A stretch of 64,000 nt of DNA from a virus (IMGVR_UViG_3300044614_000912:62001-126000), one strand, 5' to 3'; numbered from the stretch's first letter, positions 1 through 64,000 are shown. Notes: generated by a model from the sequence alone, not told the origin. Program-made: numbers and translations.

Positions 1-1
1 A

Positions 2-577
2 TTTTATCATTTTGAACCAGTAAGTTTGATACTCAAAGTAAAGAAATTTGGTATCAATCCAAAGGACTTATTTCAGCATGTTACCAATATTTGTTCAAGC
101 ATTAAGAAAGAACTAAGAATATATGGTGATATCAATCAATACCATAAAGAACTCATCATTTGTGACGATCTATCAGATGATCAAATTTTAGCCATGCATC
201 ATTCGTGTAATTGTTTTGTGGCACCTTCCCACGGTGAAGGATGGTCTATACCAGCTTTTGATGCTATGAGCTTTGGCAAAACCCCCATTTGTAGTAATGA
301 AGGTGGTCCTAGAGAATTCATCGATATTCAGAACAAGAATACCGGATGCCTTATTAATGGGATTTATTCTGTCTGCAATCACTCTGATCCTGCACTTCCC
401 GGCTTATTTACTGGCAGAGAAGAATGGTTTGTACCAAGTGAAAGTGAAATCAAAAAAGCTATGAGATTTTATTACGAGAATAAAGATTCTATCAACAGAT
501 CAGAAGGAATCAAAAGGGCGGAAGAATTCTCTCATAGCAATGTAGGACAAAAGATTAAGGAAGCAATCAATGATTAA
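2..577 (+). CDS. GT-B glycosyltransferase (GT4-like), C-terminal part
   Basis: This is the C-terminal part of a GT-B fold glycosyltransferase, which moves a sugar from a nucleotide donor to an acceptor. The frame is open to the left edge, so the gene starts outside the window; an internal TTG at 26 is not a convincing start. The donor-binding half is plain: LAMHHSCNCFVAPS, then HGEGWSIPAFDAM with the conserved glutamates of the E-x7-E type motif, then GKTPI and NEGGPREF. It is the first of a chain of overlapping sugar genes, and its stop overlaps the next start (ATG at 570). Fold and class are secure from these motifs; donor and acceptor are unknown. Confidence 0.85.
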   Translation, partial: FYHFEPVSLILKVKKFGINPKDLFQHVTNICSSIKKELRIYGDINQYHKELIICDDLSDDQILAMHHSCNCFVAPSHGEGWSIPAFDAMSFGKTPICSNEGGPREFIDIQNKNTGCLINGIYSVCNHSDPALPGLFTGREEWFVPSESEIKKAMRFYYENKDSINRSEGIKRAEEFSHSNVGQKIKEAIND

Positions 578-1568
578 TAATTCAGTAGAGCGATTAATTA
601 ATATCGCAAATAAGCAAAAGCCAGAAAAGTACAACATCCTTACTTTTCCAACGCATGAAAGATATGAAACTCAGTTGTGCAAAACTGGGCATAATTTCTA
701 TTCATTTCATTTGCCTAATTTAAAGAAGTGGGATTCTTCTCAAATTGCCACGCCTCCTAATTATCATATTTTACCAGAATCGCATATTTGTGATTTCATA
801 GGATATGACTTCATACTTGTACAAAGCAAATACTGGCAGTACCAAGCTGCTCAACAAATTAATCAGCAATTAAATATACCAATTATCTGTTTGGAGCATA
901 CATTACCAACTCCGCAAACCCTTAGTAAAGATCAAATACAATCAATGATAAACATGGTTGGTCATGTTAATGTGTTTATATCCAAGTTTTCAATGGACGC
1001 TTGGAAGATCAAATATAACACTGTTGTTATTCATCATGGCATTGATTCAGAAACATTTAAGCCAAATGGTGAGCAAAAGCAGGATTATGTCCTTACTGTA
1101 GCGAATGATTTTGTAAACAGAGACTATTGTTTAAATTATAATGGGTGGCAAAGAGTAACAAATAAACTCAAAACAAAACTAGTTGGAGACACAAAGGGAT
1201 TATCAAAATCAGCATCTTCGACAGAAGAACTTGTTAAGGAATATAATGTTTGCGGTGTGTATTTCAATAGTTCAACACTAAGCCCTATACCAACATCTTT
1301 ATTAGAGGCAATGAGTTGCGGATGTGCAGTTGTATCAACGGCAACATGTATGATACCAGAAATTATACAGAATGGCGTAAATGGTTTTATCTCTAATGAT
1401 GAACAAGAGTTGGAAGCATATCTCAATCAAATACTAAAAGATAAAGAACTTCAAAAAACCCTAGGAGAAAATGCCAGAAAGACCATCCTAGAAAGGTTTT
1501 CAGAGGATACATTTATTAATAAGTGGAATGAAATTTTCGACATAACATATGAGGTTTCAATACGATGA
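570..1568 (+). CDS. GT-B glycosyltransferase (GT4-like)
   Basis: A complete 332-residue GT-B glycosyltransferase. The N-terminal Rossmann half includes ICLEHTLPTP and VFISKFSMDAWK. The linker VIHHGIDSETFKP is typical of GT4 enzymes. The C-terminal donor site reads SPIPTSLLEAMSCGCAVVST followed by IPEII and NGVNGF. The ATG at 570 lies inside the end of the previous gene, with AAGGA upstream, so translation is probably coupled. The next gene overlaps through ATGA at 1565. The protein is cytoplasmic, with no signal peptide. It may glycosylate a virion protein or modify host or phage glycans; the sequence does not decide. Confidence 0.88.
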   Translation: MINNSVERLINIANKQKPEKYNILTFPTHERYETQLCKTGHNFYSFHLPNLKKWDSSQIATPPNYHILPESHICDFIGYDFILVQSKYWQYQAAQQINQQLNIPIICLEHTLPTPQTLSKDQIQSMINMVGHVNVFISKFSMDAWKIKYNTVVIHHGIDSETFKPNGEQKQDYVLTVANDFVNRDYCLNYNGWQRVTNKLKTKLVGDTKGLSKSASSTEELVKEYNVCGVYFNSSTLSPIPTSLLEAMSCGCAVVSTATCMIPEIIQNGVNGFISNDEQELEAYLNQILKDKELQKTLGENARKTILERFSEDTFINKWNEIFDITYEVSIR

Positions 1569-1993
1569 ACGTTTACATTACTGAAAATATTGATAAAGTT
1601 ATTGACGGGTATACGATGATCCCGATCATATATGGAAAAATAGATTTGGGGCAAGTTTCCAATAATGCTGCACAATCTATAGTAGCAATAGATGCTCTAG
1701 ATAGTATTCCAGTACAATTTTTGAATACTTTTCTTGATGATGTAAAAAGTAAGATGAGATTCAATAGTCAACTAGTTCTAGGCGGAACAGAACTTACCGT
1801 TATTTCTAGAGATGTGATGCTAGGCAATCTAAATACTCAGAAATACAATGAATTGATTTTTTCTAAGCGTGGTATTTACAATGTAAGCGATATTGTAAGC
1901 TTATTGCAAGATAAGGGTTTATTGGTTAACAAGTCTATCATAAAAGGATATAACTATGAAATCTCAGCCACAAGACCGCAGATTGCAAACTAG
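1565..1993 (+). CDS. Methyltransferase-like protein lacking the SAM-binding half
   Basis: A small protein of 142 residues. The part from about residue 40 resembles the second half of class I SAM methyltransferases: a strand and helix around VAIDALDSIPVQFLNTFLDD, an LVLGGTEL strand, then YNELIFSKRGIYNVSDIVSLLQDKG, like the end of sugar-operon methyltransferases. No glycine-rich SAM-binding motif (E/DxGxGxG) is visible at the N terminus, so it is either degenerate or acts as a non-catalytic subunit. It overlaps both neighbours (ATGA at 1565; next ATG at 1956) and belongs to the sugar operon by position. The methyltransferase link is inference from pattern only. Confidence 0.45.
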   Translation: MNVYITENIDKVIDGYTMIPIIYGKIDLGQVSNNAAQSIVAIDALDSIPVQFLNTFLDDVKSKMRFNSQLVLGGTELTVISRDVMLGNLNTQKYNELIFSKRGIYNVSDIVSLLQDKGLLVNKSIIKGYNYEISATRPQIAN

Positions 1994-2687
1994 TTGTAAG
2001 AATTGCACATTTGCAGTTTATGAGGGCATAACACAAACGGGCTGTGTTGCCAATAGATTGCAAAAATTTGATAAAAATGATATCATAGAAGCTTACGATA
2101 ATGAAAAAGAGTTCTATGTTATCAAAAAGTTTTGTAACTTATATAGACCGTTATCATGGAACGATGGGGTTCAGAGTCTAGAGAGGGCCACATCAGAGTC
2201 AGCAATAGATTTTGATATTATGGTCGATTGTAATGATATCACAGAAGAATTTAAGAACTATTTGATTGATGCAACGTCAGAAATAGGATATTACAAAGAT
2301 AAAGCTCAGATCAACCTTTTTCATGATTACACATGCTCATCGGATATAAAGTCTAGAGTTCTAGATGTATATTCTAATGACAAAAACATTAAAATTTCTA
2401 TATGTTTAAAATCGGAAAGATTCTTACATGAATTAGCACTTAAATCCAAAAAGAACTGTCACCTTGTAATATCAGACAATTTTGACTTTACAAAGCTTGC
2501 AAACCTTAACGCACTGGTCAATCAAGACCTAAAAAGATTTATTGTGGCTAATTGCGATGGAACATTAGTTATTTCCAATATGGCATATAAGATGAACTAT
2601 GCCAATGATCCAATAGATAACTATCAAATTAATGTGCAAAATATAGTTGAAACGGCTAAAAACATAGGAATGTATATCGATATTTGA
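1956..2687 (+). CDS. Sugar-operon protein with an N-terminal Cys-rich motif, GT-A-like C-terminus
   Basis: Unknown 243-residue protein. The N terminus carries SCKNCTF, then TGCVANR and a later FCNLYRP, so four cysteines that could bind a metal. The C-terminal part (KISICLKSER, then CHLVISDNFDFTKLANLNALV and FIVANCDGTLVISN) is laid out like a degenerate GT-A glycosyltransferase, but I see no clear DxD. The start at 1956 has AAAGG upstream and lies inside the previous gene. Its place between a methyltransferase-like gene and a nucleotidyltransferase-like gene argues for a role in glycan synthesis; activity is unproven. Confidence 0.6.
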   Translation: MKSQPQDRRLQTSCKNCTFAVYEGITQTGCVANRLQKFDKNDIIEAYDNEKEFYVIKKFCNLYRPLSWNDGVQSLERATSESAIDFDIMVDCNDITEEFKNYLIDATSEIGYYKDKAQINLFHDYTCSSDIKSRVLDVYSNDKNIKISICLKSERFLHELALKSKKNCHLVISDNFDFTKLANLNALVNQDLKRFIVANCDGTLVISNMAYKMNYANDPIDNYQINVQNIVETAKNIGMYIDI

Positions 2688-2688
2688 T

Positions 2689-3432
2689 ATGAAGACGAAA
2701 TGCATAACATCGCCAAAGGCAACAGCCTCGCAAAATAAAGTAACATCAGATTTAGTTACCGTTATATTATTATGCGACTCTCCGGGTTATAGGATGAAAT
2801 CATATGGGCCGCTGCCATTAATAGGAATATCAGATAAGAAATTAATAGACTTACAGATTAATGCTATTCAGCAAACATTTCTAAATAATGAGATTATACT
2901 ATGCGTAGGTTTTGATGCCGAAAAAATCTGTAAATATATTAGAACCTACCATAGCAAATCAAATATAAGAATCGTTGAAAACCAACTTTTTAATAGTTGC
3001 AATTCATGTGAGAGTACTAGGATAGCCCTAAACAATACCCTAAATGATAAAATTTTAATATGTGACGGGAATCTGTTGCTAAACAGTAAATGTTTGTCTC
3101 TGATTAAAAATAATGAAACTTGTGTCTTAACTGAAATCAGTCCATCAGAAAATCTAGAAATTGGAATCAATATGAACGAGAAGCAGGACGCAGAGTATTT
3201 TTCTTTTGGGGCACGTACAATATGGTCAGAGATACTTTATTTACACAACTTCGAAACAATAGAATTGTTTAGACGAATCATAGTGTCTCAGGATAATAAG
3301 AGCAAGTTTCTATTTGAGGCACTAAATGAATTGCTCAAAACAAAACATAAAATACGATGCATACCAAACAAGCATCAACTTCAAAAAATAAGCAACATAA
3401 AGACTTATCATGCTATAAAGGAAAAACTATGA
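2689..3432 (+). CDS. Sugar-nucleotidyltransferase-like protein, signature altered
   Basis: This 247-residue protein has the order of a sugar-nucleotide pyrophosphorylase or cytidylyltransferase. A first strand, VTVILLCDSPGYRM, stands where family members have LAAGxGxRM. PLPLIGISDKKLIDLQI matches the PKPLxxxxGKPLIxxxI region. ILCVGFDAEKI and the DKILICDGNLLL strand match the acidic metal site region. Normally such enzymes make the activated sugar used by glycosyltransferases. The signature loop is altered (no GxGTR, and Leu where Lys is expected in PKP), so activity is uncertain. It starts two bases after the previous stop; no good Shine-Dalgarno is visible. Its stop overlaps the next start (ATGA at 3429). 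Confidence 0.6.
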   Translation: MKTKCITSPKATASQNKVTSDLVTVILLCDSPGYRMKSYGPLPLIGISDKKLIDLQINAIQQTFLNNEIILCVGFDAEKICKYIRTYHSKSNIRIVENQLFNSCNSCESTRIALNNTLNDKILICDGNLLLNSKCLSLIKNNETCVLTEISPSENLEIGINMNEKQDAEYFSFGARTIWSEILYLHNFETIELFRRIIVSQDNKSKFLFEALNELLKTKHKIRCIPNKHQLQKISNIKTYHAIKEKL

Positions 3433-4298
3433 ATTTTGTAATCGGAAATTATGCCTCTGCAACTCAAACTGAGCCTATGTATATAGATGCTACCTTAAAA
3501 GCTATAGGGTGCAAGTCGGCAATATGGAATCCAACAAAAATTAGTGCCTACGATATATTTGATATGGTAAAGCCAGATTATCATCTAACGCATATAACCG
3601 CTATAATGACAGATGTTGTTTCATATATCAAAGAAAATGGTGGAGTAGAGCTTATTATCAATATATCTGGAGCAAATCAAGATGTAGTCACCAACACAGA
3701 AAGACTACTAAAAGAACGTAATGTTCCAATAGCATTTTTGTTTACCAACAGCGATGATTGTTCTATAGAATCAGAAGCACGGTTAATTAAAATAGGATTT
3801 GGTGCCGACTTATTTTTGAGTAAGGGGAATATTCCATACAACCTAGACTTGGGGCAAATTGTGTTCTCAAAAGAACACATCAAGAGCTTCGATTGCCCTT
3901 ACCATACAATAAGTTATGTTAAAAGCTTAGAAAATGATGTTGATATACTACTTCCTGTGAATCAGCTATCAAATATCTACCATAATTATGACAGATTAGT
4001 TTTCAGAAGCTTCGGAGCAATAATACCGCAATGCCTATATGATGCAATATATTATGGTAAACATGTTTCATATGATATAGATGACGAAGATACAAGAAAA
4101 GTAGTTTCAGAAAAAATCAAGAAAATATTCCGTACCGATATGGATATTTGTGACCCAAATAATGTAGATAGTGTAGAGCTTAGAAAACAATTGCTAGATA
4201 GACACACTTGCTTTCATAGAGTTAAATCTATCTTGTCGCAATTACCTTCTAGTGAATATTTAAGCAAGATAGATCAACTAATTGGAGAAGTAAAATGA
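3429..4298 (+). CDS. Possible GT-B-like protein of the sugar operon
   Basis: A 289-residue protein without a clear signature. I chose the ATG at 3429 because it forms an ATGA overlap with the previous stop, as elsewhere in the operon; an in-frame ATG further upstream at 3357 lies deep in that gene. The N-terminal half alternates strands and helices (MNFVIGNYASA, VELIINISGAN, VPIAFLFTNSDD). The C-terminal half has PQCLYDAIYYGKHVSYD, similar to the donor-side segment of GT-B enzymes where a gene product is described as having been made captive to 'the collection of sites around G-K-x-V'. I infer a glycosyltransferase-like or sugar-binding role from this and from context, not from a catalytic motif. 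Confidence 0.5.
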   Translation: MNFVIGNYASATQTEPMYIDATLKAIGCKSAIWNPTKISAYDIFDMVKPDYHLTHITAIMTDVVSYIKENGGVELIINISGANQDVVTNTERLLKERNVPIAFLFTNSDDCSIESEARLIKIGFGADLFLSKGNIPYNLDLGQIVFSKEHIKSFDCPYHTISYVKSLENDVDILLPVNQLSNIYHNYDRLVFRSFGAIIPQCLYDAIYYGKHVSYDIDDEDTRKVVSEKIKKIFRTDMDICDPNNVDSVELRKQLLDRHTCFHRVKSILSQLPSSEYLSKIDQLIGEVK

Positions 4299-5086
4299 GT
4301 ATCACAGTAGTATTGAATGGCTTTAAAAGACCTCATACACTAAAGGAACAATATGCTGCATTAAAACAGCAAACAGTTCAAGATTTTGATATTATGTTAT
4401 GGATCAATCTTGTTGATTCAACAAGTCTAGAATTTGATCAAAGTATTATAAATGATTGTAATTCTATTATATCGAATACCAATTTTGGGGTTTGGGGTAG
4501 ATTCACAGCGGCTTTAAATGCTAGAACCAAATATGTTTGCGTCATTGATGACGATACAATACCGGGCAAAAAATGGTTAGAAAATTGTTTAAATACTATA
4601 CAAACCCATCGTGGCGTTTTAAGCACTAGAGGGGTGGTAGCTAATCTTGGTCATGATCTTTCATATCCGGCTCCAGCAAGCTATACCGCTGTCGGATGGT
4701 GCAATCCTAATGAAAAAGCCGTGCGTGTGGACATGGGGTGCCACTCTTGGTTTTTTGAAAAAACTTGGATCAGAGCATTTTTCGCAGAAATGCCAGATAT
4801 TTTCCCAATGAGATATGGTGAAGATATGCATCTATCATATGCCGTTAAAAAACATTTTGATCTTAATACATATGTGCCTCCTCATCCAGCAAATGATTTA
4901 GATATGTGGGGTTCAATGCCAAAAACAGCTATGTCATACGGAACAGATAGTGCCGCAGTATCTTGGAGTGCAGAAGCTAATCAAGGTATGAACAAATATT
5001 GGAACTTTATTAGGCAGATGGGTTATCCTATTATTGCAGAAGAACAAGAAGAGGAAAAGAATGAAATTCACAATTCGGCCAAATAA
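4295..5086 (+). CDS. GT-A glycosyltransferase (GT2-like)
   Basis: A 263-residue GT-A fold glycosyltransferase. The first strand is SITVVLNGFKRPHTLKEQYAAL. The metal-binding acidic triplet is in YVCVIDDDTIPGKKWLE near residues 89-91. The acceptor-side acidic motif is RYGEDMHLSYAV. These three landmarks in this order are typical of family 2 enzymes. Catalysis would use a nucleotide-sugar with a divalent metal in the cytoplasm. It starts with ATGA overlapping the previous stop and has GGAG upstream. Its own end overlaps the next start at 5061. Acceptor unknown. Confidence 0.88.
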   Translation: MSITVVLNGFKRPHTLKEQYAALKQQTVQDFDIMLWINLVDSTSLEFDQSIINDCNSIISNTNFGVWGRFTAALNARTKYVCVIDDDTIPGKKWLENCLNTIQTHRGVLSTRGVVANLGHDLSYPAPASYTAVGWCNPNEKAVRVDMGCHSWFFEKTWIRAFFAEMPDIFPMRYGEDMHLSYAVKKHFDLNTYVPPHPANDLDMWGSMPKTAMSYGTDSAAVSWSAEANQGMNKYWNFIRQMGYPIIAEEQEEEKNEIHNSAK

Positions 5087-5801
5087 AAGCTTCACGGAAG
5101 ATATTAAGGTTTTGGAACGGGCCATAAAGAATGGAGAAAATATTAGCTTTTCTAAGTTTTGCGATGGCGAATGGGCCGTGATAAACAATCAATCATTAAA
5201 TAATAAAGAGTTCTGGTTCGATCCAAGCGATGAGGAAGATCAATTTAAAAGACAAGAATTAATCAAGGCTTTTCAGTATAAAAATCCTAGATATTTTGTT
5301 GGTATAACTTGTGTAAATGTTTTTGGCCTACAAACCCATCAAGAAATGACAAAGTTAAGTGGTCAAGATGAAGATCATTTAACTTGGGCAGATATTTGGG
5401 TAAATTCAAATTATAGGTATTATCTAGATAATATAGTGCCATTATACGGCACGAAACCCGTCTTAATGGTTTGCAATGAAAAAGCCAAAGTGGAAAATTT
5501 GCCATTTAAACCCACAATCGTAGTTCCTGTAAAAAATAACGCATGGAAGGAAAATTGGGACTTGGTTCAAGAACTAACTTGGCTAGTAAAAGAAAAAGCA
5601 TGGGAAGACATGATCTTCTTGTTTTGTTGCGGTCCATTTGGTAATATATTATGCCACAAATTAACAGAGGTCAATAATAACAATACCTATCTTGATATTG
5701 GTTCTACTCTAAATCCATTTTTACAGTCATCGGAATTTGAGCGGGATTACTATATGGGTAATAACTATTTTTCTAACATGATAGGAGCTTGGGATCAATG
5801 A
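5061..5801 (+). CDS. GT-D fold glycosyltransferase (DUF1792-like)
   Basis: A 246-residue protein matching the GT-D glycosyltransferases first defined from DUF1792. ISFSKFCDGEWAVI fits the FxRFGDGE signature, where the Asp and Glu bind the nucleotide sugar. The C-terminal pattern FCCGPFGNILCHKL followed by YLDIGSTLNPF fits the family's GPxGxxL and DxG segments. I chose the ATG at 5061, preceded by GAGGAAAAGA, over an upstream in-frame ATG at 5034 because of its ribosome site. In bacteria GT-D enzymes extend O-linked glycans on serine-rich adhesins. That is a suggestive parallel, given the Thr/Ser-rich virion proteins in this genome. Confidence 0.8.
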   Translation: MKFTIRPNKSFTEDIKVLERAIKNGENISFSKFCDGEWAVINNQSLNNKEFWFDPSDEEDQFKRQELIKAFQYKNPRYFVGITCVNVFGLQTHQEMTKLSGQDEDHLTWADIWVNSNYRYYLDNIVPLYGTKPVLMVCNEKAKVENLPFKPTIVVPVKNNAWKENWDLVQELTWLVKEKAWEDMIFLFCCGPFGNILCHKLTEVNNNNTYLDIGSTLNPFLQSSEFERDYYMGNNYFSNMIGAWDQ

Positions 5802-6250
5802 ACGTAGGCGTTTATGTTTCTGATTTCAGTGATACAAATCAAATCGCTGGTATCGCACAAGAATTAAATCAAGCCATCAGTGATAAGCGTATCATTGACG
5901 CTAGTTTATTCTATGATGGAGTTTGTCACAATCCCGTCAAGCTTAATTTTGGATCATTTAATAGTACAGATTTATGGAATTTTAATGGATCGCTTATTGT
6001 AACAAATCTGAATAGTTTAGTCAATGCATTGAATATTGTCAATAAAATCAATATATACTATTATTATGGGTGGGAAGATAAACCAAAGACACTAGATATT
6101 TTATTTGCTACATCGCGTGGCATAAAAATACTTTGTAGGAATGAAGAAGATTCTTCTTACATCAAACGCATAACAGGAAAGCATCCAGTAGGATTAAGTA
6201 AAAACTTCGAAAATATAGTAGATTTATTGAAAGGTCAACAAAATGGATGA
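5798..6250 (+). CDS. Unknown small protein of the sugar operon
   Basis: A 150-residue protein I do not recognise. I chose the ATG at 5798 (ATGA overlap with the previous stop). It begins with a Rossmann-like strand (MNVGVYVSDFSD) and a helix. ASLFYDG, then SLIVTNLNSLVNALN, then INIYYYYGWED and ILFATSRGIKILCRNEED, suggest alternating strands and helices as in one half of a GT-B or nucleotide-binding protein. No catalytic residue can be named. It is the last gene of the sugar block and overlaps the nuclease gene start at 6243. Confidence 0.6.
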   Translation: MNVGVYVSDFSDTNQIAGIAQELNQAISDKRIIDASLFYDGVCHNPVKLNFGSFNSTDLWNFNGSLIVTNLNSLVNALNIVNKINIYYYYGWEDKPKTLDILFATSRGIKILCRNEEDSSYIKRITGKHPVGLSKNFENIVDLLKGQQNG

Positions 6251-7010
6251 GTCAAAAATAGTACATATGTATACCAATCAAAATAAGAGTACATATGAGA
6301 TAGCAGAAGCAATGAAAACTTATCCTAATAAAATTAGGCGAGTGTTAATAAAGAGCGGTGTAGAACTAAAAACAAAGAGCGAAGCACAAAAAAACGCTAT
6401 CGAAAAAGGAACATCCATACATCCTACCAGTGGCAAGCAGCGAACTTATGAAGAAAAAATCAAGATTAGCTCTGGTCTAAAAAAGTATTGGGATGAAATG
6501 AGCGAAAGCGATTATAACGCAAAGATCAAACAGGCTAAGGAACGCTGGGAAAAGATTCCAGAAACTGAAAAGGAACGCATGTTAGAGTCTGCGATTAAAA
6601 GTATTCAATTGGCGGGCAAAGAAGGATCAAAATTAGAGAAATTTATTTATGAAGAAATTGTGAAGCATGGGTATAAAGTAGAATATCATAAAAAACAGCT
6701 TATCCAAAACGAAAATTTGGAAATCGACATGTACGTACCCTCCGTCAAGACTATAATAGAGGTAGACGGCCCTTCCCATTTTCTTCCAATATGGGGAGAA
6801 GAAAAACTACAAAAACAAATCAAAGCAGACTTCCACAAGACAGGCTTGATTCTAAGCAAAGGAATGGTTATTGTTAGGATTAAAAATCTGTCGGATTCTG
6901 TCTGTTTAGCAGACAAGGAAAAGTTGAGGCTTGACATTTTGAATTGCTTGGATACAATAAAGAAAAAGTTCCCCAAAGAATCAGAAAGGTACATTGAGAT
7001 AGAAATATGA
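6243..7010 (+). CDS. EDxHD-type endonuclease, possible homing endonuclease
   Basis: A 255-residue protein. Residues 1-50 look like a helix-turn-helix (YEIAEAMKTYPNKIRRVLIKSG), followed by a basic, charged helical linker. The C-terminal domain has LEIDMYVPSVKTIIEVDGPSHF near residues 157-178. Here E, D, then an E-x-DGxxH run fit the Vsr-like EDxHD catalytic core known from the I-Bth0305I homing endonuclease family; later ADFHKTG and MVIVRIKN complete the fold. Such enzymes cut double-stranded DNA and often sit as free-standing mobile genes in phages. It separates the sugar operon from recombination genes and overlaps both neighbours (ATGG at 6243, ATGA at 7007). Confidence 0.7.
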   Translation: MDESKIVHMYTNQNKSTYEIAEAMKTYPNKIRRVLIKSGVELKTKSEAQKNAIEKGTSIHPTSGKQRTYEEKIKISSGLKKYWDEMSESDYNAKIKQAKERWEKIPETEKERMLESAIKSIQLAGKEGSKLEKFIYEEIVKHGYKVEYHKKQLIQNENLEIDMYVPSVKTIIEVDGPSHFLPIWGEEKLQKQIKADFHKTGLILSKGMVIVRIKNLSDSVCLADKEKLRLDILNCLDTIKKKFPKESERYIEIEI

Positions 7011-7774
7011 GTACAGCAACAGAAATATCAGAAAATCTATTTGCAGAAGTTGAGTTGTCTACACCGGGAAATACGGACACATCGGTGAAGCACGTTATTG
7101 ATTCAAATATGCCATCTATGTTATCAGCAGAGTGGCATGAATATGCTATGAGCCTGTTCCATGAGTCAGAACTGGTGGATGGTCATCCTCTAGTCGCTGG
7201 ACTAAGACGGGTAGCAGAACTGGTGCTTGGAACCATTGTTTTTAGTGGTCCAACGCAAGTATTTCCGGTTCAAAGAGAAGATCATCATGGTAGAGCCACA
7301 GTAGTCTTTTCGGTCAAGTTTGCTAATGGAATCACCTATTCCGAAGTAGCAGACTCTTGGGAAGGCAATACCGATGATATGTTCTGTGCTTTTGCTGTTG
7401 CTATTGCTAGTACTAGAGCAGAAGCCAGAGCGTTAAGAAAGGCTCTAAAGATTAAGGGTGTCGCTGCGGAAGAACTTACAAAGAAAGATACCGCAAAGAT
7501 CGTTCGTGCTATTTCTTCTACAAAGGCTAGCAGCGAGGGCGAATATGACGATCAGAGCCGCATGAGCGATGCTCAGTACAATTTTATCGATGTTAAGTGT
7601 AAGCAACTTAATATTGATGGACAGAAGCTATTCAAACAGTTTAATGTGGATAGCGGAAAGAAGGTTTCTAAGAAAGTCGCTAGTGATATTATTGATGTTC
7701 TCAATGATTACCAGCGGGATAAGAACTTAATACCAAAAGATATAACAGGCTATCAACAGGAGTGGCGTAACTAA
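7007..7774 (+). CDS. Putative ssDNA-annealing / recombination protein (Rad52- or Erf-like)
   Basis: A 255-residue protein. Its centre carries ATVVFSVKFANGITYSEVADS, and IASTRAEARALRKALKIKGVAAEEL near residues 136-160. The latter resembles the AxTRAxxRALRxAL helix common in phage single-strand annealing and Rad52-like proteins. The C-terminal piece RMSDAQYNFIDVKCKQL resembles the small helical tail domain often attached to phage recombinases. The role would be annealing of ssDNA in phage recombination or replication. It overlaps the nuclease gene (ATGA) and is followed by a zinc-ribbon protein. The family assignment is by motif memory and is only moderately sure. Confidence 0.5.
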   Translation: MSTATEISENLFAEVELSTPGNTDTSVKHVIDSNMPSMLSAEWHEYAMSLFHESELVDGHPLVAGLRRVAELVLGTIVFSGPTQVFPVQREDHHGRATVVFSVKFANGITYSEVADSWEGNTDDMFCAFAVAIASTRAEARALRKALKIKGVAAEELTKKDTAKIVRAISSTKASSEGEYDDQSRMSDAQYNFIDVKCKQLNIDGQKLFKQFNVDSGKKVSKKVASDIIDVLNDYQRDKNLIPKDITGYQQEWRN

Positions 7775-8109
7775 TGAAACTAACATACACTACAAAAAAT
7801 GGCAGAATTACAGCAGAGTTAGAAGGGGAATCTCAGAAGGATTTATTTGGCGAACTAAATAAATTCCAAGAGGTTTTTGAAGAAACCGTCTGTGGCAAGT
7901 GCGGCAACGAAGATGTAAAGTTCGTTGTCCGAACTGTCGATGATAACCAGTACTATGAGTTACGTTGCTCAAAGTGTGGTGCTAGACTCGCCTTTGGAGT
8001 TCATAAGAAGGGTGGCGGTCTATTTCCAAAACGAAAGGATAATGATGGCAAGTGGTTGCCCGATAATGGTTGGGTGAAATGGAATCCCAAGACGGAGCAA
8101 TCGGAATAA
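7774..8109 (+). CDS. Zinc-ribbon protein
   Basis: An acidic and basic mixed protein of 111 residues with one four-cysteine zinc ribbon: CGKC near residue 40 and CSKC near residue 66, separated by a short strand pair. Zinc ribbons of this kind bind DNA or serve as subunits of replication or recombination complexes. It starts with TAATG overlap after the putative annealing protein and has AGGAG upstream, so the two are probably made together. I infer a DNA-related accessory role from that neighbour; nothing in the sequence gives a specific function. Confidence 0.7.
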   Translation: MKLTYTTKNGRITAELEGESQKDLFGELNKFQEVFEETVCGKCGNEDVKFVVRTVDDNQYYELRCSKCGARLAFGVHKKGGGLFPKRKDNDGKWLPDNGWVKWNPKTEQSE

Positions 8110-8121
8110 AAAGGAGAGCTT

Positions 8122-8424
8122 ATGAGATTAATTGCAAGTATCTTATGTTTGCTTGTTGCGTTTGCGTCCTTGGATGCAAAAGCTTGTGAGGTTACGTATG
8201 TTACGAATGTTGTAACTGCCCCTCCACAGCCAGTGCCGTATTTACAGGTTATGGTGTATCAAGCACCGGCCTATACGGTTATGGTTCCAGTTGTAATTCA
8301 ACCACAAACGGTTGTTGAGCAACGAGTGGTATGGGGATATCCCTACCAAGCTGTGACAGTGCCAGTGAATCAATACCATCACTGGGGATATAACAAGCGT
8401 TGCTTGCCTATCTATAAGTATTGA
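8122..8424 (+). CDS. Small secreted protein with signal peptide
   Basis: A 100-residue protein with a clear Sec signal peptide: MRL, a hydrophobic core ASILCLLVAFAS, and an AKA cleavage site before Cys22. The Cys at +1 is not preceded by a standard lipobox, so lipidation is unlikely. The mature part is rich in Val, Pro, Tyr and Gln (YQAPAYTVMVPVVIQPQ, VVWGYPYQAVTVPV) and ends with a Cys. It has a strong ribosome site (AAGGAG) and a short gap from the previous gene. Export to the envelope or outside during infection is inferred; possible roles such as exclusion of other phages are untested. Confidence 0.7.
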   Translation: MRLIASILCLLVAFASLDAKACEVTYVTNVVTAPPQPVPYLQVMVYQAPAYTVMVPVVIQPQTVVEQRVVWGYPYQAVTVPVNQYHHWGYNKRCLPIYKY

Positions 8425-8437
8425 TGAGGGAAGAATT

Positions 8438-8475
8438 GGGGGGTAGCCTAAGAAACTACCCCCTTATTCATTCTT
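8438..8475 (+). terminator. Hairpin terminator between convergent gene blocks
   Basis: GGGGGTAG (8439-8446) pairs perfectly with CTACCCCC (8456-8463) around a nine-base loop, followed on the plus strand by a T-rich run (TTATTCATTCTT). It lies in the 59-base gap between the last rightward and last leftward genes, so it can end the plus-strand operon. On the minus strand the same stem forms but has a weaker U tract. Confidence 0.75.
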
Positions 8476-8483
8476 ACTTATTT

Positions 8484-9197
8484 TCAGAGATATTCAAGAG
8501 TAAAATATAAACCGTATTGAGTCTTACTACCTACGGTTACTGGTTCTGAACTTAGTGCTAAATACCAATCGTGTCTGACAGATTGATGGGTAACACCTTC
8601 TTGTGAAGTATAGCCAAGGCTTGTGCTAGCATCTTGGGTATTGGTATTCTTACCGCTTGCTCCGGGTGATGCTGTAAAAGGCATGTCTGTCATGGCGTCA
8701 ACTGGATCAAATTCGTACCAGCTAGTTTCGCTTCTTCCGCGATGACTTAAATTTACTACAGATTGTACAGTTGCGGGATGTCTAGCCTCATAGACGTAAG
8801 TTACAACGCCGCTAGCATGATTATTGATATTGTTGCGATCAAAAATGCGAAGACGGCAATTCTGAACACGCACAGGCTCTGTGTGAGTAAATCTGACGTT
8901 TAATGGGCAGAGATAGTTGGGTAGCTTGTCTAGATCAACAGCACTTAAACCATTAATACTCACTGTTCCTTTTGTGGTTAAATTACCACTAGTAACAAAT
9001 GCGGTATTATTTAACTGTGCGCCTTGATTAGTACCTATAGCATTGGTTACGAAAGTCGTGGTCTGTTTAGCACCAACGGGAACCGAGATACCAAAGCCAT
9101 TACCATAAAAGCCAATACCAGAACCGGCGGAATGATTGATTAATTCACCATCGCCGCTTTGGTCTTTGATATTCGCATAAAATTTGATTTCAGCCAT
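8484..9197 (-). CDS. Virion structural protein, last gene of the tail module
   Basis: A 237-residue protein with beta-rich composition and many Gly, Ser, Thr and Asn (SGIGFYGNGFGISVPVG near the N terminus; a C-terminal YGLYFTLEYL strand). It has no transmembrane segment. It is the last gene of the minus-strand morphogenesis module and has its own promoter-like motif (9233-9243) and a good ribosome site (GGGAG before ATG at 9197). Separate transcription suggests a high-copy virion part, perhaps a decoration or fibre protein. I do not recognise the family. Confidence 0.65.
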   Translation of the reverse strand: MAEIKFYANIKDQSGDGELINHSAGSGIGFYGNGFGISVPVGAKQTTTFVTNAIGTNQGAQLNNTAFVTSGNLTTKGTVSINGLSAVDLDKLPNYLCPLNVRFTHTEPVRVQNCRLRIFDRNNINNHASGVVTYVYEARHPATVQSVVNLSHRGRSETSWYEFDPVDAMTDMPFTASPGASGKNTNTQDASTSLGYTSQEGVTHQSVRHDWYLALSSEPVTVGSKTQYGLYFTLEYL

Positions 9198-9232
9198 AGA
9201 ATTCTCCCTATTTTAGACGGTTCTATATGTAT

Positions 9233-9243
9233 TATACACGAAA
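9233..9243 (-). promoter_or_regulatory. Late promoter candidate TTTCGTGTATA
   Basis: On the minus strand TTTCGTGTATA follows the stop of the 1,187-residue gene and precedes the ATG at 9197 by 35 bases. The core continues as TATAAT. The same motif occurs in four other minus-strand intergenic gaps in this window, always before a structural gene. Confidence 0.6.
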
Positions 9244-9244
9244 T

Positions 9245-12200
9245 TTAACTTGATCCGATTTCTAAATTGATGTACTGATGAAAGCCCGGAACAAATGCTT
9301 CTGGCTCTAAAAGCGTATGTAATATATCATTATGGAAGAAATAAAAGGCGTCGTATTTTCCATCTTTGTTTGGTGATAATCCAACGCTAGAAACATTGGT
9401 GCCTTCTGAAGCTTTTTCTCCACGGTAACTTGGTAAACTCAATCTAACAGGTCCACTTGTACTTTCCAAAGGACACGCATCATAGGCTAATTTGTCATAT
9501 ACAATTCCATCGTGAAATAAAATAGATGCTGATTTTGAGCCGCCATTTATATTGAGCCTCAGACCATAATATGTTGTACTTGAATCCTTGGGTTTATATG
9601 ATCCAGAAAAATCACTTGGGGTAAATCCTTCTCCGCGATTCTTTTTCTCAATAATAAAACGCGATATATTTCCCTTTTCTCCAATAGCGGTAACTTTTAG
9701 TTTTGCACCTTTAGTCAAAGAAATTTCTTGATCGACAGAAAAACCTTCGCCACCATCTATTATCATATAATTATCTGATAATCCAATAACCCTTTTGTAA
9801 TATCTAAAGCCACCACCAGTTAACAATTGGCCCCTACGAATAGGATTAATTCTCCATTCCGAACTGGGTCTTAAAGCTTTATTGTTGGCTCCGTTGCGAT
9901 TTATTTTTGAGTTTATAGGAACTGGGAAATTATCTATTTCATCATCTCCAATTGGGTCGGCATATGTTGGTATTCTAAAATCTACGGCGGTTTCTATTTG
10001 GTCTACATCTCTAGGATATTTTGGCAATGCTTTAGATGGATTCCAATCTGTCAAATCTGGTCTAGCATCGGCATCTACTCTTTTAGATTTTACATTCATT
10101 CCTAGTGGCAATGGATTAAAATGCAACACGGCAAAATATCTTGGATCATATATTGTTTGCTCGTCGGGCCACTGATCAAATATACGAACGTGTAAAGCTG
10201 TTGTTCCAAAACTATTTGGACTGTCTTCTGCTGATCCCCACTGAGGATATCCATACGTAAATGAAGGATTGGATGGACCAACCCAACCAATACCTCCTCC
10301 GATTGGCAATATTGTGATTCCTCCAGTTTGACCACCGGCAACTTTTTGAACTTTTGGTAATCCAAAGTATTGCGTTGTTGTAAAGTTAATAGCTCCTCCA
10401 CCTCCAAATTTATTTTTGGCTACAATAATACCAACAAAATTGGATTTTTCATCGCCGCTACTAGCATCAGAATCTGGTAATAAATCTGGACCACCGAGTG
10501 GGCCTTCTCCATTTGAAACAGTATCTGGTCCAATCAATGGAAATGGTGCTAATCCTCTAGTTGCTACGCTACCTTGATCTGTATTGCCGGGAATCAATCC
10601 ACCCCACATATGACTACCGGTATCTCCAGTGGTAAGTGTATTGAAAAAATTTGTACGTAATCTATTATATTTTGGTTGATCGCTTGGGGCAAATGCCTTA
10701 TAAGCATGAACAGCGTATTGCAATTGAAGTGGAGAAAATTGAATTTTGGATGCTTGCGCCGGGGCTAAACCATAAATATTCCCGCTATCTGCTACACTAG
10801 CAAGCCAAGTATATCGTTTTCTAGAATTAAAAAAGCCAAAATACGTATCCAATAAGTTGGTGGTTGGCGATTCTAATTTTACTAATTCATCTAATGATTC
10901 TATTGGTGTACTATAAGTACCAGACAATGATCCATTGACTCCAATTTCTGCTGGAAGTTGATATAATCCAGCATCCTTTGTATTAGAAAACATAAAATTA
11001 CTGGTATCAATTGTTTTATTTTTATCTGGGGTAGCAGATAATATTTCTGAGCCATCTGATGGAACCACAAAAAATGGATCACCGAATTGAATTCCCAATC
11101 TTGCTGAACCATTCATTGGCATCATATTTCTTTGTTTTTTCAATAATGATGCCTGCTGAACAGAATACCCCTCTGTAAAAATTGGTCCCCAAAAATTTGG
11201 AAAATTTGTTTGATACCAAGCGTCTGCATTAGTGCCTCCATCTGGAGAATAAATTACATTTGTTCTACCAATAATATTGTATTGGTTAGTGCCACCCATA
11301 TGAGAACCGACTTGATCAAACGCTGTAACTTGTACATATCTTCTTGTTGGCTGAAAATCATAATCGTTTTTAGAAGGCAAAGACAATAAAAGCGCAACGG
11401 TTTCATCTGTTTCATCAAAAACATAAGATGGTTGATCCGGTTTTGCGGACGGAACATACAAATTTAATTTAGTAATCAGATTCAAATCATTCATTTCAGA
11501 CAGGGCTGAAATAGATTTATTAGATATTGCTGGAGCGGCAGAGTCACCGCCACCTTGAAACATGGATGCGTAGTATCGTAATCTCATATAGGACTCATAT
11601 TGAATACCATTTATATTTTGAAAATATTGCTTACCATTGCTAGAACGATATCGTTCATCTTTGAAAAATGAATCGGCATCGGCTAAAAATTTAGCAAATG
11701 ACCATTTTCCAAGCTTTAGACTAACAGGGGCTATACTTGTAGTTCCAGCATCAAAGCCCTGTATAATCCATTCTCCATCGATATGGCTACACATCACTAC
11801 ATCGCCTTTTTTGAATCCTCTTGGTGATCTATTAACAATTTGTATTTTTTCTTTTTTATTTGCATCATTGGCAGCAGCGGTCATATTTGGACCACACATA
11901 TTGGGATTTCCACCCTCAACGCTAATTGGCAATGCTTTCCCTATCGTAAATTGACCCATATAGTAAGTCGAATTAGTATCATAAAATTCATCTGGAGCAA
12001 TATCATCAATGCTATCGAAAGGTATATCCTTAATTTTTGCTGGGTCAACATCTGTTAATAAACGAGCAAGCATTTGCTGTGTGCCAGATTCCCATTCGCC
12101 AATAGCTGAATTGTATGTTAATCTGAGATTAGCGGCCACAGAATTAGCCGGATTTACGTTTCCACCTTCTGATGGGTTTTGATATACTCCAACTGGTTGC

Positions 12201-12808
12201 TCCTGCGTACCTTGCCATCCGTATTTTGCGCCCGTTGGTCGTTTTGGTACTGACGAAATCAATGGCGCTCCATTTTGCGCTAATGATCTTGTTGTATCAC
12301 TCTGTGACTTTGGTTTAAGATATACTTTTACCAAGGGTGTTCTAGTTTGATTAGTAGAACCAAATTTTACTGAAAATGATGGATGAAAAGTAATACATCC
12401 AGAATAACTTCCTTGTATATTTTCAACTACTTGCTTAACATCTTCATCTATGGCTATACCCCACTCATTAGTATTATGTTTAGCTAATAATTCTGGTAAA
12501 TCGGAGGCGACCGATGTTCCAGATTTGGTTTTGAAAATATCTGCGCCAGTTTTTAATTCATATTCTTTGGTATCTTCATTCCATAAAATAATGGATAAAG
12601 AATCAATAGAAGATTTACCAACTAAAGTATCATAGGTTGTTTCAGTCTCACCGAATAAATCTTTTACATCATCATTGGGTTTATCAACTAAATATCTTTT
12701 TAAACTAGCTACCGAATACGACGCTATCCCCAATGATTCTAATGCAAAATCACTAGTTGTAAAAGAATGGTATTCGGTGGATGCTGAATGTAAATTAGAA
12801 TCAAACAT
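9245..12808 (-). CDS. Large tail-associated structural protein (1,187 residues)
   Basis: A 1,187-residue virion protein without a domain I can name. It is rich in Gly, Asn, Pro, Ser and aromatic residues, with long beta-type stretches such as RYYKRVIGLSDNYMIIDGG and GIVYDKLAYDACPLES near the C terminus. That is usual for baseplate, tail-tip and fibre proteins. It starts from an ATG two bases after the previous stop, with GGAGATTA upstream. Position downstream of the putative tail hub suggests a peripheral tail-tip component. Repeated SDNYMIIDGGEGFS/ISLTKGAKLKVTA-type strands hint at small beta domains, not identified. Confidence 0.6.
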   Translation of the reverse strand: MFDSNLHSASTEYHSFTTSDFALESLGIASYSVASLKRYLVDKPNDDVKDLFGETETTYDTLVGKSSIDSLSIILWNEDTKEYELKTGADIFKTKSGTSVASDLPELLAKHNTNEWGIAIDEDVKQVVENIQGSYSGCITFHPSFSVKFGSTNQTRTPLVKVYLKPKSQSDTTRSLAQNGAPLISSVPKRPTGAKYGWQGTQEQPVGVYQNPSEGGNVNPANSVAANLRLTYNSAIGEWESGTQQMLARLLTDVDPAKIKDIPFDSIDDIAPDEFYDTNSTYYMGQFTIGKALPISVEGGNPNMCGPNMTAAANDANKKEKIQIVNRSPRGFKKGDVVMCSHIDGEWIIQGFDAGTTSIAPVSLKLGKWSFAKFLADADSFFKDERYRSSNGKQYFQNINGIQYESYMRLRYYASMFQGGGDSAAPAISNKSISALSEMNDLNLITKLNLYVPSAKPDQPSYVFDETDETVALLLSLPSKNDYDFQPTRRYVQVTAFDQVGSHMGGTNQYNIIGRTNVIYSPDGGTNADAWYQTNFPNFWGPIFTEGYSVQQASLLKKQRNMMPMNGSARLGIQFGDPFFVVPSDGSEILSATPDKNKTIDTSNFMFSNTKDAGLYQLPAEIGVNGSLSGTYSTPIESLDELVKLESPTTNLLDTYFGFFNSRKRYTWLASVADSGNIYGLAPAQASKIQFSPLQLQYAVHAYKAFAPSDQPKYNRLRTNFFNTLTTGDTGSHMWGGLIPGNTDQGSVATRGLAPFPLIGPDTVSNGEGPLGGPDLLPDSDASSGDEKSNFVGIIVAKNKFGGGGAINFTTTQYFGLPKVQKVAGGQTGGITILPIGGGIGWVGPSNPSFTYGYPQWGSAEDSPNSFGTTALHVRIFDQWPDEQTIYDPRYFAVLHFNPLPLGMNVKSKRVDADARPDLTDWNPSKALPKYPRDVDQIETAVDFRIPTYADPIGDDEIDNFPVPINSKINRNGANNKALRPSSEWRINPIRRGQLLTGGGFRYYKRVIGLSDNYMIIDGGEGFSVDQEISLTKGAKLKVTAIGEKGNISRFIIEKKNRGEGFTPSDFSGSYKPKDSSTTYYGLRLNINGGSKSASILFHDGIVYDKLAYDACPLESTSGPVRLSLPSYRGEKASEGTNVSSVGLSPNKDGKYDAFYFFHNDILHTLLEPEAFVPGFHQYINLEIGSS

Positions 12809-12809
12809 A

Positions 12810-15800
12810 TTAATCTCCGTATCTTGTTACATCAGAATCATCAAAAGTTTCTGCATTTTCTGGAGCAACGTAGTATTTTGATTTTGATTTTATAAAGGGT
12901 AGGGGTTTAGCGGCCATATTAGGGTGATATACATCATTTGAAGCTGGGATATATAAATCATTTTTATTGCCACCACAAATAGCAGAGGATGCTGTATTAT
13001 AGTATTCTCTAGCCAAACTGTCTTCTGTTAGGAAGTTTTGAGCTACTCTACCGATTTGAGCATTATCCTGCACCGATCCTTGAACCATGTAGTCTGTGGC
13101 GTCGTGTGGTGTCCAGCTGGGTTCTCCATCTCCAAACAATTTATCTGGAGAAGCACTGGCTCCACCCATTTGAGTGCTAATTCTCTTTTCGGTAAATTTC
13201 TTAACAGATGCTACAACATTACCCATCGGATTAGCAAACTGCTGTACATTTTCTGGATTTACGCTACGTAAAGTATCGTATATTTGACCATAATTCACGA
13301 ATGAAGTTGCTGCTTTGCCAAGACCTTTTCTTATTAAAGCATTTCGCTCATCTCGTAATCTTTGTCTTTCTCTGCTAATTTTAGAAATTTGATCTTGCTT
13401 TTGCTTTTGTAGTTTTCCAAAACTAGAAGTATATAAATCCATCTTTATGGTTGTTTGTACTCCACCCTCTGAAATACTAACATCAACATTTGTTACCAAT
13501 GGACCACCATTCAACAATGCCTTACCTAAAGAATTACCCGGAGGCAGTCCCGGCACAACAAATCCACCTCTTTCTGAAAATAAAAGCAGGCTATTAGAGA
13601 ATTGAGCTTGTAATCTTCCAGCTTCATTCATTAATTGATACCCAGCATAATTCCAAGGAGATAAATTCTCATCTTTGATGAATTCTACTCTGCCGCCAAT
13701 ATTTTTGTATACATTTGCTTGACCATCTAACTGTGAAGATACCCAAGGCCCATAACATCTATCCCTAGACATTAATGGTAAAACTACTAGATTTGGATAT
13801 ACCGGAGAAGGGCTAGTCACATTGATTCTATTTGGAAAAGCGAAATTTAAAGAATCTATAGCTTTTTTAGCTGCCATCCACGCTTGTAATTTTTGATCAT
13901 CAGATAATTTATCTCTATAGTCTCCATTGTTAGCTGGAAAAGGCTTCGGCGGGATGATTGGTGCGGCAAATTCTGGAACATCGACAGTATCCATAGTCAT
14001 GAAATGTTTAAATCTTTCAGCATTCATTTGTTGAAATGGACCATCTCTAAATCTAGCATCTTTTGTTGGTATAACTTTAGATGGTAGTGTGATCAGAACA
14101 TATACATTCTCTGTGTCTAATTGATCCAGTTCAGTATCAATAATATAACTATTTAATACTTCATTTTCTGTTCTTTTAAAATCCCAAAGCTCTACATCTT
14201 CTCCACCTTTAGCAAGAGGAACATAATGAGGTCTATAATATGTAAAACTGTCTACATATCTATCTTCATCTGGCAAGTAGATTTTTTGTGGTAATGTTTT
14301 TCTACCTATATCTTTGTATGCTCCACCGTGAACTGTTATTGGTCTTATTTCTACTTTGGGTGGCATGAATAATTGTTCTGATACTGTACACTTTATAAAA
14401 GCTATTTGCTCTGGTATATCTTCCTTATCTGGATCGTCTGCGTCTTCTTCAAGATTTGGAAAACTGTGCCACTCATCACCGTTAACATTATCCAAACCTT
14501 CACATAAATCTGGAATCATAGCATTACCAATTTTTACCTGTTGCGTTAAGTCATTGGCTGAAATTCCATCTAAAGACAAAAATTGACTATGATCAAAACG
14601 AACATATGGAGATATTCTTCCTTGCTCATTAATGAAATTGGTTAGGTCTTGCGGAATAAGGCACTGTCTGACACCAAGTGGCGCATTATTAAAATTTTTA
14701 TCGATGACGTTATTAAGATTTTGTTGAGGTAATACATTTTGAAACAAATCAAATTCAAAGAATCCACCTAAATCTAATGGCGTGTAATTAGATTCATATT
14801 GTTCCGATATTGGATTATAATTGATTTCTAAACTACCAGCATATTTCGATTGTGCATCCACTATTCCAGAATTAAGGAATGCTTTTATCATATTTGTATC
14901 AGAATCAGCATCAGCATCTTCTCGCACTTGCTGTCTAAATGCTTCTGAAAATTCATAACCGGGGATATTATTAATAGCCCTAGGTTGAAATCCGAAGGGT
15001 CCACTACTATACTCAACAGAGTTTTCTAATGTAATTTCCTTGTCATAATTTAGATTAACCTTTTTGGGTATCTTAACTAAGAATTTTTTACCAAGACATT
15101 CATCTGCAACATTTTTTAAGAAATTATATACCCTCATTGCATTTTCTGTACTTTTCTTTGCAATTTTTGGGAAAATAGCAAATACATCTTTGTTATTGGT
15201 CAAGCTTCTTTCAACCAATGCTACAGTATCAGTAATCTTTTGTGGAGTCGGATTACTCATTAAAGCCTGTAAAGCGTTAAAGTATTCTTCTTCAAAAGGA
15301 CTTAACCCTGTTGACTCTTTGATTTCTTTTAATCTCTTGAATTGTGTTTCTAGTACAGCCTTAAAGTTCTTTTGGTCTGTAGATTTTAATTCTGCAAAAT
15401 TAGTTAATACTGTAGTATATCTTGTCTGAATATCAGTTAAACCACCCTCTGGAATACCAAGTTTCGTCATTCTCTTATAATATAGCGGGTATCCATATGG
15501 AGGGTTACACGGACTAAATGGCAAATCATCATCACCATAATCTCTTAAAGCATATGTGTCGAATAGTGACCTTGGCACAGTTACGGCATATGAATTGGAT
15601 ATATCTGATACTGGGGGCGCACCGGCTGGAGCTTCAGCTTGAATAACACCAGCGGTTTGTTCTGAATCATCTATTTCAAGAGATTCAATATAAGTATCGT
15701 TATATATTTTAAGAAATTCTTTCCATCTATCGTAAGATACGGCAGCGCATCGCAATTCCATTTCTGTGGCTACGTAATATGCACCAACGCCGATTGCGTT

Positions 15801-17549
15801 TAAGCCCGTAGTATCCAGTAGAATTTGTTGATACGCACCAAAACCTTTAGGAATAGTGACGGCGTGTTTTCCAAGCATACCATAGTAAGGTAATACTTGT
15901 TGTTCTAATGAAGATTCCAATCTCCATTGACCACCGGCAGGAGTATTTTCGGGTTGACCGTTTTGTCTTCCTAAAGCATCAAGTTCATCTCTATCGGCAT
16001 TAGTAGAAAAATAATACATTTCTACTTCTTGGGCACCAACGACAAATTTATCTGTTGTGATATTTGATAATTCATATCCAACATCTTGATTCTCTACATA
16101 AATTCCACTTGTGGCAAGAGAATCGATATATAATTTGATAGCCCCATAAGAAGGCTGAATTGACCTATCTATGGTATCAATTCTGATAATTCCAGCAATA
16201 AGCTTTTTGGGATCGGTCCCATTGGCTCTATTCCAAGCCGTTAAAAAGCCGCAAGCTGGGTGATCTATAACAGGTAATAACGTAACGAATAGTTCTTTGC
16301 TAGTTACGTCACAGATTTCCATCGCTAACTCTAAAAGATTTATTTGATCAAAATCCAAATAATACATACTTGGCAACGATGGCAAAGTTCCAAAATCAAC
16401 TACATAATTGAATCCTCTGAAATTAATAACCCCACCAAAGGCTTTATCAATATATTCTTGTGGCATTGTACCTTGATATCCCATAATAGCATTTATGGCC
16501 TGCTTAACTCTATAAAATGGAATACCTTGCGGCCCTCTTCTAGAGAATCCTGTGCCAGTTATTGGAAAATTTGGACCGAAAGATGTTGCAGAAACTGTAG
16601 ATGTGGAGCTATCACTCTCTGTTCTCCATGTGTCATCTCCTTCAAATATAAAGGTGCCATTGTCTGCAACTACTTTACGCAAAATTGATTTCTTTGGAAA
16701 TTGTCCTTTAATTTCATCTTCTGTTTCTTGAGATGGATTGAACTCTAAAAATCCATATACATTGATAAGATTGTTTTGATTGTATATTGATCCAGAATAA
16801 TTATTCAAAATGACCGTAACATTAGATAAAATTTCTCTTGGATCAATAACTTGAACACTATAGAGTGGATTTCCTCCCGGTCCTCTATTCTGAGTATATG
16901 TTTGTAGTATGCCACCAAAGACCAAGTGATCTCTACCTCTATCTGGACCACTTAACTGTGCAGTATAGTCATATATAGTATTATTTTTTAGATCAACATA
17001 CTGATTATTGCTTAACGTTCTAAAATTATTTTTATCATATGCTCCACCGCCCATTGACGGTATTGTAGCACCTCTGGTGTTCAAACCATATAAATCATCA
17101 AATGTTTGCTTATATGCTTCCGATACAGTTGCAAAATTTTGACCAAATTTAAAAAAGACAGGTGAGCCTGCTATTGGTGGAGAAAATTTGTCATATTGAC
17201 CGTTGTGATAAACATCGTCACCTTGACCAATCGGTGTGCGATCAGAAACATTGAATTCATCATTTATTAATTCTACGCTCAAAGAAGAACTAGAGTCACC
17301 GAAACCTCCATTCATAGTAAAGTTTCGCACAGAAGCTCCAAGAAAAGTTTGTTGTGCAAAACCCCTAGCATCAACGGTCCAGCCTCCAGCGGAAAAAGAT
17401 TGCGGAATAGCTCCGCTGCTAGCAGGCCAATCATTGCCATAATAACCAGAAGCCGGTTGAATACCCATAGGGTATACTGGTAAAGAAGTAGTTGTAACAG
17501 TTGTTGAAACTGTAACACCGGGGTTTCTAATAATGTCTTCGTATGTCAT
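12810..17549 (-). CDS. Putative tail hub / baseplate protein (1,579 residues)
   Basis: A 1,579-residue virion protein. Near the N terminus, after RNFTMNGGFGDSSSSLSVEL, come VFFKFG and VFGGILQTYTQ and then YSVQVIDPREILSNVTVIL. This order of short beta motifs resembles phage tail hub proteins of the gp27/gpD type, where a ring forms the tail tip. A charged segment rich in Lys, Arg and Gln (SSFGKLQKQKQDQISKISRERQ) near residue 1,385 may form a coiled coil. The ATG at 17549 overlaps the previous stop (ATGA). The hub call is inference from pattern and position behind the tape measure. Confidence 0.5.
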   Translation of the reverse strand: MTYEDIIRNPGVTVSTTVTTTSLPVYPMGIQPASGYYGNDWPASSGAIPQSFSAGGWTVDARGFAQQTFLGASVRNFTMNGGFGDSSSSLSVELINDEFNVSDRTPIGQGDDVYHNGQYDKFSPPIAGSPVFFKFGQNFATVSEAYKQTFDDLYGLNTRGATIPSMGGGAYDKNNFRTLSNNQYVDLKNNTIYDYTAQLSGPDRGRDHLVFGGILQTYTQNRGPGGNPLYSVQVIDPREILSNVTVILNNYSGSIYNQNNLINVYGFLEFNPSQETEDEIKGQFPKKSILRKVVADNGTFIFEGDDTWRTESDSSTSTVSATSFGPNFPITGTGFSRRGPQGIPFYRVKQAINAIMGYQGTMPQEYIDKAFGGVINFRGFNYVVDFGTLPSLPSMYYLDFDQINLLELAMEICDVTSKELFVTLLPVIDHPACGFLTAWNRANGTDPKKLIAGIIRIDTIDRSIQPSYGAIKLYIDSLATSGIYVENQDVGYELSNITTDKFVVGAQEVEMYYFSTNADRDELDALGRQNGQPENTPAGGQWRLESSLEQQVLPYYGMLGKHAVTIPKGFGAYQQILLDTTGLNAIGVGAYYVATEMELRCAAVSYDRWKEFLKIYNDTYIESLEIDDSEQTAGVIQAEAPAGAPPVSDISNSYAVTVPRSLFDTYALRDYGDDDLPFSPCNPPYGYPLYYKRMTKLGIPEGGLTDIQTRYTTVLTNFAELKSTDQKNFKAVLETQFKRLKEIKESTGLSPFEEEYFNALQALMSNPTPQKITDTVALVERSLTNNKDVFAIFPKIAKKSTENAMRVYNFLKNVADECLGKKFLVKIPKKVNLNYDKEITLENSVEYSSGPFGFQPRAINNIPGYEFSEAFRQQVREDADADSDTNMIKAFLNSGIVDAQSKYAGSLEINYNPISEQYESNYTPLDLGGFFEFDLFQNVLPQQNLNNVIDKNFNNAPLGVRQCLIPQDLTNFINEQGRISPYVRFDHSQFLSLDGISANDLTQQVKIGNAMIPDLCEGLDNVNGDEWHSFPNLEEDADDPDKEDIPEQIAFIKCTVSEQLFMPPKVEIRPITVHGGAYKDIGRKTLPQKIYLPDEDRYVDSFTYYRPHYVPLAKGGEDVELWDFKRTENEVLNSYIIDTELDQLDTENVYVLITLPSKVIPTKDARFRDGPFQQMNAERFKHFMTMDTVDVPEFAAPIIPPKPFPANNGDYRDKLSDDQKLQAWMAAKKAIDSLNFAFPNRINVTSPSPVYPNLVVLPLMSRDRCYGPWVSSQLDGQANVYKNIGGRVEFIKDENLSPWNYAGYQLMNEAGRLQAQFSNSLLLFSERGGFVVPGLPPGNSLGKALLNGGPLVTNVDVSISEGGVQTTIKMDLYTSSFGKLQKQKQDQISKISRERQRLRDERNALIRKGLGKAATSFVNYGQIYDTLRSVNPENVQQFANPMGNVVASVKKFTEKRISTQMGGASASPDKLFGDGEPSWTPHDATDYMVQGSVQDNAQIGRVAQNFLTEDSLAREYYNTASSAICGGNKNDLYIPASNDVYHPNMAAKPLPFIKSKSKYYVAPENAETFDDSDVTRYGD

Positions 17550-17887
17550 GTTTGTGGGTTTCTATACTGCGAACTATAAATATTAAATCTTTGTGTTGCT
17601 AATTCAAGTAATGACATTGGATTAAATTGTATAACGCCTTGAGTATTATCATAATGAATATATGGGTTGACTATTGTAAAATCATTGATACCAGCAGCGC
17701 CCGTTACTGATCTTGAATACAAACCATTAGATAGTGCTTGGTTTTGGGGCCAAGCTAAACCAACTGGTTTAACAATAGGAATAGCATTGGAATTAACAGG
17801 AAATTCTGGGGCTTGGGTTGTGGTTATAGATTGACCCGGAGGTATAATTGTACCGGGAGGTATTTCTATCAAATTTCCGTATGACAT
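17546..17887 (-). CDS. Small Pro-rich tail protein
   Basis: A 113-residue protein. The N-terminal third is rich in Pro, Ile and Thr (IPPGTIIPPGQSITTTQAPE), like a flexible arm; the rest (INDFTIVNPYIHYDNTQGVIQF, then PMSLLELATQRFNIYSSQY) may fold into a small domain. It sits between two large tail proteins and overlaps the next gene by ATGA, so it is probably a structural adaptor of the tail tip. I do not recognise a family. Confidence 0.6.
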   Translation of the reverse strand: MSYGNLIEIPPGTIIPPGQSITTTQAPEFPVNSNAIPIVKPVGLAWPQNQALSNGLYSRSVTGAAGINDFTIVNPYIHYDNTQGVIQFNPMSLLELATQRFNIYSSQYRNPQT

Positions 17888-17888
17888 A

Positions 17889-19562
17889 TTAGGTATTTAA
17901 CTCGTATGTCCAGTTTAAACTCAGACTATAGCTGCCACTTTTTGCATCCCAAGTTTCGCTTGGTGGACTAAGAAAATATTTTCTCACCCCGATCTCTTGT
18001 GCTGGGCTGTAAGCAGAAATAATAGAATTGATTTGACTCCTAAATGGTTCTACTAAACTTGGCTTTGATAAAATACCAAAATTACGAATTTGATTGACAT
18101 TTGGGTTTGGTATATTAGTTATAGACTGATAATATTTTCTATCCATAACTAAATCTATATTAACACTTCTTTGATATTCTGTTCTACCGCCGATATATTG
18201 TAAAACTGGACCGGTGGCTCTTCCTATCACTGGAATAACAGCAAAAACATCTCCGGGGTAAGTATCATTTACTGAAACACTTTCCGATAAAACACCACTA
18301 ACCAAGTTGGATGGTCTATCATTATACTCTATATTATATGTTATCTCCCCGGTAAATTCATTAGTTCCTATGCTAACAGACAATGGTTGATGATTAAGTG
18401 ATAAATTTGTTAAATTACTGGCTCTTCTAAAAATATGACAATTAGGACCAAACGCTCCATTATTTGTTATTTGATAATACTTTAGTGAAGCGTTTTGATA
18501 TGGAGTATTTCTTGGTGTAGTATCATTACCTCCAAAAATAGAACCGCTAGCTGGTGCAGAAGTTAATCCTTTAATGGTCCCATTTACAGATACGGTTGAA
18601 ACAGTATCAGTAATAGAGCTAGACAATGATAGGCTATAGTTTTCATATGCTGTTCCACTAGAAAGTAACCAAGTGTCATTTAGCGTGTATGATCCAGCCG
18701 TTTTATCAATAGTTTCTGTACGAAGATGATTATACCCACCAAATATATTATTGGCTAAGTTGATAGTACCACTTGCTATATGTCCACCAACACTATTGCT
18801 AGGATAATTAGCATGACCTAAATTACCACTAGAGCTAGCAAGAAATTTCATTACGAATTGCTTGGCTTGCGAAACGGGATGATTAGATTCATCACACCCA
18901 TCGCCGCCGCGTTTTCCAGTAGCACTCAAAGTTCGTGTAACACGATAATTTCTCATTGTATAATGAGGGGAAGATGATGGATCATAAGTATTTCCATTTC
19001 CTTCTTCTGGTTCTATTGACCAGCTTTCTGAAAAGTCTTCAACAAATCCACCAAACTGAGTTTTATAATCGGATAATGACATGCCGGAAGGTCCACCGTA
19101 ACTACCGGCACCAATAATACTGTCATTATTATCTAATAAGAATCCAGCTTCAAGTTCTATAGTATAATTACAAGTGTTTACCCAAACACCTTGATCAAAA
19201 TTCATTGATACAAGCTTTGGATAAAATGTAAATACTGGCTCATTACCATCTATCGATAGTACTTCAATTTTATTACACTTATCAGCAAATAGATTTCTTA
19301 ACGCCGCCTGCTTTTTAAGAATACTCCCCAATTTTTCTTCTACGGGAACGACTTCGCTAGGTGGTCTAGGATCATAAGCTGTTGCAAAAGCACCGCTCTT
19401 AAAGGGGGAACCTTCATCATCTAAAATAGTGCCTGTCAGAGTAATAGAATAAGAGCCACCACCAGTGCCACCTTTATTTTGTGAAGAGGTCCATGCCAAT
19501 GAAATAAGAGGGCATGGACGTATGATTTGAGCGGCTGTACCGCCTTGATAAACAATAATCAT
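17889..19562 (-). CDS. Beta-rich tail-tip protein (557 residues)
   Basis: A 557-residue protein of beta-sandwich character. Strand-like segments include GGGSYSITLTGTILDD, WSIEPEEGNG, YRVTRTLSATGK, EITYNIEYNDRPSN and SYSLSLNWTYEL at the C terminus. It has no catalytic motif and no signal peptide. Position directly after the 3,891-residue adhesin and before the hub suggests a tail-tip or distal-tail component. The start at 19562 follows the previous stop by one base. Confidence 0.55.
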   Translation of the reverse strand: MIIVYQGGTAAQIIRPCPLISLAWTSSQNKGGTGGGSYSITLTGTILDDEGSPFKSGAFATAYDPRPPSEVVPVEEKLGSILKKQAALRNLFADKCNKIEVLSIDGNEPVFTFYPKLVSMNFDQGVWVNTCNYTIELEAGFLLDNNDSIIGAGSYGGPSGMSLSDYKTQFGGFVEDFSESWSIEPEEGNGNTYDPSSSPHYTMRNYRVTRTLSATGKRGGDGCDESNHPVSQAKQFVMKFLASSSGNLGHANYPSNSVGGHIASGTINLANNIFGGYNHLRTETIDKTAGSYTLNDTWLLSSGTAYENYSLSLSSSITDTVSTVSVNGTIKGLTSAPASGSIFGGNDTTPRNTPYQNASLKYYQITNNGAFGPNCHIFRRASNLTNLSLNHQPLSVSIGTNEFTGEITYNIEYNDRPSNLVSGVLSESVSVNDTYPGDVFAVIPVIGRATGPVLQYIGGRTEYQRSVNIDLVMDRKYYQSITNIPNPNVNQIRNFGILSKPSLVEPFRSQINSIISAYSPAQEIGVRKYFLSPPSETWDAKSGSYSLSLNWTYELNT

Positions 19563-19563
19563 A

Positions 19564-22500
19564 TTATTTTCCTCTGATTCTTAGATTGAGATTATCAGAA
19601 TAACTTCCTACCCCACTAGCCATGAATAACATTAATCCAGACTCGGATACAATTATTGGGTCTGGAGTATGTACGTATAATAACATTCCAGATGGCTCGT
19701 TGGAAATTATTCCATCGACGGAGCTAGTGTACAGTCCTAAATCATTATACACATTAATTATGCTGTCTACACTAGTAAATAGATTGATATTCCCAGATGC
19801 ATTTTGTGCCCCATCGGTAAATAGGGGTAAATTACCGCTATTTGGAATTCCGAAGAAATAGGTGCCTTCTACAGATTTAATATATGGTCGATGTTCGATA
19901 AAGCCCTTTAATACTGGGTCTTGTCCAGATGCTTCTACGAATATTTCACCTTGATAATTACTATATATGATACCAGTTGCTTTATATTCCTTATTGGCGT
20001 CCAAATTATTCTTGAAAGACAAGAAGATTGCTGGATCGCCAGATGCATTTGTTTCTCCAAAGAATTTGGCGTCAATAAATGAATCTGGACTTTGTATGGC
20101 TGGAGCTTGACCTCTTAACATAATATCAGTGATAAATGCGGCACCAGCGCCGGTAACAAATTGATCGTAACTTAGAGGTAATCCAAGTTCATCATAAGCA
20201 TATTGTTCTCTATTTGATGTTTCGCTATGCGATCCACCAATAATTGTGTAATCAGCATCTGTTCGTTTTGATCTATCTAAAGCGACTGATTCTCCAAATC
20301 TGTCAGAAACGTCTGTGCCATATAATGTATACTCATGGTAAAATGGTGCGTTTTCTACTAGTTTTTCTACATAAACCCATTCTTGCTTCTTGGTGGGCCA
20401 ATCTACTATCTTGTTTTCAAATGTAAAAATAGCACCCATATTTATAATAGTATTAGCATTTACAATTGATGGATCGTAGGTATTTCTTATTCCAGAATTG
20501 CCAAGATCAATAACGGCCCTAGATGGAATACGGAACTCTGGATTGAAACATCTTCTAATAAAATCTCCAGAGCCATTAATGACATAGTTGCCATAATCAT
20601 GACCCGGAGCGCCGATAGCAATAATATCTCCGTCTATATCTATATCGCTACCAAATTTATCTCCCATAATTTCAATGCCAGAATTTGATCCAACATTGAT
20701 ACTATCTGGTCTTAACTTTTGAGTAAATGACCAAGGGGTAAATGTACCATGTAATCCACTGCCCTTATTGTTTCTTTCAAATAAATATGCCGCTCCAGCA
20801 CCACCATTATATGATAGTTCTATACCGGATGTTGATCCTCCATCTAATATATAATCCCAAGAAGATATTTCTTCTCTAGAATAAGCACTGAATGGTGAAC
20901 CGACAACAAGTTTATTTTTGTATAGTGCTACAGAATAACCGAATAGATCGCCGGGGAATCCAGATTGTGTGATGTCAAAGTCAAGGTAATCATAACCTTT
21001 TTCTTTCATTAAATCTGGCATACCGCCACCAATGCCAGCATCTCTATAAAGCTTACCGTCGATAACGCCACTGAACATAGCGGTTGCACCGTGAGATGTT
21101 TGTATGCCCTTAAAGCCGCTTATAATACCCTGTTTGATGTTTTCAATTTCTTCCGAAGTTGCACCATCGGGCCAAGGATTCTTCTTGGGGCGTTTAACAA
21201 ACTTGGGATCATATCTAGATTCTTTATTAGAAAATGATGATAATCCAACGGGCGATCCAGCAAAATCACCAAACAAGTGAGCCAAGCCGCTATTATTCAC
21301 AATACTTCTATACTTTTGTGGACTTCCTCTTTCTGGGGGCATAATCTTAGTCATAATAGTATACTGTCTTCCAGAATTTGTATCCGGCCAGTTAGTATAA
21401 GGATAGAGGCTTCTTAAGAATCTCACAGTTTCAGAACTCATGCGGAAGTTATCATCTCCCATGCATTGACCTTGAACAAGGCTAGAATCAGAAATTAAGG
21501 TAATTCTTGATCTTGCTACTCCTGTCATGAATTGTGAAAAATGTTCGATTTCTTGTGCTACTATTACAGGACCGTCTGCGATTTGCTTGTGACCGAGTGT
21601 ATCTTCACATCCATCAGCGCAGTAAACGGTATTGTCATTTAATATAGGCGATACAATAACCTCTGTTAAGGTTTGTGCTGGTTGAGGATCAGAAATACGA
21701 TAATATTCATTTCTATCAAACACTTGATAAAATTCTGGTATTCTTACTGTTTCTATTGGTACTAATACTCCAGAAATACCCAATAATCGCGTTGTCTTTG
21801 GTATATAGGAATTTGTTTTAACGGATAACCTTTCATTGTTATTCGCTATATAGAAATTGATTGTTGATGCTTCTCGTATAACCTGTGCATCAAATGAATA
21901 TGTTACTGGTTTATTTTCTATGCTATAGGTGGCTCTTCGTAAGTTTCCTAGTTTATCAACTGAATATCCAGCACCCAAATCATAACCAAATAATCCTTCT
22001 GTATCTGAATCTGATGGATTAGTAGTAATTCTCATGTTAACATTTTGAGTGGCGATAAATAGGTCTTCTGTTTCAGCCGGTGTTTCTGATATTGTGGTAA
22101 TGAAAATCTTATAACCAGAACCGGGAAGTGCAGGAAAAGAAACCTTAGTTACGCCAGATAATGACTTCCAATAACCATTTGTAATAAATTTCTTATCGTA
22201 GATTGGTCTATAGTCATAACATACTGGAACAGTATTTTCCACTAGTGCTATTGGCGTGAATCTACTTTGTGATACAACTTCAAAATATTCTATAGATGTA
22301 TTTACATTCCATCCTGTAGATACTGGGTGAATAGAATTAAACTCTAGAGATTCAGCGCCATCAACGACCGCATATTGATCAAGTACTGGTAGATATAATG
22401 GTTTAATTCTGCTACCAATCATATCAGATAACTGTTTAGCCAACAGAACCTGTGAGATATTATTGTCATATGTAATGATAAGCTTTTTATTTGGTCCGTT

Positions 22501-25500
22501 TAACCAAGATAGAAGATCGGTAAGTTCTTGTTGTGATGGTAAACCAGCGGGATTTGCTATCCAGCATACATCGTATTGATCTAACAGTGTGATTACATTC
22601 TCATCTACTGTGTTGCCAACGTTTTGAAATAAGTTAAACAAAAACGAATCTGGATATGCATCAATGAAACTAGTTCTCTTTGTCCAACCACCTAATTGTG
22701 CAATTAAAGATTCACCGTCTATCGTTCTACCAACTAGATTGGCGTAAAAATTAATATTTTGATCGCCAAAGCCAGAATATAGATTATTTTCTGATTCGGT
22801 GAAAACACCCGCTATGAATACCAACTTAGAAGATTTGTTAGCTAATGTTTCTTCAACGCAATAATATCCACGATTAGAAGCAATTTGTTTGTCTTCTAGA
22901 ATTTCGGATTGAGGAATCGCATTAGCCATTATCAATGATTGTCTATCATCAAAAATTTCTGGAGTGTAAAATAAACCATTAGAATTAATTTGACCTTCAT
23001 TAAGATTCAAATAGGATGATGTATTCTCGCCAGAATTCCAAATAAATGCTACGCTAGATGGTGATATAGGAGCATCAAAAATAGTTTGGAATCTAGACTC
23101 TTCTACAGTCCTATATACTGGATATACTCCAGACACGGCTGGGGATGCTGGTATATTTGTTATTTTTGTCACATAATCGCCAGCCACTATCAATGGAACT
23201 GGTTCTTGCTGTGGGAAATCAAACGGTCCAACTTGCGGAACACAGCACGGTGGAGAATATGTTCTAAACATGTAAGCCCAATTTACTGGATAATATACCC
23301 ATTGATCTTTACAGTTTTTGCATCTATCTGTCCACTCTGCTCTAAGATCGCCTAGATGCTTGAGTGGTAATTCGCATTTTTCATTAATAACTTCAAATGC
23401 TGACTCTCCAGAATCTATCAATTCTGATGGTAAAGCATCATTTTTAGATGTACATGGCATAAACTGGGCAAATTCTGGACTGTCTTTTAAGTACATGCGA
23501 ATATCAGCAACGCCATAAGCTTTTGTGGTGATCGGCTCAATATATGATGGGGTTGTGTTACGCGGTATATAAGATGGTAGAGCCATTGAGCATCCAGAAG
23601 ATAAAGCCTCATAAGAATTTCTGGCAGGATATAGTCTTAATCTAGACTTGACTCTATCCAAAATCTTATTTATAATGCTGTTGGATGTTTCATATATTCC
23701 ATTCTTTTCCCATATTGGATCGTTTCCAACCAGCACAAGATTTCTATCTCCTAATGCTAGCCAATTAAGAATGTTGTCTGTGACTTCATCGCTTAAAGCA
23801 TCTACTTCTGGAGTAATAATGAATGCTAAACCCGCCTCTTGTGGAATATTAACTTCTGTAAATTCTGTCTTTCTGAAGTTCATGTCGCTAAATGCTGAAG
23901 CAAGATAATTGAAATGACCAGAATCTTCTGGAAAATCCATACTTTCTTGTAGATTTCCAAATTTTCCGAATTCTACGACACTATTATGTGGGTAATATTT
24001 TCTAGCTTCAAACAATCTGACGGCACCGGCATTTGTACTATTTATCCAGCTTGGACTAATTAGATTAGTATTTAGATTTTCATCATTATTTGGATCATTA
24101 TATCCTTCATTTTTATACCAAACATTTCCATCTTCCCATTCATTAAAGCTATCAGTTGGGGCACCAAATGCAACAACTGTGCCATCTTCATTTACAGCAA
24201 CGCTATAACCCAATCTTGATGTAGGAGCAAAATGTTCTGGTATGAAACTCCAAGTACCAAAATTATAACTGATATTGCCATATCCATATGTGTAGATATT
24301 TTGATACTCTTGAATATTAAGATATTTTCTAGCTTCAAATTTTTCAGTTGAATCTAGTTTGGAATAAAGGATTTGATTTGCGTATTCTATTCCATAGGTA
24401 TTCGACCATATTGCATAATCGGTGATCATATTCCTATATCTAGCAAATAAACCTCCAGTAATGGCATTTTTGTATCCAAGCCAAGAAAATAGACCAGCAT
24501 AGAGTCTATCTTTTTCTTCTGGCTTGTACTCATAAACCTTACAAGCTTCTGAAATGTATGGCGATCCAATGGCGATGACTTCTGTATCATCACTAATTGC
24601 TACTGCATGTCCAAATCTGTCTGGAATACCATATGTTATATTTGGAGAACGTATTTCTTGAACAAGATTCCATGCGCCGCTTTCTTTTTCAAATACATAT
24701 ACTCTGCCGCCGCTTTCTGGAGGATAATTAAACTGTGATAGATTTTCATTAAAGAATTCCTGACCAACTCCAGATGTAAGATACTTGACTTGATTGTTGG
24801 ATACAAGTCTTCCTGTATCAAGAACTTCCCCAAGAATAGTTTGGGACATGAATACCCAATTTTCTGCCGCACCAAAATCAGATTGATATTCTACAAATGC
24901 TCCAGAGCTTTGAATTCCATAAAAATCTCTTAATCCACTAGCAAAGCTATAGTTTAGATAATAGTCTCTAAACATATTTTTAGCCTTACCCAACGCACCA
25001 CGCATAGAAGCACTATCATCAACATACAATCCTAATATTGGTGGAATATTATTATGAATTTTTGTCTCATCGTATGGGAAAGCCTCATTAAAGGCTTCTT
25101 TGATACCACTTAAAATTCTTTCATTTTGTTCTGGAGTTGGGATTCCTTTTACTCGTTCAATTTGTTTTTTGATGATAAAATTTGGTTTTGGTTCTGGAAA
25201 CTCTTTAACGGTGACATTAGTAGAATTCTTAGTTGGTTCACAAATAATTAGTTTAACGTCAAAACGAATTGGTGGTTCAGCAAAATATCTAAACAATAAG
25301 TCTTTGTTGTATATGGTGTCTAGTATGTCTTCGTAACTGTAATTTGGTCGTGGTTTTTTACCGGGGGCTGGTATAACTGGAGTAAATTCGTCAGTAAAGA
25401 TCATTACTCCGATTTGTACGCCGGATGTATATAAATCCTCAAAATCTCTTTGCCATTTGGCACTAGGACCACCAACTACAAGAACTTCTCGTTTATTTTC

Positions 25501-28500
25501 TCCAAATGATTTATGAGTATCTGAAGCAGCTATATCAAGACTATGGCCGAACTGTCTGCCTTCTTGACCAACATTCCATTTTCTTTGAATCACAGTGGCT
25601 GGAAGTTCGATATTATCAATCTTGTTGGTTTCAATTCTATCATAGTAATCTTTTCTTAAACCAGATGGTAGATATAATCTTTCTTCCAGATACCAAGGCG
25701 ATTTTTGCGTTCCATCGGGCCAACTATATCCACTTGGTCTATTATCTCTTCTAAAGATATAAACAGCACCGGCTTCATCTAATGTACTAGTTACAAGGTT
25801 GCCACTAGAATCATATTCTGTATATGTAATATCATGACCGGGAGCGCCTATACAAGCTAGATTATTTTTGACTGCAACAGATTTACCAAATTTTTCATTG
25901 ATTTGCCTTAAAGTAGAGCCTTGGTTACTATTTGGTGAATCAGCAGTAAGTTTTCTATTAGTATAATTTGTATAACCATTATTTACTACTAGATCGTTAA
26001 CAACTATTTCATCTGTTCCATATTCGCTTTCGATATATTCTGTTGGTAATTCTATAGTATTTTTACTTCCTGTCTTACCAATTACATTAACAAAGTATGG
26101 AGCCTGTGGTATAAGATTTGTGTACTTTCTAAGCCCGTAGAAGTGTCCACTATATCCAATTTCTGTCTTAAATCCACTTGTTTCCAAATTAGTGTATGTG
26201 TTCTTCGCTCTGAATATTCCTCCGTCAACGCAATCATTTGGTGTTGACCATATATCTTCGTGTAGAACAACTGATTCTTCTGTGCAGGAGCCAACATTTT
26301 GACAATTACCATAGCATAATAGTTCAACACCGCGTATTTCATCGTTTGCTTCTAGATAAGCATATCTATTGTCATCAACAGCAATATTCTTGCCGGGATA
26401 ATCACTATTCCAAGTAATTGTGTATTGTTGTGAGCCGGTGGCGCTGAATGCTGGATAATTAACCAAGAATAGATTTACAGATGAATCTATATTTGTTACA
26501 TCGAAATCTTTGCCACTAATCCATAGATTCATTCTTTCGCCGCCATCTACCAACGAAACTGGTACTGGTGGAGAATTTATGAACATTGGCATAGCTTCTC
26601 TATAAATTACAGATACCCTCAATGGAGAAGCTTGCATATGCATAGTCATAGAAGAACTATTGCTCTCTATGAGTCCTACGCTCTTAGTAAAGAGTTGAAT
26701 AGAACCGCTAGCAGATTGATCTTCTATTCTATTTGTAATTGTAATCGGGAGAATTTGTTCATCGAATTTGTTATATCTACCAGACACATATAAGTTAGGG
26801 CCAAGATAGTAATCCTCACCGGCGGTGGCACCAAATAATTGAGAAGTAGAACTATTAACAGAGCCTTTATTAAAAGTGAAGAGTCTAACATTTTGTGGGG
26901 TAGCATAATACGCTGAACCAATGAACATATTAACATTATCAGAGCTAACATCTGGCAGTGTGCCGCTGGTATAAAGCTGGAAGTCATCAGCAATAGTTCC
27001 GCGACCATAAACATATAAGTTAACGTCTTCTAGCCACTTCTTTTCTCCGTTTGAGAATAGATTTAGTGAAGTATTAACATTTTCTTCTGATATCAGCGCA
27101 TTCTCTAGTCTTACATTGGCTGAGTGTAATTTAATTCTTGATTCAAAAGGCGAACCAGATGGATACACTAAATCATATTGTAAGTACATCTGATTAATAT
27201 CAGTGGAATAGTACTTAGTATCAAATTCTGTAATGCTTCTTTCTACATCAAAATTTGCCCAAGGCTCAGATGTGTCTATCAAATCTTGGTAAGTAAATTT
27301 GCTAGAAATCTTCTGCCAGCATCCAGATGGTTCTAGATAATGAATTGCTCTATTAATCAAACCCCAATTTCTCTTACTTGGAGCATAAGATGGGTCTTGA
27401 CTTGGGGTATACAAACTTACTATAAGTTTAGGACCGATATCTCCATTAGGCCAAATGATGTTATTAAATGTTTCGTGTTCTAAAATTGTGTCAACTACCA
27501 ATGCATCTTCTACAAAATTATATCCCCTCGGCAATGTCTTAGAAATTCTTGGATGTGCAGAGTAAAAATTGCCACTCGATGAAACGTCTGATAAGTATAG
27601 TCTTAAAAAGTCATTCTCTATTTGCGTGTGATATGCTAATCCAGAAGCCAATACATTAGAAGGTAATGGTAGGTTTGTTATTTGTGAATATCCAGAACCA
27701 TGATGATTAATACTATGTAGTATATAATCTCTTCCAACTCTTTGAGTTAAGAAATCAAAGTCTGGTGAGAACTGACAAACTTTAAAATCACCTAAATGCC
27801 AACTATCTGTATCTTCTGATACCAATGTATTAAGAATATTTCTATCATCATGCCATGATTCATTAGATGACCAATACTTATTTCTTTGTGATGCAAAAAA
27901 TGATGGTACATCCGACGCCTTATAGAAACTATCTCTAAATCCTGTCTTGCTAGTAGATATAGCCCCACTAGACTCTGGATACGAAATGCTAGAGAATGGA
28001 GTAAATCTTAAATTAGTCCTGTTATAAAATAAATTGCTTTGCTGAACTATAGCTTTATTATGTGTTGATATTCCAATTTCACTAACAAACATATTTAATC
28101 CGACACCAGATGCTGGACAATGACCAATCAATAAATCATTATTACTTGGATTAAAAGATACTATTCTTAGATTACCAATACTTCCGAAAGGAGCAATAAA
28201 GCCTCTATTTAATGTCCAAGCACCTTGAGAAATTTCATTATCGGTATACAAAAACATGGAATTTGCCACGCCTAAAGAAGCATATGGTTCTTTGAATGTA
28301 ACCATAGCTGACATGGGGAATTTGTATGCTGAATAATGTGCGGAATCTCTAGCCTTTAACATTACTCCAGAAATATAAGCATAAGCACACAAATGACCAT
28401 TTTCATATCCAAGAACAAAACCTTGCTGTGAACCAGCATCCCACTGAGACATAACAACGCCAGAATTGATTAAATTAAAGTTTGATCCACTTACTGGTAA

Positions 28501-31239
28501 GTCCGGTGAGAATCTAATATAAAAAGCAAATCCTTTAGAAGTATCAACTTGACCAAAATTAATATAGCCATTTACTCCAGAAGTTCTTATGGCACTGTCA
28601 AAGTTATCGCCAATTTTTCCATATAATGGATCGTCTACAAAATCAACCGATCCATTGGATAAAGAAGTCCAATCTGTTGTCTTGTATGGTGAAGTAAAGC
28701 CCGGTAGTTGATTAGCAAATAAACTATTGCTATCGAATCTCCATCCGATATTCTTAACTAAACTCTTTACATAATCACCGGTAAATGTACCGCTTAAACC
28801 GCCTAAGTTAGCTCCTAGTGGTACTGATAAGATATTATTTCCACTATTGCGGGTGAAATTATAAAATCCTTCTAGGAATGGGTACTCTATAGTTGGATTA
28901 AAATAACCATAATCAAATTGTGCAGCATTGAAGGGGCCGTTTGTAATAGAGCCATTAACACCAACCCACCGCTTAGAGTAATTTGTTTTGATCGAACTTG
29001 GAGAAGTAAATGCGTGTGGTAAATTTTCTAGTCTGGATATTGGGCCATATTCGTCGCTTGTATTGAATATACCATCTACAGACTGTCTTGTAGTCGGATA
29101 TATTTTAACTTTTCTTCGCGTTAGCTCTTTTGAACCTTGAGCGAATGTATGCAACATTAAACCATCAGATGGCTTATACTTCACCACCAGTTGGACGGTC
29201 GAAATAGTTGCTCCACTAGGAATAGGATATAAATCAAGAAAGAGATTTTCAATATATGAACTGTTTCTGTAATCGGTTGATTTGCCTAATAAAACTGGGT
29301 CTTCATAAATTTTAAGTGGAATATTATACTCTTTGAAGCTAGTCGAATTGATCAATGGAGTTCTAGTTAATTCATAATGATCTTTAGCTGGATTTAATGT
29401 GATATCTCTAATATAGACTTGATCTTTTTCAGAGATAGATATGCTTGATATTCCCAAATCATTTATATGCTTAAAGCCAGAAATTTGTGGAGTAAAACCG
29501 TCTTGATTAGCAATATCTACTATTAGGTAGTTGGACTCTGATGCTATAAAATTTGCATCTTCATCTCCAAGATAAATTATTTCTGCATCGTTTTGTAAGA
29601 ACGCACCTATCTTGGGAGTTCTATTTAATAATTTATCGTCATTGTATCCAACAACGTCTAAAGCGTAATCTGCTGACCCTACTGCTTTTTTAGCAATAAC
29701 TTTGAGATAGACTTCATCAATAATAAAGAAATTGTCGTTTTCTTTAAGAGAAACTACTTCCGATGTATTATAATTTTTGCCTTGGAACGCACCCTTAAAT
29801 GGTCCGTTCGATTCTGCCCAAACAGATTTAGGTGGGAGGTTGGTAAATCTAAGTGTTAATCTACCACTATCTATGTGCGGCGTACTAGAGAGTAGTTTAA
29901 TATAGTGAAATGGATAATCATCTTGAAGCCTTGATGCTGTTAAAGCTGGTTCTGTGAGACTATTATCTGTATTACCATATGAATCTGGATTAGATTCCCA
30001 TAAACTATAAGCTTCTGGATAAATATCAACATCAACATCACTAGCAATCATATCTATTGGAACAATATACTTAGTTAATCTTTGTCCAATTGGGGCAACA
30101 TCAGTATAGAAGGGTATATAATTATCTCTTAAAATTCCAACGCCGCTAGAAAATACAACGTCGTATCCTCCACTATTACATATTTCGATAGCAGATATTC
30201 TAATACTATTTTCTGGAGTAAGAGCAAAGCTTAAATTCTTGCTAGCATTTGCTTGTTCGCAAGATTCTTCGTACCCGACGTTAAATCCATCAGAAAATGG
30301 ATCATAAAAGCACTGAGTATCAAAATCCAAATTTAATAAATAGCCACTAGGATATCCCATTAGTGGATAACCAGACTGCCAAGTGTGTAGCAATAAGTTG
30401 TTTGTCTCTGGTTCAGAGATATATGTAGTAAAATTTATATCATCTAATTGATAGTCTGCATCTCCTCGTACAAAAATATCCTTGTACTTGATAACGGTAT
30501 TACCGCTGGGGTCAAGCAGTTTTATATTATGAATTCTATACTGTGGCGGTATATCAGATGACTTTGTGTATGTTGGCGCGGCGGCGCGAAGAAAAACAAA
30601 ACTATTTTCAGCATTATCAATGGGCCTAGTAACTTCACATGTATATCTAAAATCACCATCACTCATCGTTGAAGATGGTTGAATATATGAAAATTTTTCG
30701 TCTGCTATGATCTTACTATTTTTGCCATTCTTAGTATAGTTACCAATAAATACGCCTTCATCAATATTAGAAAATAGATTGGTTGTGCTGTTTAACTTAT
30801 CAACAAAATAACTATTGTTTAGTGATGTAACAATGTCTTTGATTGGATATAATTTTTGGGTTGCTTGAAAATTATCAAAAGCATTTAATGTGCCAAAATT
30901 ACCAGCAAACTTATCAGTTTTGACATCATTTATAAGACTAGTGGCGGATACTCTAGAGCGTAAATTTCCATTTAATTGTAGAGTTGCTCTAATATCTCCT
31001 ATGCCAGAATCTTGTAAGGCTTGTAAACCTATACTTAACTGAGCCTTGCTTCTGATAGCGCCTTCGCCGGATAATATGGCCGGTGTGATAGCTCTTAATG
31101 AATTACTGGCAACAATTTTACCAACTCCACCAATTCTCATGGTTGGTGAATGATTAATAGTAGCTCTTGCGACAAAGTTACCGGCGGAACCGATTCTACT
31201 AGATTGATTTGATGTACAAGAAAAACAAACTTCACTCAT
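19564..31239 (-). CDS. Giant FG-GAP repeat adhesin / tail-tip protein with LamG-like, VWA-like and GATase-like segments
   Basis: A 3,891-residue virion protein, 18% of the window. A LamG-like sugar-binding segment lies near residues 885-1,010 (GYINFGQVDTSKGFAFYIRF, then QQGFVLGYENGHLCAYAY). Seven FG-GAP-type repeats (FGxSVAxx...GAPG) are at about 1,785, 1,897, 2,209, 2,347, 3,437, 3,530 and 3,647. Between repeats 2 and 3, near residue 2,074, ILGLYVDDSASM carries a DxSxS motif like the VWA/MIDAS site. Between repeats 4 and 5 are three segments like the GATase/IFT52 fold (LAFIITPEVDALS; YDVCWIANPAGLPS; SRITLISDSSLVQG). The C terminus has short repeats around xLFxSG (NINLFTSV, LMLFMASG). The likely role is host surface binding at the tail tip. 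It directly follows the tape measure gene. Confidence 0.75.
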   Translation of the reverse strand: MSEVCFSCTSNQSSRIGSAGNFVARATINHSPTMRIGGVGKIVASNSLRAITPAILSGEGAIRSKAQLSIGLQALQDSGIGDIRATLQLNGNLRSRVSATSLINDVKTDKFAGNFGTLNAFDNFQATQKLYPIKDIVTSLNNSYFVDKLNSTTNLFSNIDEGVFIGNYTKNGKNSKIIADEKFSYIQPSSTMSDGDFRYTCEVTRPIDNAENSFVFLRAAAPTYTKSSDIPPQYRIHNIKLLDPSGNTVIKYKDIFVRGDADYQLDDINFTTYISEPETNNLLLHTWQSGYPLMGYPSGYLLNLDFDTQCFYDPFSDGFNVGYEESCEQANASKNLSFALTPENSIRISAIEICNSGGYDVVFSSGVGILRDNYIPFYTDVAPIGQRLTKYIVPIDMIASDVDVDIYPEAYSLWESNPDSYGNTDNSLTEPALTASRLQDDYPFHYIKLLSSTPHIDSGRLTLRFTNLPPKSVWAESNGPFKGAFQGKNYNTSEVVSLKENDNFFIIDEVYLKVIAKKAVGSADYALDVVGYNDDKLLNRTPKIGAFLQNDAEIIYLGDEDANFIASESNYLIVDIANQDGFTPQISGFKHINDLGISSISISEKDQVYIRDITLNPAKDHYELTRTPLINSTSFKEYNIPLKIYEDPVLLGKSTDYRNSSYIENLFLDLYPIPSGATISTVQLVVKYKPSDGLMLHTFAQGSKELTRRKVKIYPTTRQSVDGIFNTSDEYGPISRLENLPHAFTSPSSIKTNYSKRWVGVNGSITNGPFNAAQFDYGYFNPTIEYPFLEGFYNFTRNSGNNILSVPLGANLGGLSGTFTGDYVKSLVKNIGWRFDSNSLFANQLPGFTSPYKTTDWTSLSNGSVDFVDDPLYGKIGDNFDSAIRTSGVNGYINFGQVDTSKGFAFYIRFSPDLPVSGSNFNLINSGVVMSQWDAGSQQGFVLGYENGHLCAYAYISGVMLKARDSAHYSAYKFPMSAMVTFKEPYASLGVANSMFLYTDNEISQGAWTLNRGFIAPFGSIGNLRIVSFNPSNNDLLIGHCPASGVGLNMFVSEIGISTHNKAIVQQSNLFYNRTNLRFTPFSSISYPESSGAISTSKTGFRDSFYKASDVPSFFASQRNKYWSSNESWHDDRNILNTLVSEDTDSWHLGDFKVCQFSPDFDFLTQRVGRDYILHSINHHGSGYSQITNLPLPSNVLASGLAYHTQIENDFLRLYLSDVSSSGNFYSAHPRISKTLPRGYNFVEDALVVDTILEHETFNNIIWPNGDIGPKLIVSLYTPSQDPSYAPSKRNWGLINRAIHYLEPSGCWQKISSKFTYQDLIDTSEPWANFDVERSITEFDTKYYSTDINQMYLQYDLVYPSGSPFESRIKLHSANVRLENALISEENVNTSLNLFSNGEKKWLEDVNLYVYGRGTIADDFQLYTSGTLPDVSSDNVNMFIGSAYYATPQNVRLFTFNKGSVNSSTSQLFGATAGEDYYLGPNLYVSGRYNKFDEQILPITITNRIEDQSASGSIQLFTKSVGLIESNSSSMTMHMQASPLRVSVIYREAMPMFINSPPVPVSLVDGGERMNLWISGKDFDVTNIDSSVNLFLVNYPAFSATGSQQYTITWNSDYPGKNIAVDDNRYAYLEANDEIRGVELLCYGNCQNVGSCTEESVVLHEDIWSTPNDCVDGGIFRAKNTYTNLETSGFKTEIGYSGHFYGLRKYTNLIPQAPYFVNVIGKTGSKNTIELPTEYIESEYGTDEIVVNDLVVNNGYTNYTNRKLTADSPNSNQGSTLRQINEKFGKSVAVKNNLACIGAPGHDITYTEYDSSGNLVTSTLDEAGAVYIFRRDNRPSGYSWPDGTQKSPWYLEERLYLPSGLRKDYYDRIETNKIDNIELPATVIQRKWNVGQEGRQFGHSLDIAASDTHKSFGENKREVLVVGGPSAKWQRDFEDLYTSGVQIGVMIFTDEFTPVIPAPGKKPRPNYSYEDILDTIYNKDLLFRYFAEPPIRFDVKLIICEPTKNSTNVTVKEFPEPKPNFIIKKQIERVKGIPTPEQNERILSGIKEAFNEAFPYDETKIHNNIPPILGLYVDDSASMRGALGKAKNMFRDYYLNYSFASGLRDFYGIQSSGAFVEYQSDFGAAENWVFMSQTILGEVLDTGRLVSNNQVKYLTSGVGQEFFNENLSQFNYPPESGGRVYVFEKESGAWNLVQEIRSPNITYGIPDRFGHAVAISDDTEVIAIGSPYISEACKVYEYKPEEKDRLYAGLFSWLGYKNAITGGLFARYRNMITDYAIWSNTYGIEYANQILYSKLDSTEKFEARKYLNIQEYQNIYTYGYGNISYNFGTWSFIPEHFAPTSRLGYSVAVNEDGTVVAFGAPTDSFNEWEDGNVWYKNEGYNDPNNDENLNTNLISPSWINSTNAGAVRLFEARKYYPHNSVVEFGKFGNLQESMDFPEDSGHFNYLASAFSDMNFRKTEFTEVNIPQEAGLAFIITPEVDALSDEVTDNILNWLALGDRNLVLVGNDPIWEKNGIYETSNSIINKILDRVKSRLRLYPARNSYEALSSGCSMALPSYIPRNTTPSYIEPITTKAYGVADIRMYLKDSPEFAQFMPCTSKNDALPSELIDSGESAFEVINEKCELPLKHLGDLRAEWTDRCKNCKDQWVYYPVNWAYMFRTYSPPCCVPQVGPFDFPQQEPVPLIVAGDYVTKITNIPASPAVSGVYPVYRTVEESRFQTIFDAPISPSSVAFIWNSGENTSSYLNLNEGQINSNGLFYTPEIFDDRQSLIMANAIPQSEILEDKQIASNRGYYCVEETLANKSSKLVFIAGVFTESENNLYSGFGDQNINFYANLVGRTIDGESLIAQLGGWTKRTSFIDAYPDSFLFNLFQNVGNTVDENVITLLDQYDVCWIANPAGLPSQQELTDLLSWLNGPNKKLIITYDNNISQVLLAKQLSDMIGSRIKPLYLPVLDQYAVVDGAESLEFNSIHPVSTGWNVNTSIEYFEVVSQSRFTPIALVENTVPVCYDYRPIYDKKFITNGYWKSLSGVTKVSFPALPGSGYKIFITTISETPAETEDLFIATQNVNMRITTNPSDSDTEGLFGYDLGAGYSVDKLGNLRRATYSIENKPVTYSFDAQVIREASTINFYIANNNERLSVKTNSYIPKTTRLLGISGVLVPIETVRIPEFYQVFDRNEYYRISDPQPAQTLTEVIVSPILNDNTVYCADGCEDTLGHKQIADGPVIVAQEIEHFSQFMTGVARSRITLISDSSLVQGQCMGDDNFRMSSETVRFLRSLYPYTNWPDTNSGRQYTIMTKIMPPERGSPQKYRSIVNNSGLAHLFGDFAGSPVGLSSFSNKESRYDPKFVKRPKKNPWPDGATSEEIENIKQGIISGFKGIQTSHGATAMFSGVIDGKLYRDAGIGGGMPDLMKEKGYDYLDFDITQSGFPGDLFGYSVALYKNKLVVGSPFSAYSREEISSWDYILDGGSTSGIELSYNGGAGAAYLFERNNKGSGLHGTFTPWSFTQKLRPDSINVGSNSGIEIMGDKFGSDIDIDGDIIAIGAPGHDYGNYVINGSGDFIRRCFNPEFRIPSRAVIDLGNSGIRNTYDPSIVNANTIINMGAIFTFENKIVDWPTKKQEWVYVEKLVENAPFYHEYTLYGTDVSDRFGESVALDRSKRTDADYTIIGGSHSETSNREQYAYDELGLPLSYDQFVTGAGAAFITDIMLRGQAPAIQSPDSFIDAKFFGETNASGDPAIFLSFKNNLDANKEYKATGIIYSNYQGEIFVEASGQDPVLKGFIEHRPYIKSVEGTYFFGIPNSGNLPLFTDGAQNASGNINLFTSVDSIINVYNDLGLYTSSVDGIISNEPSGMLLYVHTPDPIIVSESGLMLFMASGVGSYSDNLNLRIRGK

Positions 31240-31241
31240 TA

Positions 31242-34200
31242 TTAGACCTTTGGCATAGTTGATGAATTTTCTATGAGTTTTCCACCAGAGCCGACGCTGG
31301 TATTTTTGATCTTATCCGAGACAATTTTTGCAATTTCATTTCTTGCTTCCTGCGTTAAACCGGCAAGCATACCGCTATTTCCAGAAAAATTTACATTTAC
31401 ATTTGTACTATCTAATGTAATCTTAAATTTTGTATCTTGAAGAGATTTAATAGTATCCGACATTTGAGAAGTAAATGTCGTTAATGCCTTGGTAAGCATA
31501 GAGATAACGTCTGTACCAAGAATATTCTGGACTATTCCGTTTAATAATCCTCCTCCAGCTAAATATTGTACTTTTCCGCCCCTAGCAAAGTTTTGAACAC
31601 CGGCTGATGCTCCCGCTGAACCGCTTAGACCATTATTCATAGCTTGTAATAGTTGTAGATTGTTACCTCTATTTACAGCTTCTCGTCTTACAACGAACTC
31701 TCCGGGTGTTAACATTGCGGGAACGGTATCTGTTCCACGGGGAACGAAGATACCCCTACTTGCATACACGGTTCCGCCTTTTCTGAACATTGTAGGCTCA
31801 CGGCCTCTACCGGCAGCTTCGGCATCTCTAGATGCTCTTTCATCTTCTGCCGACTGTTTAACCTCTGGAGCCATTCCCCTATCCCTAGTATTACTAACGG
31901 CTTCTTCGGCCTTCTTTTGAGCGGCCTGTAACTGTATATTTGCGGCATCTAGTTGTGACTGAGCAGCTTGAACTTGTAAATCGGCGGTTGGACCCATAGT
32001 GCCAGCTAATGCACGTATATCGCTCTTTACTGCTTCTTCTTCTGGAGTGGTTCCTGCTAGCATTTGTGCTGCGGCTGGATTCTGAACACCTCTGGCCGAT
32101 AATGCGGCTGTTGCAGCTTTCTCACCCAAACCACCCGGACCAGCAATACGTTGACCGTATATTTCTTGAACGCCAGCTTCTTTTTGTCTTTCAATATCAG
32201 AATAAGCACCAGCCAATGCTGTGGCACCAAATGCATTCATAAGGTCTTGATTACCAGTTGCTATTGCGGCTGTAGCTCCAACGGCGGCTTGTTGATCAAA
32301 GAACTTCTCTATATCGCCATTTATTAGCGATTCCATAGACTGTTTCTCAAGCTTATTTTTCTCTTCTATAGTCTTGAGTTCTTCTTCTTTGGCTTTAATC
32401 AAATCTCTAGTGGTTTGTATTTGACTCTTAGCTGCTTCGTTGAGTCTTCTTTCCTCTTCTTCCAATTGTAATCCAGCTTCACCAGCCAATTTAGCTTGAG
32501 CTTCTTTATCTCCACTTGCTGCCGCAGCCCTAATGCCCGCTATTTCTTGCTGCCTTGCTCCAATTTGCTGTGTTCTTTGTGTGATTTCAGCAGCACTTCC
32601 TGTCTTGAGATTATCAACACCTTGTATTCCGGTTGCTTGAACATTAGCTTGTGCTACAATATTAGCTCGTCTTTCTGCTGGCGTGACAGCTTTGCCGCCG
32701 TATTTTGCTTCAATATCTCTTGCTTCCATCTGCACATTTAAAGCCTCTTGCTGTGCAGACATTAAATTGCGTTCTGCTTCTATTCTATTTTTAGTAAGCT
32801 GATTAAGTTGTTCTTGGATTTTTATTGCATCATTAAGTGGGCCGTTAACTTGCTCAAGAACTTTCTTGCCAAAATCACCCATAACCTCAGAGAAAACTCC
32901 AAAGTTACCTTCTCCAAGAGCGTTGAGTTGATCTTCTGATAATGTATCGGCCTGTGCCTGTAAACGCTTGATAGTATCGTCATCATATTTTCTATTACCA
33001 GCAGCATCTGTTTGAGCAGCAAGATTTTTACCAAGAATATCCTTAAAAGCTTTTCTTCTATCTTCTGCGCTACCGGAACTCAATCTTCCCTTAAGATCGC
33101 TCTTTGTTTGTTCAAAAATAGTAGCGGAATTCTTTTGAACTTCGTTAATAGATTTGAGATTACCCTTAAACTTATCAATTTGTTTATCATTTGCTCCAAA
33201 TCTTCTAAGGGTTGCTTCAGCATCGCCAAGGGCAGCGTCAAAATCAGCATCGCTAATGCCTTGAGCAGCAGATGTTACGCTGGCTTCAAGTGTAGCTAAA
33301 GATTGTTGTAATGGTATATTGCCAGCCTGTTGAGCAGCAATATAGTTAGTTATACCAAGTGCTGCTGCGGCAGAAGCACCTTGAACGTCTTGCATACCAA
33401 GGTCCATAGCTTCAAAAGCTTTTCTAGTTCTTTCTGCCTCCTTTTGTAAATTCTCAAAAGATTTATCAAGCTCTCTGGCTTGTTCTTCTAATACGGCGGC
33501 TTGTTCTCTAAATGCATTAGCTTCGTCTTTATTACCAGCAGTATCAGCTTCTGATGCTTTTATTCTCAATTGACTCATTCGACTTCTCATAGCACCCGGA
33601 GAATTAGCACCTAATTGAGCATCAATTTGCTCACGGGTCATGCCTTGAGCGATACCACGCTTCATGCTTTCATTGACAACCGGCCTAGAAATATCAAAAG
33701 CCTTTCTTTCAGCTTCCGCGTTTTGTTTTATTAATCCGGCATTCTCTTTATCGATTCTTTCATTTCTTTGTTTGCCAGATTCTAAGCCAAAATATCCAGC
33801 TAAACCTAGTGTTGCAACTCTAGCTGTACCACGCAAGAAGCCTCCAACAGCCCCGCTCTTATTGCCCTTGTTAGATTCAACAGCTTTTTCATTGGCAGTT
33901 TGCATCGCCTGTCTTGAAGCTTGTACATTAGAAATTTTAGCAAGAGCTTCACCAGCACTAATCGTTCCATTTTGTAAATCTTCTAAAGCAGAAGAAGCGT
34001 CTTTTTGTCCTTGTTCAAAAGCCTTTTGAGTTTTAACCGCTTGAGCTTGTGCAGAGGCTAAATCTTTGATACTATCATAAGTGTTTCCACCAAAGGCTTG
34101 ACCAAGACCAATGAATGCTCTATTTACATAGTCAGTTCCAAAAATTGCTTTTTCTATAGATGGCAGAAATTTTGTTGCTAATGCTACGCCTGCGCCAGCA

Positions 34201-37200
34201 ATACCACCTATTAATGTTCCTACACCGGGAACAAGGCTACCAATAGCGGCACCCGCTAAAATAGCTGATGAACCAAAAGAATCAATACTTTCTTGAGCGG
34301 CGACATTGACAGAATTTTCTGATGCTTTGCCTATGTTACCTTCTTGTATAGCTTTATTAGCTTGGTTTTGATAGTCAAAATAAGAATTAACAGCAGAAGA
34401 TGCTGCCATTAAACCAACTTCTACCGCTAAAAGTGGTCCAGCAAAAGCATTTAAGCCTTTTGTAATTGTACCAACAGCTTTACCAAAAGATGCTACTCCA
34501 ACATTGCTTATCGATCCGGCCATAGCTTTTTGGCCCATTGAACCGCCCATACTTGCAAATGGATTTGCTCCAACTTTGCTAGGAAGACCTACACCTTTCA
34601 TTCCAGCATTAAATCCCTTAGATAAATCTCCAAATGCTGTTCCGGCTCTTCCAGATGTTTTTGCGACAAATTTTTGGAACCCACTAGCACCGCTCATGGA
34701 TGACATAGTTGCTCCGCGACCCATAGAACCACCCATATTAACAAATGGATTGTTTCCTATGGCTCCAGATTTTACAGCTGAAAATAGTCCAGCTTGATTT
34801 TTCATTCCTCCACTAAAAGCTGAACCAGCAACATTTGCAGCACTAGATAAACTAGGTAAAGCCTTGCCGACACCACCAGCTATTTTACCACCAATACCAC
34901 CTAACCTACCACCAATGTTGCCAATAATCTTGCCAACGCCAGAAAATTGTCCAGAAAGATTGCCTAAAGTTTGAGTTAAACTACTAGCACCACTCAAAAA
35001 CTGTGTCATGGTTTGCACATTCAAAGCAACACCAAAAGCTTCTAAAGCGAAGCCAACAGTTGTCAATGTTGACACAACGCCAAGCAATCCATGAGACATT
35101 CTTACAATAGCCCCAGAATTTTCATCTAGTGCTGGTAACATGCTTTGCATTAATCCAACCGTCATGGAAGCAGCGAACATTTTGTTCGCAGAAACGCTTT
35201 CCATAATACTACGTTTTTGTTGGCCTTGAGCATTAACTAAATCTTCTGCTTGCTGAGTTAATGCATCTAGTGGTATAAAATTACCACCATTACCGCTGCC
35301 ACTAACAGGAGATGGTCTAACGCCAGTAGCGGCTGTGCCAGTAGCGAATCTTTGAACAATACCACCATTAGCGTATTTACCAACTTTATTCATACGGTTT
35401 AAATTACCGTATCCAATACTTTGGGCGGATGCTCTGTTTACAACAAACTCGCCGGGGGTTAATAATGCTGGAACAGTATCGGTTCCAACTCCACCTCCCG
35501 CAGCAAATCTGGCAACTCTTGTTGATCTTGGACCCTTGGCTCTTAATGCATCCATTGCGGGCTGTTTACTACCGCCCTGAGTAAATATCATATTTGCAAG
35601 TGGGATACCAAATAATCTACTAAGATACTCTGCAACTCCCGGCACCCTTTGAGATTTACTAATGATGGATAATCTACCGGGCTGTAATTGTCCAGATTTT
35701 ATAGCTGTTTGTAATTCTTTGCCAAACACGGTAAGCGGAGCAGATGTAACGTCTTTTAATCTAGCCTTTGGATCACGGAAATATTTATTTAGTGCGGCTG
35801 ATTGTTGACCCGACGTTTTAGCCATACCATAAGCTTTGTCACCAATTGTTCTTTTTAGAGTTCTATCGATATCAATAGCACCACCGCCAGCTTTAATTAA
35901 TGCTGCAATAGCAGAACTTGGGCGAGGCATCATTGTTCCGCTAGCATTTATGATATCATCAATAAGTGGAGCTTTAGCCATACCGCCAGCAGCAAATTTC
36001 TGTATCAGTCCACCAAACTGTTTTCTAACAAGTTTGATACCCTCTAGTCTATTTATATTGATATCGTTTTGAATTTTCTTAGATAACCCATCCGATCCAG
36101 TTAATAGACTCTTTGATCTTTTGACTTCTGCCTTTAAGAGTTTTGAAATTCTAGCGTCTTGACCGAACATTGATTGTAAATTTTGAACATCGTCTGGCAA
36201 GGAACCATATGGTAAGTCAAAATTGGCTCTGCCGCCAGCGGTTTTGGCACCGGTGATACTACTTATAATACCTTCAAATAAATAACCCTCTAAAGATGCT
36301 CTAAGATTTGTATCAGACACCATGTTCTGTAAAGCATTACCAATTAATGATGGATTGCCAATAAATGCTGGATCGGCTGATAGTAGATTTTTAGATTGAA
36401 TTTCTGATACTGCATAATTTAATGATTTTTGAAAACCTCTTGTTGTTGCTTTAGAAACTATGCCGCTAAATTGTTTTGATTTTTTAACATCTTTAAGACC
36501 GGGGTAAAATAATGGATAGGATGCACCTTCTAATATTGCTGGCATTGGTGCCATTTTATCTTTTGTGCTTCCCGGCACAGCAGCGTCTGCACCACCATAT
36601 GTCTTTAGAATACTTTTGTATAATTTACTGTTGGGGGATAGATTGAATTGAGTGTTACCAGCTTTATAAAAGTCATCCGTACTCTTTGGGGGGTCTAAAA
36701 CAAAGGCTCCAATTTGATTTGGAACTGGTCTAAATACAGGGGTTTGACCAAATTTGGAAACACCCTTTCTCATGCGAGAAGTTTCAATTGTTTCGCTGGT
36801 TTTACCAGCGTTTTTAATGGTGCCAGAGACTAAAGATTGTGGTTCTTTTTTGTTACCAGCAGCAGTTTGCGCTCTTGCTGCTGCAATTTTTTGTGCAGTA
36901 GTCATAGGACCGCCCTCTTTAAAGCGGTTCTCATTCATAGCAGCGAGGTTTCCTGCACCTAACCTGTTCACGCTACTTTTACGTATAACAAATTCTCCCG
37001 GCTGTAACATGGCTGGAACAGTATCACTGTTGCCAGTACCGGGAACCATTCCGCCTCTAGCAAATTTATGAACTTTACCGCCTTTATTAAAGGTTCTTCC
37101 AGAGGCCAATCCTCCTCCAACTCCACCTAAGAATCCACCAATACCTCTAGTCAATTTAATAGCAGCCATAGCTCCTAATAATGGAATGAGTGGCTTGATA

Positions 37201-38435
37201 GACTCCGCTAATTTAATAAGAGCAGATGCTAGGGATAGTGCGGTATTAGCAAAAGCTTGGAATGTAGATGTTTCTGTTATACTACGAACTAAAGCCAAAA
37301 ATTCTTCTTTGACTTTCATAATTCTGATAGCTAATGCGGCTTGTGCCGACGCAGCATCTGCACTTAAAGAATTACTTGCTTTGGTAGCAACATTCAATGC
37401 CGCTTGGGCAGTAGAGAATTGTTGTAGTAATGGTAGAACTTTACCAATCTGACGGAATCCGCCAAGTTCTTCTGCAATCTTGATAAATGTAATATCTCTG
37501 TCGCCAAGTCCCTTTAAGCCTTCGCTTAGTCTACGAATAGCCTCATAAGGACCGACGAACTTGCCCTCAAGATCAACAAGTTCAACGCCAAATTGTTTTA
37601 AGAATTCAATAGTTTTGGGACGCTGAATACGAGTAAAAATGGTACGCAAGCCAGTACCAATACTTTCAGCACTTTCTCGCGTTGTGGCTCTAACGCTTGT
37701 AAATAGCGCAAGCAATTCATTTAAGCTACCACCAGAAGATTTAAAAACACCACCAGTTCTACGAACAACGTCAATTAAGTCACTAGCTTCTACAGCAAAT
37801 GCGCCAGCGACAGCATTGATAGAACCAAGTTGTTTTTCTAAAGCTCCAACGCCTTCTTGGAACTGTGCTAAAATAGCAATAGCTCCTTCTGCCGTTTCAG
37901 TAATACTATCAAAGTTAGGAGCAAGGGCAGCTTTTGCTAAAGCATTAAGAGCTACTTTAGTATCATTAGCAGAAAGACCAGCCTGTGCTAAAACTGTAGT
38001 TACTTCCAATAACGAATCTGATGAAACACCAAGACCGGTAGATAATCTAGTAATTTCATTAGTCAAGTCCCTCAATTGACTAACACTTTTACCAGTTACC
38101 TGAGAAACTTTGATCAATTGTCTTTCAAAGTTAATAGCGGTTTGTACAGCATCTCCAAGAGTGCTAGTAAATAAACCTACCGCTCTGGTGGCAATAGAGA
38201 ATGCAGCAAAACGACGAACGGATACAGCAAATGCTCGTCCCATCCTTTCAGCCGCTGTTGTGGCTTGATTGACGTTCTGAGTTACTTGCTGTATCTGTCG
38301 TTGTGCTTGTGCAGAACCTTGAACTTGTAGATTAACAGTTACGCCATTTAACTGATTTTGTATCTGGCGAACTACTTGTGCTACATTGTTAGGTGCTTGT
38401 AATTGTAATTGTGCAGTTAGTACGAATCTGGACAT
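31242..38435 (-). CDS. Tail tape measure protein (2,397 residues)
   Basis: The tape measure sets tail length and is ejected ahead of the DNA. Residues 40-430 match the TP901-type core (NFERQLIKVSQVTGKSVSQL, LAQAGLSANDTKVALNALA, VVRRTGGVFKSSGGSLNEL). Three GG..TDTVPAMLxPGEFVV repeats lie near residues 455-505, 975-1,015 and 2,220-2,265. Between the first two is a PD-(D/E)XK-like segment: E721, D740 in NFDLP, and E770-x-K772 in AEVKRS. Then comes a HAD-like segment: D855-x-D857-x-T859, S926, K957. Gly-rich hydrophobic stretches (ILAGAAIGSLVPGVGTLIGG) near 1,400 could cross the host membrane. Long Ala/Gln/Glu-rich coiled coils fill 1,500-2,200. At about 1.5 angstrom per helical residue the upper bound is roughly 0.36 micrometre of tail. 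Confidence 0.93.
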   Translation of the reverse strand: MSRFVLTAQLQLQAPNNVAQVVRQIQNQLNGVTVNLQVQGSAQAQRQIQQVTQNVNQATTAAERMGRAFAVSVRRFAAFSIATRAVGLFTSTLGDAVQTAINFERQLIKVSQVTGKSVSQLRDLTNEITRLSTGLGVSSDSLLEVTTVLAQAGLSANDTKVALNALAKAALAPNFDSITETAEGAIAILAQFQEGVGALEKQLGSINAVAGAFAVEASDLIDVVRRTGGVFKSSGGSLNELLALFTSVRATTRESAESIGTGLRTIFTRIQRPKTIEFLKQFGVELVDLEGKFVGPYEAIRRLSEGLKGLGDRDITFIKIAEELGGFRQIGKVLPLLQQFSTAQAALNVATKASNSLSADAASAQAALAIRIMKVKEEFLALVRSITETSTFQAFANTALSLASALIKLAESIKPLIPLLGAMAAIKLTRGIGGFLGGVGGGLASGRTFNKGGKVHKFARGGMVPGTGNSDTVPAMLQPGEFVIRKSSVNRLGAGNLAAMNENRFKEGGPMTTAQKIAAARAQTAAGNKKEPQSLVSGTIKNAGKTSETIETSRMRKGVSKFGQTPVFRPVPNQIGAFVLDPPKSTDDFYKAGNTQFNLSPNSKLYKSILKTYGGADAAVPGSTKDKMAPMPAILEGASYPLFYPGLKDVKKSKQFSGIVSKATTRGFQKSLNYAVSEIQSKNLLSADPAFIGNPSLIGNALQNMVSDTNLRASLEGYLFEGIISSITGAKTAGGRANFDLPYGSLPDDVQNLQSMFGQDARISKLLKAEVKRSKSLLTGSDGLSKKIQNDININRLEGIKLVRKQFGGLIQKFAAGGMAKAPLIDDIINASGTMMPRPSSAIAALIKAGGGAIDIDRTLKRTIGDKAYGMAKTSGQQSAALNKYFRDPKARLKDVTSAPLTVFGKELQTAIKSGQLQPGRLSIISKSQRVPGVAEYLSRLFGIPLANMIFTQGGSKQPAMDALRAKGPRSTRVARFAAGGGVGTDTVPALLTPGEFVVNRASAQSIGYGNLNRMNKVGKYANGGIVQRFATGTAATGVRPSPVSGSGNGGNFIPLDALTQQAEDLVNAQGQQKRSIMESVSANKMFAASMTVGLMQSMLPALDENSGAIVRMSHGLLGVVSTLTTVGFALEAFGVALNVQTMTQFLSGASSLTQTLGNLSGQFSGVGKIIGNIGGRLGGIGGKIAGGVGKALPSLSSAANVAGSAFSGGMKNQAGLFSAVKSGAIGNNPFVNMGGSMGRGATMSSMSGASGFQKFVAKTSGRAGTAFGDLSKGFNAGMKGVGLPSKVGANPFASMGGSMGQKAMAGSISNVGVASFGKAVGTITKGLNAFAGPLLAVEVGLMAASSAVNSYFDYQNQANKAIQEGNIGKASENSVNVAAQESIDSFGSSAILAGAAIGSLVPGVGTLIGGIAGAGVALATKFLPSIEKAIFGTDYVNRAFIGLGQAFGGNTYDSIKDLASAQAQAVKTQKAFEQGQKDASSALEDLQNGTISAGEALAKISNVQASRQAMQTANEKAVESNKGNKSGAVGGFLRGTARVATLGLAGYFGLESGKQRNERIDKENAGLIKQNAEAERKAFDISRPVVNESMKRGIAQGMTREQIDAQLGANSPGAMRSRMSQLRIKASEADTAGNKDEANAFREQAAVLEEQARELDKSFENLQKEAERTRKAFEAMDLGMQDVQGASAAAALGITNYIAAQQAGNIPLQQSLATLEASVTSAAQGISDADFDAALGDAEATLRRFGANDKQIDKFKGNLKSINEVQKNSATIFEQTKSDLKGRLSSGSAEDRRKAFKDILGKNLAAQTDAAGNRKYDDDTIKRLQAQADTLSEDQLNALGEGNFGVFSEVMGDFGKKVLEQVNGPLNDAIKIQEQLNQLTKNRIEAERNLMSAQQEALNVQMEARDIEAKYGGKAVTPAERRANIVAQANVQATGIQGVDNLKTGSAAEITQRTQQIGARQQEIAGIRAAAASGDKEAQAKLAGEAGLQLEEEERRLNEAAKSQIQTTRDLIKAKEEELKTIEEKNKLEKQSMESLINGDIEKFFDQQAAVGATAAIATGNQDLMNAFGATALAGAYSDIERQKEAGVQEIYGQRIAGPGGLGEKAATAALSARGVQNPAAAQMLAGTTPEEEAVKSDIRALAGTMGPTADLQVQAAQSQLDAANIQLQAAQKKAEEAVSNTRDRGMAPEVKQSAEDERASRDAEAAGRGREPTMFRKGGTVYASRGIFVPRGTDTVPAMLTPGEFVVRREAVNRGNNLQLLQAMNNGLSGSAGASAGVQNFARGGKVQYLAGGGLLNGIVQNILGTDVISMLTKALTTFTSQMSDTIKSLQDTKFKITLDSTNVNVNFSGNSGMLAGLTQEARNEIAKIVSDKIKNTSVGSGGKLIENSSTMPKV

Positions 38436-38467
38436 AATTCCCTTTCACTAAAACTGCACACTATCCA

Positions 38468-39346
38468 TTAGCTAGCCGTGTGTTTGGTTCTTTTTTTGGG
38501 TTGATCTTCGGACTTTACTTCTTCCTTAGACTCTTCCTTTATATCATTAACATATTCCACGGTTGGTACGTAATTTCCAAACTCGTCTAGTGGATTACCG
38601 TCCCTATCTACACGTTGACCTTCGGTATTGATATAGTATCCACTCTTGTCTATTCTTCTACCGTCTAAGTCAACTGTTTCTCCCTTGTCGTTGACAAGAC
38701 TAAGGTTGTCATCAACAAGTTTGAACATTTTAAGGAACTTATTTTCTGGTAATTTAGCTTCGAAATCCTTATCTACAGCATATAGCATAGATGCTAGAGC
38801 GGTAGCAGCCGCGAAGCCTATTTCACCATCAGCATTTTCTCTATAGTCATCCAAGTCTTTATACACTTTCTGTCCATTTTCATAAAATGTGGAATTTGAT
38901 ACCAAAAAGTCGAATCGGGCATTGTCAGAAATGGCCTCTGCGGTATTCTGCTCTAGGCTCATTCTTTCTGCAATTAAGTCTCGTAATTCTGACCTTTTCA
39001 CTCTCATTTTAATAGCAATATCCTTGCCTTCTGAGGCTCTAAGTTTGCCATCCTTGTGAGTGCCGCTGACGAAAAGCTGCTTTTCTAGGTCACTAATTTC
39101 TTTTACAATTTTCTTCTGTTCCTCGTCTTTTCCGTCATTCCAGATATCTTGTTCTTTCATGAACTTTTCTAGTTCTTTTTTGGTCATAATGCCATCTCGT
39201 ACACAATCAGTCCAAGCTTTGGCACCAACCCTTTGAGCTTGGGACATAACAGCATTATTGGGGCGACGAATCAGAATTTTAACAGTTTCTTCTACACCAT
39301 CTCTGGTAACTTTAACATCAATCTTCTTTTCCTTGTCCTGTGACAT
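38468..39346 (-). CDS. Tail assembly chaperone-like protein, paralogue of the 349-residue gene
   Basis: A 292-residue acidic and charged protein. I chose the ATG at 39346 because AAGGAGG stands seven bases upstream; an in-frame ATG at 39409 would overlap the previous gene and lacks such a site. It shares two segments with the 349-residue protein at 39708-40757: DGIMTKKELEKFMKEQDIW with DGMMNEEEMNQWMMENDLW, and QNTAEAISDNARFDFLVSNSTF with QNTAEGYATTEKVAWSIRNSTF. The C-terminal tail is charged (KEESKEEVKSEDQPKK). Location just before the tape measure gene is where tail assembly chaperones lie; that role is inferred. Confidence 0.65.
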   Translation of the reverse strand: MSQDKEKKIDVKVTRDGVEETVKILIRRPNNAVMSQAQRVGAKAWTDCVRDGIMTKKELEKFMKEQDIWNDGKDEEQKKIVKEISDLEKQLFVSGTHKDGKLRASEGKDIAIKMRVKRSELRDLIAERMSLEQNTAEAISDNARFDFLVSNSTFYENGQKVYKDLDDYRENADGEIGFAAATALASMLYAVDKDFEAKLPENKFLKMFKLVDDNLSLVNDKGETVDLDGRRIDKSGYYINTEGQRVDRDGNPLDEFGNYVPTVEYVNDIKEESKEEVKSEDQPKKRTKHTAS

Positions 39347-39357
39347 GGGTTTCCTCC

Positions 39358-39708
39358 TTAGTTCTTTGGTTGTTGGATAACGGGCATTTTGATCGAATAT
39401 CTTAACCACTCAACATCATATTGGGCTAATTCAGCATCAATATTTCGTGCTTGGTTATTTCCTTTGTCTAATATATCTGAACGAATTTTATTATATAGAT
39501 TCTTCATAGCCTCTTGTTCTTTGGTCAACTTGCCGTCTGGGCTATTCCATAAAAATCCAAAATTTTCTTCGATTGTGCTTAAAGCTCCAATCATAGTGGT
39601 TTGAATTTTCTTTTTAAGAATTTTTGACAGTCTATCTTTAGAATCTGCCTTATACTTTGTTTCTCTGAGTTTTTTATATTCTGAAACTTGTTGTTTGATA
39701 TCGTCCAT
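39358..39708 (-). CDS. Small helical protein in the chaperone region
   Basis: A 116-residue Lys/Glu/Gln-rich protein predicted to be mostly helical (DDIKQQVSEYKKLRETKYKA at the start, KEQEAMKNLYNKIRSDIL in the middle). It starts at a TAATG overlap with the previous stop and has AGGAGGA upstream. It lies between two paralogous chaperone-like genes and may be part of the same tape measure loading complex. No family recognised. Confidence 0.6.
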   Translation of the reverse strand: MDDIKQQVSEYKKLRETKYKADSKDRLSKILKKKIQTTMIGALSTIEENFGFLWNSPDGKLTKEQEAMKNLYNKIRSDILDKGNNQARNIDAELAQYDVEWLRYSIKMPVIQQPKN

Positions 39709-40757
39709 TATCGTCCTCCTTTAATGTTCCCTCTAAGCATATTTGTTTGTTCCATCTGAATCTTTTGTCTTTGATCTATAAAATCATGATCATTAACGGT
39801 GCCCTTCTGTTTTAGTGTTCCATCTCTTTGTTTCTTAACCATGTGAGAATGGATACTATTTACACTATTTATTCTATCGGCGTCTTTCTTACTATTAGCT
39901 ACTACGAATACTTCTGAGGCATTTTTGATTTTACCATTCTTAGTTGATTCATTAATATCTTGTTCTGCTTTTTCTTGTTCCCTCTTCTTCGACTGTATTA
40001 TAAACCAACCATCTAGCATATCATCATCATCAATTACATCTTTGTTTGGACAATCCAATGATTCTTGAATATTATCATACATTTGGGACCAAATAATAAG
40101 ATTTTTCTGATTATACGTTAATTCTGAACTTTCTACATTATTAAAAAGTTTAATTTTGGTATTATCTTTAACTACCCATAGTGATTTCCATGGTTCATTT
40201 CTTGCCAATTCTCTGATTTGAGAATCATGTAGAAAAGATGCTTGCCATTCTTCTACAACATATGCTAATGTGTGATCTGAAAAATCATAGGGTTCATTAT
40301 TCAAAAATGTTGAATTCCTAATTGACCATGCTACTTTTTCAGTGGTAGCATATCCTTCTGCCGTATTTTGATGATATGTATGTTTCTTAGAGAGATGAGT
40401 AGCGAATTGCGATTCACCGGCTCTGAGATATAGTCTAATACGCTCTTTTAATATATCGTTGTTTCTAGCATTATATATCTCAATTTTTAATCTCTCCAAG
40501 TCTTTTTTGAATCCTTCTGATTGTTCTTCATCTTCTTCTGTCCACAGGTCATTTTCCATCATCCATTGGTTCATTTCTTCTTCATTCATCATACCATCAA
40601 TATATGCTTGTTGATAAGCTTGTTGATAAACATCTGCTGCTTCGAAAGCTTGATCTATAGTAAGTGGTCTAATCACTAAGGAGCAATCGTCAGTTTTTAC
40701 AAATGTATTTCCTGTTCTTATCATAGCAATAAAAAACTCCCGCTCATGTTGTTTCAT
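39708..40757 (-). CDS. Tail assembly chaperone-like protein (349 residues)
   Basis: A 349-residue acidic, helical protein following the tail tube gene. It starts MKQHEREFF and has LVIRPLTIDQAFEAADVYQQ, then the acidic DGMMNEEEMNQWMMENDLW segment and QNTAEGYATTEKVAW...NSTF that are shared with the 292-residue gene. The C terminus (NMLRGNIKGGR) is basic. Tail assembly chaperones coat the tape measure and recruit tube protein. The usual siphovirus pair made by frameshift is replaced here by separate genes, as far as I see. The start codon lies in the loop of a terminator-like hairpin (40731-40777). Confidence 0.65.
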   Translation of the reverse strand: MKQHEREFFIAMIRTGNTFVKTDDCSLVIRPLTIDQAFEAADVYQQAYQQAYIDGMMNEEEMNQWMMENDLWTEEDEEQSEGFKKDLERLKIEIYNARNNDILKERIRLYLRAGESQFATHLSKKHTYHQNTAEGYATTEKVAWSIRNSTFLNNEPYDFSDHTLAYVVEEWQASFLHDSQIRELARNEPWKSLWVVKDNTKIKLFNNVESSELTYNQKNLIIWSQMYDNIQESLDCPNKDVIDDDDMLDGWFIIQSKKREQEKAEQDINESTKNGKIKNASEVFVVANSKKDADRINSVNSIHSHMVKKQRDGTLKQKGTVNDHDFIDQRQKIQMEQTNMLRGNIKGGR

Positions 40758-40777
40758 AAAAACCTCATGGCGGGAGT
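40731..40777 (-). terminator. Terminator-like hairpin over the start of the chaperone gene
   Basis: On the minus strand ACTCCCGC (40777-40770) pairs with GCGGGAGT (40743-40736), extended by four more pairs past a one-base bulge, and is followed by TTTTT. The loop holds the GAGG ribosome site and the ATG at 40757; the U run encodes Phe-Phe of the chaperone. It could act as a leaky terminator after the abundant tail tube gene, or hide the start site. Confidence 0.55.
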
Positions 40778-40817
40778 CTATTATTTTGTTTCCTTTAAAA
40801 TCCTAGTAAACTAATTT

Positions 40818-40854
40818 GGTCTAAAGATACTTGTTATCAAGTATTATTTGGACC
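40818..40854 (-). promoter_or_regulatory. Stable hairpin at the 3' end of the tail tube gene
   Basis: A 37-base inverted repeat: seven pairs (ATACTTG/CAAGTAT) topped by a TTAT loop, an internal loop, then eight pairs ending GGTC/GACC. It begins in the last codons of the tail tube gene and covers its TGA. No U run follows, so it is not a terminator by itself. It may protect or mark an mRNA end. Confidence 0.5.
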
Positions 40855-41889
40855 TGTTACTGTCATATCATTGAAGGTTGAAAAACTATACGTCATAGCG
40901 GCGTTACCACCACCAGCGTCAGCACCACCATATGTTACAGATGATAATCTATTCTTGATTCCTAGATCAAATATAGTACCGTCTTGTAGAACAATCTTAA
41001 TGGTTTCTTCTGTAGTATTGTTTCCCTCGTCAACTGTTCCAACATATGAAGACTTACCTTCTTCATAGGCTGAAACAAAGTCTCCAGATACAGCAATAAC
41101 TTCGATTTCACATGTTACTTCTACGGGGAAGTTAGGCGCACGATAATAAGGAGCTTTTCTACCTAGTTCTAGGATATTTTCACGACCAGCATCTGTGCTA
41201 ATACTAATATTCTGAATGTGAGCTTTTGGTGTACTTGTGCCAGAATCCCAATTATTTCCGGCATTAGCATTTTGTGCAACGCCATAGATACTTTGCGGTA
41301 GAATAGACGAGGCCATAAGCACATTTTCTCTACGCTGAATACCGCCCTTGTATGAGCCAGATTGAAGATTCTTGGGTGTATCACCACCATATTTGAATCC
41401 AGCAGCATTTGTACTTGTAAATTTATTAGTAGCGTCCCACACCTTGTGATTACCAACTAGGGTAATAGACTCTGTGCAGTTTCCTTCAACTGGCAATGTA
41501 TAACTTATTGAATTAATATACATGCCCGACATATATACTTGAACATCTGGAGCGCCGCTAACAGAATCTTTATCGTCTGGATAAATTGCTAGAACGGCAT
41601 TGCATCGCTGCTTGGTTCTATTAACTAAGGTGTCACCAGAAGCACCCTGAGTTGCTAGCTTATAAGCTAATGGATAACCGTCGAGAACTCTTTCGATGGT
41701 TACTTCAACGTCCGGTAAACCTTCTATATTTTCATAGATAGAGATTTGACCAAGTTCGAATGCTTGCTCTAAATTGAATGTTGTGTTTACGCCAACACTC
41801 TGAACGCCATGAAGCTCTGTAAAAGTAGTTGTACCAAATTGGCCTAGAGCTACGGCTTGGCAGGCGTAGAAAATTCTATTATTTGCCAT
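40837..41889 (-). CDS. Putative major tail tube protein
   Basis: A 350-residue protein with the profile of a tail tube subunit. It starts MANNRIFYACQAVALGQFG, then GVQSVGVNTTFNLEQAFELGQISIYE and LPDVEVTIERVLDG, then strands ISYTLPVEGNCTESITLVG and FPVEVTCEIEVIAVSGD. The two-sided beta-barrel pattern with an inserted loop, and the location between neck genes and chaperones/tape measure, fit. It has its own promoter-like motif (41931-41941) and is followed by two hairpins, as expected for a high-copy product. The call is from context plus fold pattern. Confidence 0.7.
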   Translation of the reverse strand: MANNRIFYACQAVALGQFGTTTFTELHGVQSVGVNTTFNLEQAFELGQISIYENIEGLPDVEVTIERVLDGYPLAYKLATQGASGDTLVNRTKQRCNAVLAIYPDDKDSVSGAPDVQVYMSGMYINSISYTLPVEGNCTESITLVGNHKVWDATNKFTSTNAAGFKYGGDTPKNLQSGSYKGGIQRRENVLMASSILPQSIYGVAQNANAGNNWDSGTSTPKAHIQNISISTDAGRENILELGRKAPYYRAPNFPVEVTCEIEVIAVSGDFVSAYEEGKSSYVGTVDEGNNTTEETIKIVLQDGTIFDLGIKNRLSSVTYGGADAGGGNAAMTYSFSTFNDMTVTGPNNT

Positions 41890-41930
41890 TATATCGCTCT
41901 CCTATTAAGTTGAGGGAAACTCTAATTAGA

Positions 41931-41941
41931 TATACACGAAA
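41931..41941 (-). promoter_or_regulatory. Late promoter candidate TTTCGTGTATA (tail tube)
   Basis: TTTCGTGTATA on the minus strand directly after the stop of the 324-residue gene, 41 bases before the ATG at 41889. It is identical over 11 bases to the motif at 9233-9243, and in both cases the motif starts within a few bases of the preceding TAA. Confidence 0.65.
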
Positions 41942-41942
41942 A

Positions 41943-42917
41943 TTATAATGTAGTCTCAATCGTTTCTGCGGTCATTTTAACGATACCAGCGTAGAAATTA
42001 CTATTTATTAGGTCCATACCTTGTACTGTAGAATTTTTAAGTCTCACGCCTCCACGATAGTAATTTTCAATTAAATCGGGGTATCTTAATGCTCCAGAAA
42101 CTGGAACTCCCATATGGTCCAGCGGAAAAGCTCCGCTATTTCCTATCATATTACTATTAAACATTTTGATGGTTTTTTCATTTTGTAAAGAGACTATATC
42201 TACTAGCTTATTTCTAGTAAATTCGTCTTCTGCAAGGCAATGGAACAGTATATCTGTTTCCACATATTGACCACCTCCCAGTTGATAGCCTCTTAAAGTC
42301 CTTCTAGGAACTACTTCTATGGCTATAGCCGGTAATTGTACCCTATCTTCTGGAGGAACATTGAATTCGCCATTGGTCTTATTATTAAAACTCACTGGTA
42401 AATCTAGAGTTCTATATTGTATTTCTCTAATCCAAGGTAAACTATTAGCATAAATTATGTTAATATATTTATAGCTATATTCTGCTTGCACTTTCGCTCC
42501 GCTTGGTATTCCACTATTAAATATCACGCGACCATTAAAATAGTCTATTTTATGACCATATGATCCAGCGGTATCGGAGGGGTAAAACTGATCATTAACA
42601 TAAATGCCAGAAATACCGGGAATAGCAGGATTATTTCCAACAATAGGGGCAGGAATATAACTAACTCCACTTTGCCAAACCCAATTTTGTCTGAAGCCTT
42701 CCCAAATAGTACCAGATGGATAAGAAGTTACGGTAGACATTCTGAGTGAACTGTAATCGTGACCATCTGGCGATAATTCACCCAAGGATACATTCTGATA
42801 ATTACCCTTCTCTAATAAGGCCCAATCCAAAAATTCTACAATATTATCTTGCAACTCATTATTCAGAGTTGTATCAAAAACATTATTGAATCCTTTTAAA
42901 TTGAGATAGTCTGCCAT
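41943..42917 (-). CDS. Neck / tail-completion protein candidate (324 residues)
   Basis: A 324-residue structural protein. It begins with a helical part (LNNELQDNIVEFLDWALLEKGNYQ) followed by beta-rich segments (GIYVNDQFYPSDTAG, KVQAEYSYKYINIIYANSL, IAIEVVPRRTLRGYQLG). The order neck, tube, chaperone, tape measure suggests a tail-terminator or tail-completion role. It is too short and lacks the pattern for a tail sheath. Overlaps the preceding gene by one base (TAATG). Function is inferred from position. Confidence 0.5.
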   Translation of the reverse strand: MADYLNLKGFNNVFDTTLNNELQDNIVEFLDWALLEKGNYQNVSLGELSPDGHDYSSLRMSTVTSYPSGTIWEGFRQNWVWQSGVSYIPAPIVGNNPAIPGISGIYVNDQFYPSDTAGSYGHKIDYFNGRVIFNSGIPSGAKVQAEYSYKYINIIYANSLPWIREIQYRTLDLPVSFNNKTNGEFNVPPEDRVQLPAIAIEVVPRRTLRGYQLGGGQYVETDILFHCLAEDEFTRNKLVDIVSLQNEKTIKMFNSNMIGNSGAFPLDHMGVPVSGALRYPDLIENYYRGGVRLKNSTVQGMDLINSNFYAGIVKMTAETIETTL

Positions 42918-43549
42918 TATGAAAATACCTTAGATAGTAAATCTGATAGTTGTGATTCTACAAAGGGGTTGATAAAGGCTCTGGTAATAAAATTATCATC
43001 TTTAGTGCCTGCAAATTCTGGTGGAATACGAAATGCTCCACCTCCGATCATATTACCTAAACCGGATCGACCAAAACCAGTGGCGGGATTATACTGATAA
43101 TTAGCAACAATAATATTGTCACCTCTTAATAATAGCCAATCTAACCAGTGTAAGTCTCCACCTTGAAAAATTGTATGACCACCAGATAAACCTAATAAAT
43201 TTCCAAAAGTTGCTGGTTGAAATTGTAGCTCTAATCCGCCTTTTAGGTTTGTTGAATATTTAATAAATTTAACATTGGTAGCATCTACAACTGAACTAAT
43301 GATCGAATTAACAATGCTATTTGCATCTCCGGGTATACCAAATTGACCAACCAAAGAAGTCGGCGCTGTTGATCTTAATGATGCGATTTCTGGCTGAGAT
43401 TCGATCCAAGACGGTATGAGAGCTTTGACTTGGTTTAGGATTTTATTCTGTTCTCTGGTGATTATACCATTTATATGTTCTGCTATAGCGATATTGATAT
43501 TTTTTTCTATCTGAGCGGGAGAATCAAGAAGTCTAACTGAAATACTCAT
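42917..43549 (-). CDS. Neck protein candidate (210 residues)
   Basis: A 210-residue protein. The N-terminal helix pair (QIEKNINIAIAEHINGIITREQNKIL, cut here as two helices) and SWIESQPEIASL followed by a beta segment (VKFIKYSTNLKGGLELQFQP) are like HK97 gp10-type or related neck proteins. It precedes the 324-residue gene and overlaps the upstream gene by ATGA at 43549. A head-tail joining role is inferred from order; I cannot name a family. Confidence 0.5.
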   Translation of the reverse strand: MSISVRLLDSPAQIEKNINIAIAEHINGIITREQNKILNQVKALIPSWIESQPEIASLRSTAPTSLVGQFGIPGDANSIVNSIISSVVDATNVKFIKYSTNLKGGLELQFQPATFGNLLGLSGGHTIFQGGDLHWLDWLLLRGDNIIVANYQYNPATGFGRSGLGNMIGGGAFRIPPEFAGTKDDNFITRAFINPFVESQLSDLLSKVFS

Positions 43550-44031
43550 ACTCTACTCCATAAACAAGCAAAATATCTATCTTGTTTAAAACCGAATGTG
43601 GAGGGTTCTCCTAGTCTCTCGTATCTTAACTGTTTAATTTGACTAATAGCATCGTGAGCAATCAAAGATTTGGCTTGTAGAATATTATCTAAATCTGATA
43701 AATATCCAATAGTTTGTATTGTTCCATCTGGAACCTGTATATTACCGCCCACATTTATCCAACTTTTTGGATTATAGTAAACTTTGAGCTTTATGGGAGT
43801 TAAGACCTCAACTTCTTTGATAATTTTATTCTGTCTTTCGTAATCGCCACCACGTACTCTATGAGCATTAATAGAGTTTTTTTCTGGTATATTATTATTT
43901 ATTGGGGCAGGTTCAATTATTTCAATTTTGTTCAAAGAGACTAATTGACACACCACGCCAAAAGATTCAATTGTGGCATCGATGCCTTCATTATATTTAT
44001 CGAAAATAGCCTGCGGTATGTTGATAGTCAT
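43546..44031 (-). CDS. Head-tail joining protein candidate (161 residues)
   Basis: A 161-residue protein with beta-strand pattern (GVVCQLVSLNKIEIIEPAP, PIKLKVYYNPKSWIN, VPDGTIQTIGYLSDLD) and a C-terminal basic helix (QIKQLRYERLG). Size and place just before two neck-like genes resemble head-completion or stopper proteins of tailed phages. No definite family motif. It begins three bases after the upstream fibre gene stop. Confidence 0.5.
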   Translation of the reverse strand: MTINIPQAIFDKYNEGIDATIESFGVVCQLVSLNKIEIIEPAPINNNIPEKNSINAHRVRGGDYERQNKIIKEVEVLTPIKLKVYYNPKSWINVGGNIQVPDGTIQTIGYLSDLDNILQAKSLIAHDAISQIKQLRYERLGEPSTFGFKQDRYFACLWSRV

Positions 44032-44034
44032 TTA

Positions 44035-45162
44035 TCATGGTCCCGGCGTTGTAGTTGTTGTAGAGCAACAATCCAAGATAGCTTGATATAGAACTCCAGA
44101 TATATTGTTGATGTAATTAGTTAAGATACCTGACAAGGAAGACAACTCATTATATCTATTTTCAAATACGCCGGATACACTTGTTATTCTGGTATTGAGA
44201 GTATTTATTGTGGTGTTGACAGCTCCAAAAACATTGGTAATTCTAGTATTTAGAACTCCAGATGCTGAATTTATTCTACTATTTAGAACGCCAGAAACAG
44301 TATCTAGATTAATATTAGTGGCATATTCATTACTTAAATCTGGAATGTCATCAAGCACAAGTGTTCTAAAACTTGGATAAGCTGGTGAACAAGGTGCGAC
44401 ACAACCGCTAGGAGGACCGGCAAAAACAGTGCCAGCATTTTGCTGTTTAAACAAAATATACTGATTCACAACTCCGCTAAGTTCTAGGACAGCACTACTG
44501 CCAGTTAGTTGATCAATCAATTCATTATTATATGCATAATCATCTAATCGATTTACTTCGTAGTGAGCTAATTGTCTACCACCAATATAAGAACTATCGC
44601 CATTGTTCTGTGGGGGAAAATAAACTCCAGATGAACCAATAACGATTCCAGATGATCTTATCAAAGATTCGGTGCCATCACCGCCAACATCTAAAGCATA
44701 TTGCGGATTTGGGGTTTTGATACCTAACTTTTTATTAACGTCATCCCATAGCAAATCTTGATCATAATTAATAAGGCTGTTACTTGACCAGTACGCTATT
44801 CCACTTGTTTGAGGAGCATCGTATCCGAATACTCCAGACGAGGAATATACGGCATGTGTTGCTGGATAAGTAGAGTAGACTTCTTTTATACCTTCTGGAA
44901 AATTAATAATCAGATTATTTAAACTACTTCTCAGTGGAAATCTAACTAATTCGCTTTGAATTCCAGAAATGTAAACACCGGAGCCAACTTCATATCTAAT
45001 ACCGTCAGTTACCGCATAAAAAAGATTGCTACCATTTTGATAGCATGAACCGAAAGAGCTAAATCCAGCTACGGGTCCATTAAGCAATAGGTTGCCCGTA
45101 CCTACTGTATAACTCAGTTCTTTCACTCTGTCAAAAACAGAGATTTTATGAGAGTCTAACAT
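44035..45162 (-). CDS. Fibre protein with coiled-coil repeats and poly-Thr C terminus
   Basis: A 375-residue fibre-like protein. Its N terminus, FDRVKELSYTVGTGNLLLNG then SSFGSCYQNG and FYAVTDGIRYEVGSG, is a domain I know from many phage virion proteins. SFRTLVLDDIPDLSNEY is a common fibre link. From about residue 285 there are repeated SGVLNSRI / SGVLNTRI heptad-like units that should form a trimeric coiled coil. It ends with CCSTTTTTPGP, a short copy of the poly-Thr tracts seen in the genes at 46.7-51.5 kb. Likely a head, neck or tail fibre. Confidence 0.7.
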   Translation of the reverse strand: MLDSHKISVFDRVKELSYTVGTGNLLLNGPVAGFSSFGSCYQNGSNLFYAVTDGIRYEVGSGVYISGIQSELVRFPLRSSLNNLIINFPEGIKEVYSTYPATHAVYSSSGVFGYDAPQTSGIAYWSSNSLINYDQDLLWDDVNKKLGIKTPNPQYALDVGGDGTESLIRSSGIVIGSSGVYFPPQNNGDSSYIGGRQLAHYEVNRLDDYAYNNELIDQLTGSSAVLELSGVVNQYILFKQQNAGTVFAGPPSGCVAPCSPAYPSFRTLVLDDIPDLSNEYATNINLDTVSGVLNSRINSASGVLNTRITNVFGAVNTTINTLNTRITSVSGVFENRYNELSSLSGILTNYINNISGVLYQAILDCCSTTTTTPGP

Positions 45163-45176
45163 GTAATGAGTTTACT

Positions 45177-46136
45177 TTATTGGACTACTGTTGGTTGGAC
45201 ACCGCTTGTTGACCCTTTGTTTCTGCCAAAAACAACTAAATCATTCATGGCAGCGTCAACATATTCTCCAGCATCATTAACAACATAGAATGTAACTTGA
45301 CGTAACGATGAAGCATCGTCACCAGTTCTAGATACTAAACCTACTGTATTAACATCAAAATCTGCACCTTCGTCATTATCACTTCTAGAATTACTTTGCC
45401 CAATAGCAATGTAGTTATTATTGGCGAGTACGCCGGATGCAAAAGTAACAAGGAATTTACCAGCATTTGGTTGACCGGATGTATATAATCTTTCTATTTG
45501 TTGAACATTGTATGCTTCTCTTACTTGAATTAAGCCTCCGCTGGCACAGAAATTAATCCACGCTCTAGCAACTCCTCGTCCGTCTTCTATAGTTGTATCA
45601 TTAGACTTAAACACAAATTTAGTAGTTGAGCCAACATTTATATTTTCGCCACTAGATGATACATATTGAAATTGTAAACCTCTATCATTCATACCAATCG
45701 CAGAACTACCGCTAGCATTTACCCAGTTGGTGCCAAGGCCCAAATTTCCTTGCATAACTCTAGTGCCGTTACGATTGAGATACTGCAAGTGAGGATCGCC
45801 AACACTAAGGTCTTTTAATGAATTGTGTGGAATACTTGATGGGCCGGGGTATGGTTCATATTGTTTTCCTTCATTTATCGATGTTGCATTAGGAAAGAAT
45901 ATGCCAGACTCAGCTATGAAAAATCCATAATTATTATTGATAATTTTGGCTCTTACATTTTCACCAGTAAATGGTGTGCTAGTATTAAAATTGCCGCTAG
46001 CAACAATTTGATTGATCGATTCAACGATATCAACCATATTATGGCGTACATCATACGCAGAAATCAAGCCAGCATTGTTATCAGCTAGCTCGGAATTTAT
46101 ATTGTCGATAATCGTGCCGGTTGGTAGAATAGCCAT
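45177..46136 (-). CDS. Fibre protein sharing an N-terminal docking domain
   Basis: A 319-residue structural protein. The N terminus INSELADNNAGLISAYDVRH is nearly the same as VNEISDNSTGQISPHDIRHN at the start of the 1,091-residue fibre, so both probably dock to the same virion site. PHNSLKDLSVGDPHLQYLN and MQGNLGLG are typical tail-fibre links. The C-terminal part is a small beta domain (QVTFYVVNDAGEYVDAAMND). Transcribed between the fibre and the adaptor gene. Confidence 0.65.
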   Translation of the reverse strand: MAILPTGTIIDNINSELADNNAGLISAYDVRHNMVDIVESINQIVASGNFNTSTPFTGENVRAKIINNNYGFFIAESGIFFPNATSINEGKQYEPYPGPSSIPHNSLKDLSVGDPHLQYLNRNGTRVMQGNLGLGTNWVNASGSSAIGMNDRGLQFQYVSSSGENINVGSTTKFVFKSNDTTIEDGRGVARAWINFCASGGLIQVREAYNVQQIERLYTSGQPNAGKFLVTFASGVLANNNYIAIGQSNSRSDNDEGADFDVNTVGLVSRTGDDASSLRQVTFYVVNDAGEYVDAAMNDLVVFGRNKGSTSGVQPTVVQ

Positions 46137-46148
46137 AAATCTCCTCCA

Positions 46149-46649
46149 TTAATATCTGAAATAGTTTCCTCTAAAATTATAATCGTTATTTGTTCGGGTG
46201 ATATATTCACTTCCGGGGCTATATGGGCCAAGCACAGACTGACCAGCGTTGCCAGAATAGCCATAGTTGTATGCTAAAGCGTCGTATCTATTACATAAAT
46301 CTTTGTATAACTCTAATAAAACGGCTGTAATTCCTCGCATATCTATGCTAGAAACTCCATCTTTTATAGAAATAGCATTAGCAGATTGAGCCTTGACCTC
46401 TCCACCTATGATAATACACGCGGCTTTGACGGTTACTAAGTTTATGAAAATGCTATCTGTGAGCGGGTCTGGAGATATTGTTTTATCTTCTACATCTATC
46501 TCGTACTCATTTTGAAAATCAAGCTCCAAGGACACCAACTGTGCGGATACAACTACGGCAGTATCTATTCTAGAATCTGTGTATTGCACACTATCTAGAT
46601 CATTTATAAGTTGTCTGACTATAATTCTGGTGTGATCTTGCCAATGCAT
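46149..46649 (-). CDS. Head-tail adaptor candidate (166 residues)
   Basis: A helical protein of 166 residues. It starts MHWQDHTRIIVRQLINDLDS and YTDSRIDTAVVVSAQLVSLEL, followed by DSIFINLVTVKAACIIIGGEVK and AVLLELYKDLCNRYDALAYNY. This four-helix order resembles the connector or adaptor proteins that sit under the portal (gp6/gp15-like). It has its own promoter-like motif upstream (46700-46710). The adaptor call is inference from helices and order. Confidence 0.55.
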   Translation of the reverse strand: MHWQDHTRIIVRQLINDLDSVQYTDSRIDTAVVVSAQLVSLELDFQNEYEIDVEDKTISPDPLTDSIFINLVTVKAACIIIGGEVKAQSANAISIKDGVSSIDMRGITAVLLELYKDLCNRYDALAYNYGYSGNAGQSVLGPYSPGSEYITRTNNDYNFRGNYFRY

Positions 46650-46699
46650 AGTTTTTCCTTAGTTTAAAATATAGCTATTTATGCATATCTCTAAGTAGG

Positions 46700-46710
46700 T
46701 ATACACTTTT
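46700..46710 (-). promoter_or_regulatory. Late promoter candidate AAAAGTGTATA
   Basis: GTGTATA on the minus strand, 50 bases before the ATG at 46649, in a 72-base gap. The core matches four other gaps, though the flanking run is AAAA rather than TTTC. Confidence 0.5.
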
Positions 46711-46721
46711 TAGGGTTTTGT

Positions 46722-47777
46722 CTAATTGCTGGTCTTTTTGTTTAGGAGTTGATTTTGGTCCTCTTTTCTGAGAATATATAGTCTTTCCAAATCTTTGGTG
46801 GAAGCAACTAATACCGGTACTCCAAAAGCTAATTTTTCTGAGGCATCTTTGACCAATATATTGTAATCATAAGATCTAATTTCATTTATGAAATCGATGC
46901 TATCTTCTGGGTTAATTTTGACATTTGTTCTACTCTTCATGGGAGAATACATAAAATCATACTTATCTATATGTTCATTGGTTACTTGGGTAATAACACC
47001 GATTAGTTTTTGAAGATTCTGGTATGATGCATCATATAAAATATCTATATCTTTATAGTCGCCCATACCATTATTTAGATATCTGGCAAAACTACCAAAT
47101 ATTATATATTTAACATTATTGTTATTTAATAGAGTGAATATATCTTGATAGGTCTTGTTATTAGAAGCATAGGAAAAAGAACTAGATAATCCTAGATAAG
47201 CACATACGCCACCAGCGCATTCCCACCCGACTATTGGGCAACAAACTAATGTCTCGCCACTAGAAGTGCCACATTGGGCTGTTCCCTGCGGACATTCACA
47301 ATCGCCAACAACTCCGTCTAGACAGCAAGCTCCCGTACCATTATGAGTATATCCGGGTGGACAGTCTGGTGGGGATGGAGTAGTTGGAGGGGCGGTAGTT
47401 GTGCTGCTAGTTTCTGTGGCTGTTGTACTACTAGTGTTGGTTGTATTACTAGTAGTTGTGCTGCTACTAGTGGTAGTGCTACTGGTAGTTGTACTACTGC
47501 TAGTGGTTGTACTACTAGTTGTACTACTGCTAGTGGTTGTGGTGGTGGTAGTGGTTGTCGTTGTAGTAGTGGTTGTTGTGGTAGTGGTTGTGGTTGTTGT
47601 AGTAGTGGTTGTGGTGGTTGTAGTAGTGGTTGTGGTAGTGGTGGAGGTTGTGGTAGTAGTTGTGGAAGTTAACGTACAGTTAGCTCCACATTGTGCCGCA
47701 GAGACATACGGACCACTAACTATCTGATGGATAGTAGGATCATATTCGCTTACTTTTATACAGATTTGTATTGGCAT
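46722..47777 (-). CDS. Poly-Thr, Cys-rich virion protein with a C-terminal nucleotidyltransferase-like domain
   Basis: A 351-residue three-part protein. After a short N-terminal domain (CIKVSEYDPTIHQIV) comes a Thr/Ser tract of about 95 residues (to about 130). Then a ten-Cys module (DCPPGYTHNGTGACC to WECAGGVC) nearly identical to one in the gene at 50363-51514. The rest, from about residue 205, has VKYIIFGSFARYLNNG and YKDIDILYD (D243-x-D245), a later acidic DSIDFINE and VPVLVASTKDLERLYILRK. That is the hG(G/S)...DxD...K pattern of AbiEii/MNT-type nucleotidyltransferases. Combining an extracellular-looking tract with this domain is odd. No convincing Shine-Dalgarno is seen. Confidence 0.7.
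   Translation of the reverse strand: MPIQICIKVSEYDPTIHQIVSGPYVSAAQCGANCTLTSTTTTTTSTTTTTTTTTTTTTTTTTTTTTTTTTTTTTTTTTTTTTSSSTTSSTTTSSSTTTSSTTTSSSTTTSNTTNTSSTTATETSSTTTAPPTTPSPPDCPPGYTHNGTGACCLDGVVGDCECPQGTAQCGTSSGETLVCCPIVGWECAGGVCAYLGLSSSFSYASNNKTYQDIFTLLNNNNVKYIIFGSFARYLNNGMGDYKDIDILYDASYQNLQKLIGVITQVTNEHIDKYDFMYSPMKSRTNVKINPEDSIDFINEIRSYDYNILVKDASEKLAFGVPVLVASTKDLERLYILRKEDQNQLLNKKTSN
47400..47675 (-). repeat. Threonine-codon low-complexity tract
   Basis: Dense ACN codons (GTN/GTG on the plus strand) encode almost only Thr with scattered Ser in the 351-residue gene. Every change stays in frame. The complementary frames carry long Val or Gly/Ser/Cys shadow reading frames that are artefacts. 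Confidence 0.85.
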
Positions 47778-47790
47778 AGAAATTTATAGA

Positions 47791-49239
47791 TTAAGTACAT
47801 GTAATGTCATATAATGAGGCACTGTCACCACCAACAACTACTTCTATAGAAGTTGCTCGGGCCGGTTTGATTCCAACAATTGTTCCAACGGGTCCACCAA
47901 CAAAAGGTTGATATAGTGGATCATTAGCATATTGAGAACCACCAACCCAACCATTTGTAGAAGCAATTAATACTCCTTCGCAATAAATATCGTACTTATT
48001 TGGTATACTAATAATAGGATCATTTTCGAAAGATGGACCGGATTGATAATTTAAGGTTATCGTTCTCTCACATTCATCAACAGTGTGCGTCTTAATACTA
48101 TAGTTATTATGCCTTGAGAACGTTGGATCAATAGAGCATGGTTGACTTTCACACGAACAGCATAAACAATTTTCGACATTTCCAGTAAAAAGCCATATCG
48201 GTGCAACATTACAAGTACAAGGCTCTTTTATTCCAACGATGGCAAATCCTGTAACACATGATACAGTAGCATTACTTAATGACCATTTAGTGGAACAAGA
48301 TTCTGGGCCGGTATATATTACCTTTGGATCACAAGTAATGGTTGCTTCAATATAATCTCCACACTCTGTATATCCATTAAATTCCCAAATATTGGGAGAA
48401 ATTTCTATAAATTGTATTGGGGTCGTAACTGCTCCACTAGAACAAGAAGTGAATTCTATATAACTTGAACCATCCCACTGACAACAATCTGCTGGAGGCA
48501 ACGTCGTTGTAGTACTAGAAGTTGTTGGTGGAATAGTTGTAGTACTAGATGTGGTAGTTGGAGGAATAGTTGTAGTGCTAGATGTAGTAGTTGGAGGAAT
48601 AGTTGTTGTAGTACTAGAAGTGGTACTACATTGTACAACCGAAAAACTAAATGTCCTAGTAATTGTACTGAACCTATTAGCTAAATCTTTTAAACATACA
48701 TTTACTGTATAGGTTTTTGGTGTGATATTATGTGTACAGATGCTTGGAACTTTGTTGTATAAGATAAACTCACTTGGCAACTTGTCGCAACAGTCTGGTT
48801 CTAATAAATCACAAATACTAATAATATCTATGCGTAATTTTACTCCACTGTCTATAACTCGGTCTAGAATAGAGCTATCATCAATTTCAATTTCAGATAT
48901 AGTTATTAATTGATTATCTATACCCAAAATTTTTAAACCAATATAATTTGAAGTATTCAATACTGATACTATAACTTTTATTTGACCATATAGAGTAACC
49001 GTATTATTTAGATTAACAAGAATTTTTTGAAGATTGTTTATTCCATCTATGGTTGTCGAAGAAGTAGCAAATAATTGACCGGCTTCAAGTACAGAATCGG
49101 TGTTATGTACTAGGTCATAGTTTTTACTAATTTCCCCATCAAATATAGTGATATTCATTCCATCATTGGAATATTTACTTCCAATTGGCAAAAATATTTT
49201 ACCACATGGGCACGAAAATGATGTTGGTAAACTTGTCAT
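47791..49239 (-). CDS. Cys-rich virion protein with Thr/Pro linker (482 residues)
   Basis: A 482-residue protein with two globular parts joined by a Thr/Pro linker near residues 200-250. The linker repeats an 11-residue unit, TTTIPPTTTSS, about three times. The first part is beta-rich (ITIFDGEISKNYDLVHNTDS, TVTLYGQIKVIVSVLN). The second is Cys-rich (CCQWDGSSYIEFTSC, NCLCCSCESQPC). The linker is like O-glycosylated stalks in secreted adhesins. It overlaps its upstream neighbour by ATGA. Domain families unknown; a fibre or decoration role is inferred from the tract and neighbours. Confidence 0.65.
   Translation of the reverse strand: MTSLPTSFSCPCGKIFLPIGSKYSNDGMNITIFDGEISKNYDLVHNTDSVLEAGQLFATSSTTIDGINNLQKILVNLNNTVTLYGQIKVIVSVLNTSNYIGLKILGIDNQLITISEIEIDDSSILDRVIDSGVKLRIDIISICDLLEPDCCDKLPSEFILYNKVPSICTHNITPKTYTVNVCLKDLANRFSTITRTFSFSVVQCSTTSSTTTTIPPTTTSSTTTIPPTTTSSTTTIPPTTSSTTTTLPPADCCQWDGSSYIEFTSCSSGAVTTPIQFIEISPNIWEFNGYTECGDYIEATITCDPKVIYTGPESCSTKWSLSNATVSCVTGFAIVGIKEPCTCNVAPIWLFTGNVENCLCCSCESQPCSIDPTFSRHNNYSIKTHTVDECERTITLNYQSGPSFENDPIISIPNKYDIYCEGVLIASTNGWVGGSQYANDPLYQPFVGGPVGTIVGIKPARATSIEVVVGGDSASLYDITCT
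48500..48635 (-). repeat. 33-base tandem repeat encoding TTTIPPTTTSS
   Basis: Three near-perfect copies of a 33-base unit plus partial copies in the 482-residue gene, encoding the 11-residue Thr/Pro unit. Length is a multiple of three, so copy change would keep the frame. Confidence 0.75.
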
Positions 49240-50360
49240 TTTATTGATCGCTGTATAGAATTTGTGTTGCTACCATTAGTACATAAAGCTTGTAAAACTC
49301 CCCAAGTATAACTACTACTGCAATCTAAATTGTATCTACCAGCCCACAAATTAGGTCCAGCATAATTGTCATTGGTAACTGATGCTCCAGTGCCAACAGT
49401 AGCTCCATTTTCTGTGGAGGCAAAATTGATATTGAGATCGGAAGAAAATAACTTAAAGTTATATAATTCTGTATAAGATGTGTAGCCATATCTACCGTCA
49501 TTGTACAATCTTAATCGTAAATATCTTGCTGTAATCGGTGAAAAAGTAGAGGCTACACCATTAGATGTAGATAAATTATCTAATAAAATGTATCCATGTA
49601 CTTCGGTCCATGAAGTGGACGATCTGGTATTTAATTGATTATTACTAGATATATCTAATGCAACATGAGTAGTCTTGCCATCACTAAACATTTGATAATA
49701 TCTAGCCATATTAAATGTTCTAGTTTGTCCGAGGTCTACAACAAGATAGAATGGAGAGGTTAAGCTACCCATACCTGAGAAAGTTGTTCCATTAGTTGAA
49801 TATATAGGCTGTGCCGTGGTAGTAGTGGTGGTAGTGGGTGATGCCGTTGTGGTCGAAGTGGTTGTATTTCCAATAGCTATTATAGTATTAGATATTGGAG
49901 AATAAGTGCTGTATCCAGCACTATTATATGCAAATACACGAAAAATATAAGCACTACCGATAACTAAATTTCGCACTGTGCTAGATGTTTGTGAACTTAC
50001 ACCGTCGTTGGCATTTAGCCAACCAGTATTATTTCGGTTATATTGTATAAGATAGTCGGTGATTGGTGGGCCACCATTTGACAACGGGGCTGTCCAACTA
50101 ACTAATGCATAAGAACCAAGTGTAGCATTCCATAATGGTTGAGCAGTTACATTTGTTGGGGCGGATGGTGGTAGCAGTGGTGTCAAAGTAGTAGTGGTCG
50201 TTGTGGTTGTAGTAGTAGTGGTAGTAGTAAATTTATTTTCATCAAAAAACAAAGACTTTCCAATGACCTTAAAATATGCAGCATCTGTGCCGCCGCATAC
50301 GCTAATTGCATATGGGCCACAGCCATCTTCTGATACATATATATCTGCTACTTTAATCAT
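49236..50360 (-). CDS. FN3 plus discoidin-like adhesin with Thr linkers
   Basis: A 374-residue protein starting at ATG 50360, just after the previous stop (TGATTATG), rather than at a GTG nine bases upstream. After a poly-Thr run comes a fibronectin type III domain, near residues 60-165 (PPSAPTNVTAQPL, LVSWTAPLSNGGPPITDYLI, VFAYNSAGYSTYSPISN). A second Thr run follows. Then an F5/8 type C (discoidin) domain: YLVVDLGQTRTFNMARYYQM, WTEVHGYILLDN, ARYLRLRLYNDGRYGYTSY. Such domains bind glycans or surfaces. It belongs to the group of Thr-tract virion proteins and is probably displayed on the particle. Confidence 0.8.
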   Translation of the reverse strand: MIKVADIYVSEDGCGPYAISVCGGTDAAYFKVIGKSLFFDENKFTTTTTTTTTTTTTTLTPLLPPSAPTNVTAQPLWNATLGSYALVSWTAPLSNGGPPITDYLIQYNRNNTGWLNANDGVSSQTSSTVRNLVIGSAYIFRVFAYNSAGYSTYSPISNTIIAIGNTTTSTTTASPTTTTTTTAQPIYSTNGTTFSGMGSLTSPFYLVVDLGQTRTFNMARYYQMFSDGKTTHVALDISSNNQLNTRSSTSWTEVHGYILLDNLSTSNGVASTFSPITARYLRLRLYNDGRYGYTSYTELYNFKLFSSDLNINFASTENGATVGTGASVTNDNYAGPNLWAGRYNLDCSSSYTWGVLQALCTNGSNTNSIQRSIK

Positions 50361-50362
50361 AA

Positions 50363-51514
50363 TCAACACCCAATACCTTGATCAACTATACATTGACCAA
50401 AACAACAGATTTGTCCATTTGGGCATATGTCTTGTTGCCCAACGCTATTTGGGTCACACTCTGGACATTCGCATCTTGTTGCAACACAGATGCCGCCATA
50501 TTTGCAGCAAAACCAATTTGGCTCTGGACAACAGCCATCTGGACAACAAGTTTCTTGCTGACCACATCCGGGGCAATTTTCTATTGGTAGTGAAGCAACA
50601 ACTCTTTCACTACATAGTGGTGGAGCAATTGTTGTAGTTGTAGTTGTAGTTGTAGTTGTAGTTGTGGTTAAGATACATGCACCGTCCACGCAATCCCACC
50701 CAACCTCTGGACAGCAGACTAAAGATTCGCCACTAGAAGTTCCGCACTGGACAGTTCCTTGCGGGCATTCGCAATCACCAATAGAACCATCTAGACAGCA
50801 AGCTCCGGTGCCATTGTGGGTATATCCGGGTGGACAATCTGGTGGAGGCGGTGTTGTTTGAGTTGTAGTACTACTAGTTTCGGTCGTGCTTGTAGTGGTA
50901 GTAGTACCGGTAGTCGTAGTGGTACTAGTAGATGTAGTGGTAGTAGTACTAGTGGTAGTGCTGCTAGTAGTGGTACTAGTTGTCGTGCTGGTGCTAGTGG
51001 TTGTGCTAGTAGTGGTGGTAGTAGTGGTAGTAGTGGTAGTGCTACTAGTAGTGGTACTAGTTGTTGTGCTAGTAGTGGTGCTAGTAGTGGTGCTAGTGGT
51101 TGTGCTAGTAGTGGTGCTAGTGGTTGTGCTAGTAGTGGTGCTAGTGGTTGTGCTAGTAGTGGTGCTAGTTGTTGTGCTAGTAGTGGTGCTAGTTGTTGTG
51201 CTAGTAGTGGTGCTAGTTGTTGTGCTAGTAGTGGTAGTGCTACTAGTAGTAGTAGTAGTGCTACTAGTAGTGGTACTAGTTGTTGTGCTAGTAGTGGTGG
51301 TCGTGGTGGTGCTAGTCGTGGTGGTTGGAGGAGTGGTAGTCATTAAGATGACACAATAATATGGTTCAGAGGTTGTACTCGTTGGACAAATAATGCCACT
51401 CGCTGGGATAATAAAAAAATCTGGCTCTATTGTAGTAGAACTAGTGATGGTTGTTGTAGTGAAATCAATGTACGGGCTTGCTTGTTTAAAGCATGGAGGA
51501 TTAGGCTTTCCCAC
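50363..51514 (-). CDS. Mucin-like STTT-repeat and Cys-rich virion protein
   Basis: A 383-residue protein starting at a GTG at 51514. Residues 57-221 are almost only Thr and Ser, largely regular STTT units. Next comes a ten-Cys module (DCPPGYTHNGTGACC to WDCVDGAC), then a run of about 13 Thr, and a C-terminal part with about 18 cysteines in CC pairs (ETCCPDGCCPEPNWFCC), like granulin or other disulphide-rich modules. The tract fits a stiff extended stalk that could carry O-glycans; the Cys modules would be a tip stabilised by disulphides formed outside the cell. Function unknown. Confidence 0.75.
   Translation of the reverse strand: MGKPNPPCFKQASPYIDFTTTTITSSTTIEPDFFIIPASGIICPTSTTSEPYYCVILMTTTPPTTTTSTTTTTTTSTTTSTTTSSTTTTTSSTTTTSTTTSTTTSTTTSTTTSTTTSTTTSTTTSTTTSTTTSTTTSTTTSTTTSTTTSTTTSTTTSSTTTTTTTTTTTSTTTSTSTTTSTTTSSTTTSTTTTTSTSTTTTTGTTTTTSTTETSSTTTQTTPPPPDCPPGYTHNGTGACCLDGSIGDCECPQGTVQCGTSSGESLVCCPEVGWDCVDGACILTTTTTTTTTTTTTIAPPLCSERVVASLPIENCPGCGQQETCCPDGCCPEPNWFCCKYGGICVATRCECPECDPNSVGQQDICPNGQICCFGQCIVDQGIGC
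50860..51345 (-). repeat. 12-base tandem repeat encoding STTT
   Basis: A long array of a 12-base unit (plus-strand TAGTAGTGGTGC and variants) encoding Ser-Thr-Thr-Thr, with about 18 regular copies in the middle and degenerate flanks. All units preserve the frame, so slippage would change stalk length without breaking the gene. Confidence 0.9.
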
Positions 51515-51526
51515 TGTTAACCCCCA

Positions 51527-54500
51527 CTATTGATGACAACACTCACAAGATGTATCTGATGCACTTATCCATATTGGTCTATATTCATTATTAACTCTCA
51601 TAGCAACAACATAGGCTCCAGAATGAATAACAGATGTGACATCTCTATTAACAACAAATTGAGTGCCGATAGTATTCCAGTCTCTATCCTTGATTTGTAA
51701 TAATCCACTATTTGGATTTTGTGAACTGGCTGGCGCACCTATTGCCGAGACAGCATATCCTTCAATGGTAAAGCTTGCTAAACCACTAGCTAATGTGTCT
51801 ATTCCAGAATTAGCAATCTGTAATCCAGATTCTAGCACATCTATATCAGTCAAGAAATTTGCTGAATCTAATGATGTAGCGTCTGAAAATCTAATAGCTC
51901 CTAATAATTTAATATCGCCTTTAAGTTCAGCATATGGTCTAATTGGATTGGGTGTAAAATATGTTGGACTAACATTCAATGGATCGGCGGAATGATTAAG
52001 TTTGAATAGATCAGCAGAGTTATTGCCAGTAAAGTTAAAAACTAGAGTATTGTCGGGATAATTATTACCACCGCCATCAATAACTTGTATTGTATTAGTC
52101 TTGAAACATAAGGAGTCTGTATTTGTATCGTCATTAATGTATAGTTTTCCGCCGCTAGGCATCGTTAGTTGCTTATTGGCTGTGGACGGTCCTAAGATAC
52201 CATGTAATAATACTAAAGAATTTGAGGCTCCAAGGTAAAATTGGTAATCTCCACTGGTTCCGTTTGCTATTCCATTGTTACCTATAACAATATTATTACT
52301 AATATTTGATGATGTCAAATTAAATGAATTATTTCCTACAACAATATTGTTTGAACCTGTTCTAACAGAAGTTGCAGAAGAAGAACCATATAAAGTATTG
52401 GCATTTCCTGTTGATATACCGCTACCACAATTTAAACCAAATGCAACATTGGTGTCGCCAGTTGTAATACCATTGACAGCTTTATATCCTATAGCGGTAT
52501 TCCCGCTAGCACTGGATAATGAGGTTCTAGTTTGTGGACAATAAAGACCTCCAAAAGTATTACCGTTATTATCTGTATACAAGCCGCGACCATCTGTTAC
52601 GCTGTATTTATTGATTACTAAGTCATGTGCGTTGCCACTACCATCCAATAGATAAATTGTTCCACCTTGGTATGGTTCAATTTTTGGTTTAGTGAATAAT
52701 TTGTTATAACGACTAGTTGAGGTGATTGATCCAGACGCTTCATAAAGACTGATTGTTGCTTGAGTATTATAAGAATCACCAATAGTTAGCATAGCATTAG
52801 CATTGCCGCTAGCAGTAAATAATCCTAGCCTATTAGTATTACCATAGAATCTTAAAAATACAGACTTACCAGAATCTTTATAAATACTTAAATCTGCCAG
52901 ACCGCTACCATTGTAGTATTGAGCTTCAAAGCCATCTAGCAAACAGTTGCTACCACCGAGAAGCTGAACAGCAGACACTGTATTGCTTTGATTCTCAGCA
53001 GTAAGTCTGGCGATAGCATTACCAGCCATACGTAGATTAAGAGAGGTTTCTGGTAATACATTTTTAGCGAGTGGACTTAGATTATTAATACCAAACACAC
53101 CATCATTATCGCCCTTTAACAGTGTTGCAGCATTAACAAATTTAGATGTTTTGTTATATGAGCCTATGACCAATCTATCTGTTAATTGATTTCCAAATAC
53201 ATTATTGGAATCATCAATATATTGAATTTCAAAGCCCTGTAGTTTATCTTTGTTATCATTTAGCGCGTCTTTTGTTCTAATTTTAGCTGCTGTTAAAAAT
53301 CTTTGACTAACACTTATACCAGATTCTAAAGCGACAATATTTACTATATAATCATCTGATCTTCCACTGGCAGCAACGAAATTGACATCGCTAATACCAG
53401 CTATGTATCCACTAGATGATGCTAATCGGGGATAAACATTAATATCAGCTTCATGAGCAAAATAAAACTTATCATCCAAAAGAAACGCACCATGACAACC
53501 ATATTGACTAACAAGGCTTATATCTTTAGGAAATAGAACTCTATCTGTTAACAAATGATTACCAGTGGATAAATGTAAACTAATATTACTATTCCAAGAA
53601 GCCTTGGCATATGGCGAAGAACTATTTAAACATGATATTGATTCATTTGGTGGCATGAAATCAAACTTATATTGACGAACATAACCAACGCCACTAGAAT
53701 TTATTAAAAATCCAGCACCGGTTAATTCTTCATCACTAAGCATACCACATGTATCATATGCTGGCGTATGGTCTTGATAAGCGTATTCATATAGAGACTC
53801 TGGACCGCCGCCATCAATGGTATCTATACTACCGCTACCAGCTAAGTTAATAGTTTTGCATAGATAATCACATTGTTCTATGGCTTTTAGTCTATTAATA
53901 GTAGCGATACCGCTAACAAATATATCGTTTAGATAAGCTTTATTCCAAATATTGCTGGTACTTCCCAAATCATAAAGTTGATCTATGAGTGGTAATAAAT
54001 TTCCGCTAACGGCAATATCACTGCCACTAGCAGATATTTTAGTATCATTAGAGAATGCTATAGAGTCTGTGAGAAATAATGTTTTCCATGCATATAACCT
54101 ATGACCTAAGTTAAATTCAGCATTATTTACTGGAGAAATATCTCCGCTAACTTGTAATACTCCATAGTCATGTAATGATCGCGTCTTAATACCAAAACGC
54201 AAATCATCTAAATCACCATAAACAAGAGGAATTAAACCAGAACCCAATGGATTATCACATATATATTCACTATCTACTGGATGTGATGCTATAAACAATT
54301 TGTTACTAGTATTTTTATCAACATAATAGCCAGCAGCGTGACCAATGGCGATATTGAAATTACCCTCTTTGTTATTTGCCAGAGCATAATTACCAAAACC
54401 AAGATTAGCAAAACCAACAGTATTGCCACCTAAAGATGAATAACCAACACCAATATTATCTTCACCGTATATATTACAACTTAAAGAGTGAGAACCAAGG

Positions 54501-54802
54501 GCGGTATTTCTGACCCCTTGATAATTTGATCGCAAGGCGGCGTAACCAAATGCAGAATTATCTACACTAAAATACCCTTCTAAACCAAGTTTATCAATGG
54601 ACAGTTCGCCAACTCTAGTTGTTCTAGATGGCGGTGTACCAAAATTAGAACCAGATAAAGGTTTTCCGATTGTTAGTAGATGTACAGAGTCAATAATATC
54701 TAATAAATTGTGTCTGATATCATGTGGGGATATTTGACCAGTTGAATTATCAGATATTTCATTGACAATGTTCTCAACAAGAATTAACTTGCTTAAGATC
54801 AT
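51527..54802 (-). CDS. Large fibre with YadA-head-like repeats (1,091 residues)
   Basis: A 1,091-residue fibre. Residues 1-60 share the docking domain with the 319-residue protein (GQISPHDIRHNLLDIIDSV). Two blocks of NxAxGxxA-type repeats near 85-165 and 755-860 (NTALGSHSL, NLGFGNYALA, NTAIGYKAV, NNIVVGNNSF) resemble the trimeric left-handed beta-roll of YadA/Hia heads, common in phage fibres. Between them are SGDISPVNNAEFNLG-type fibre links and long beta-rich stretches. The C-terminus ends with CECCHQ after a small beta domain. Likely a trimeric host-binding or side fibre. Confidence 0.75.
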   Translation of the reverse strand: MILSKLILVENIVNEISDNSTGQISPHDIRHNLLDIIDSVHLLTIGKPLSGSNFGTPPSRTTRVGELSIDKLGLEGYFSVDNSAFGYAALRSNYQGVRNTALGSHSLSCNIYGEDNIGVGYSSLGGNTVGFANLGFGNYALANNKEGNFNIAIGHAAGYYVDKNTSNKLFIASHPVDSEYICDNPLGSGLIPLVYGDLDDLRFGIKTRSLHDYGVLQVSGDISPVNNAEFNLGHRLYAWKTLFLTDSIAFSNDTKISASGSDIAVSGNLLPLIDQLYDLGSTSNIWNKAYLNDIFVSGIATINRLKAIEQCDYLCKTINLAGSGSIDTIDGGGPESLYEYAYQDHTPAYDTCGMLSDEELTGAGFLINSSGVGYVRQYKFDFMPPNESISCLNSSSPYAKASWNSNISLHLSTGNHLLTDRVLFPKDISLVSQYGCHGAFLLDDKFYFAHEADINVYPRLASSSGYIAGISDVNFVAASGRSDDYIVNIVALESGISVSQRFLTAAKIRTKDALNDNKDKLQGFEIQYIDDSNNVFGNQLTDRLVIGSYNKTSKFVNAATLLKGDNDGVFGINNLSPLAKNVLPETSLNLRMAGNAIARLTAENQSNTVSAVQLLGGSNCLLDGFEAQYYNGSGLADLSIYKDSGKSVFLRFYGNTNRLGLFTASGNANAMLTIGDSYNTQATISLYEASGSITSTSRYNKLFTKPKIEPYQGGTIYLLDGSGNAHDLVINKYSVTDGRGLYTDNNGNTFGGLYCPQTRTSLSSASGNTAIGYKAVNGITTGDTNVAFGLNCGSGISTGNANTLYGSSSATSVRTGSNNIVVGNNSFNLTSSNISNNIVIGNNGIANGTSGDYQFYLGASNSLVLLHGILGPSTANKQLTMPSGGKLYINDDTNTDSLCFKTNTIQVIDGGGNNYPDNTLVFNFTGNNSADLFKLNHSADPLNVSPTYFTPNPIRPYAELKGDIKLLGAIRFSDATSLDSANFLTDIDVLESGLQIANSGIDTLASGLASFTIEGYAVSAIGAPASSQNPNSGLLQIKDRDWNTIGTQFVVNRDVTSVIHSGAYVVAMRVNNEYRPIWISASDTSCECCHQ

Positions 54803-54813
54803 GTCGCTCTTTC

Positions 54814-55527
54814 TTATTTGAGGCTAATTTCTAAAGAATTCGTGTCGAACTTGATATTATCACCGGTATAAACATACCTTGGATTCTGTAGCTTTGCATA
54901 CATTAGCATGTTGCCAGAACCGTGCTGTGTGGTATCCATGACCGCCACACCCGACACCCATCCCCAATCTGTTAAAGCAGTATCAAAAATTATTTGATTT
55001 GCATTTTTAATAAATCCGTTACCCTCATATTTTGTATATCCGGGGTCGATAGCAACTCCAGATTGCTTTAAACTATCTGGAGCATGAAATAATACATTTG
55101 GAAATTCTACAAATCTGAATGAAAAAGAGAAGCCTTGAGCGGAGCCAGTATTTGCAGAATCTGCATTTTGAGCGGTTTGTTGATTTAAGTATAGAGGATA
55201 AAAATAACCACTAGCTCCAGCACTTACTCCCGAATTGCTAGTTCCATATACTGAATAAGTTGTTAGATCATCTGCTCCAACAGAATTCCAAATAGTATTA
55301 CCGGAAGTCGCTGGGTTAAATAAGTTTACTCTTTTATAGTTTGTTGTTACAAAGTTAGTACCTCTTGCGACACCGGATGGTAATTCTGGCATGGTCAATC
55401 CAGAATCAGAATCTAACGGTACGCCACTAGTCAAAGCAATAGCGATTGAAGAGGGCTTTGGGAAAGCTGCGCCTCTAAAAATATGATTAAGAATTCCTGA
55501 CTCTAAATAATCAGATAGTGCTGCCAT
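54814..55527 (-). CDS. Minor structural protein of the SDYLE..NH family
   Basis: A 237-residue protein whose N terminus, LSDYLESGILNHIFRGAAF then SSIAIALTSGVPLDSDSG, matches a widespread phage virion family of unknown function, often near capsid genes. The rest is beta-rich (NTIWNSVGADDLTTYSVYG, GWVSGVAVMDTTQHGSG). It begins a new transcription unit right behind the capsid terminator, with a promoter-like motif at 55573-55583 and an AGGAGA ribosome site. Probably an accessory head or fibre protein. Confidence 0.65.
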   Translation of the reverse strand: MAALSDYLESGILNHIFRGAAFPKPSSIAIALTSGVPLDSDSGLTMPELPSGVARGTNFVTTNYKRVNLFNPATSGNTIWNSVGADDLTTYSVYGTSNSGVSAGASGYFYPLYLNQQTAQNADSANTGSAQGFSFSFRFVEFPNVLFHAPDSLKQSGVAIDPGYTKYEGNGFIKNANQIIFDTALTDWGWVSGVAVMDTTQHGSGNMLMYAKLQNPRYVYTGDNIKFDTNSLEISLK

Positions 55528-55572
55528 ATTTGTCTCCTAATTTGAGTCCTCAAGATAGTTTATCCAATAATC

Positions 55573-55583
55573 TATACACCAAA
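55573..55583 (-). promoter_or_regulatory. Late promoter candidate TTTGGTGTATA
   Basis: TTTGGTGTATA on the minus strand, starting in the U tract of the capsid terminator and 45 bases before the ATG at 55527. The core is shared with four other intergenic gaps. Confidence 0.6.
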
Positions 55584-55613
55584 AAAGCCGCCCCCAAGCA
55601 AATGAGGGCGGCT
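55581..55613 (-). terminator. Strong intrinsic terminator after the capsid gene
   Basis: On the minus strand AGCCGCCC (55613-55606) pairs perfectly with GGGCGGCT (55593-55586) around a 12-base loop and is followed by TTTTT. It lies 35 bases past the stop of the capsid gene and would end or thin out the capsid transcript. Confidence 0.9.
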
Positions 55614-55647
55614 TCTTCTTTCCAAATTACCCTAGCTTTTAGACAGA

Positions 55648-56655
55648 TCAGAATGAGCCAAGGACAATTCTGCGATTGTCTAGAACGCCAAAGCCAAGTT
55701 CAGCCCATCCGTAGTAGCCAGCGCGTTGCTGACGATGGAGGGTTGGGTCTTCGAAGACCTGTAACTGGGCCTTAACGGGCATTACGAAACTGTCTGAAGC
55801 GGACTGATCAAGACCCACAACGAGTTCAACGTCACTGCCTTGCACAGCACCGCCAAGATCGTTTGTAAAGAATTCTTGATACTGTTGACCTTCACCGAGT
55901 TCATCTAGGTCATGGAGACTTACACCGAAGATTCTGGTGATGGGAGCGCCACCCTCAGAAGCGGTGTAGATTTCACGACGAGTTACCTCGTCAACTTGAT
56001 CTAGACCCCAGTTACGAACGTCCTCTAGGGCTTCTGGTGAAACATAGAGGTCAGTTAGGCGACCACGACCAACTGATGCCGAGTTACCACCAGAATTACG
56101 ACGCATTACTGTCTGCATAAGAGAAACTAGTCTCTTTGAAAAGAGGCCAGCAGTTGCGTCAGCATCGTAAACGAGGATGTTACGATCAACGCCAGCAGCA
56201 AGAATTGTGTGCCAGCCGTCATCGTTCATCTTCTTCACGAAACCGGCTTCCATCACCTGCATAGCACGACCAACGATATCCCATCTGGCTTCGCGGGCAA
56301 AGCGAAGTAGATAGTCAACCGATGAAGTGATGCTATAGGTTGGGATGGTCACATAGTCACCCTCAACTGAACGCTCTGGAATTCTTCCGTGACCGGGATT
56401 GGTGTAAGCGACATGCTCACCTTCAAGGCCGGGAGAAACGAGGTCAAGAGGATACTCTGTGGTTGCACCGGGTTCAACATTCACGGTTTCGAAAATGTTA
56501 CCGAGAATATTACCGACTAGAACACCCTTACGTAAGGGAAGCTCTAGAGCCTTTGCAAACTCACGTTGAGCAGCAGCGGCTACATTGATATCGGCATCCC
56601 CTGACTTACGTAGGAGAGCGATAAACTCATCGCTAGGTCTTTGATTAATTGGCAT
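55648..56655 (-). CDS. Major capsid protein (HK97-like)
   Basis: A 335-residue protein. PLRKGVLVGNILGNIFETVN near the N terminus, VTIPTYSITSSVDYLLRFARE in the P domain, VDRNILVYDADATAG, TDLYVSPEALEDVRNWG, and the C-terminal LQVFEDPTLHRQQRAGYYGW fit an HK97-fold capsid protein. It forms the head shell around the scaffold. It has the best ribosome site of the region (AAAGGAG, eight-base spacer), a G+C content clearly higher than its neighbours, and its own terminator. It follows the decoration and protease-scaffold genes as in many phages. Confidence 0.9.
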   Translation of the reverse strand: MPINQRPSDEFIALLRKSGDADINVAAAAQREFAKALELPLRKGVLVGNILGNIFETVNVEPGATTEYPLDLVSPGLEGEHVAYTNPGHGRIPERSVEGDYVTIPTYSITSSVDYLLRFAREARWDIVGRAMQVMEAGFVKKMNDDGWHTILAAGVDRNILVYDADATAGLFSKRLVSLMQTVMRRNSGGNSASVGRGRLTDLYVSPEALEDVRNWGLDQVDEVTRREIYTASEGGAPITRIFGVSLHDLDELGEGQQYQEFFTNDLGGAVQGSDVELVVGLDQSASDSFVMPVKAQLQVFEDPTLHRQQRAGYYGWAELGFGVLDNRRIVLGSF

Positions 56656-56683
56656 GTTTAAATCTCCTTTGTTTAGTTTATTC

Positions 56684-57154
56684 TTAGGGGAGGTTGACTT
56701 CTACTTTTGCATAACCGTCTTCATCCTTACTGGATAAGAAACGGCCAACTTGAAGTACGCCAGAACTGCCGGGGCTATCAATGCGAAGATTGCCAGCATT
56801 TACGTGGCAAGCATAAGCAGGATCACCAGCACTTACTGATGCACTTGTAATGCTATTTGTTACAACGTAGCCCTTGCGGAGTACAGTAACCTTTCCACCC
56901 TTCTGAACTTCATCCTTATACTGATTAAGGTGAGTACGGGTTAAGTCCTTATTAACTACGTCGTTTAGTAGAATACCTACTGGGCGACTTGCGGCTGTGA
57001 CAGCGGCATACTTCACAAGGTTTACACCTTGATCCATTGCAGCGCCCGAACCGGCTGTGTCATGTACAACTACGCCGCCGCGAGTAGCGACACCTTCGTT
57101 GTAAAAGAAACTGATATCAGTTTGAAGCTCGTATCTATCTGATTTTAGGGCCAT
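56684..57154 (-). CDS. Head decoration / stabilisation protein candidate
   Basis: A 156-residue beta-rich protein. RYELQTDISFFYNEGVATRGGVVVH, then AAVTAASRPVGILLNDVVN, then GKVTVLRKGYVVTN and AYACHVNAGNLRID with a C-terminal VLQVGRFLSSKDEDGY. A small beta protein between scaffold and capsid, with codon use like the capsid gene, is usually a capsid-stabilising protein placed on the outside. Ribosome site AGGAG is good. Family not proven. Confidence 0.75.
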   Translation of the reverse strand: MALKSDRYELQTDISFFYNEGVATRGGVVVHDTAGSGAAMDQGVNLVKYAAVTAASRPVGILLNDVVNKDLTRTHLNQYKDEVQKGGKVTVLRKGYVVTNSITSASVSAGDPAYACHVNAGNLRIDSPGSSGVLQVGRFLSSKDEDGYAKVEVNLP

Positions 57155-57173
57155 AGTTTTTCTCCTGTTTAAA

Positions 57174-57812
57174 TCACTTACGTAGGACGTTGTTTGTTAG
57201 CCACTCTGCTACACTAGCTCTTGTGACTTCTAATTCATCTTTTACATCAGAAGCGTCTACAAGAGTGGCTTCTGTTGATTCGACGTTTTGAAAGAGTTCT
57301 TCGGTCACTTCGTCTTCTTTGGCTTCTGTTGTTTCTGAGGCAACAGTTGCTTCGGAAGCCATTTCTTTCTTCTCTTCTTTCATCATCTTATCCTTCATAG
57401 CGCCCCACTTCTTCTTCATGGCAGCAACTACGGCTTCAAAAGCCTCGTCGCTGAGAGCGTCATAAAGTGGAAGAGAATCATCGGCCTCTGCATCTTCAAA
57501 GCCAGCCATAACTAGCTTTTCTTTACGCATACGGTCTTTTTCTTTCTTCTGCATATCTTTCATAGCAGCTGAAACTTCATCTAACTCTTTTTCTTTGGCA
57601 GAAAGAGTAGCCTCAAGAGCGGCAATCTTCTCTTCTGATGTTTTTAGAGCTAAATCTTTTTCAGCAAGACTTGTTTCAAGCACTGAAACTTTTTCTGCAA
57701 ACTCTTTGTTTACAGTTTCCATTTCGGCCTTAACTGTCTTATTTTCTTCTTGTGAAGCGGCTGACTCACTGGGCAGATCGACTAGCTGCTTCTCTAAGTT
57801 AGTATCTGACAT
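57174..57812 (-). CDS. Nested scaffolding protein (internal in-frame start)
   Basis: An in-frame ATG at 57812, inside the protease-scaffold gene, is preceded by AAAGGAG with an eight-base spacer, the same layout as the capsid gene and stronger than the site of the full-length gene. It would make a 212-residue Lys/Glu/Ala coiled-coil protein (MSDTNLEKQLVDLPSES to the shared C terminus) without the protease. This parallels lambda C/Nu3. It would provide an excess of scaffold over protease. Confidence 0.75.
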   Translation of the reverse strand: MSDTNLEKQLVDLPSESAASQEENKTVKAEMETVNKEFAEKVSVLETSLAEKDLALKTSEEKIAALEATLSAKEKELDEVSAAMKDMQKKEKDRMRKEKLVMAGFEDAEADDSLPLYDALSDEAFEAVVAAMKKKWGAMKDKMMKEEKKEMASEATVASETTEAKEDEVTEELFQNVESTEATLVDASDVKDELEVTRASVAEWLTNNVLRK

Positions 57813-58619
57813 ATTAAAATCTCCTTTAGAAACGGTTGAAATACTATACTGTTCGTTTACAGAGAAAGCTTTGCTAGAATCAAGAATGATACTTCTTGGA
57901 TTTGCTGGCTTGGATACTAAACCCTTACCAGAAAATGAAATATCTTTTAATGATCTACCAATTTTATAGCCTTCATACTCTCCTGTACCACCATACGCTC
58001 TTAGATGTTTAGTCAAAAATGCTGACTCTTCACTACGAGCTATAACCCTAGATTTACCAGTTGTATCTATGATTGCATAATCGAAGCCAGCAAATAAACA
58101 CTCCATTGAAACGAACCATTTGCCTTCTTCGATTTCTGATATAATCTTTTTCATCCTTTCTCTGTTATCTGGATTAATCCAGCTATTGTAAAGCACAGCT
58201 TCGGTAATAATATCAAACTCTGATGGAACCTTTTCGTCATCTGATGCTTCTAATCTATTACCATTTCTGTCTACTACATAACAACCAGTTATATGTCCTA
58301 TTATATCATTCTCATTATGCATGAAGTTGAATTGTTTGTCTTCGGGAGTTGATCTAGCGCCCCAAGTTTCTTTAGGATCAAAAACATCATCGTTCTTGTT
58401 CCATCCGGTAGAAACTAAAATAGACTTCATATAGTATAAGTCTATCTGGTTTGGGTTGCTAGAAGCCTTTATCTTATTGATAAAGTCCTTTTCCCAAGAT
58501 GTTTTATTTGAATTGTTATCAACGTGTACCAATACTGCTGGAGCGCAATAGGCTACAGAAGCCTGCGCACGGATAGTATCCGATAAGCCGTCTAGTATTT
58601 CTTGTTGATATATTTTCAT
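57174..58619 (-). CDS. Prohead protease fused to scaffold
   Basis: A 481-residue fusion. The N-terminal half resembles U35-type prohead proteases: FNFMHNENDIIGHITGCYV (candidate His), GKWFVSMECLFAGFDYAI (candidate Ser), and LKDISFSGKGLVSKPANPRS, which matches the family's late SxxxxPANPxA region. The C-terminal half from about residue 270 is an acidic-basic coiled coil (SLAEKDLALKTSEEKIAALE) typical of scaffolding. It directs capsid assembly inside the prohead, then cleaves itself and the scaffold. A late promoter-like motif lies 35 bases upstream; a nested start gives scaffold alone. Confidence 0.88.
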   Translation of the reverse strand: MKIYQQEILDGLSDTIRAQASVAYCAPAVLVHVDNNSNKTSWEKDFINKIKASSNPNQIDLYYMKSILVSTGWNKNDDVFDPKETWGARSTPEDKQFNFMHNENDIIGHITGCYVVDRNGNRLEASDDEKVPSEFDIITEAVLYNSWINPDNRERMKKIISEIEEGKWFVSMECLFAGFDYAIIDTTGKSRVIARSEESAFLTKHLRAYGGTGEYEGYKIGRSLKDISFSGKGLVSKPANPRSIILDSSKAFSVNEQYSISTVSKGDFNMSDTNLEKQLVDLPSESAASQEENKTVKAEMETVNKEFAEKVSVLETSLAEKDLALKTSEEKIAALEATLSAKEKELDEVSAAMKDMQKKEKDRMRKEKLVMAGFEDAEADDSLPLYDALSDEAFEAVVAAMKKKWGAMKDKMMKEEKKEMASEATVASETTEAKEDEVTEELFQNVESTEATLVDASDVKDELEVTRASVAEWLTNNVLRK

Positions 58620-58654
58620 AGTAAGATTTTTTCCTTATAGTCTCTCAAAAATAA

Positions 58655-58665
58655 TATACACAAAA
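58655..58665 (-). promoter_or_regulatory. Late promoter candidate TTTTGTGTATA
   Basis: TTTTGTGTATA on the minus strand, 35 bases before the ATG at 58619, in the 83-base gap between the portal and protease genes. The core agrees with the four other sites. Confidence 0.6.
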
Positions 58666-58702
58666 ATCTAAGCAGTGTGAAAAAGGACGCTTACAACGCA
58701 AA

Positions 58703-60805
58703 TTATATACTATCTATATTTGATAGATATTCTATGTATGTGCCTATTGTGCTGCGTCTATATTTCTCCATGCTCATGGTATCTAGACTAATTCCTTGAT
58801 CTTTCAAAATACTTTTAAAATCATTTGGGGTCTTTTTCTGAGCTAAAAGTATATTTCTAATAGTTTCAGCGTTAACGCTTGTCATAGGTTCAGTATTAGT
58901 AAATACATCTAATTTAAGCTGTTCTAAATCGGAAACCTCTGCCTTTGTTAATTGTCTAGAATTTTTCTTACCTAGTGTGTTTAAAAAAGCATCAGTTAAG
59001 TTTTCAGATATATAATCCCAGTTTTCTTCTGACCATACTATTAACTCTGCTACTCCCGGTGTAGATTTAGGTTTAGCCACTCTTTGCTTTCTAGGAGTAG
59101 AATCTTGGCTATTTCTTGGTCTGCCATTAGGATTTGAGGGCTTGGCTGGTGGTGCTATTCCGCCACCTCCAGACGGTGGTGCCTTAATAACAGGAACCAA
59201 TAAGTCCTTGGGAACGCTGGTCTTTAGACCAACATCCTGTGGCAATAGTTTTCCAGACTGTAAACCAACCTTCTCTAAATCTTCTTTATGTTGAGGAGAA
59301 TGAAATGGTCCTGCTTTTTTGGGATTCTTATCGCTCTGCCTATCAGATACCTCTCTTTGTAATCTAATCTTTTCAATTTGAGGAATCTCTTTAAATCTCT
59401 GGAGAAGGGTTTCTTGACTAATGATGTCTCTGTCTGCGAGTTGTATAAGAAGTGCTTTCTCTGAAGCTTCATCTGACAAGCTCATTTGGTCAAACTGGAT
59501 ATAAGCCTTGTGTCTAAAGCCCATAGCCTTTCTGACGATTTCTAATTCCTTATCCCAAAATTTTACTAGTTGATCACGACCATACTGTAGTCTTTCAACC
59601 AACGTCTTAAGAGAGATAAAGTTATTTGTGAATCCACCACCATTAGTAGCCATGCCAGTAAGAGTTGGAGGAACTCCAAGACCAGCATAGATACTATTTA
59701 GTACAGCGGTATACTTTTCTGAGCCTAAGAACTTGTATACTTCGCTGCTTGATTCTTTGAATGTTAATTCTGGACCCCATACAAGTTCCATAGTACCGCC
59801 GCCAACATTGCTAGCAAGAACATCTCTTAGCTTGTTAATAGCAGCCTTATTTGGTAAAATCTTATGTTCAAGACTACCAAGCGTCCATAGTCTAATGTTT
59901 GAGATAGCACCATCTAAGGCTGACATATCTGCTAATCTCATCTTTTCTAACATGATAATATCGTCTAGAATAGCATAGATCATAGGATTAGCCCACTGTA
60001 ACCAATCATCTTTCTTATAATGAAAAACATTAACTCTAGAAGCATCAAGAGGAACTTCTTTTTGTCCATTGTTTAATGCGGTTTTGATATTATCTGGTAA
60101 AGTATTAAATACGTCGGTTGGTATCTCGCCATCAGTAAATCTATCAAAAAACGTACCTAAATTTATGGTATAGTTAGGCTTGCCTAAAAATACAGATAGC
60201 TGACCATCTTTTAGTTTGACATTAAGAGGATTGAAGAAGTTATACCTCCAAGGAATTTCATTCTTGGTAGGATTTGGGACTTCAACTCTAATATCAGCAG
60301 CTAAAGATTTCATATACTGAGCAAGCTGCGGTGTTACTTTAGCATTACTGCGATATACAATTACATTACCAGCTTTATAGAGATTGTTGAGGAAACGTTC
60401 TGATCTTTCTTTACCGTTGATATTCTTAAACCACTGTTGATAAAATTTTTCTACACTCTTATTCTGGTGAACAATACTTATTCCTTGGCAACCAAAATCG
60501 CCCATAAGATCAATAACATTTCTGATGATGCCAACTTTGTCGTAAGCATCCATGCACATTTTGATAGCTCTACTTTGAGTATTCGGTACAGCTTCGTTTG
60601 GTCTAAAAGCATAATAATCTAGGTGTGTAAATTGTGGTCTAACAGACTTACTAGGTTCAATATCTAGGAATGTGCGATAGGTAGAACCCTGTGTTTTGGT
60701 AACGCCAGTATATTGATCCACATTATCTGTGAATTGAGCCATAGCTTGAGCTTTGCTCTGAGGATTATCGTCTGACCACGAAACCATATCTTGATTATTG
60801 CTCAT
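58703..60805 (-). CDS. Portal protein
   Basis: A 700-residue portal protein, the ring at one vertex through which DNA enters and leaves. RVNVFHYKKDDWLQWANPMIYAI, then DGAISNIRLWTLGSLEHKILPN, then KYTAVLNSIYAGLGVPPTLTG and RDQLVKFWDKELEIVRKAMGF match portal core, stem helix and crown entry segments. The C-terminal third is variable and charged with a Pro-rich stretch (PPSGGGGIAPPAKPSNPNG). It lies between terminase and protease as usual. The gap upstream is 37 bases without a motif. Confidence 0.9.
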   Translation of the reverse strand: MSNNQDMVSWSDDNPQSKAQAMAQFTDNVDQYTGVTKTQGSTYRTFLDIEPSKSVRPQFTHLDYYAFRPNEAVPNTQSRAIKMCMDAYDKVGIIRNVIDLMGDFGCQGISIVHQNKSVEKFYQQWFKNINGKERSERFLNNLYKAGNVIVYRSNAKVTPQLAQYMKSLAADIRVEVPNPTKNEIPWRYNFFNPLNVKLKDGQLSVFLGKPNYTINLGTFFDRFTDGEIPTDVFNTLPDNIKTALNNGQKEVPLDASRVNVFHYKKDDWLQWANPMIYAILDDIIMLEKMRLADMSALDGAISNIRLWTLGSLEHKILPNKAAINKLRDVLASNVGGGTMELVWGPELTFKESSSEVYKFLGSEKYTAVLNSIYAGLGVPPTLTGMATNGGGFTNNFISLKTLVERLQYGRDQLVKFWDKELEIVRKAMGFRHKAYIQFDQMSLSDEASEKALLIQLADRDIISQETLLQRFKEIPQIEKIRLQREVSDRQSDKNPKKAGPFHSPQHKEDLEKVGLQSGKLLPQDVGLKTSVPKDLLVPVIKAPPSGGGGIAPPAKPSNPNGRPRNSQDSTPRKQRVAKPKSTPGVAELIVWSEENWDYISENLTDAFLNTLGKKNSRQLTKAEVSDLEQLKLDVFTNTEPMTSVNAETIRNILLAQKKTPNDFKSILKDQGISLDTMSMEKYRRSTIGTYIEYLSNIDSI

Positions 60806-60842
60806 TTTGACCTCAATTGGATTGTAATTGGATTACCAACTA

Positions 60843-62831
60843 TTAATACACATCTTTCATGCTATCGGTGAACCAGCTTGGGCCGACATATAGCTTTTCT
60901 TCGGAGGTTTTATTGAAATGACCACCGGTAGCAAAACCTCCATAAAATCGATATTCTTCTGGAGTTGGGGTTCTCTGCAAAACTCTAGCGGCCATGTTAG
61001 CCATCAAAAGAGCAGAATATCGGTCCTTTCTCATCTTGCTTTTCTTGCCCGTTCCTACTATAACTTCTGGGGTATCCCATCTATCTCGACCGGCATTTGT
61101 TTGGGTCATTTGTATCATAGAAAGTTCGTCTTTTAGTTCTTCAATTTCTAAAACACATTCTTCTAAAGTATCAAACATTCTGTGCTTAAGTTCGTCTTCT
61201 ATATTAGAGACACTAAGACTAATAGGGTCGAACATTGGAAATAATAATACTTTATCTTCAAAGTCTTTTCTCATACCGTGATTTGCTTCTGCAAGCCATT
61301 CATGACGAGCAAATTGACATGGTTCTATAATATGTAATCCTCGTTCTCCGTCTGTATCTTTTGGTTTGTTATTATCAATGGTGGGCCAAAGTGGCAATTC
61401 TCCTTCTTTAAGTTTGTCTGCGTCATGAAGTGACTCAATAACAGCAACGCCACCGCCCTGTGCATCAATGGATATATGGATACATGGAAACAGTTTCATT
61501 AAATCTCTAATTTTTCTGGCGCAATATGAGTAAAAATCAGTTTCATTGGCATAACCCTTTTTGACTTTCTCTTTATGCTCTGATCTTGTTGTAGTCCAGC
61601 AATATACTATTCTTCTATGAGATGGGTTTGCCTCTAGCACAACAATACTGAAATTATCTACTTCCGATGCGGGGTCAACTCCAAAAATATATCGTTTGCT
61701 TGTATCACCAATAAGAGCAGCAGTAAAGTTAATTAGATTTCCATTTTCATCTTTGATTTCATTATCTTTGTTGCCTACAACGCAAGACTCTATCAACGAC
61801 CTCTTAAAGAAACCTTGACTATCTCTTGTAAAACAGGCTCCATATTCCATTTGATAGATACCAGCATGTACTGTAGCCTTAGACCTCGCTACTTGATCAG
61901 CATCCATGAAACCCGGAGGTAGTAATTCATAAGGCATACGAACAATGGAGTATTGCTTCCAATCAAAATTATCTGGTGGATCATCTCCGTTAAAAATTTC
62001 TCTTAGTAAAGTTATATTACCTTGACTCTTAATTATAGCCTTCCACTTCTTCCAGTATGTTGCAAAATGATTAAAATCGTAATAAGCTGTTCCAGATAAG
62101 ATAATTTGATTGTCTTTAATTTCTGGATTGTCTTCTTCTGTTTCTAGTTCTATTCCAAGTTCAGCGGCTTTCTTCTTAGCTGATAGCCTTTTAACATTTT
62201 CTACTGGATTAGCACTGACAGCGGCGAAGCCAGCAACAACGTTTTCAAAAATATCCCTAGGAATAGATGCGAACTCGTCCGCGATAATATCATTTGCTCT
62301 CTGTCCTCTAATCTTTTGACCGTCACCAAGAGGTAAGCAGGTGATAACACTTTCATTGATTCTCATTGTGCATCTGTCAGTATCTCTACTTGGTCCACTA
62401 TTACCATCACAAATATCTCTAAGCATGGGCGAATTACGCCAAATAGTTTCCATATATTCGAAAACGACCTTAGACTGTCTAAAAGCAGCACCAACAATAA
62501 CTATCTTTCTTCTAGGAAGCATCAACGCCCTTAACATAGAATAGATAGCCAATTTAAAGGATTTTCCAAAACCTCGACTAGCAATAAGCATTGGGAACTT
62601 ACGCTGCCACAATTCGTGTAAGATTAAAGACTGCGATGGTAGTAATTGGGTATTTAATAAATGATGAGCAGTAAATGACAAATATTCTGGCCTACTCATT
62701 AACCAAGTAAGCCTTAAATGGAAATCGTCTTCTGATGGATTTAATATACAAGTAGGATTAAAGAGATGAGATTCTACATTATCTAATCCCAGCCACGCTT
62801 CTTTAATTTCTTTTAATTTAAGATCGCTCAT
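60843..62831 (-). CDS. terL: Terminase large subunit
   Basis: A 662-residue packaging motor with ATPase and nuclease domains. I chose the ATG at 62831, which forms an ATGA overlap with the previous stop, over a TTG 15 bases upstream. Walker A is SRGFGKSF (about residues 85-92), Walker B is DIIADEFAS with the catalytic Glu, and the coupling motif is LSGTAYY. The RNase H-like nuclease has GVDPASEVDN, ISIDAQGGG and KDRYSAL carrying the three acidic residues. All sites look intact. No small subunit gene is recognisable in the window. Confidence 0.96.
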   Translation of the reverse strand: MSDLKLKEIKEAWLGLDNVESHLFNPTCILNPSEDDFHLRLTWLMSRPEYLSFTAHHLLNTQLLPSQSLILHELWQRKFPMLIASRGFGKSFKLAIYSMLRALMLPRRKIVIVGAAFRQSKVVFEYMETIWRNSPMLRDICDGNSGPSRDTDRCTMRINESVITCLPLGDGQKIRGQRANDIIADEFASIPRDIFENVVAGFAAVSANPVENVKRLSAKKKAAELGIELETEEDNPEIKDNQIILSGTAYYDFNHFATYWKKWKAIIKSQGNITLLREIFNGDDPPDNFDWKQYSIVRMPYELLPPGFMDADQVARSKATVHAGIYQMEYGACFTRDSQGFFKRSLIESCVVGNKDNEIKDENGNLINFTAALIGDTSKRYIFGVDPASEVDNFSIVVLEANPSHRRIVYCWTTTRSEHKEKVKKGYANETDFYSYCARKIRDLMKLFPCIHISIDAQGGGVAVIESLHDADKLKEGELPLWPTIDNNKPKDTDGERGLHIIEPCQFARHEWLAEANHGMRKDFEDKVLLFPMFDPISLSVSNIEDELKHRMFDTLEECVLEIEELKDELSMIQMTQTNAGRDRWDTPEVIVGTGKKSKMRKDRYSALLMANMAARVLQRTPTPEEYRFYGGFATGGHFNKTSEEKLYVGPSWFTDSMKDVY

Positions 62832-63469
62832 GCTACGAAATGCCAATCGTTTAATATAGCGTCAGCAAAACCATAATATACAGCTTCTTCTGCATTTAGA
62901 AACCAATCACCAGATTTCAATTTTCTAATAAGATATTGCTTAACCTGTTTCTCACTTGGCTTTTTACCAAATTTCTCAGCAAAAAACTTCCCCTCTACAC
63001 ATCTAGAGGCATAGATGTTAAACATAACATCACATAATCTCCTGTCAAAATCTGACCAATTCTGCGCACTTAAATAATCACCAATAAGATTGGTAGTTCC
63101 ATAATGGCTCATAAAATGTGAACTGGGCGTCATATATCTGTAGTCAGCTGCTTGCATGAATATGCTACTCATAGACTCAGCCTGCCCATATATAATAATG
63201 GTCACATATGAACGACACATCTTGATGGCATCATAAATAGCCATTCCATCTGCCCACTCTCCACCTATGCTGTGACAATGAATTGTGATATTAGCATTAG
63301 TTTTCATATCTAACGCTCTAAGATTCTTAATGAATGTATTAGACATTCTATACTCTACGCCGGGGTTCTCATTATCCTCGCTGTGATAATGATTATGTAG
63401 AAATATTTCTCTTGTGGCGATATTAGCCCCATACTCATGAAAATCTTTAAGCATTTCTGGTTCTGCCAT
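62828..63469 (-). CDS. ClpP-like serine protease
   Basis: A 213-residue ClpP-fold protease (ATG at 63469; a GTG three bases earlier is possible). The triad is intact: Ser99 in GQAESMSS, His122 in FMSHYG, Asp188 in GDWFLNAEEA. It also has the ClpP C-terminal EEAVYYGFADAI. Phage ClpP-like proteins can be prohead proteases, but here a separate U35-like protease is fused to the scaffold, so its target is unclear. It overlaps both the terminase gene and the ERCC4 nuclease gene and is probably co-translated with them. Confidence 0.88.
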   Translation of the reverse strand: MAEPEMLKDFHEYGANIATREIFLHNHYHSEDNENPGVEYRMSNTFIKNLRALDMKTNANITIHCHSIGGEWADGMAIYDAIKMCRSYVTIIIYGQAESMSSIFMQAADYRYMTPSSHFMSHYGTTNLIGDYLSAQNWSDFDRRLCDVMFNIYASRCVEGKFFAEKFGKKPSEKQVKQYLIRKLKSGDWFLNAEEAVYYGFADAILNDWHFVA

Positions 63470-63969
63470 CACGATTTTCTCCCTATAGTGTACATTTCGT
63501 TGACACGCTTGAGAATACTGCTAACTGCTAAAAATGCATTATATTTGTTACCACAGAATAGCACATGAACGTCATTATATAGCTGGAATTCGAATAAGCA
63601 TTTAAGCATATACTTTCCAGTAATTTTGACAGAAGCTTTATTTTTAATTGGAATTCTAGTCTCTTCGGGAAATTTGATTAAGTCTTCAAGAGAAAATTCT
63701 AAAACAAGAAACTTATGATCAAAAGGAGCCATCCTATCTATCTCTTCTAAGAAGGTATACTTCTTTTGGCCTAAATTGATTGCTAATTCTTCTACGCAGC
63801 CTTTGCGTTCGATACATATCTTGTCTTCCAAGCCTTGTATGGTATAATCACCAGTATCTAGCTTTTGTTCAATCATTCCAGCGCAAGCGTTGTACTCTTT
63901 AAAGAAGTATCCATCTTGCTCTCTAGTATCTTTTATAACCGTAAATTTTGGGGCTTCTTTATAAGGCAT
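63469..63969 (-). CDS. ERCC4-type nuclease
   Basis: A 166-residue single-domain nuclease of the XPF/Mus81 (ERCC4) type. IKDTREQDGYFF near residue 12, LDTGDYTIQG near 37, and ICIERKG near 51 match the family's D, GDY and ERK catalytic motifs; the Asp expected after ERK is replaced by the charged VEELA segment. Members cut branched or flap DNA. A role in resolving replication or recombination structures before packaging is inferred. It sits at the right edge; upstream 31 bases show no ribosome site, so its start is less sure. Confidence 0.82.
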   Translation of the reverse strand: MPYKEAPKFTVIKDTREQDGYFFKEYNACAGMIEQKLDTGDYTIQGLEDKICIERKGCVEELAINLGQKKYTFLEEIDRMAPFDHKFLVLEFSLEDLIKFPEETRIPIKNKASVKITGKYMLKCLFEFQLYNDVHVLFCGNKYNAFLAVSSILKRVNEMYTIGRKS

Positions 63970-64000
63970 TGATGATTTCCATAAATAGTGATTCGTAATG

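Follow-up and report, generated by a model that had tools for sequence, protein, structure and literature searches.

A conserved phage tail protein with seven FG-GAP_2 repeats and two large inserts resembles integrin alpha in outline, most likely by convergence

The phage protein described here has two features in common with integrin alpha chains bearing an A (I) domain: its FG-GAP repeats are seven in number, and a domain with a DxSxS-like motif is inserted near blade 2. In these chains, the A (I) domain is inserted between blades II and III (PMC12383024). Propellers of the integrin type are defined by the presence of seven repeats, of the Cage motif and of DxDxDG calcium loops (PMC3192720). 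The Cage motif, Gly-(13-20)-Pro-(2-15)-Gly, is found in every repeat, and the DxDxDG loops, located between strands 1 and 2, occur in three or four blades in metazoans and once per repeat in bacterial examples (PMC3192720).

Two other groups of FG-GAP proteins are relevant for comparison. Bacterial FG-GAP_2 (PF14312) propellers belong to the same repeat family as the phage protein and display the same F-G..G-x-P..G-x-V-Y pattern. FG-GAP repeats are likewise present in large proteins of other viruses, namely gp107 and gp108 of Sinorhizobium phage Phosso and algal and giant virus proteins in BFVD; the Phosso proteins contain many tandem repeats, and the alpha/beta insert of the protein studied here has no match in them. 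The few open-access papers retrieved on FG-GAP with bacteriophage or tail do not deal with phage tails as judged by title and abstract, so that, within the reach of these titles and abstracts, an FG-GAP propeller in a phage tail seems little described.

The DNA that we analysed (hereafter the window) is a stretch of 64 kb, part of a virus record of 132,557 bases in which terminase, major head protein and tape-measure families were recognised. The gene of interest encodes 3,891 aa; it comes two bases after the tape-measure gene, with a 557-aa gene and then two more large genes downstream (table 1). Tail-fibre/tail-spike families match the genes at 45177-46136 and 51527-54802. The genes at 44035-54802 are Thr-rich, variable and fibre-like.

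Table 1. Position of the genes, repeats and inserts within the window; residues are those of the 3,891-aa protein.
Feature	Residues	Position	Strand	Basis
Large tail protein ORF, 3,891 aa		19564..31239	(-)	Translation; gene order shared with homologues in related contigs
Tail tape-measure protein, 2,397 aa, upstream neighbour of the ORF		31242..38435	(-)	phrog_28 and other tape-measure families
557-aa gene, downstream neighbour of the ORF, kept in relatives		17889..19562	(-)	
N-terminal module	~1-1650	26290..31239	(-)	Separate gene in some relatives (e.g. L131, L134)
FG-GAP repeat/blade 1 (FGKSVAV..IGAP..GAVYIF..WYLEERL)	~1783-1870	25629..25893	(-)	Pfam, alignment, HMM, model
Blade 2, strands 1-2 (FGHSLDIA..VLVVGGP)	~1896-1925	25464..25554	(-)	Alignment, model
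Alpha/beta domain inserted between strands 2 and 3 of blade 2	~1926-2176	24712..25464	(-)	Alignment, model
Strand with conserved acidic end (SGVQIGVMIFTD)	1939-1950	25390..25425	(-)	Alignment, model
MIDAS-like motif DDSAS	2074-2078	25006..25020	(-)	Alignment
Blade 2, strands 3-4 (GGRVYVFEKESGAWNLVQEIRS)	2177-2198	24646..24711	(-)	Alignment, model
FG-GAP repeat/blade 3, strands 3 and 4 separated by a helical insert	~2208-2319	24283..24618	(-)	Alignment, model
FG-GAP repeat/blade 4	~2342-2423	23971..24216	(-)	Alignment, model
Second insert	~2429-3426	20962..23955	(-)	Alignment, models, Pfam
FG-GAP repeat/blade 5	~3432-3513	20701..20946	(-)	Pfam, alignment, model
FG-GAP repeat/blade 6	~3528-3628	20356..20658	(-)	Pfam, alignment, model
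FG-GAP repeat/blade 7, degenerate, no Pro in the window's copy	~3646-3728	20056..20304	(-)	Alignment, HMM, model

No relative was detected by tblastn of the 3,891-aa protein and most of its neighbours against named phages, nor by a scan of bacterial genomes, and peptide patterns taken from the window alone yielded one close relative. Relatives were collected via the major capsid protein, for which approximately 600 relatives exist in IMG/VR, and then through profile searches. Ten large contigs among the capsid-protein relatives contain homologues of the region (36-57% identity), and the profile searches retrieved 74 and 78 loci; the counts of repeats and motifs given below rest on 65-69 of the homologues collected, depending on the site. 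As a possible cultured relative, Sinorhizobium phage Phosso was rejected, since it has FG-GAP repeats alone in common. The family to which the window belongs is thus far uncultured, and consists of widespread, tailed, water-living phages.

In most relatives, the tape-measure gene is followed by the large protein (usually 3,600-4,600 aa) and then by a gene of approximately 490-690 aa, and the length and architecture of the large protein are similar. Its identity to the relatives is approximately 31-50%, with like values for the 557-aa neighbour and the tape measure, compared with 85-92% for the capsid protein in these or similar contigs. Place and conservation designate the 3,891-aa protein as a tail protein, and a divergence similar to that of its tail neighbours makes it look like a core tail component.

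Seven FG-GAP repeats had been claimed in a first-pass annotation of this DNA, and exactly seven were indeed found, each within a few residues of the position given there: the FG (or LG) pairs are located at residues 1784, 1897, 2209, 2343, 3433, 3529 and 3648. The Gly of this pair is conserved, for repeats 1-7, respectively, in 66/67, 67/67, 69/69, 69/69, 65/65, 65/65 and 64/65 homologues, and the Pro of strand 2 and the Gly opening strand 3 are also near-invariant in most repeats of the homologue alignment. The Pfam FG-GAP_2 model matches the 3,891-aa protein with an E-value of 1.8e-17 (63.7 bits versus a curated cut-off of 23) and was recovered in both halves of all 12 homologues searched, whereas the integrin-type FG-GAP model (PF01839) matched one homologue of 12, at E 0.3 and in one half, with none in the other half. 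An HMM trained on repeats 1, 3, 4, 5 and 6 only recognised these five (E 6e-9 to 8e-11) and, weakly, repeats 2 and 7; an eighth repeat was sought in the protein with the same HMM, and none was found. Moreover, a related phage contig (G013) encodes a compact protein (locus L294) in which FG-GAP_2 repeats occur seven times in tandem, in support of the view that seven is natural for repeats of this type. Relative to such compact FG-GAP_2 propellers, the repeats of the 3,891-aa protein are spread over approximately 1,940 residues by large inserts.

The number of repeats is that of an integrin-type propeller. However, the other two hallmarks of this type are mostly missing from the homologues. The spacing of the Cage motif is broken in most repeats, with median Pro-Gly distances of 16, 252, 32, 35, 55 and 18 in repeats 1, 2, 4, 5, 6 and 7, respectively; for this distance, repeat 3 offers no conserved Gly, and the Pro is missing in many copies of repeat 7. 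DxDxDG loops were detected in none of the 65-69 homologues for repeats 1, 2, 3, 5 and 7, in three of 65 for repeat 6 and in 21 of 69 for repeat 4.

Two AlphaFold models were computed from 56-sequence alignments, one covering residues 1690-2790 (blades 1-4) and the other residues 2700-3891 (blades 5-7), with a mean pLDDT of 76 and 74, respectively. Nearly all repeats are predicted in these models as approximately four strands each. In the PDB, the second model is matched best by a chain of a rat alpha5beta1 integrin headpiece (E 5e-4), a match that would stem from blades 5-7. The first model matches viral FG-GAP repeat proteins, with E-values down to 1.7e-7; its Foldseek matches in the PDB were weak and mixed, none being significant, and the best PDB sequence match for the profile of blades 1-4 is integrin alpha-6 (E 0.0044). 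The seven repeats probably form a seven-bladed propeller, the closure of which we infer from the repeat number, blades 1-4 and 5-7 belonging to separate models.

The DxSxS motif announced at residue 2074 is present at residues 2074-2078 and is conserved. It had been placed between repeats 2 and 3, and it does lie between the FG anchors of these repeats, but the insert that bears it is inside blade 2, as strands 3 and 4 of this blade come later. Indeed, the segments GGRVYVFEKE and AWNLVQEI, which fit these two strands by sequence pattern and predicted structure, come after the insert, and this locates it in the strand 2-3 loop. In propellers, the strand 2-3 loops and the loops between blades are on the same face. 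From P1925 to G2177, the insert is 241-303 residues long and occupies the same place in all 67 homologues with both ends. It is mostly modelled with a pLDDT above 80, and its predicted elements are a strand (1939-1948), a helix, a strand (1991-2001), a short strand (2022-2026), a helix, a strand (2068-2073), a helix, a strand (2114-2118) and a helix. In the model, D2074-x-S2076-x-S2078 follows the fourth of these strands. The motif reads [DE]x[ST]xS in 67 of 68 homologues and strictly DxSxS in 45, E replacing D in 15/68 and T replacing S in 15/68, and its last Ser is kept in 67/68. After the first strand of the insert, position 1950 is occupied by D in 54 homologues and by N in 10. D.S.S occurs twice more in the protein, both times in its N-terminal part. 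A profile search of the PDB with this insert gave no match.

The second insert, between blades 4 and 5, comprises a DUF4350-like alpha/beta domain (within residues 2455-2640) and further alpha/beta elements, together with a beta-rich stretch (residues ~3000-3184) for which long strands are predicted in the model of residues 2700-3891. In the homologues, 1,006-1,229 residues separate strand 3 of blade 4 from the FG of blade 5. Of 40 homologues, 25 are similar in sequence to DUF4350 (PF14258) just past blade 4, with E 1.1e-4 at best; the window copy scores 17.4 bits, below the curated cut-off of 30.4. In the phage protein, the domain is embedded in a propeller. A profile search of the PDB with the DUF4350-like domain gave no match, and the PDB matches of the model of residues 2700-3891 include carbohydrate-binding modules and other beta-sandwiches.

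Our preferred reading, to which we assign a probability of approximately 0.55, is that the 3,891-aa protein is a core tail protein of this uncultured phage family, in which a seven-repeat FG-GAP_2-type propeller platform displays two conserved modules to the host. The propeller, contained in the C-terminal 2,200 residues, would act as a rigid platform holding the blade-2 domain and the module of approximately 1,000 residues at the tail tip, where the protein is probably located judging from gene order. Both inserted modules would touch the host surface, and the blade-2 domain might use a bound divalent cation, its [DE]x[ST]xS motif being possibly a metal site. A conserved binding role at the tip is plausible because the inserts bear a MIDAS-like motif and a possible sandwich resembling carbohydrate-binding modules. 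If this is right, a very common family of uncultured phages has, as a core part of its tail, an integrin-alpha-like layout of propeller plus insert that was reached independently, and the 3,891-aa protein becomes a concrete candidate for host contact by these phages, with a cation dependence that is testable.

The nature of the blade-2 domain can be read in several ways. Like VWA domains (PF00092, PF13519), the insert is an alpha/beta domain in which a beta strand is followed by a MIDAS-like motif, and the first-pass annotation had proposed a VWA-like domain on the strength of this motif. In canonical VWA domains, the strand bearing DxSxS comes first, the MIDAS Thr and then the Asp come after this motif, and the sheet order is 3-2-1-4-5-6. 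Of these features, the insert displays DxSxS at a strand end; the DxSxS strand comes after two beta-alpha units, and beyond the next helix there is only one short strand with its helix, an order which is not that of a canonical VWA. No VWA family was matched in the insert of 40 homologues with Pfam at an E setting of 10, and VWA_2 (PF13519) is absent from nine related phage records. When the insert was compared by hhalign with profiles of VWA domains taken from bacterial genomes, a score of 16 was obtained (E 0.12), near the level of reversed and column-shuffled controls (mostly 8-13, at most 15.6), and rotating the insert profile did not raise it. No conserved Thr was found after DxSxS in the insert homologues, the conserved 'TD' (D1950) preceding the motif. 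The checks that had been suggested for this segment recovered neither a VWA nor the expected order of MIDAS Thr and Asp, and the canonical reading was rejected on element order and lack of profile matches. A circularly permuted VWA, rotated to begin at strand 4, may be entertained tentatively, although we consider it rather doubtful. Strand 1939-1950 with its TD motif would then be equivalent to strand 4, 1991-2001 to strand 5, 2022-2026 to strand 6, 2068-2073 with DxSxS to strand 1, and 2114-2118 to strand 2 or 3. This order, deduced from predicted secondary structure and two motifs, fits the rotation; D1950, which ends 'IFTD', resembles the VWA Asp, and the DxSxS-like motif is near-invariant. 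However, the absence of Pfam VWA matches, an hhalign score that hardly leaves the range of shuffled and other controls and gains nothing by rotation, and the lack of a conserved Thr after the next strand speak against it. The odds are about even that the insert is instead an unrelated Rossmann-like domain, in which [DE]x[ST]xS would mark a structural turn or a site that serves some other function. The lack of any VWA sequence match and the tolerance of E and T in place of D and S, respectively, are consistent with such a domain, but the near-invariance of the last Ser and the restriction of the two other positions to D/E and S/T are as expected of metal ligands. Both 'VWA-like' and 'adhesin' are interpretations, not observations.

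The same care applies to the likeness to integrin and to the function of the protein. The integrin-alpha-like topology put forward in the first-pass annotation is borne out as regards seven FG-GAP repeats and an inserted alpha/beta domain with a MIDAS-like motif, and fails on the type of repeat and on the site of the insert, which is the strand 2-3 loop of blade 2 rather than the I-domain position between blades 2 and 3. The comparison is thus right in outline and wrong in detail. Indeed, unlike integrin alpha, the phage protein has FG-GAP_2 repeats, most of which lack calcium loops and Cage spacing, an insert within blade 2 with no recognisable VWA, a tail setting with no beta partner known, and a second insert of approximately 1,000 residues without integrin counterpart. 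Descent by transfer from an integrin propeller of seven blades, its blades 2 and 3 separated by a true VWA (I) domain, would account for seven FG-GAP repeats, for a DxSxS located after the FG anchor of repeat 2 and before that of repeat 3, and for integrins as best PDB matches of both the blade 5-7 model and the blade 1-4 profile. Such a descent is nevertheless disfavoured, and appears highly improbable to us: calcium loops and Cage spacing are mostly absent, the repeats are not of the integrin type, the insert is inside blade 2 with no VWA detected, and a seven-repeat FG-GAP_2 protein already exists in a related phage. Repeat type, absent Cage and calcium-loop features and insert position together argue for convergence, which most likely explains the likeness. 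A stronger form of convergence, in which an integrin-like adhesion head would have evolved independently as a seven-bladed tip propeller with a permuted MIDAS VWA emerging from blade 2 and binding the host in a cation-dependent manner, seems unlikely. A further alternative, in which the protein is purely a structural hub of the tail tip and the adhesins are encoded by the variable, Thr-rich, fibre-like genes at 44035-54802, carries appreciable weight while remaining the lesser prospect. The tape measure and the 557-aa neighbour diverge to the same degree as the protein, length and architecture vary little in most relatives, and tail-fibre/tail-spike families match genes of that other region. 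Relative to its neighbours, the protein does not behave as a fast-changing receptor binder; its divergence is no less compatible with a structural part than with a receptor binder, and the genes at ~44035-54802 are receptor-binder candidates at least as good. Yet the conserved motif on the inserted domain and the beta-sandwich with carbohydrate-binding modules among its PDB matches suggest a binding role, as in our preferred reading of a platform displaying two modules. The arrangement of repeats and inserts is real and conserved in the family, and is new as a variant.

No known domain was found in the N-terminal module formed by residues ~1-1650. In several relatives, the large protein is encoded by two genes cut near residue 1650, which places the border between an N-terminal and a C-terminal module at this point.

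The large tail-protein gene reaches 5,200–5,400 aa in some of the related uncultured phages (loci L163, L164 and L167), the extra length being N-terminal and extending far beyond the usual. Seven tandem FG-GAP_2 repeats (PF14312) form the end of a compact protein (L294; ORF of approx. 1,100 aa) in a related phage contig (G013), where its gene adjoins Thr-rich fibre-like genes. FG-GAP-like repeats occur by the dozen in two huge proteins of a cultured phage, the 469 kb Sinorhizobium phage Phosso (L372), namely gp107 and gp108 (3,162 and 3,692 aa, respectively), annotated solely as hypothetical.

Within the window, Thr-rich genes are present, and the GSFAR..DIDIL stretch in one of them looks like a nucleotidyltransferase. 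Near the window start, a gene cluster includes similar-looking neighbours of the glycosyltransferase-like gene.

Further features of the window
Feature	Position	Strand	Content
Gene cluster	570-5086	+	glycosyltransferase-like gene (phrog_2170)
Thr-rich genes	46722-51514		long Thr-rich tracts and Cys-rich segments
Gene within the Thr-rich set	46722-47777		GSFAR..DIDIL stretch
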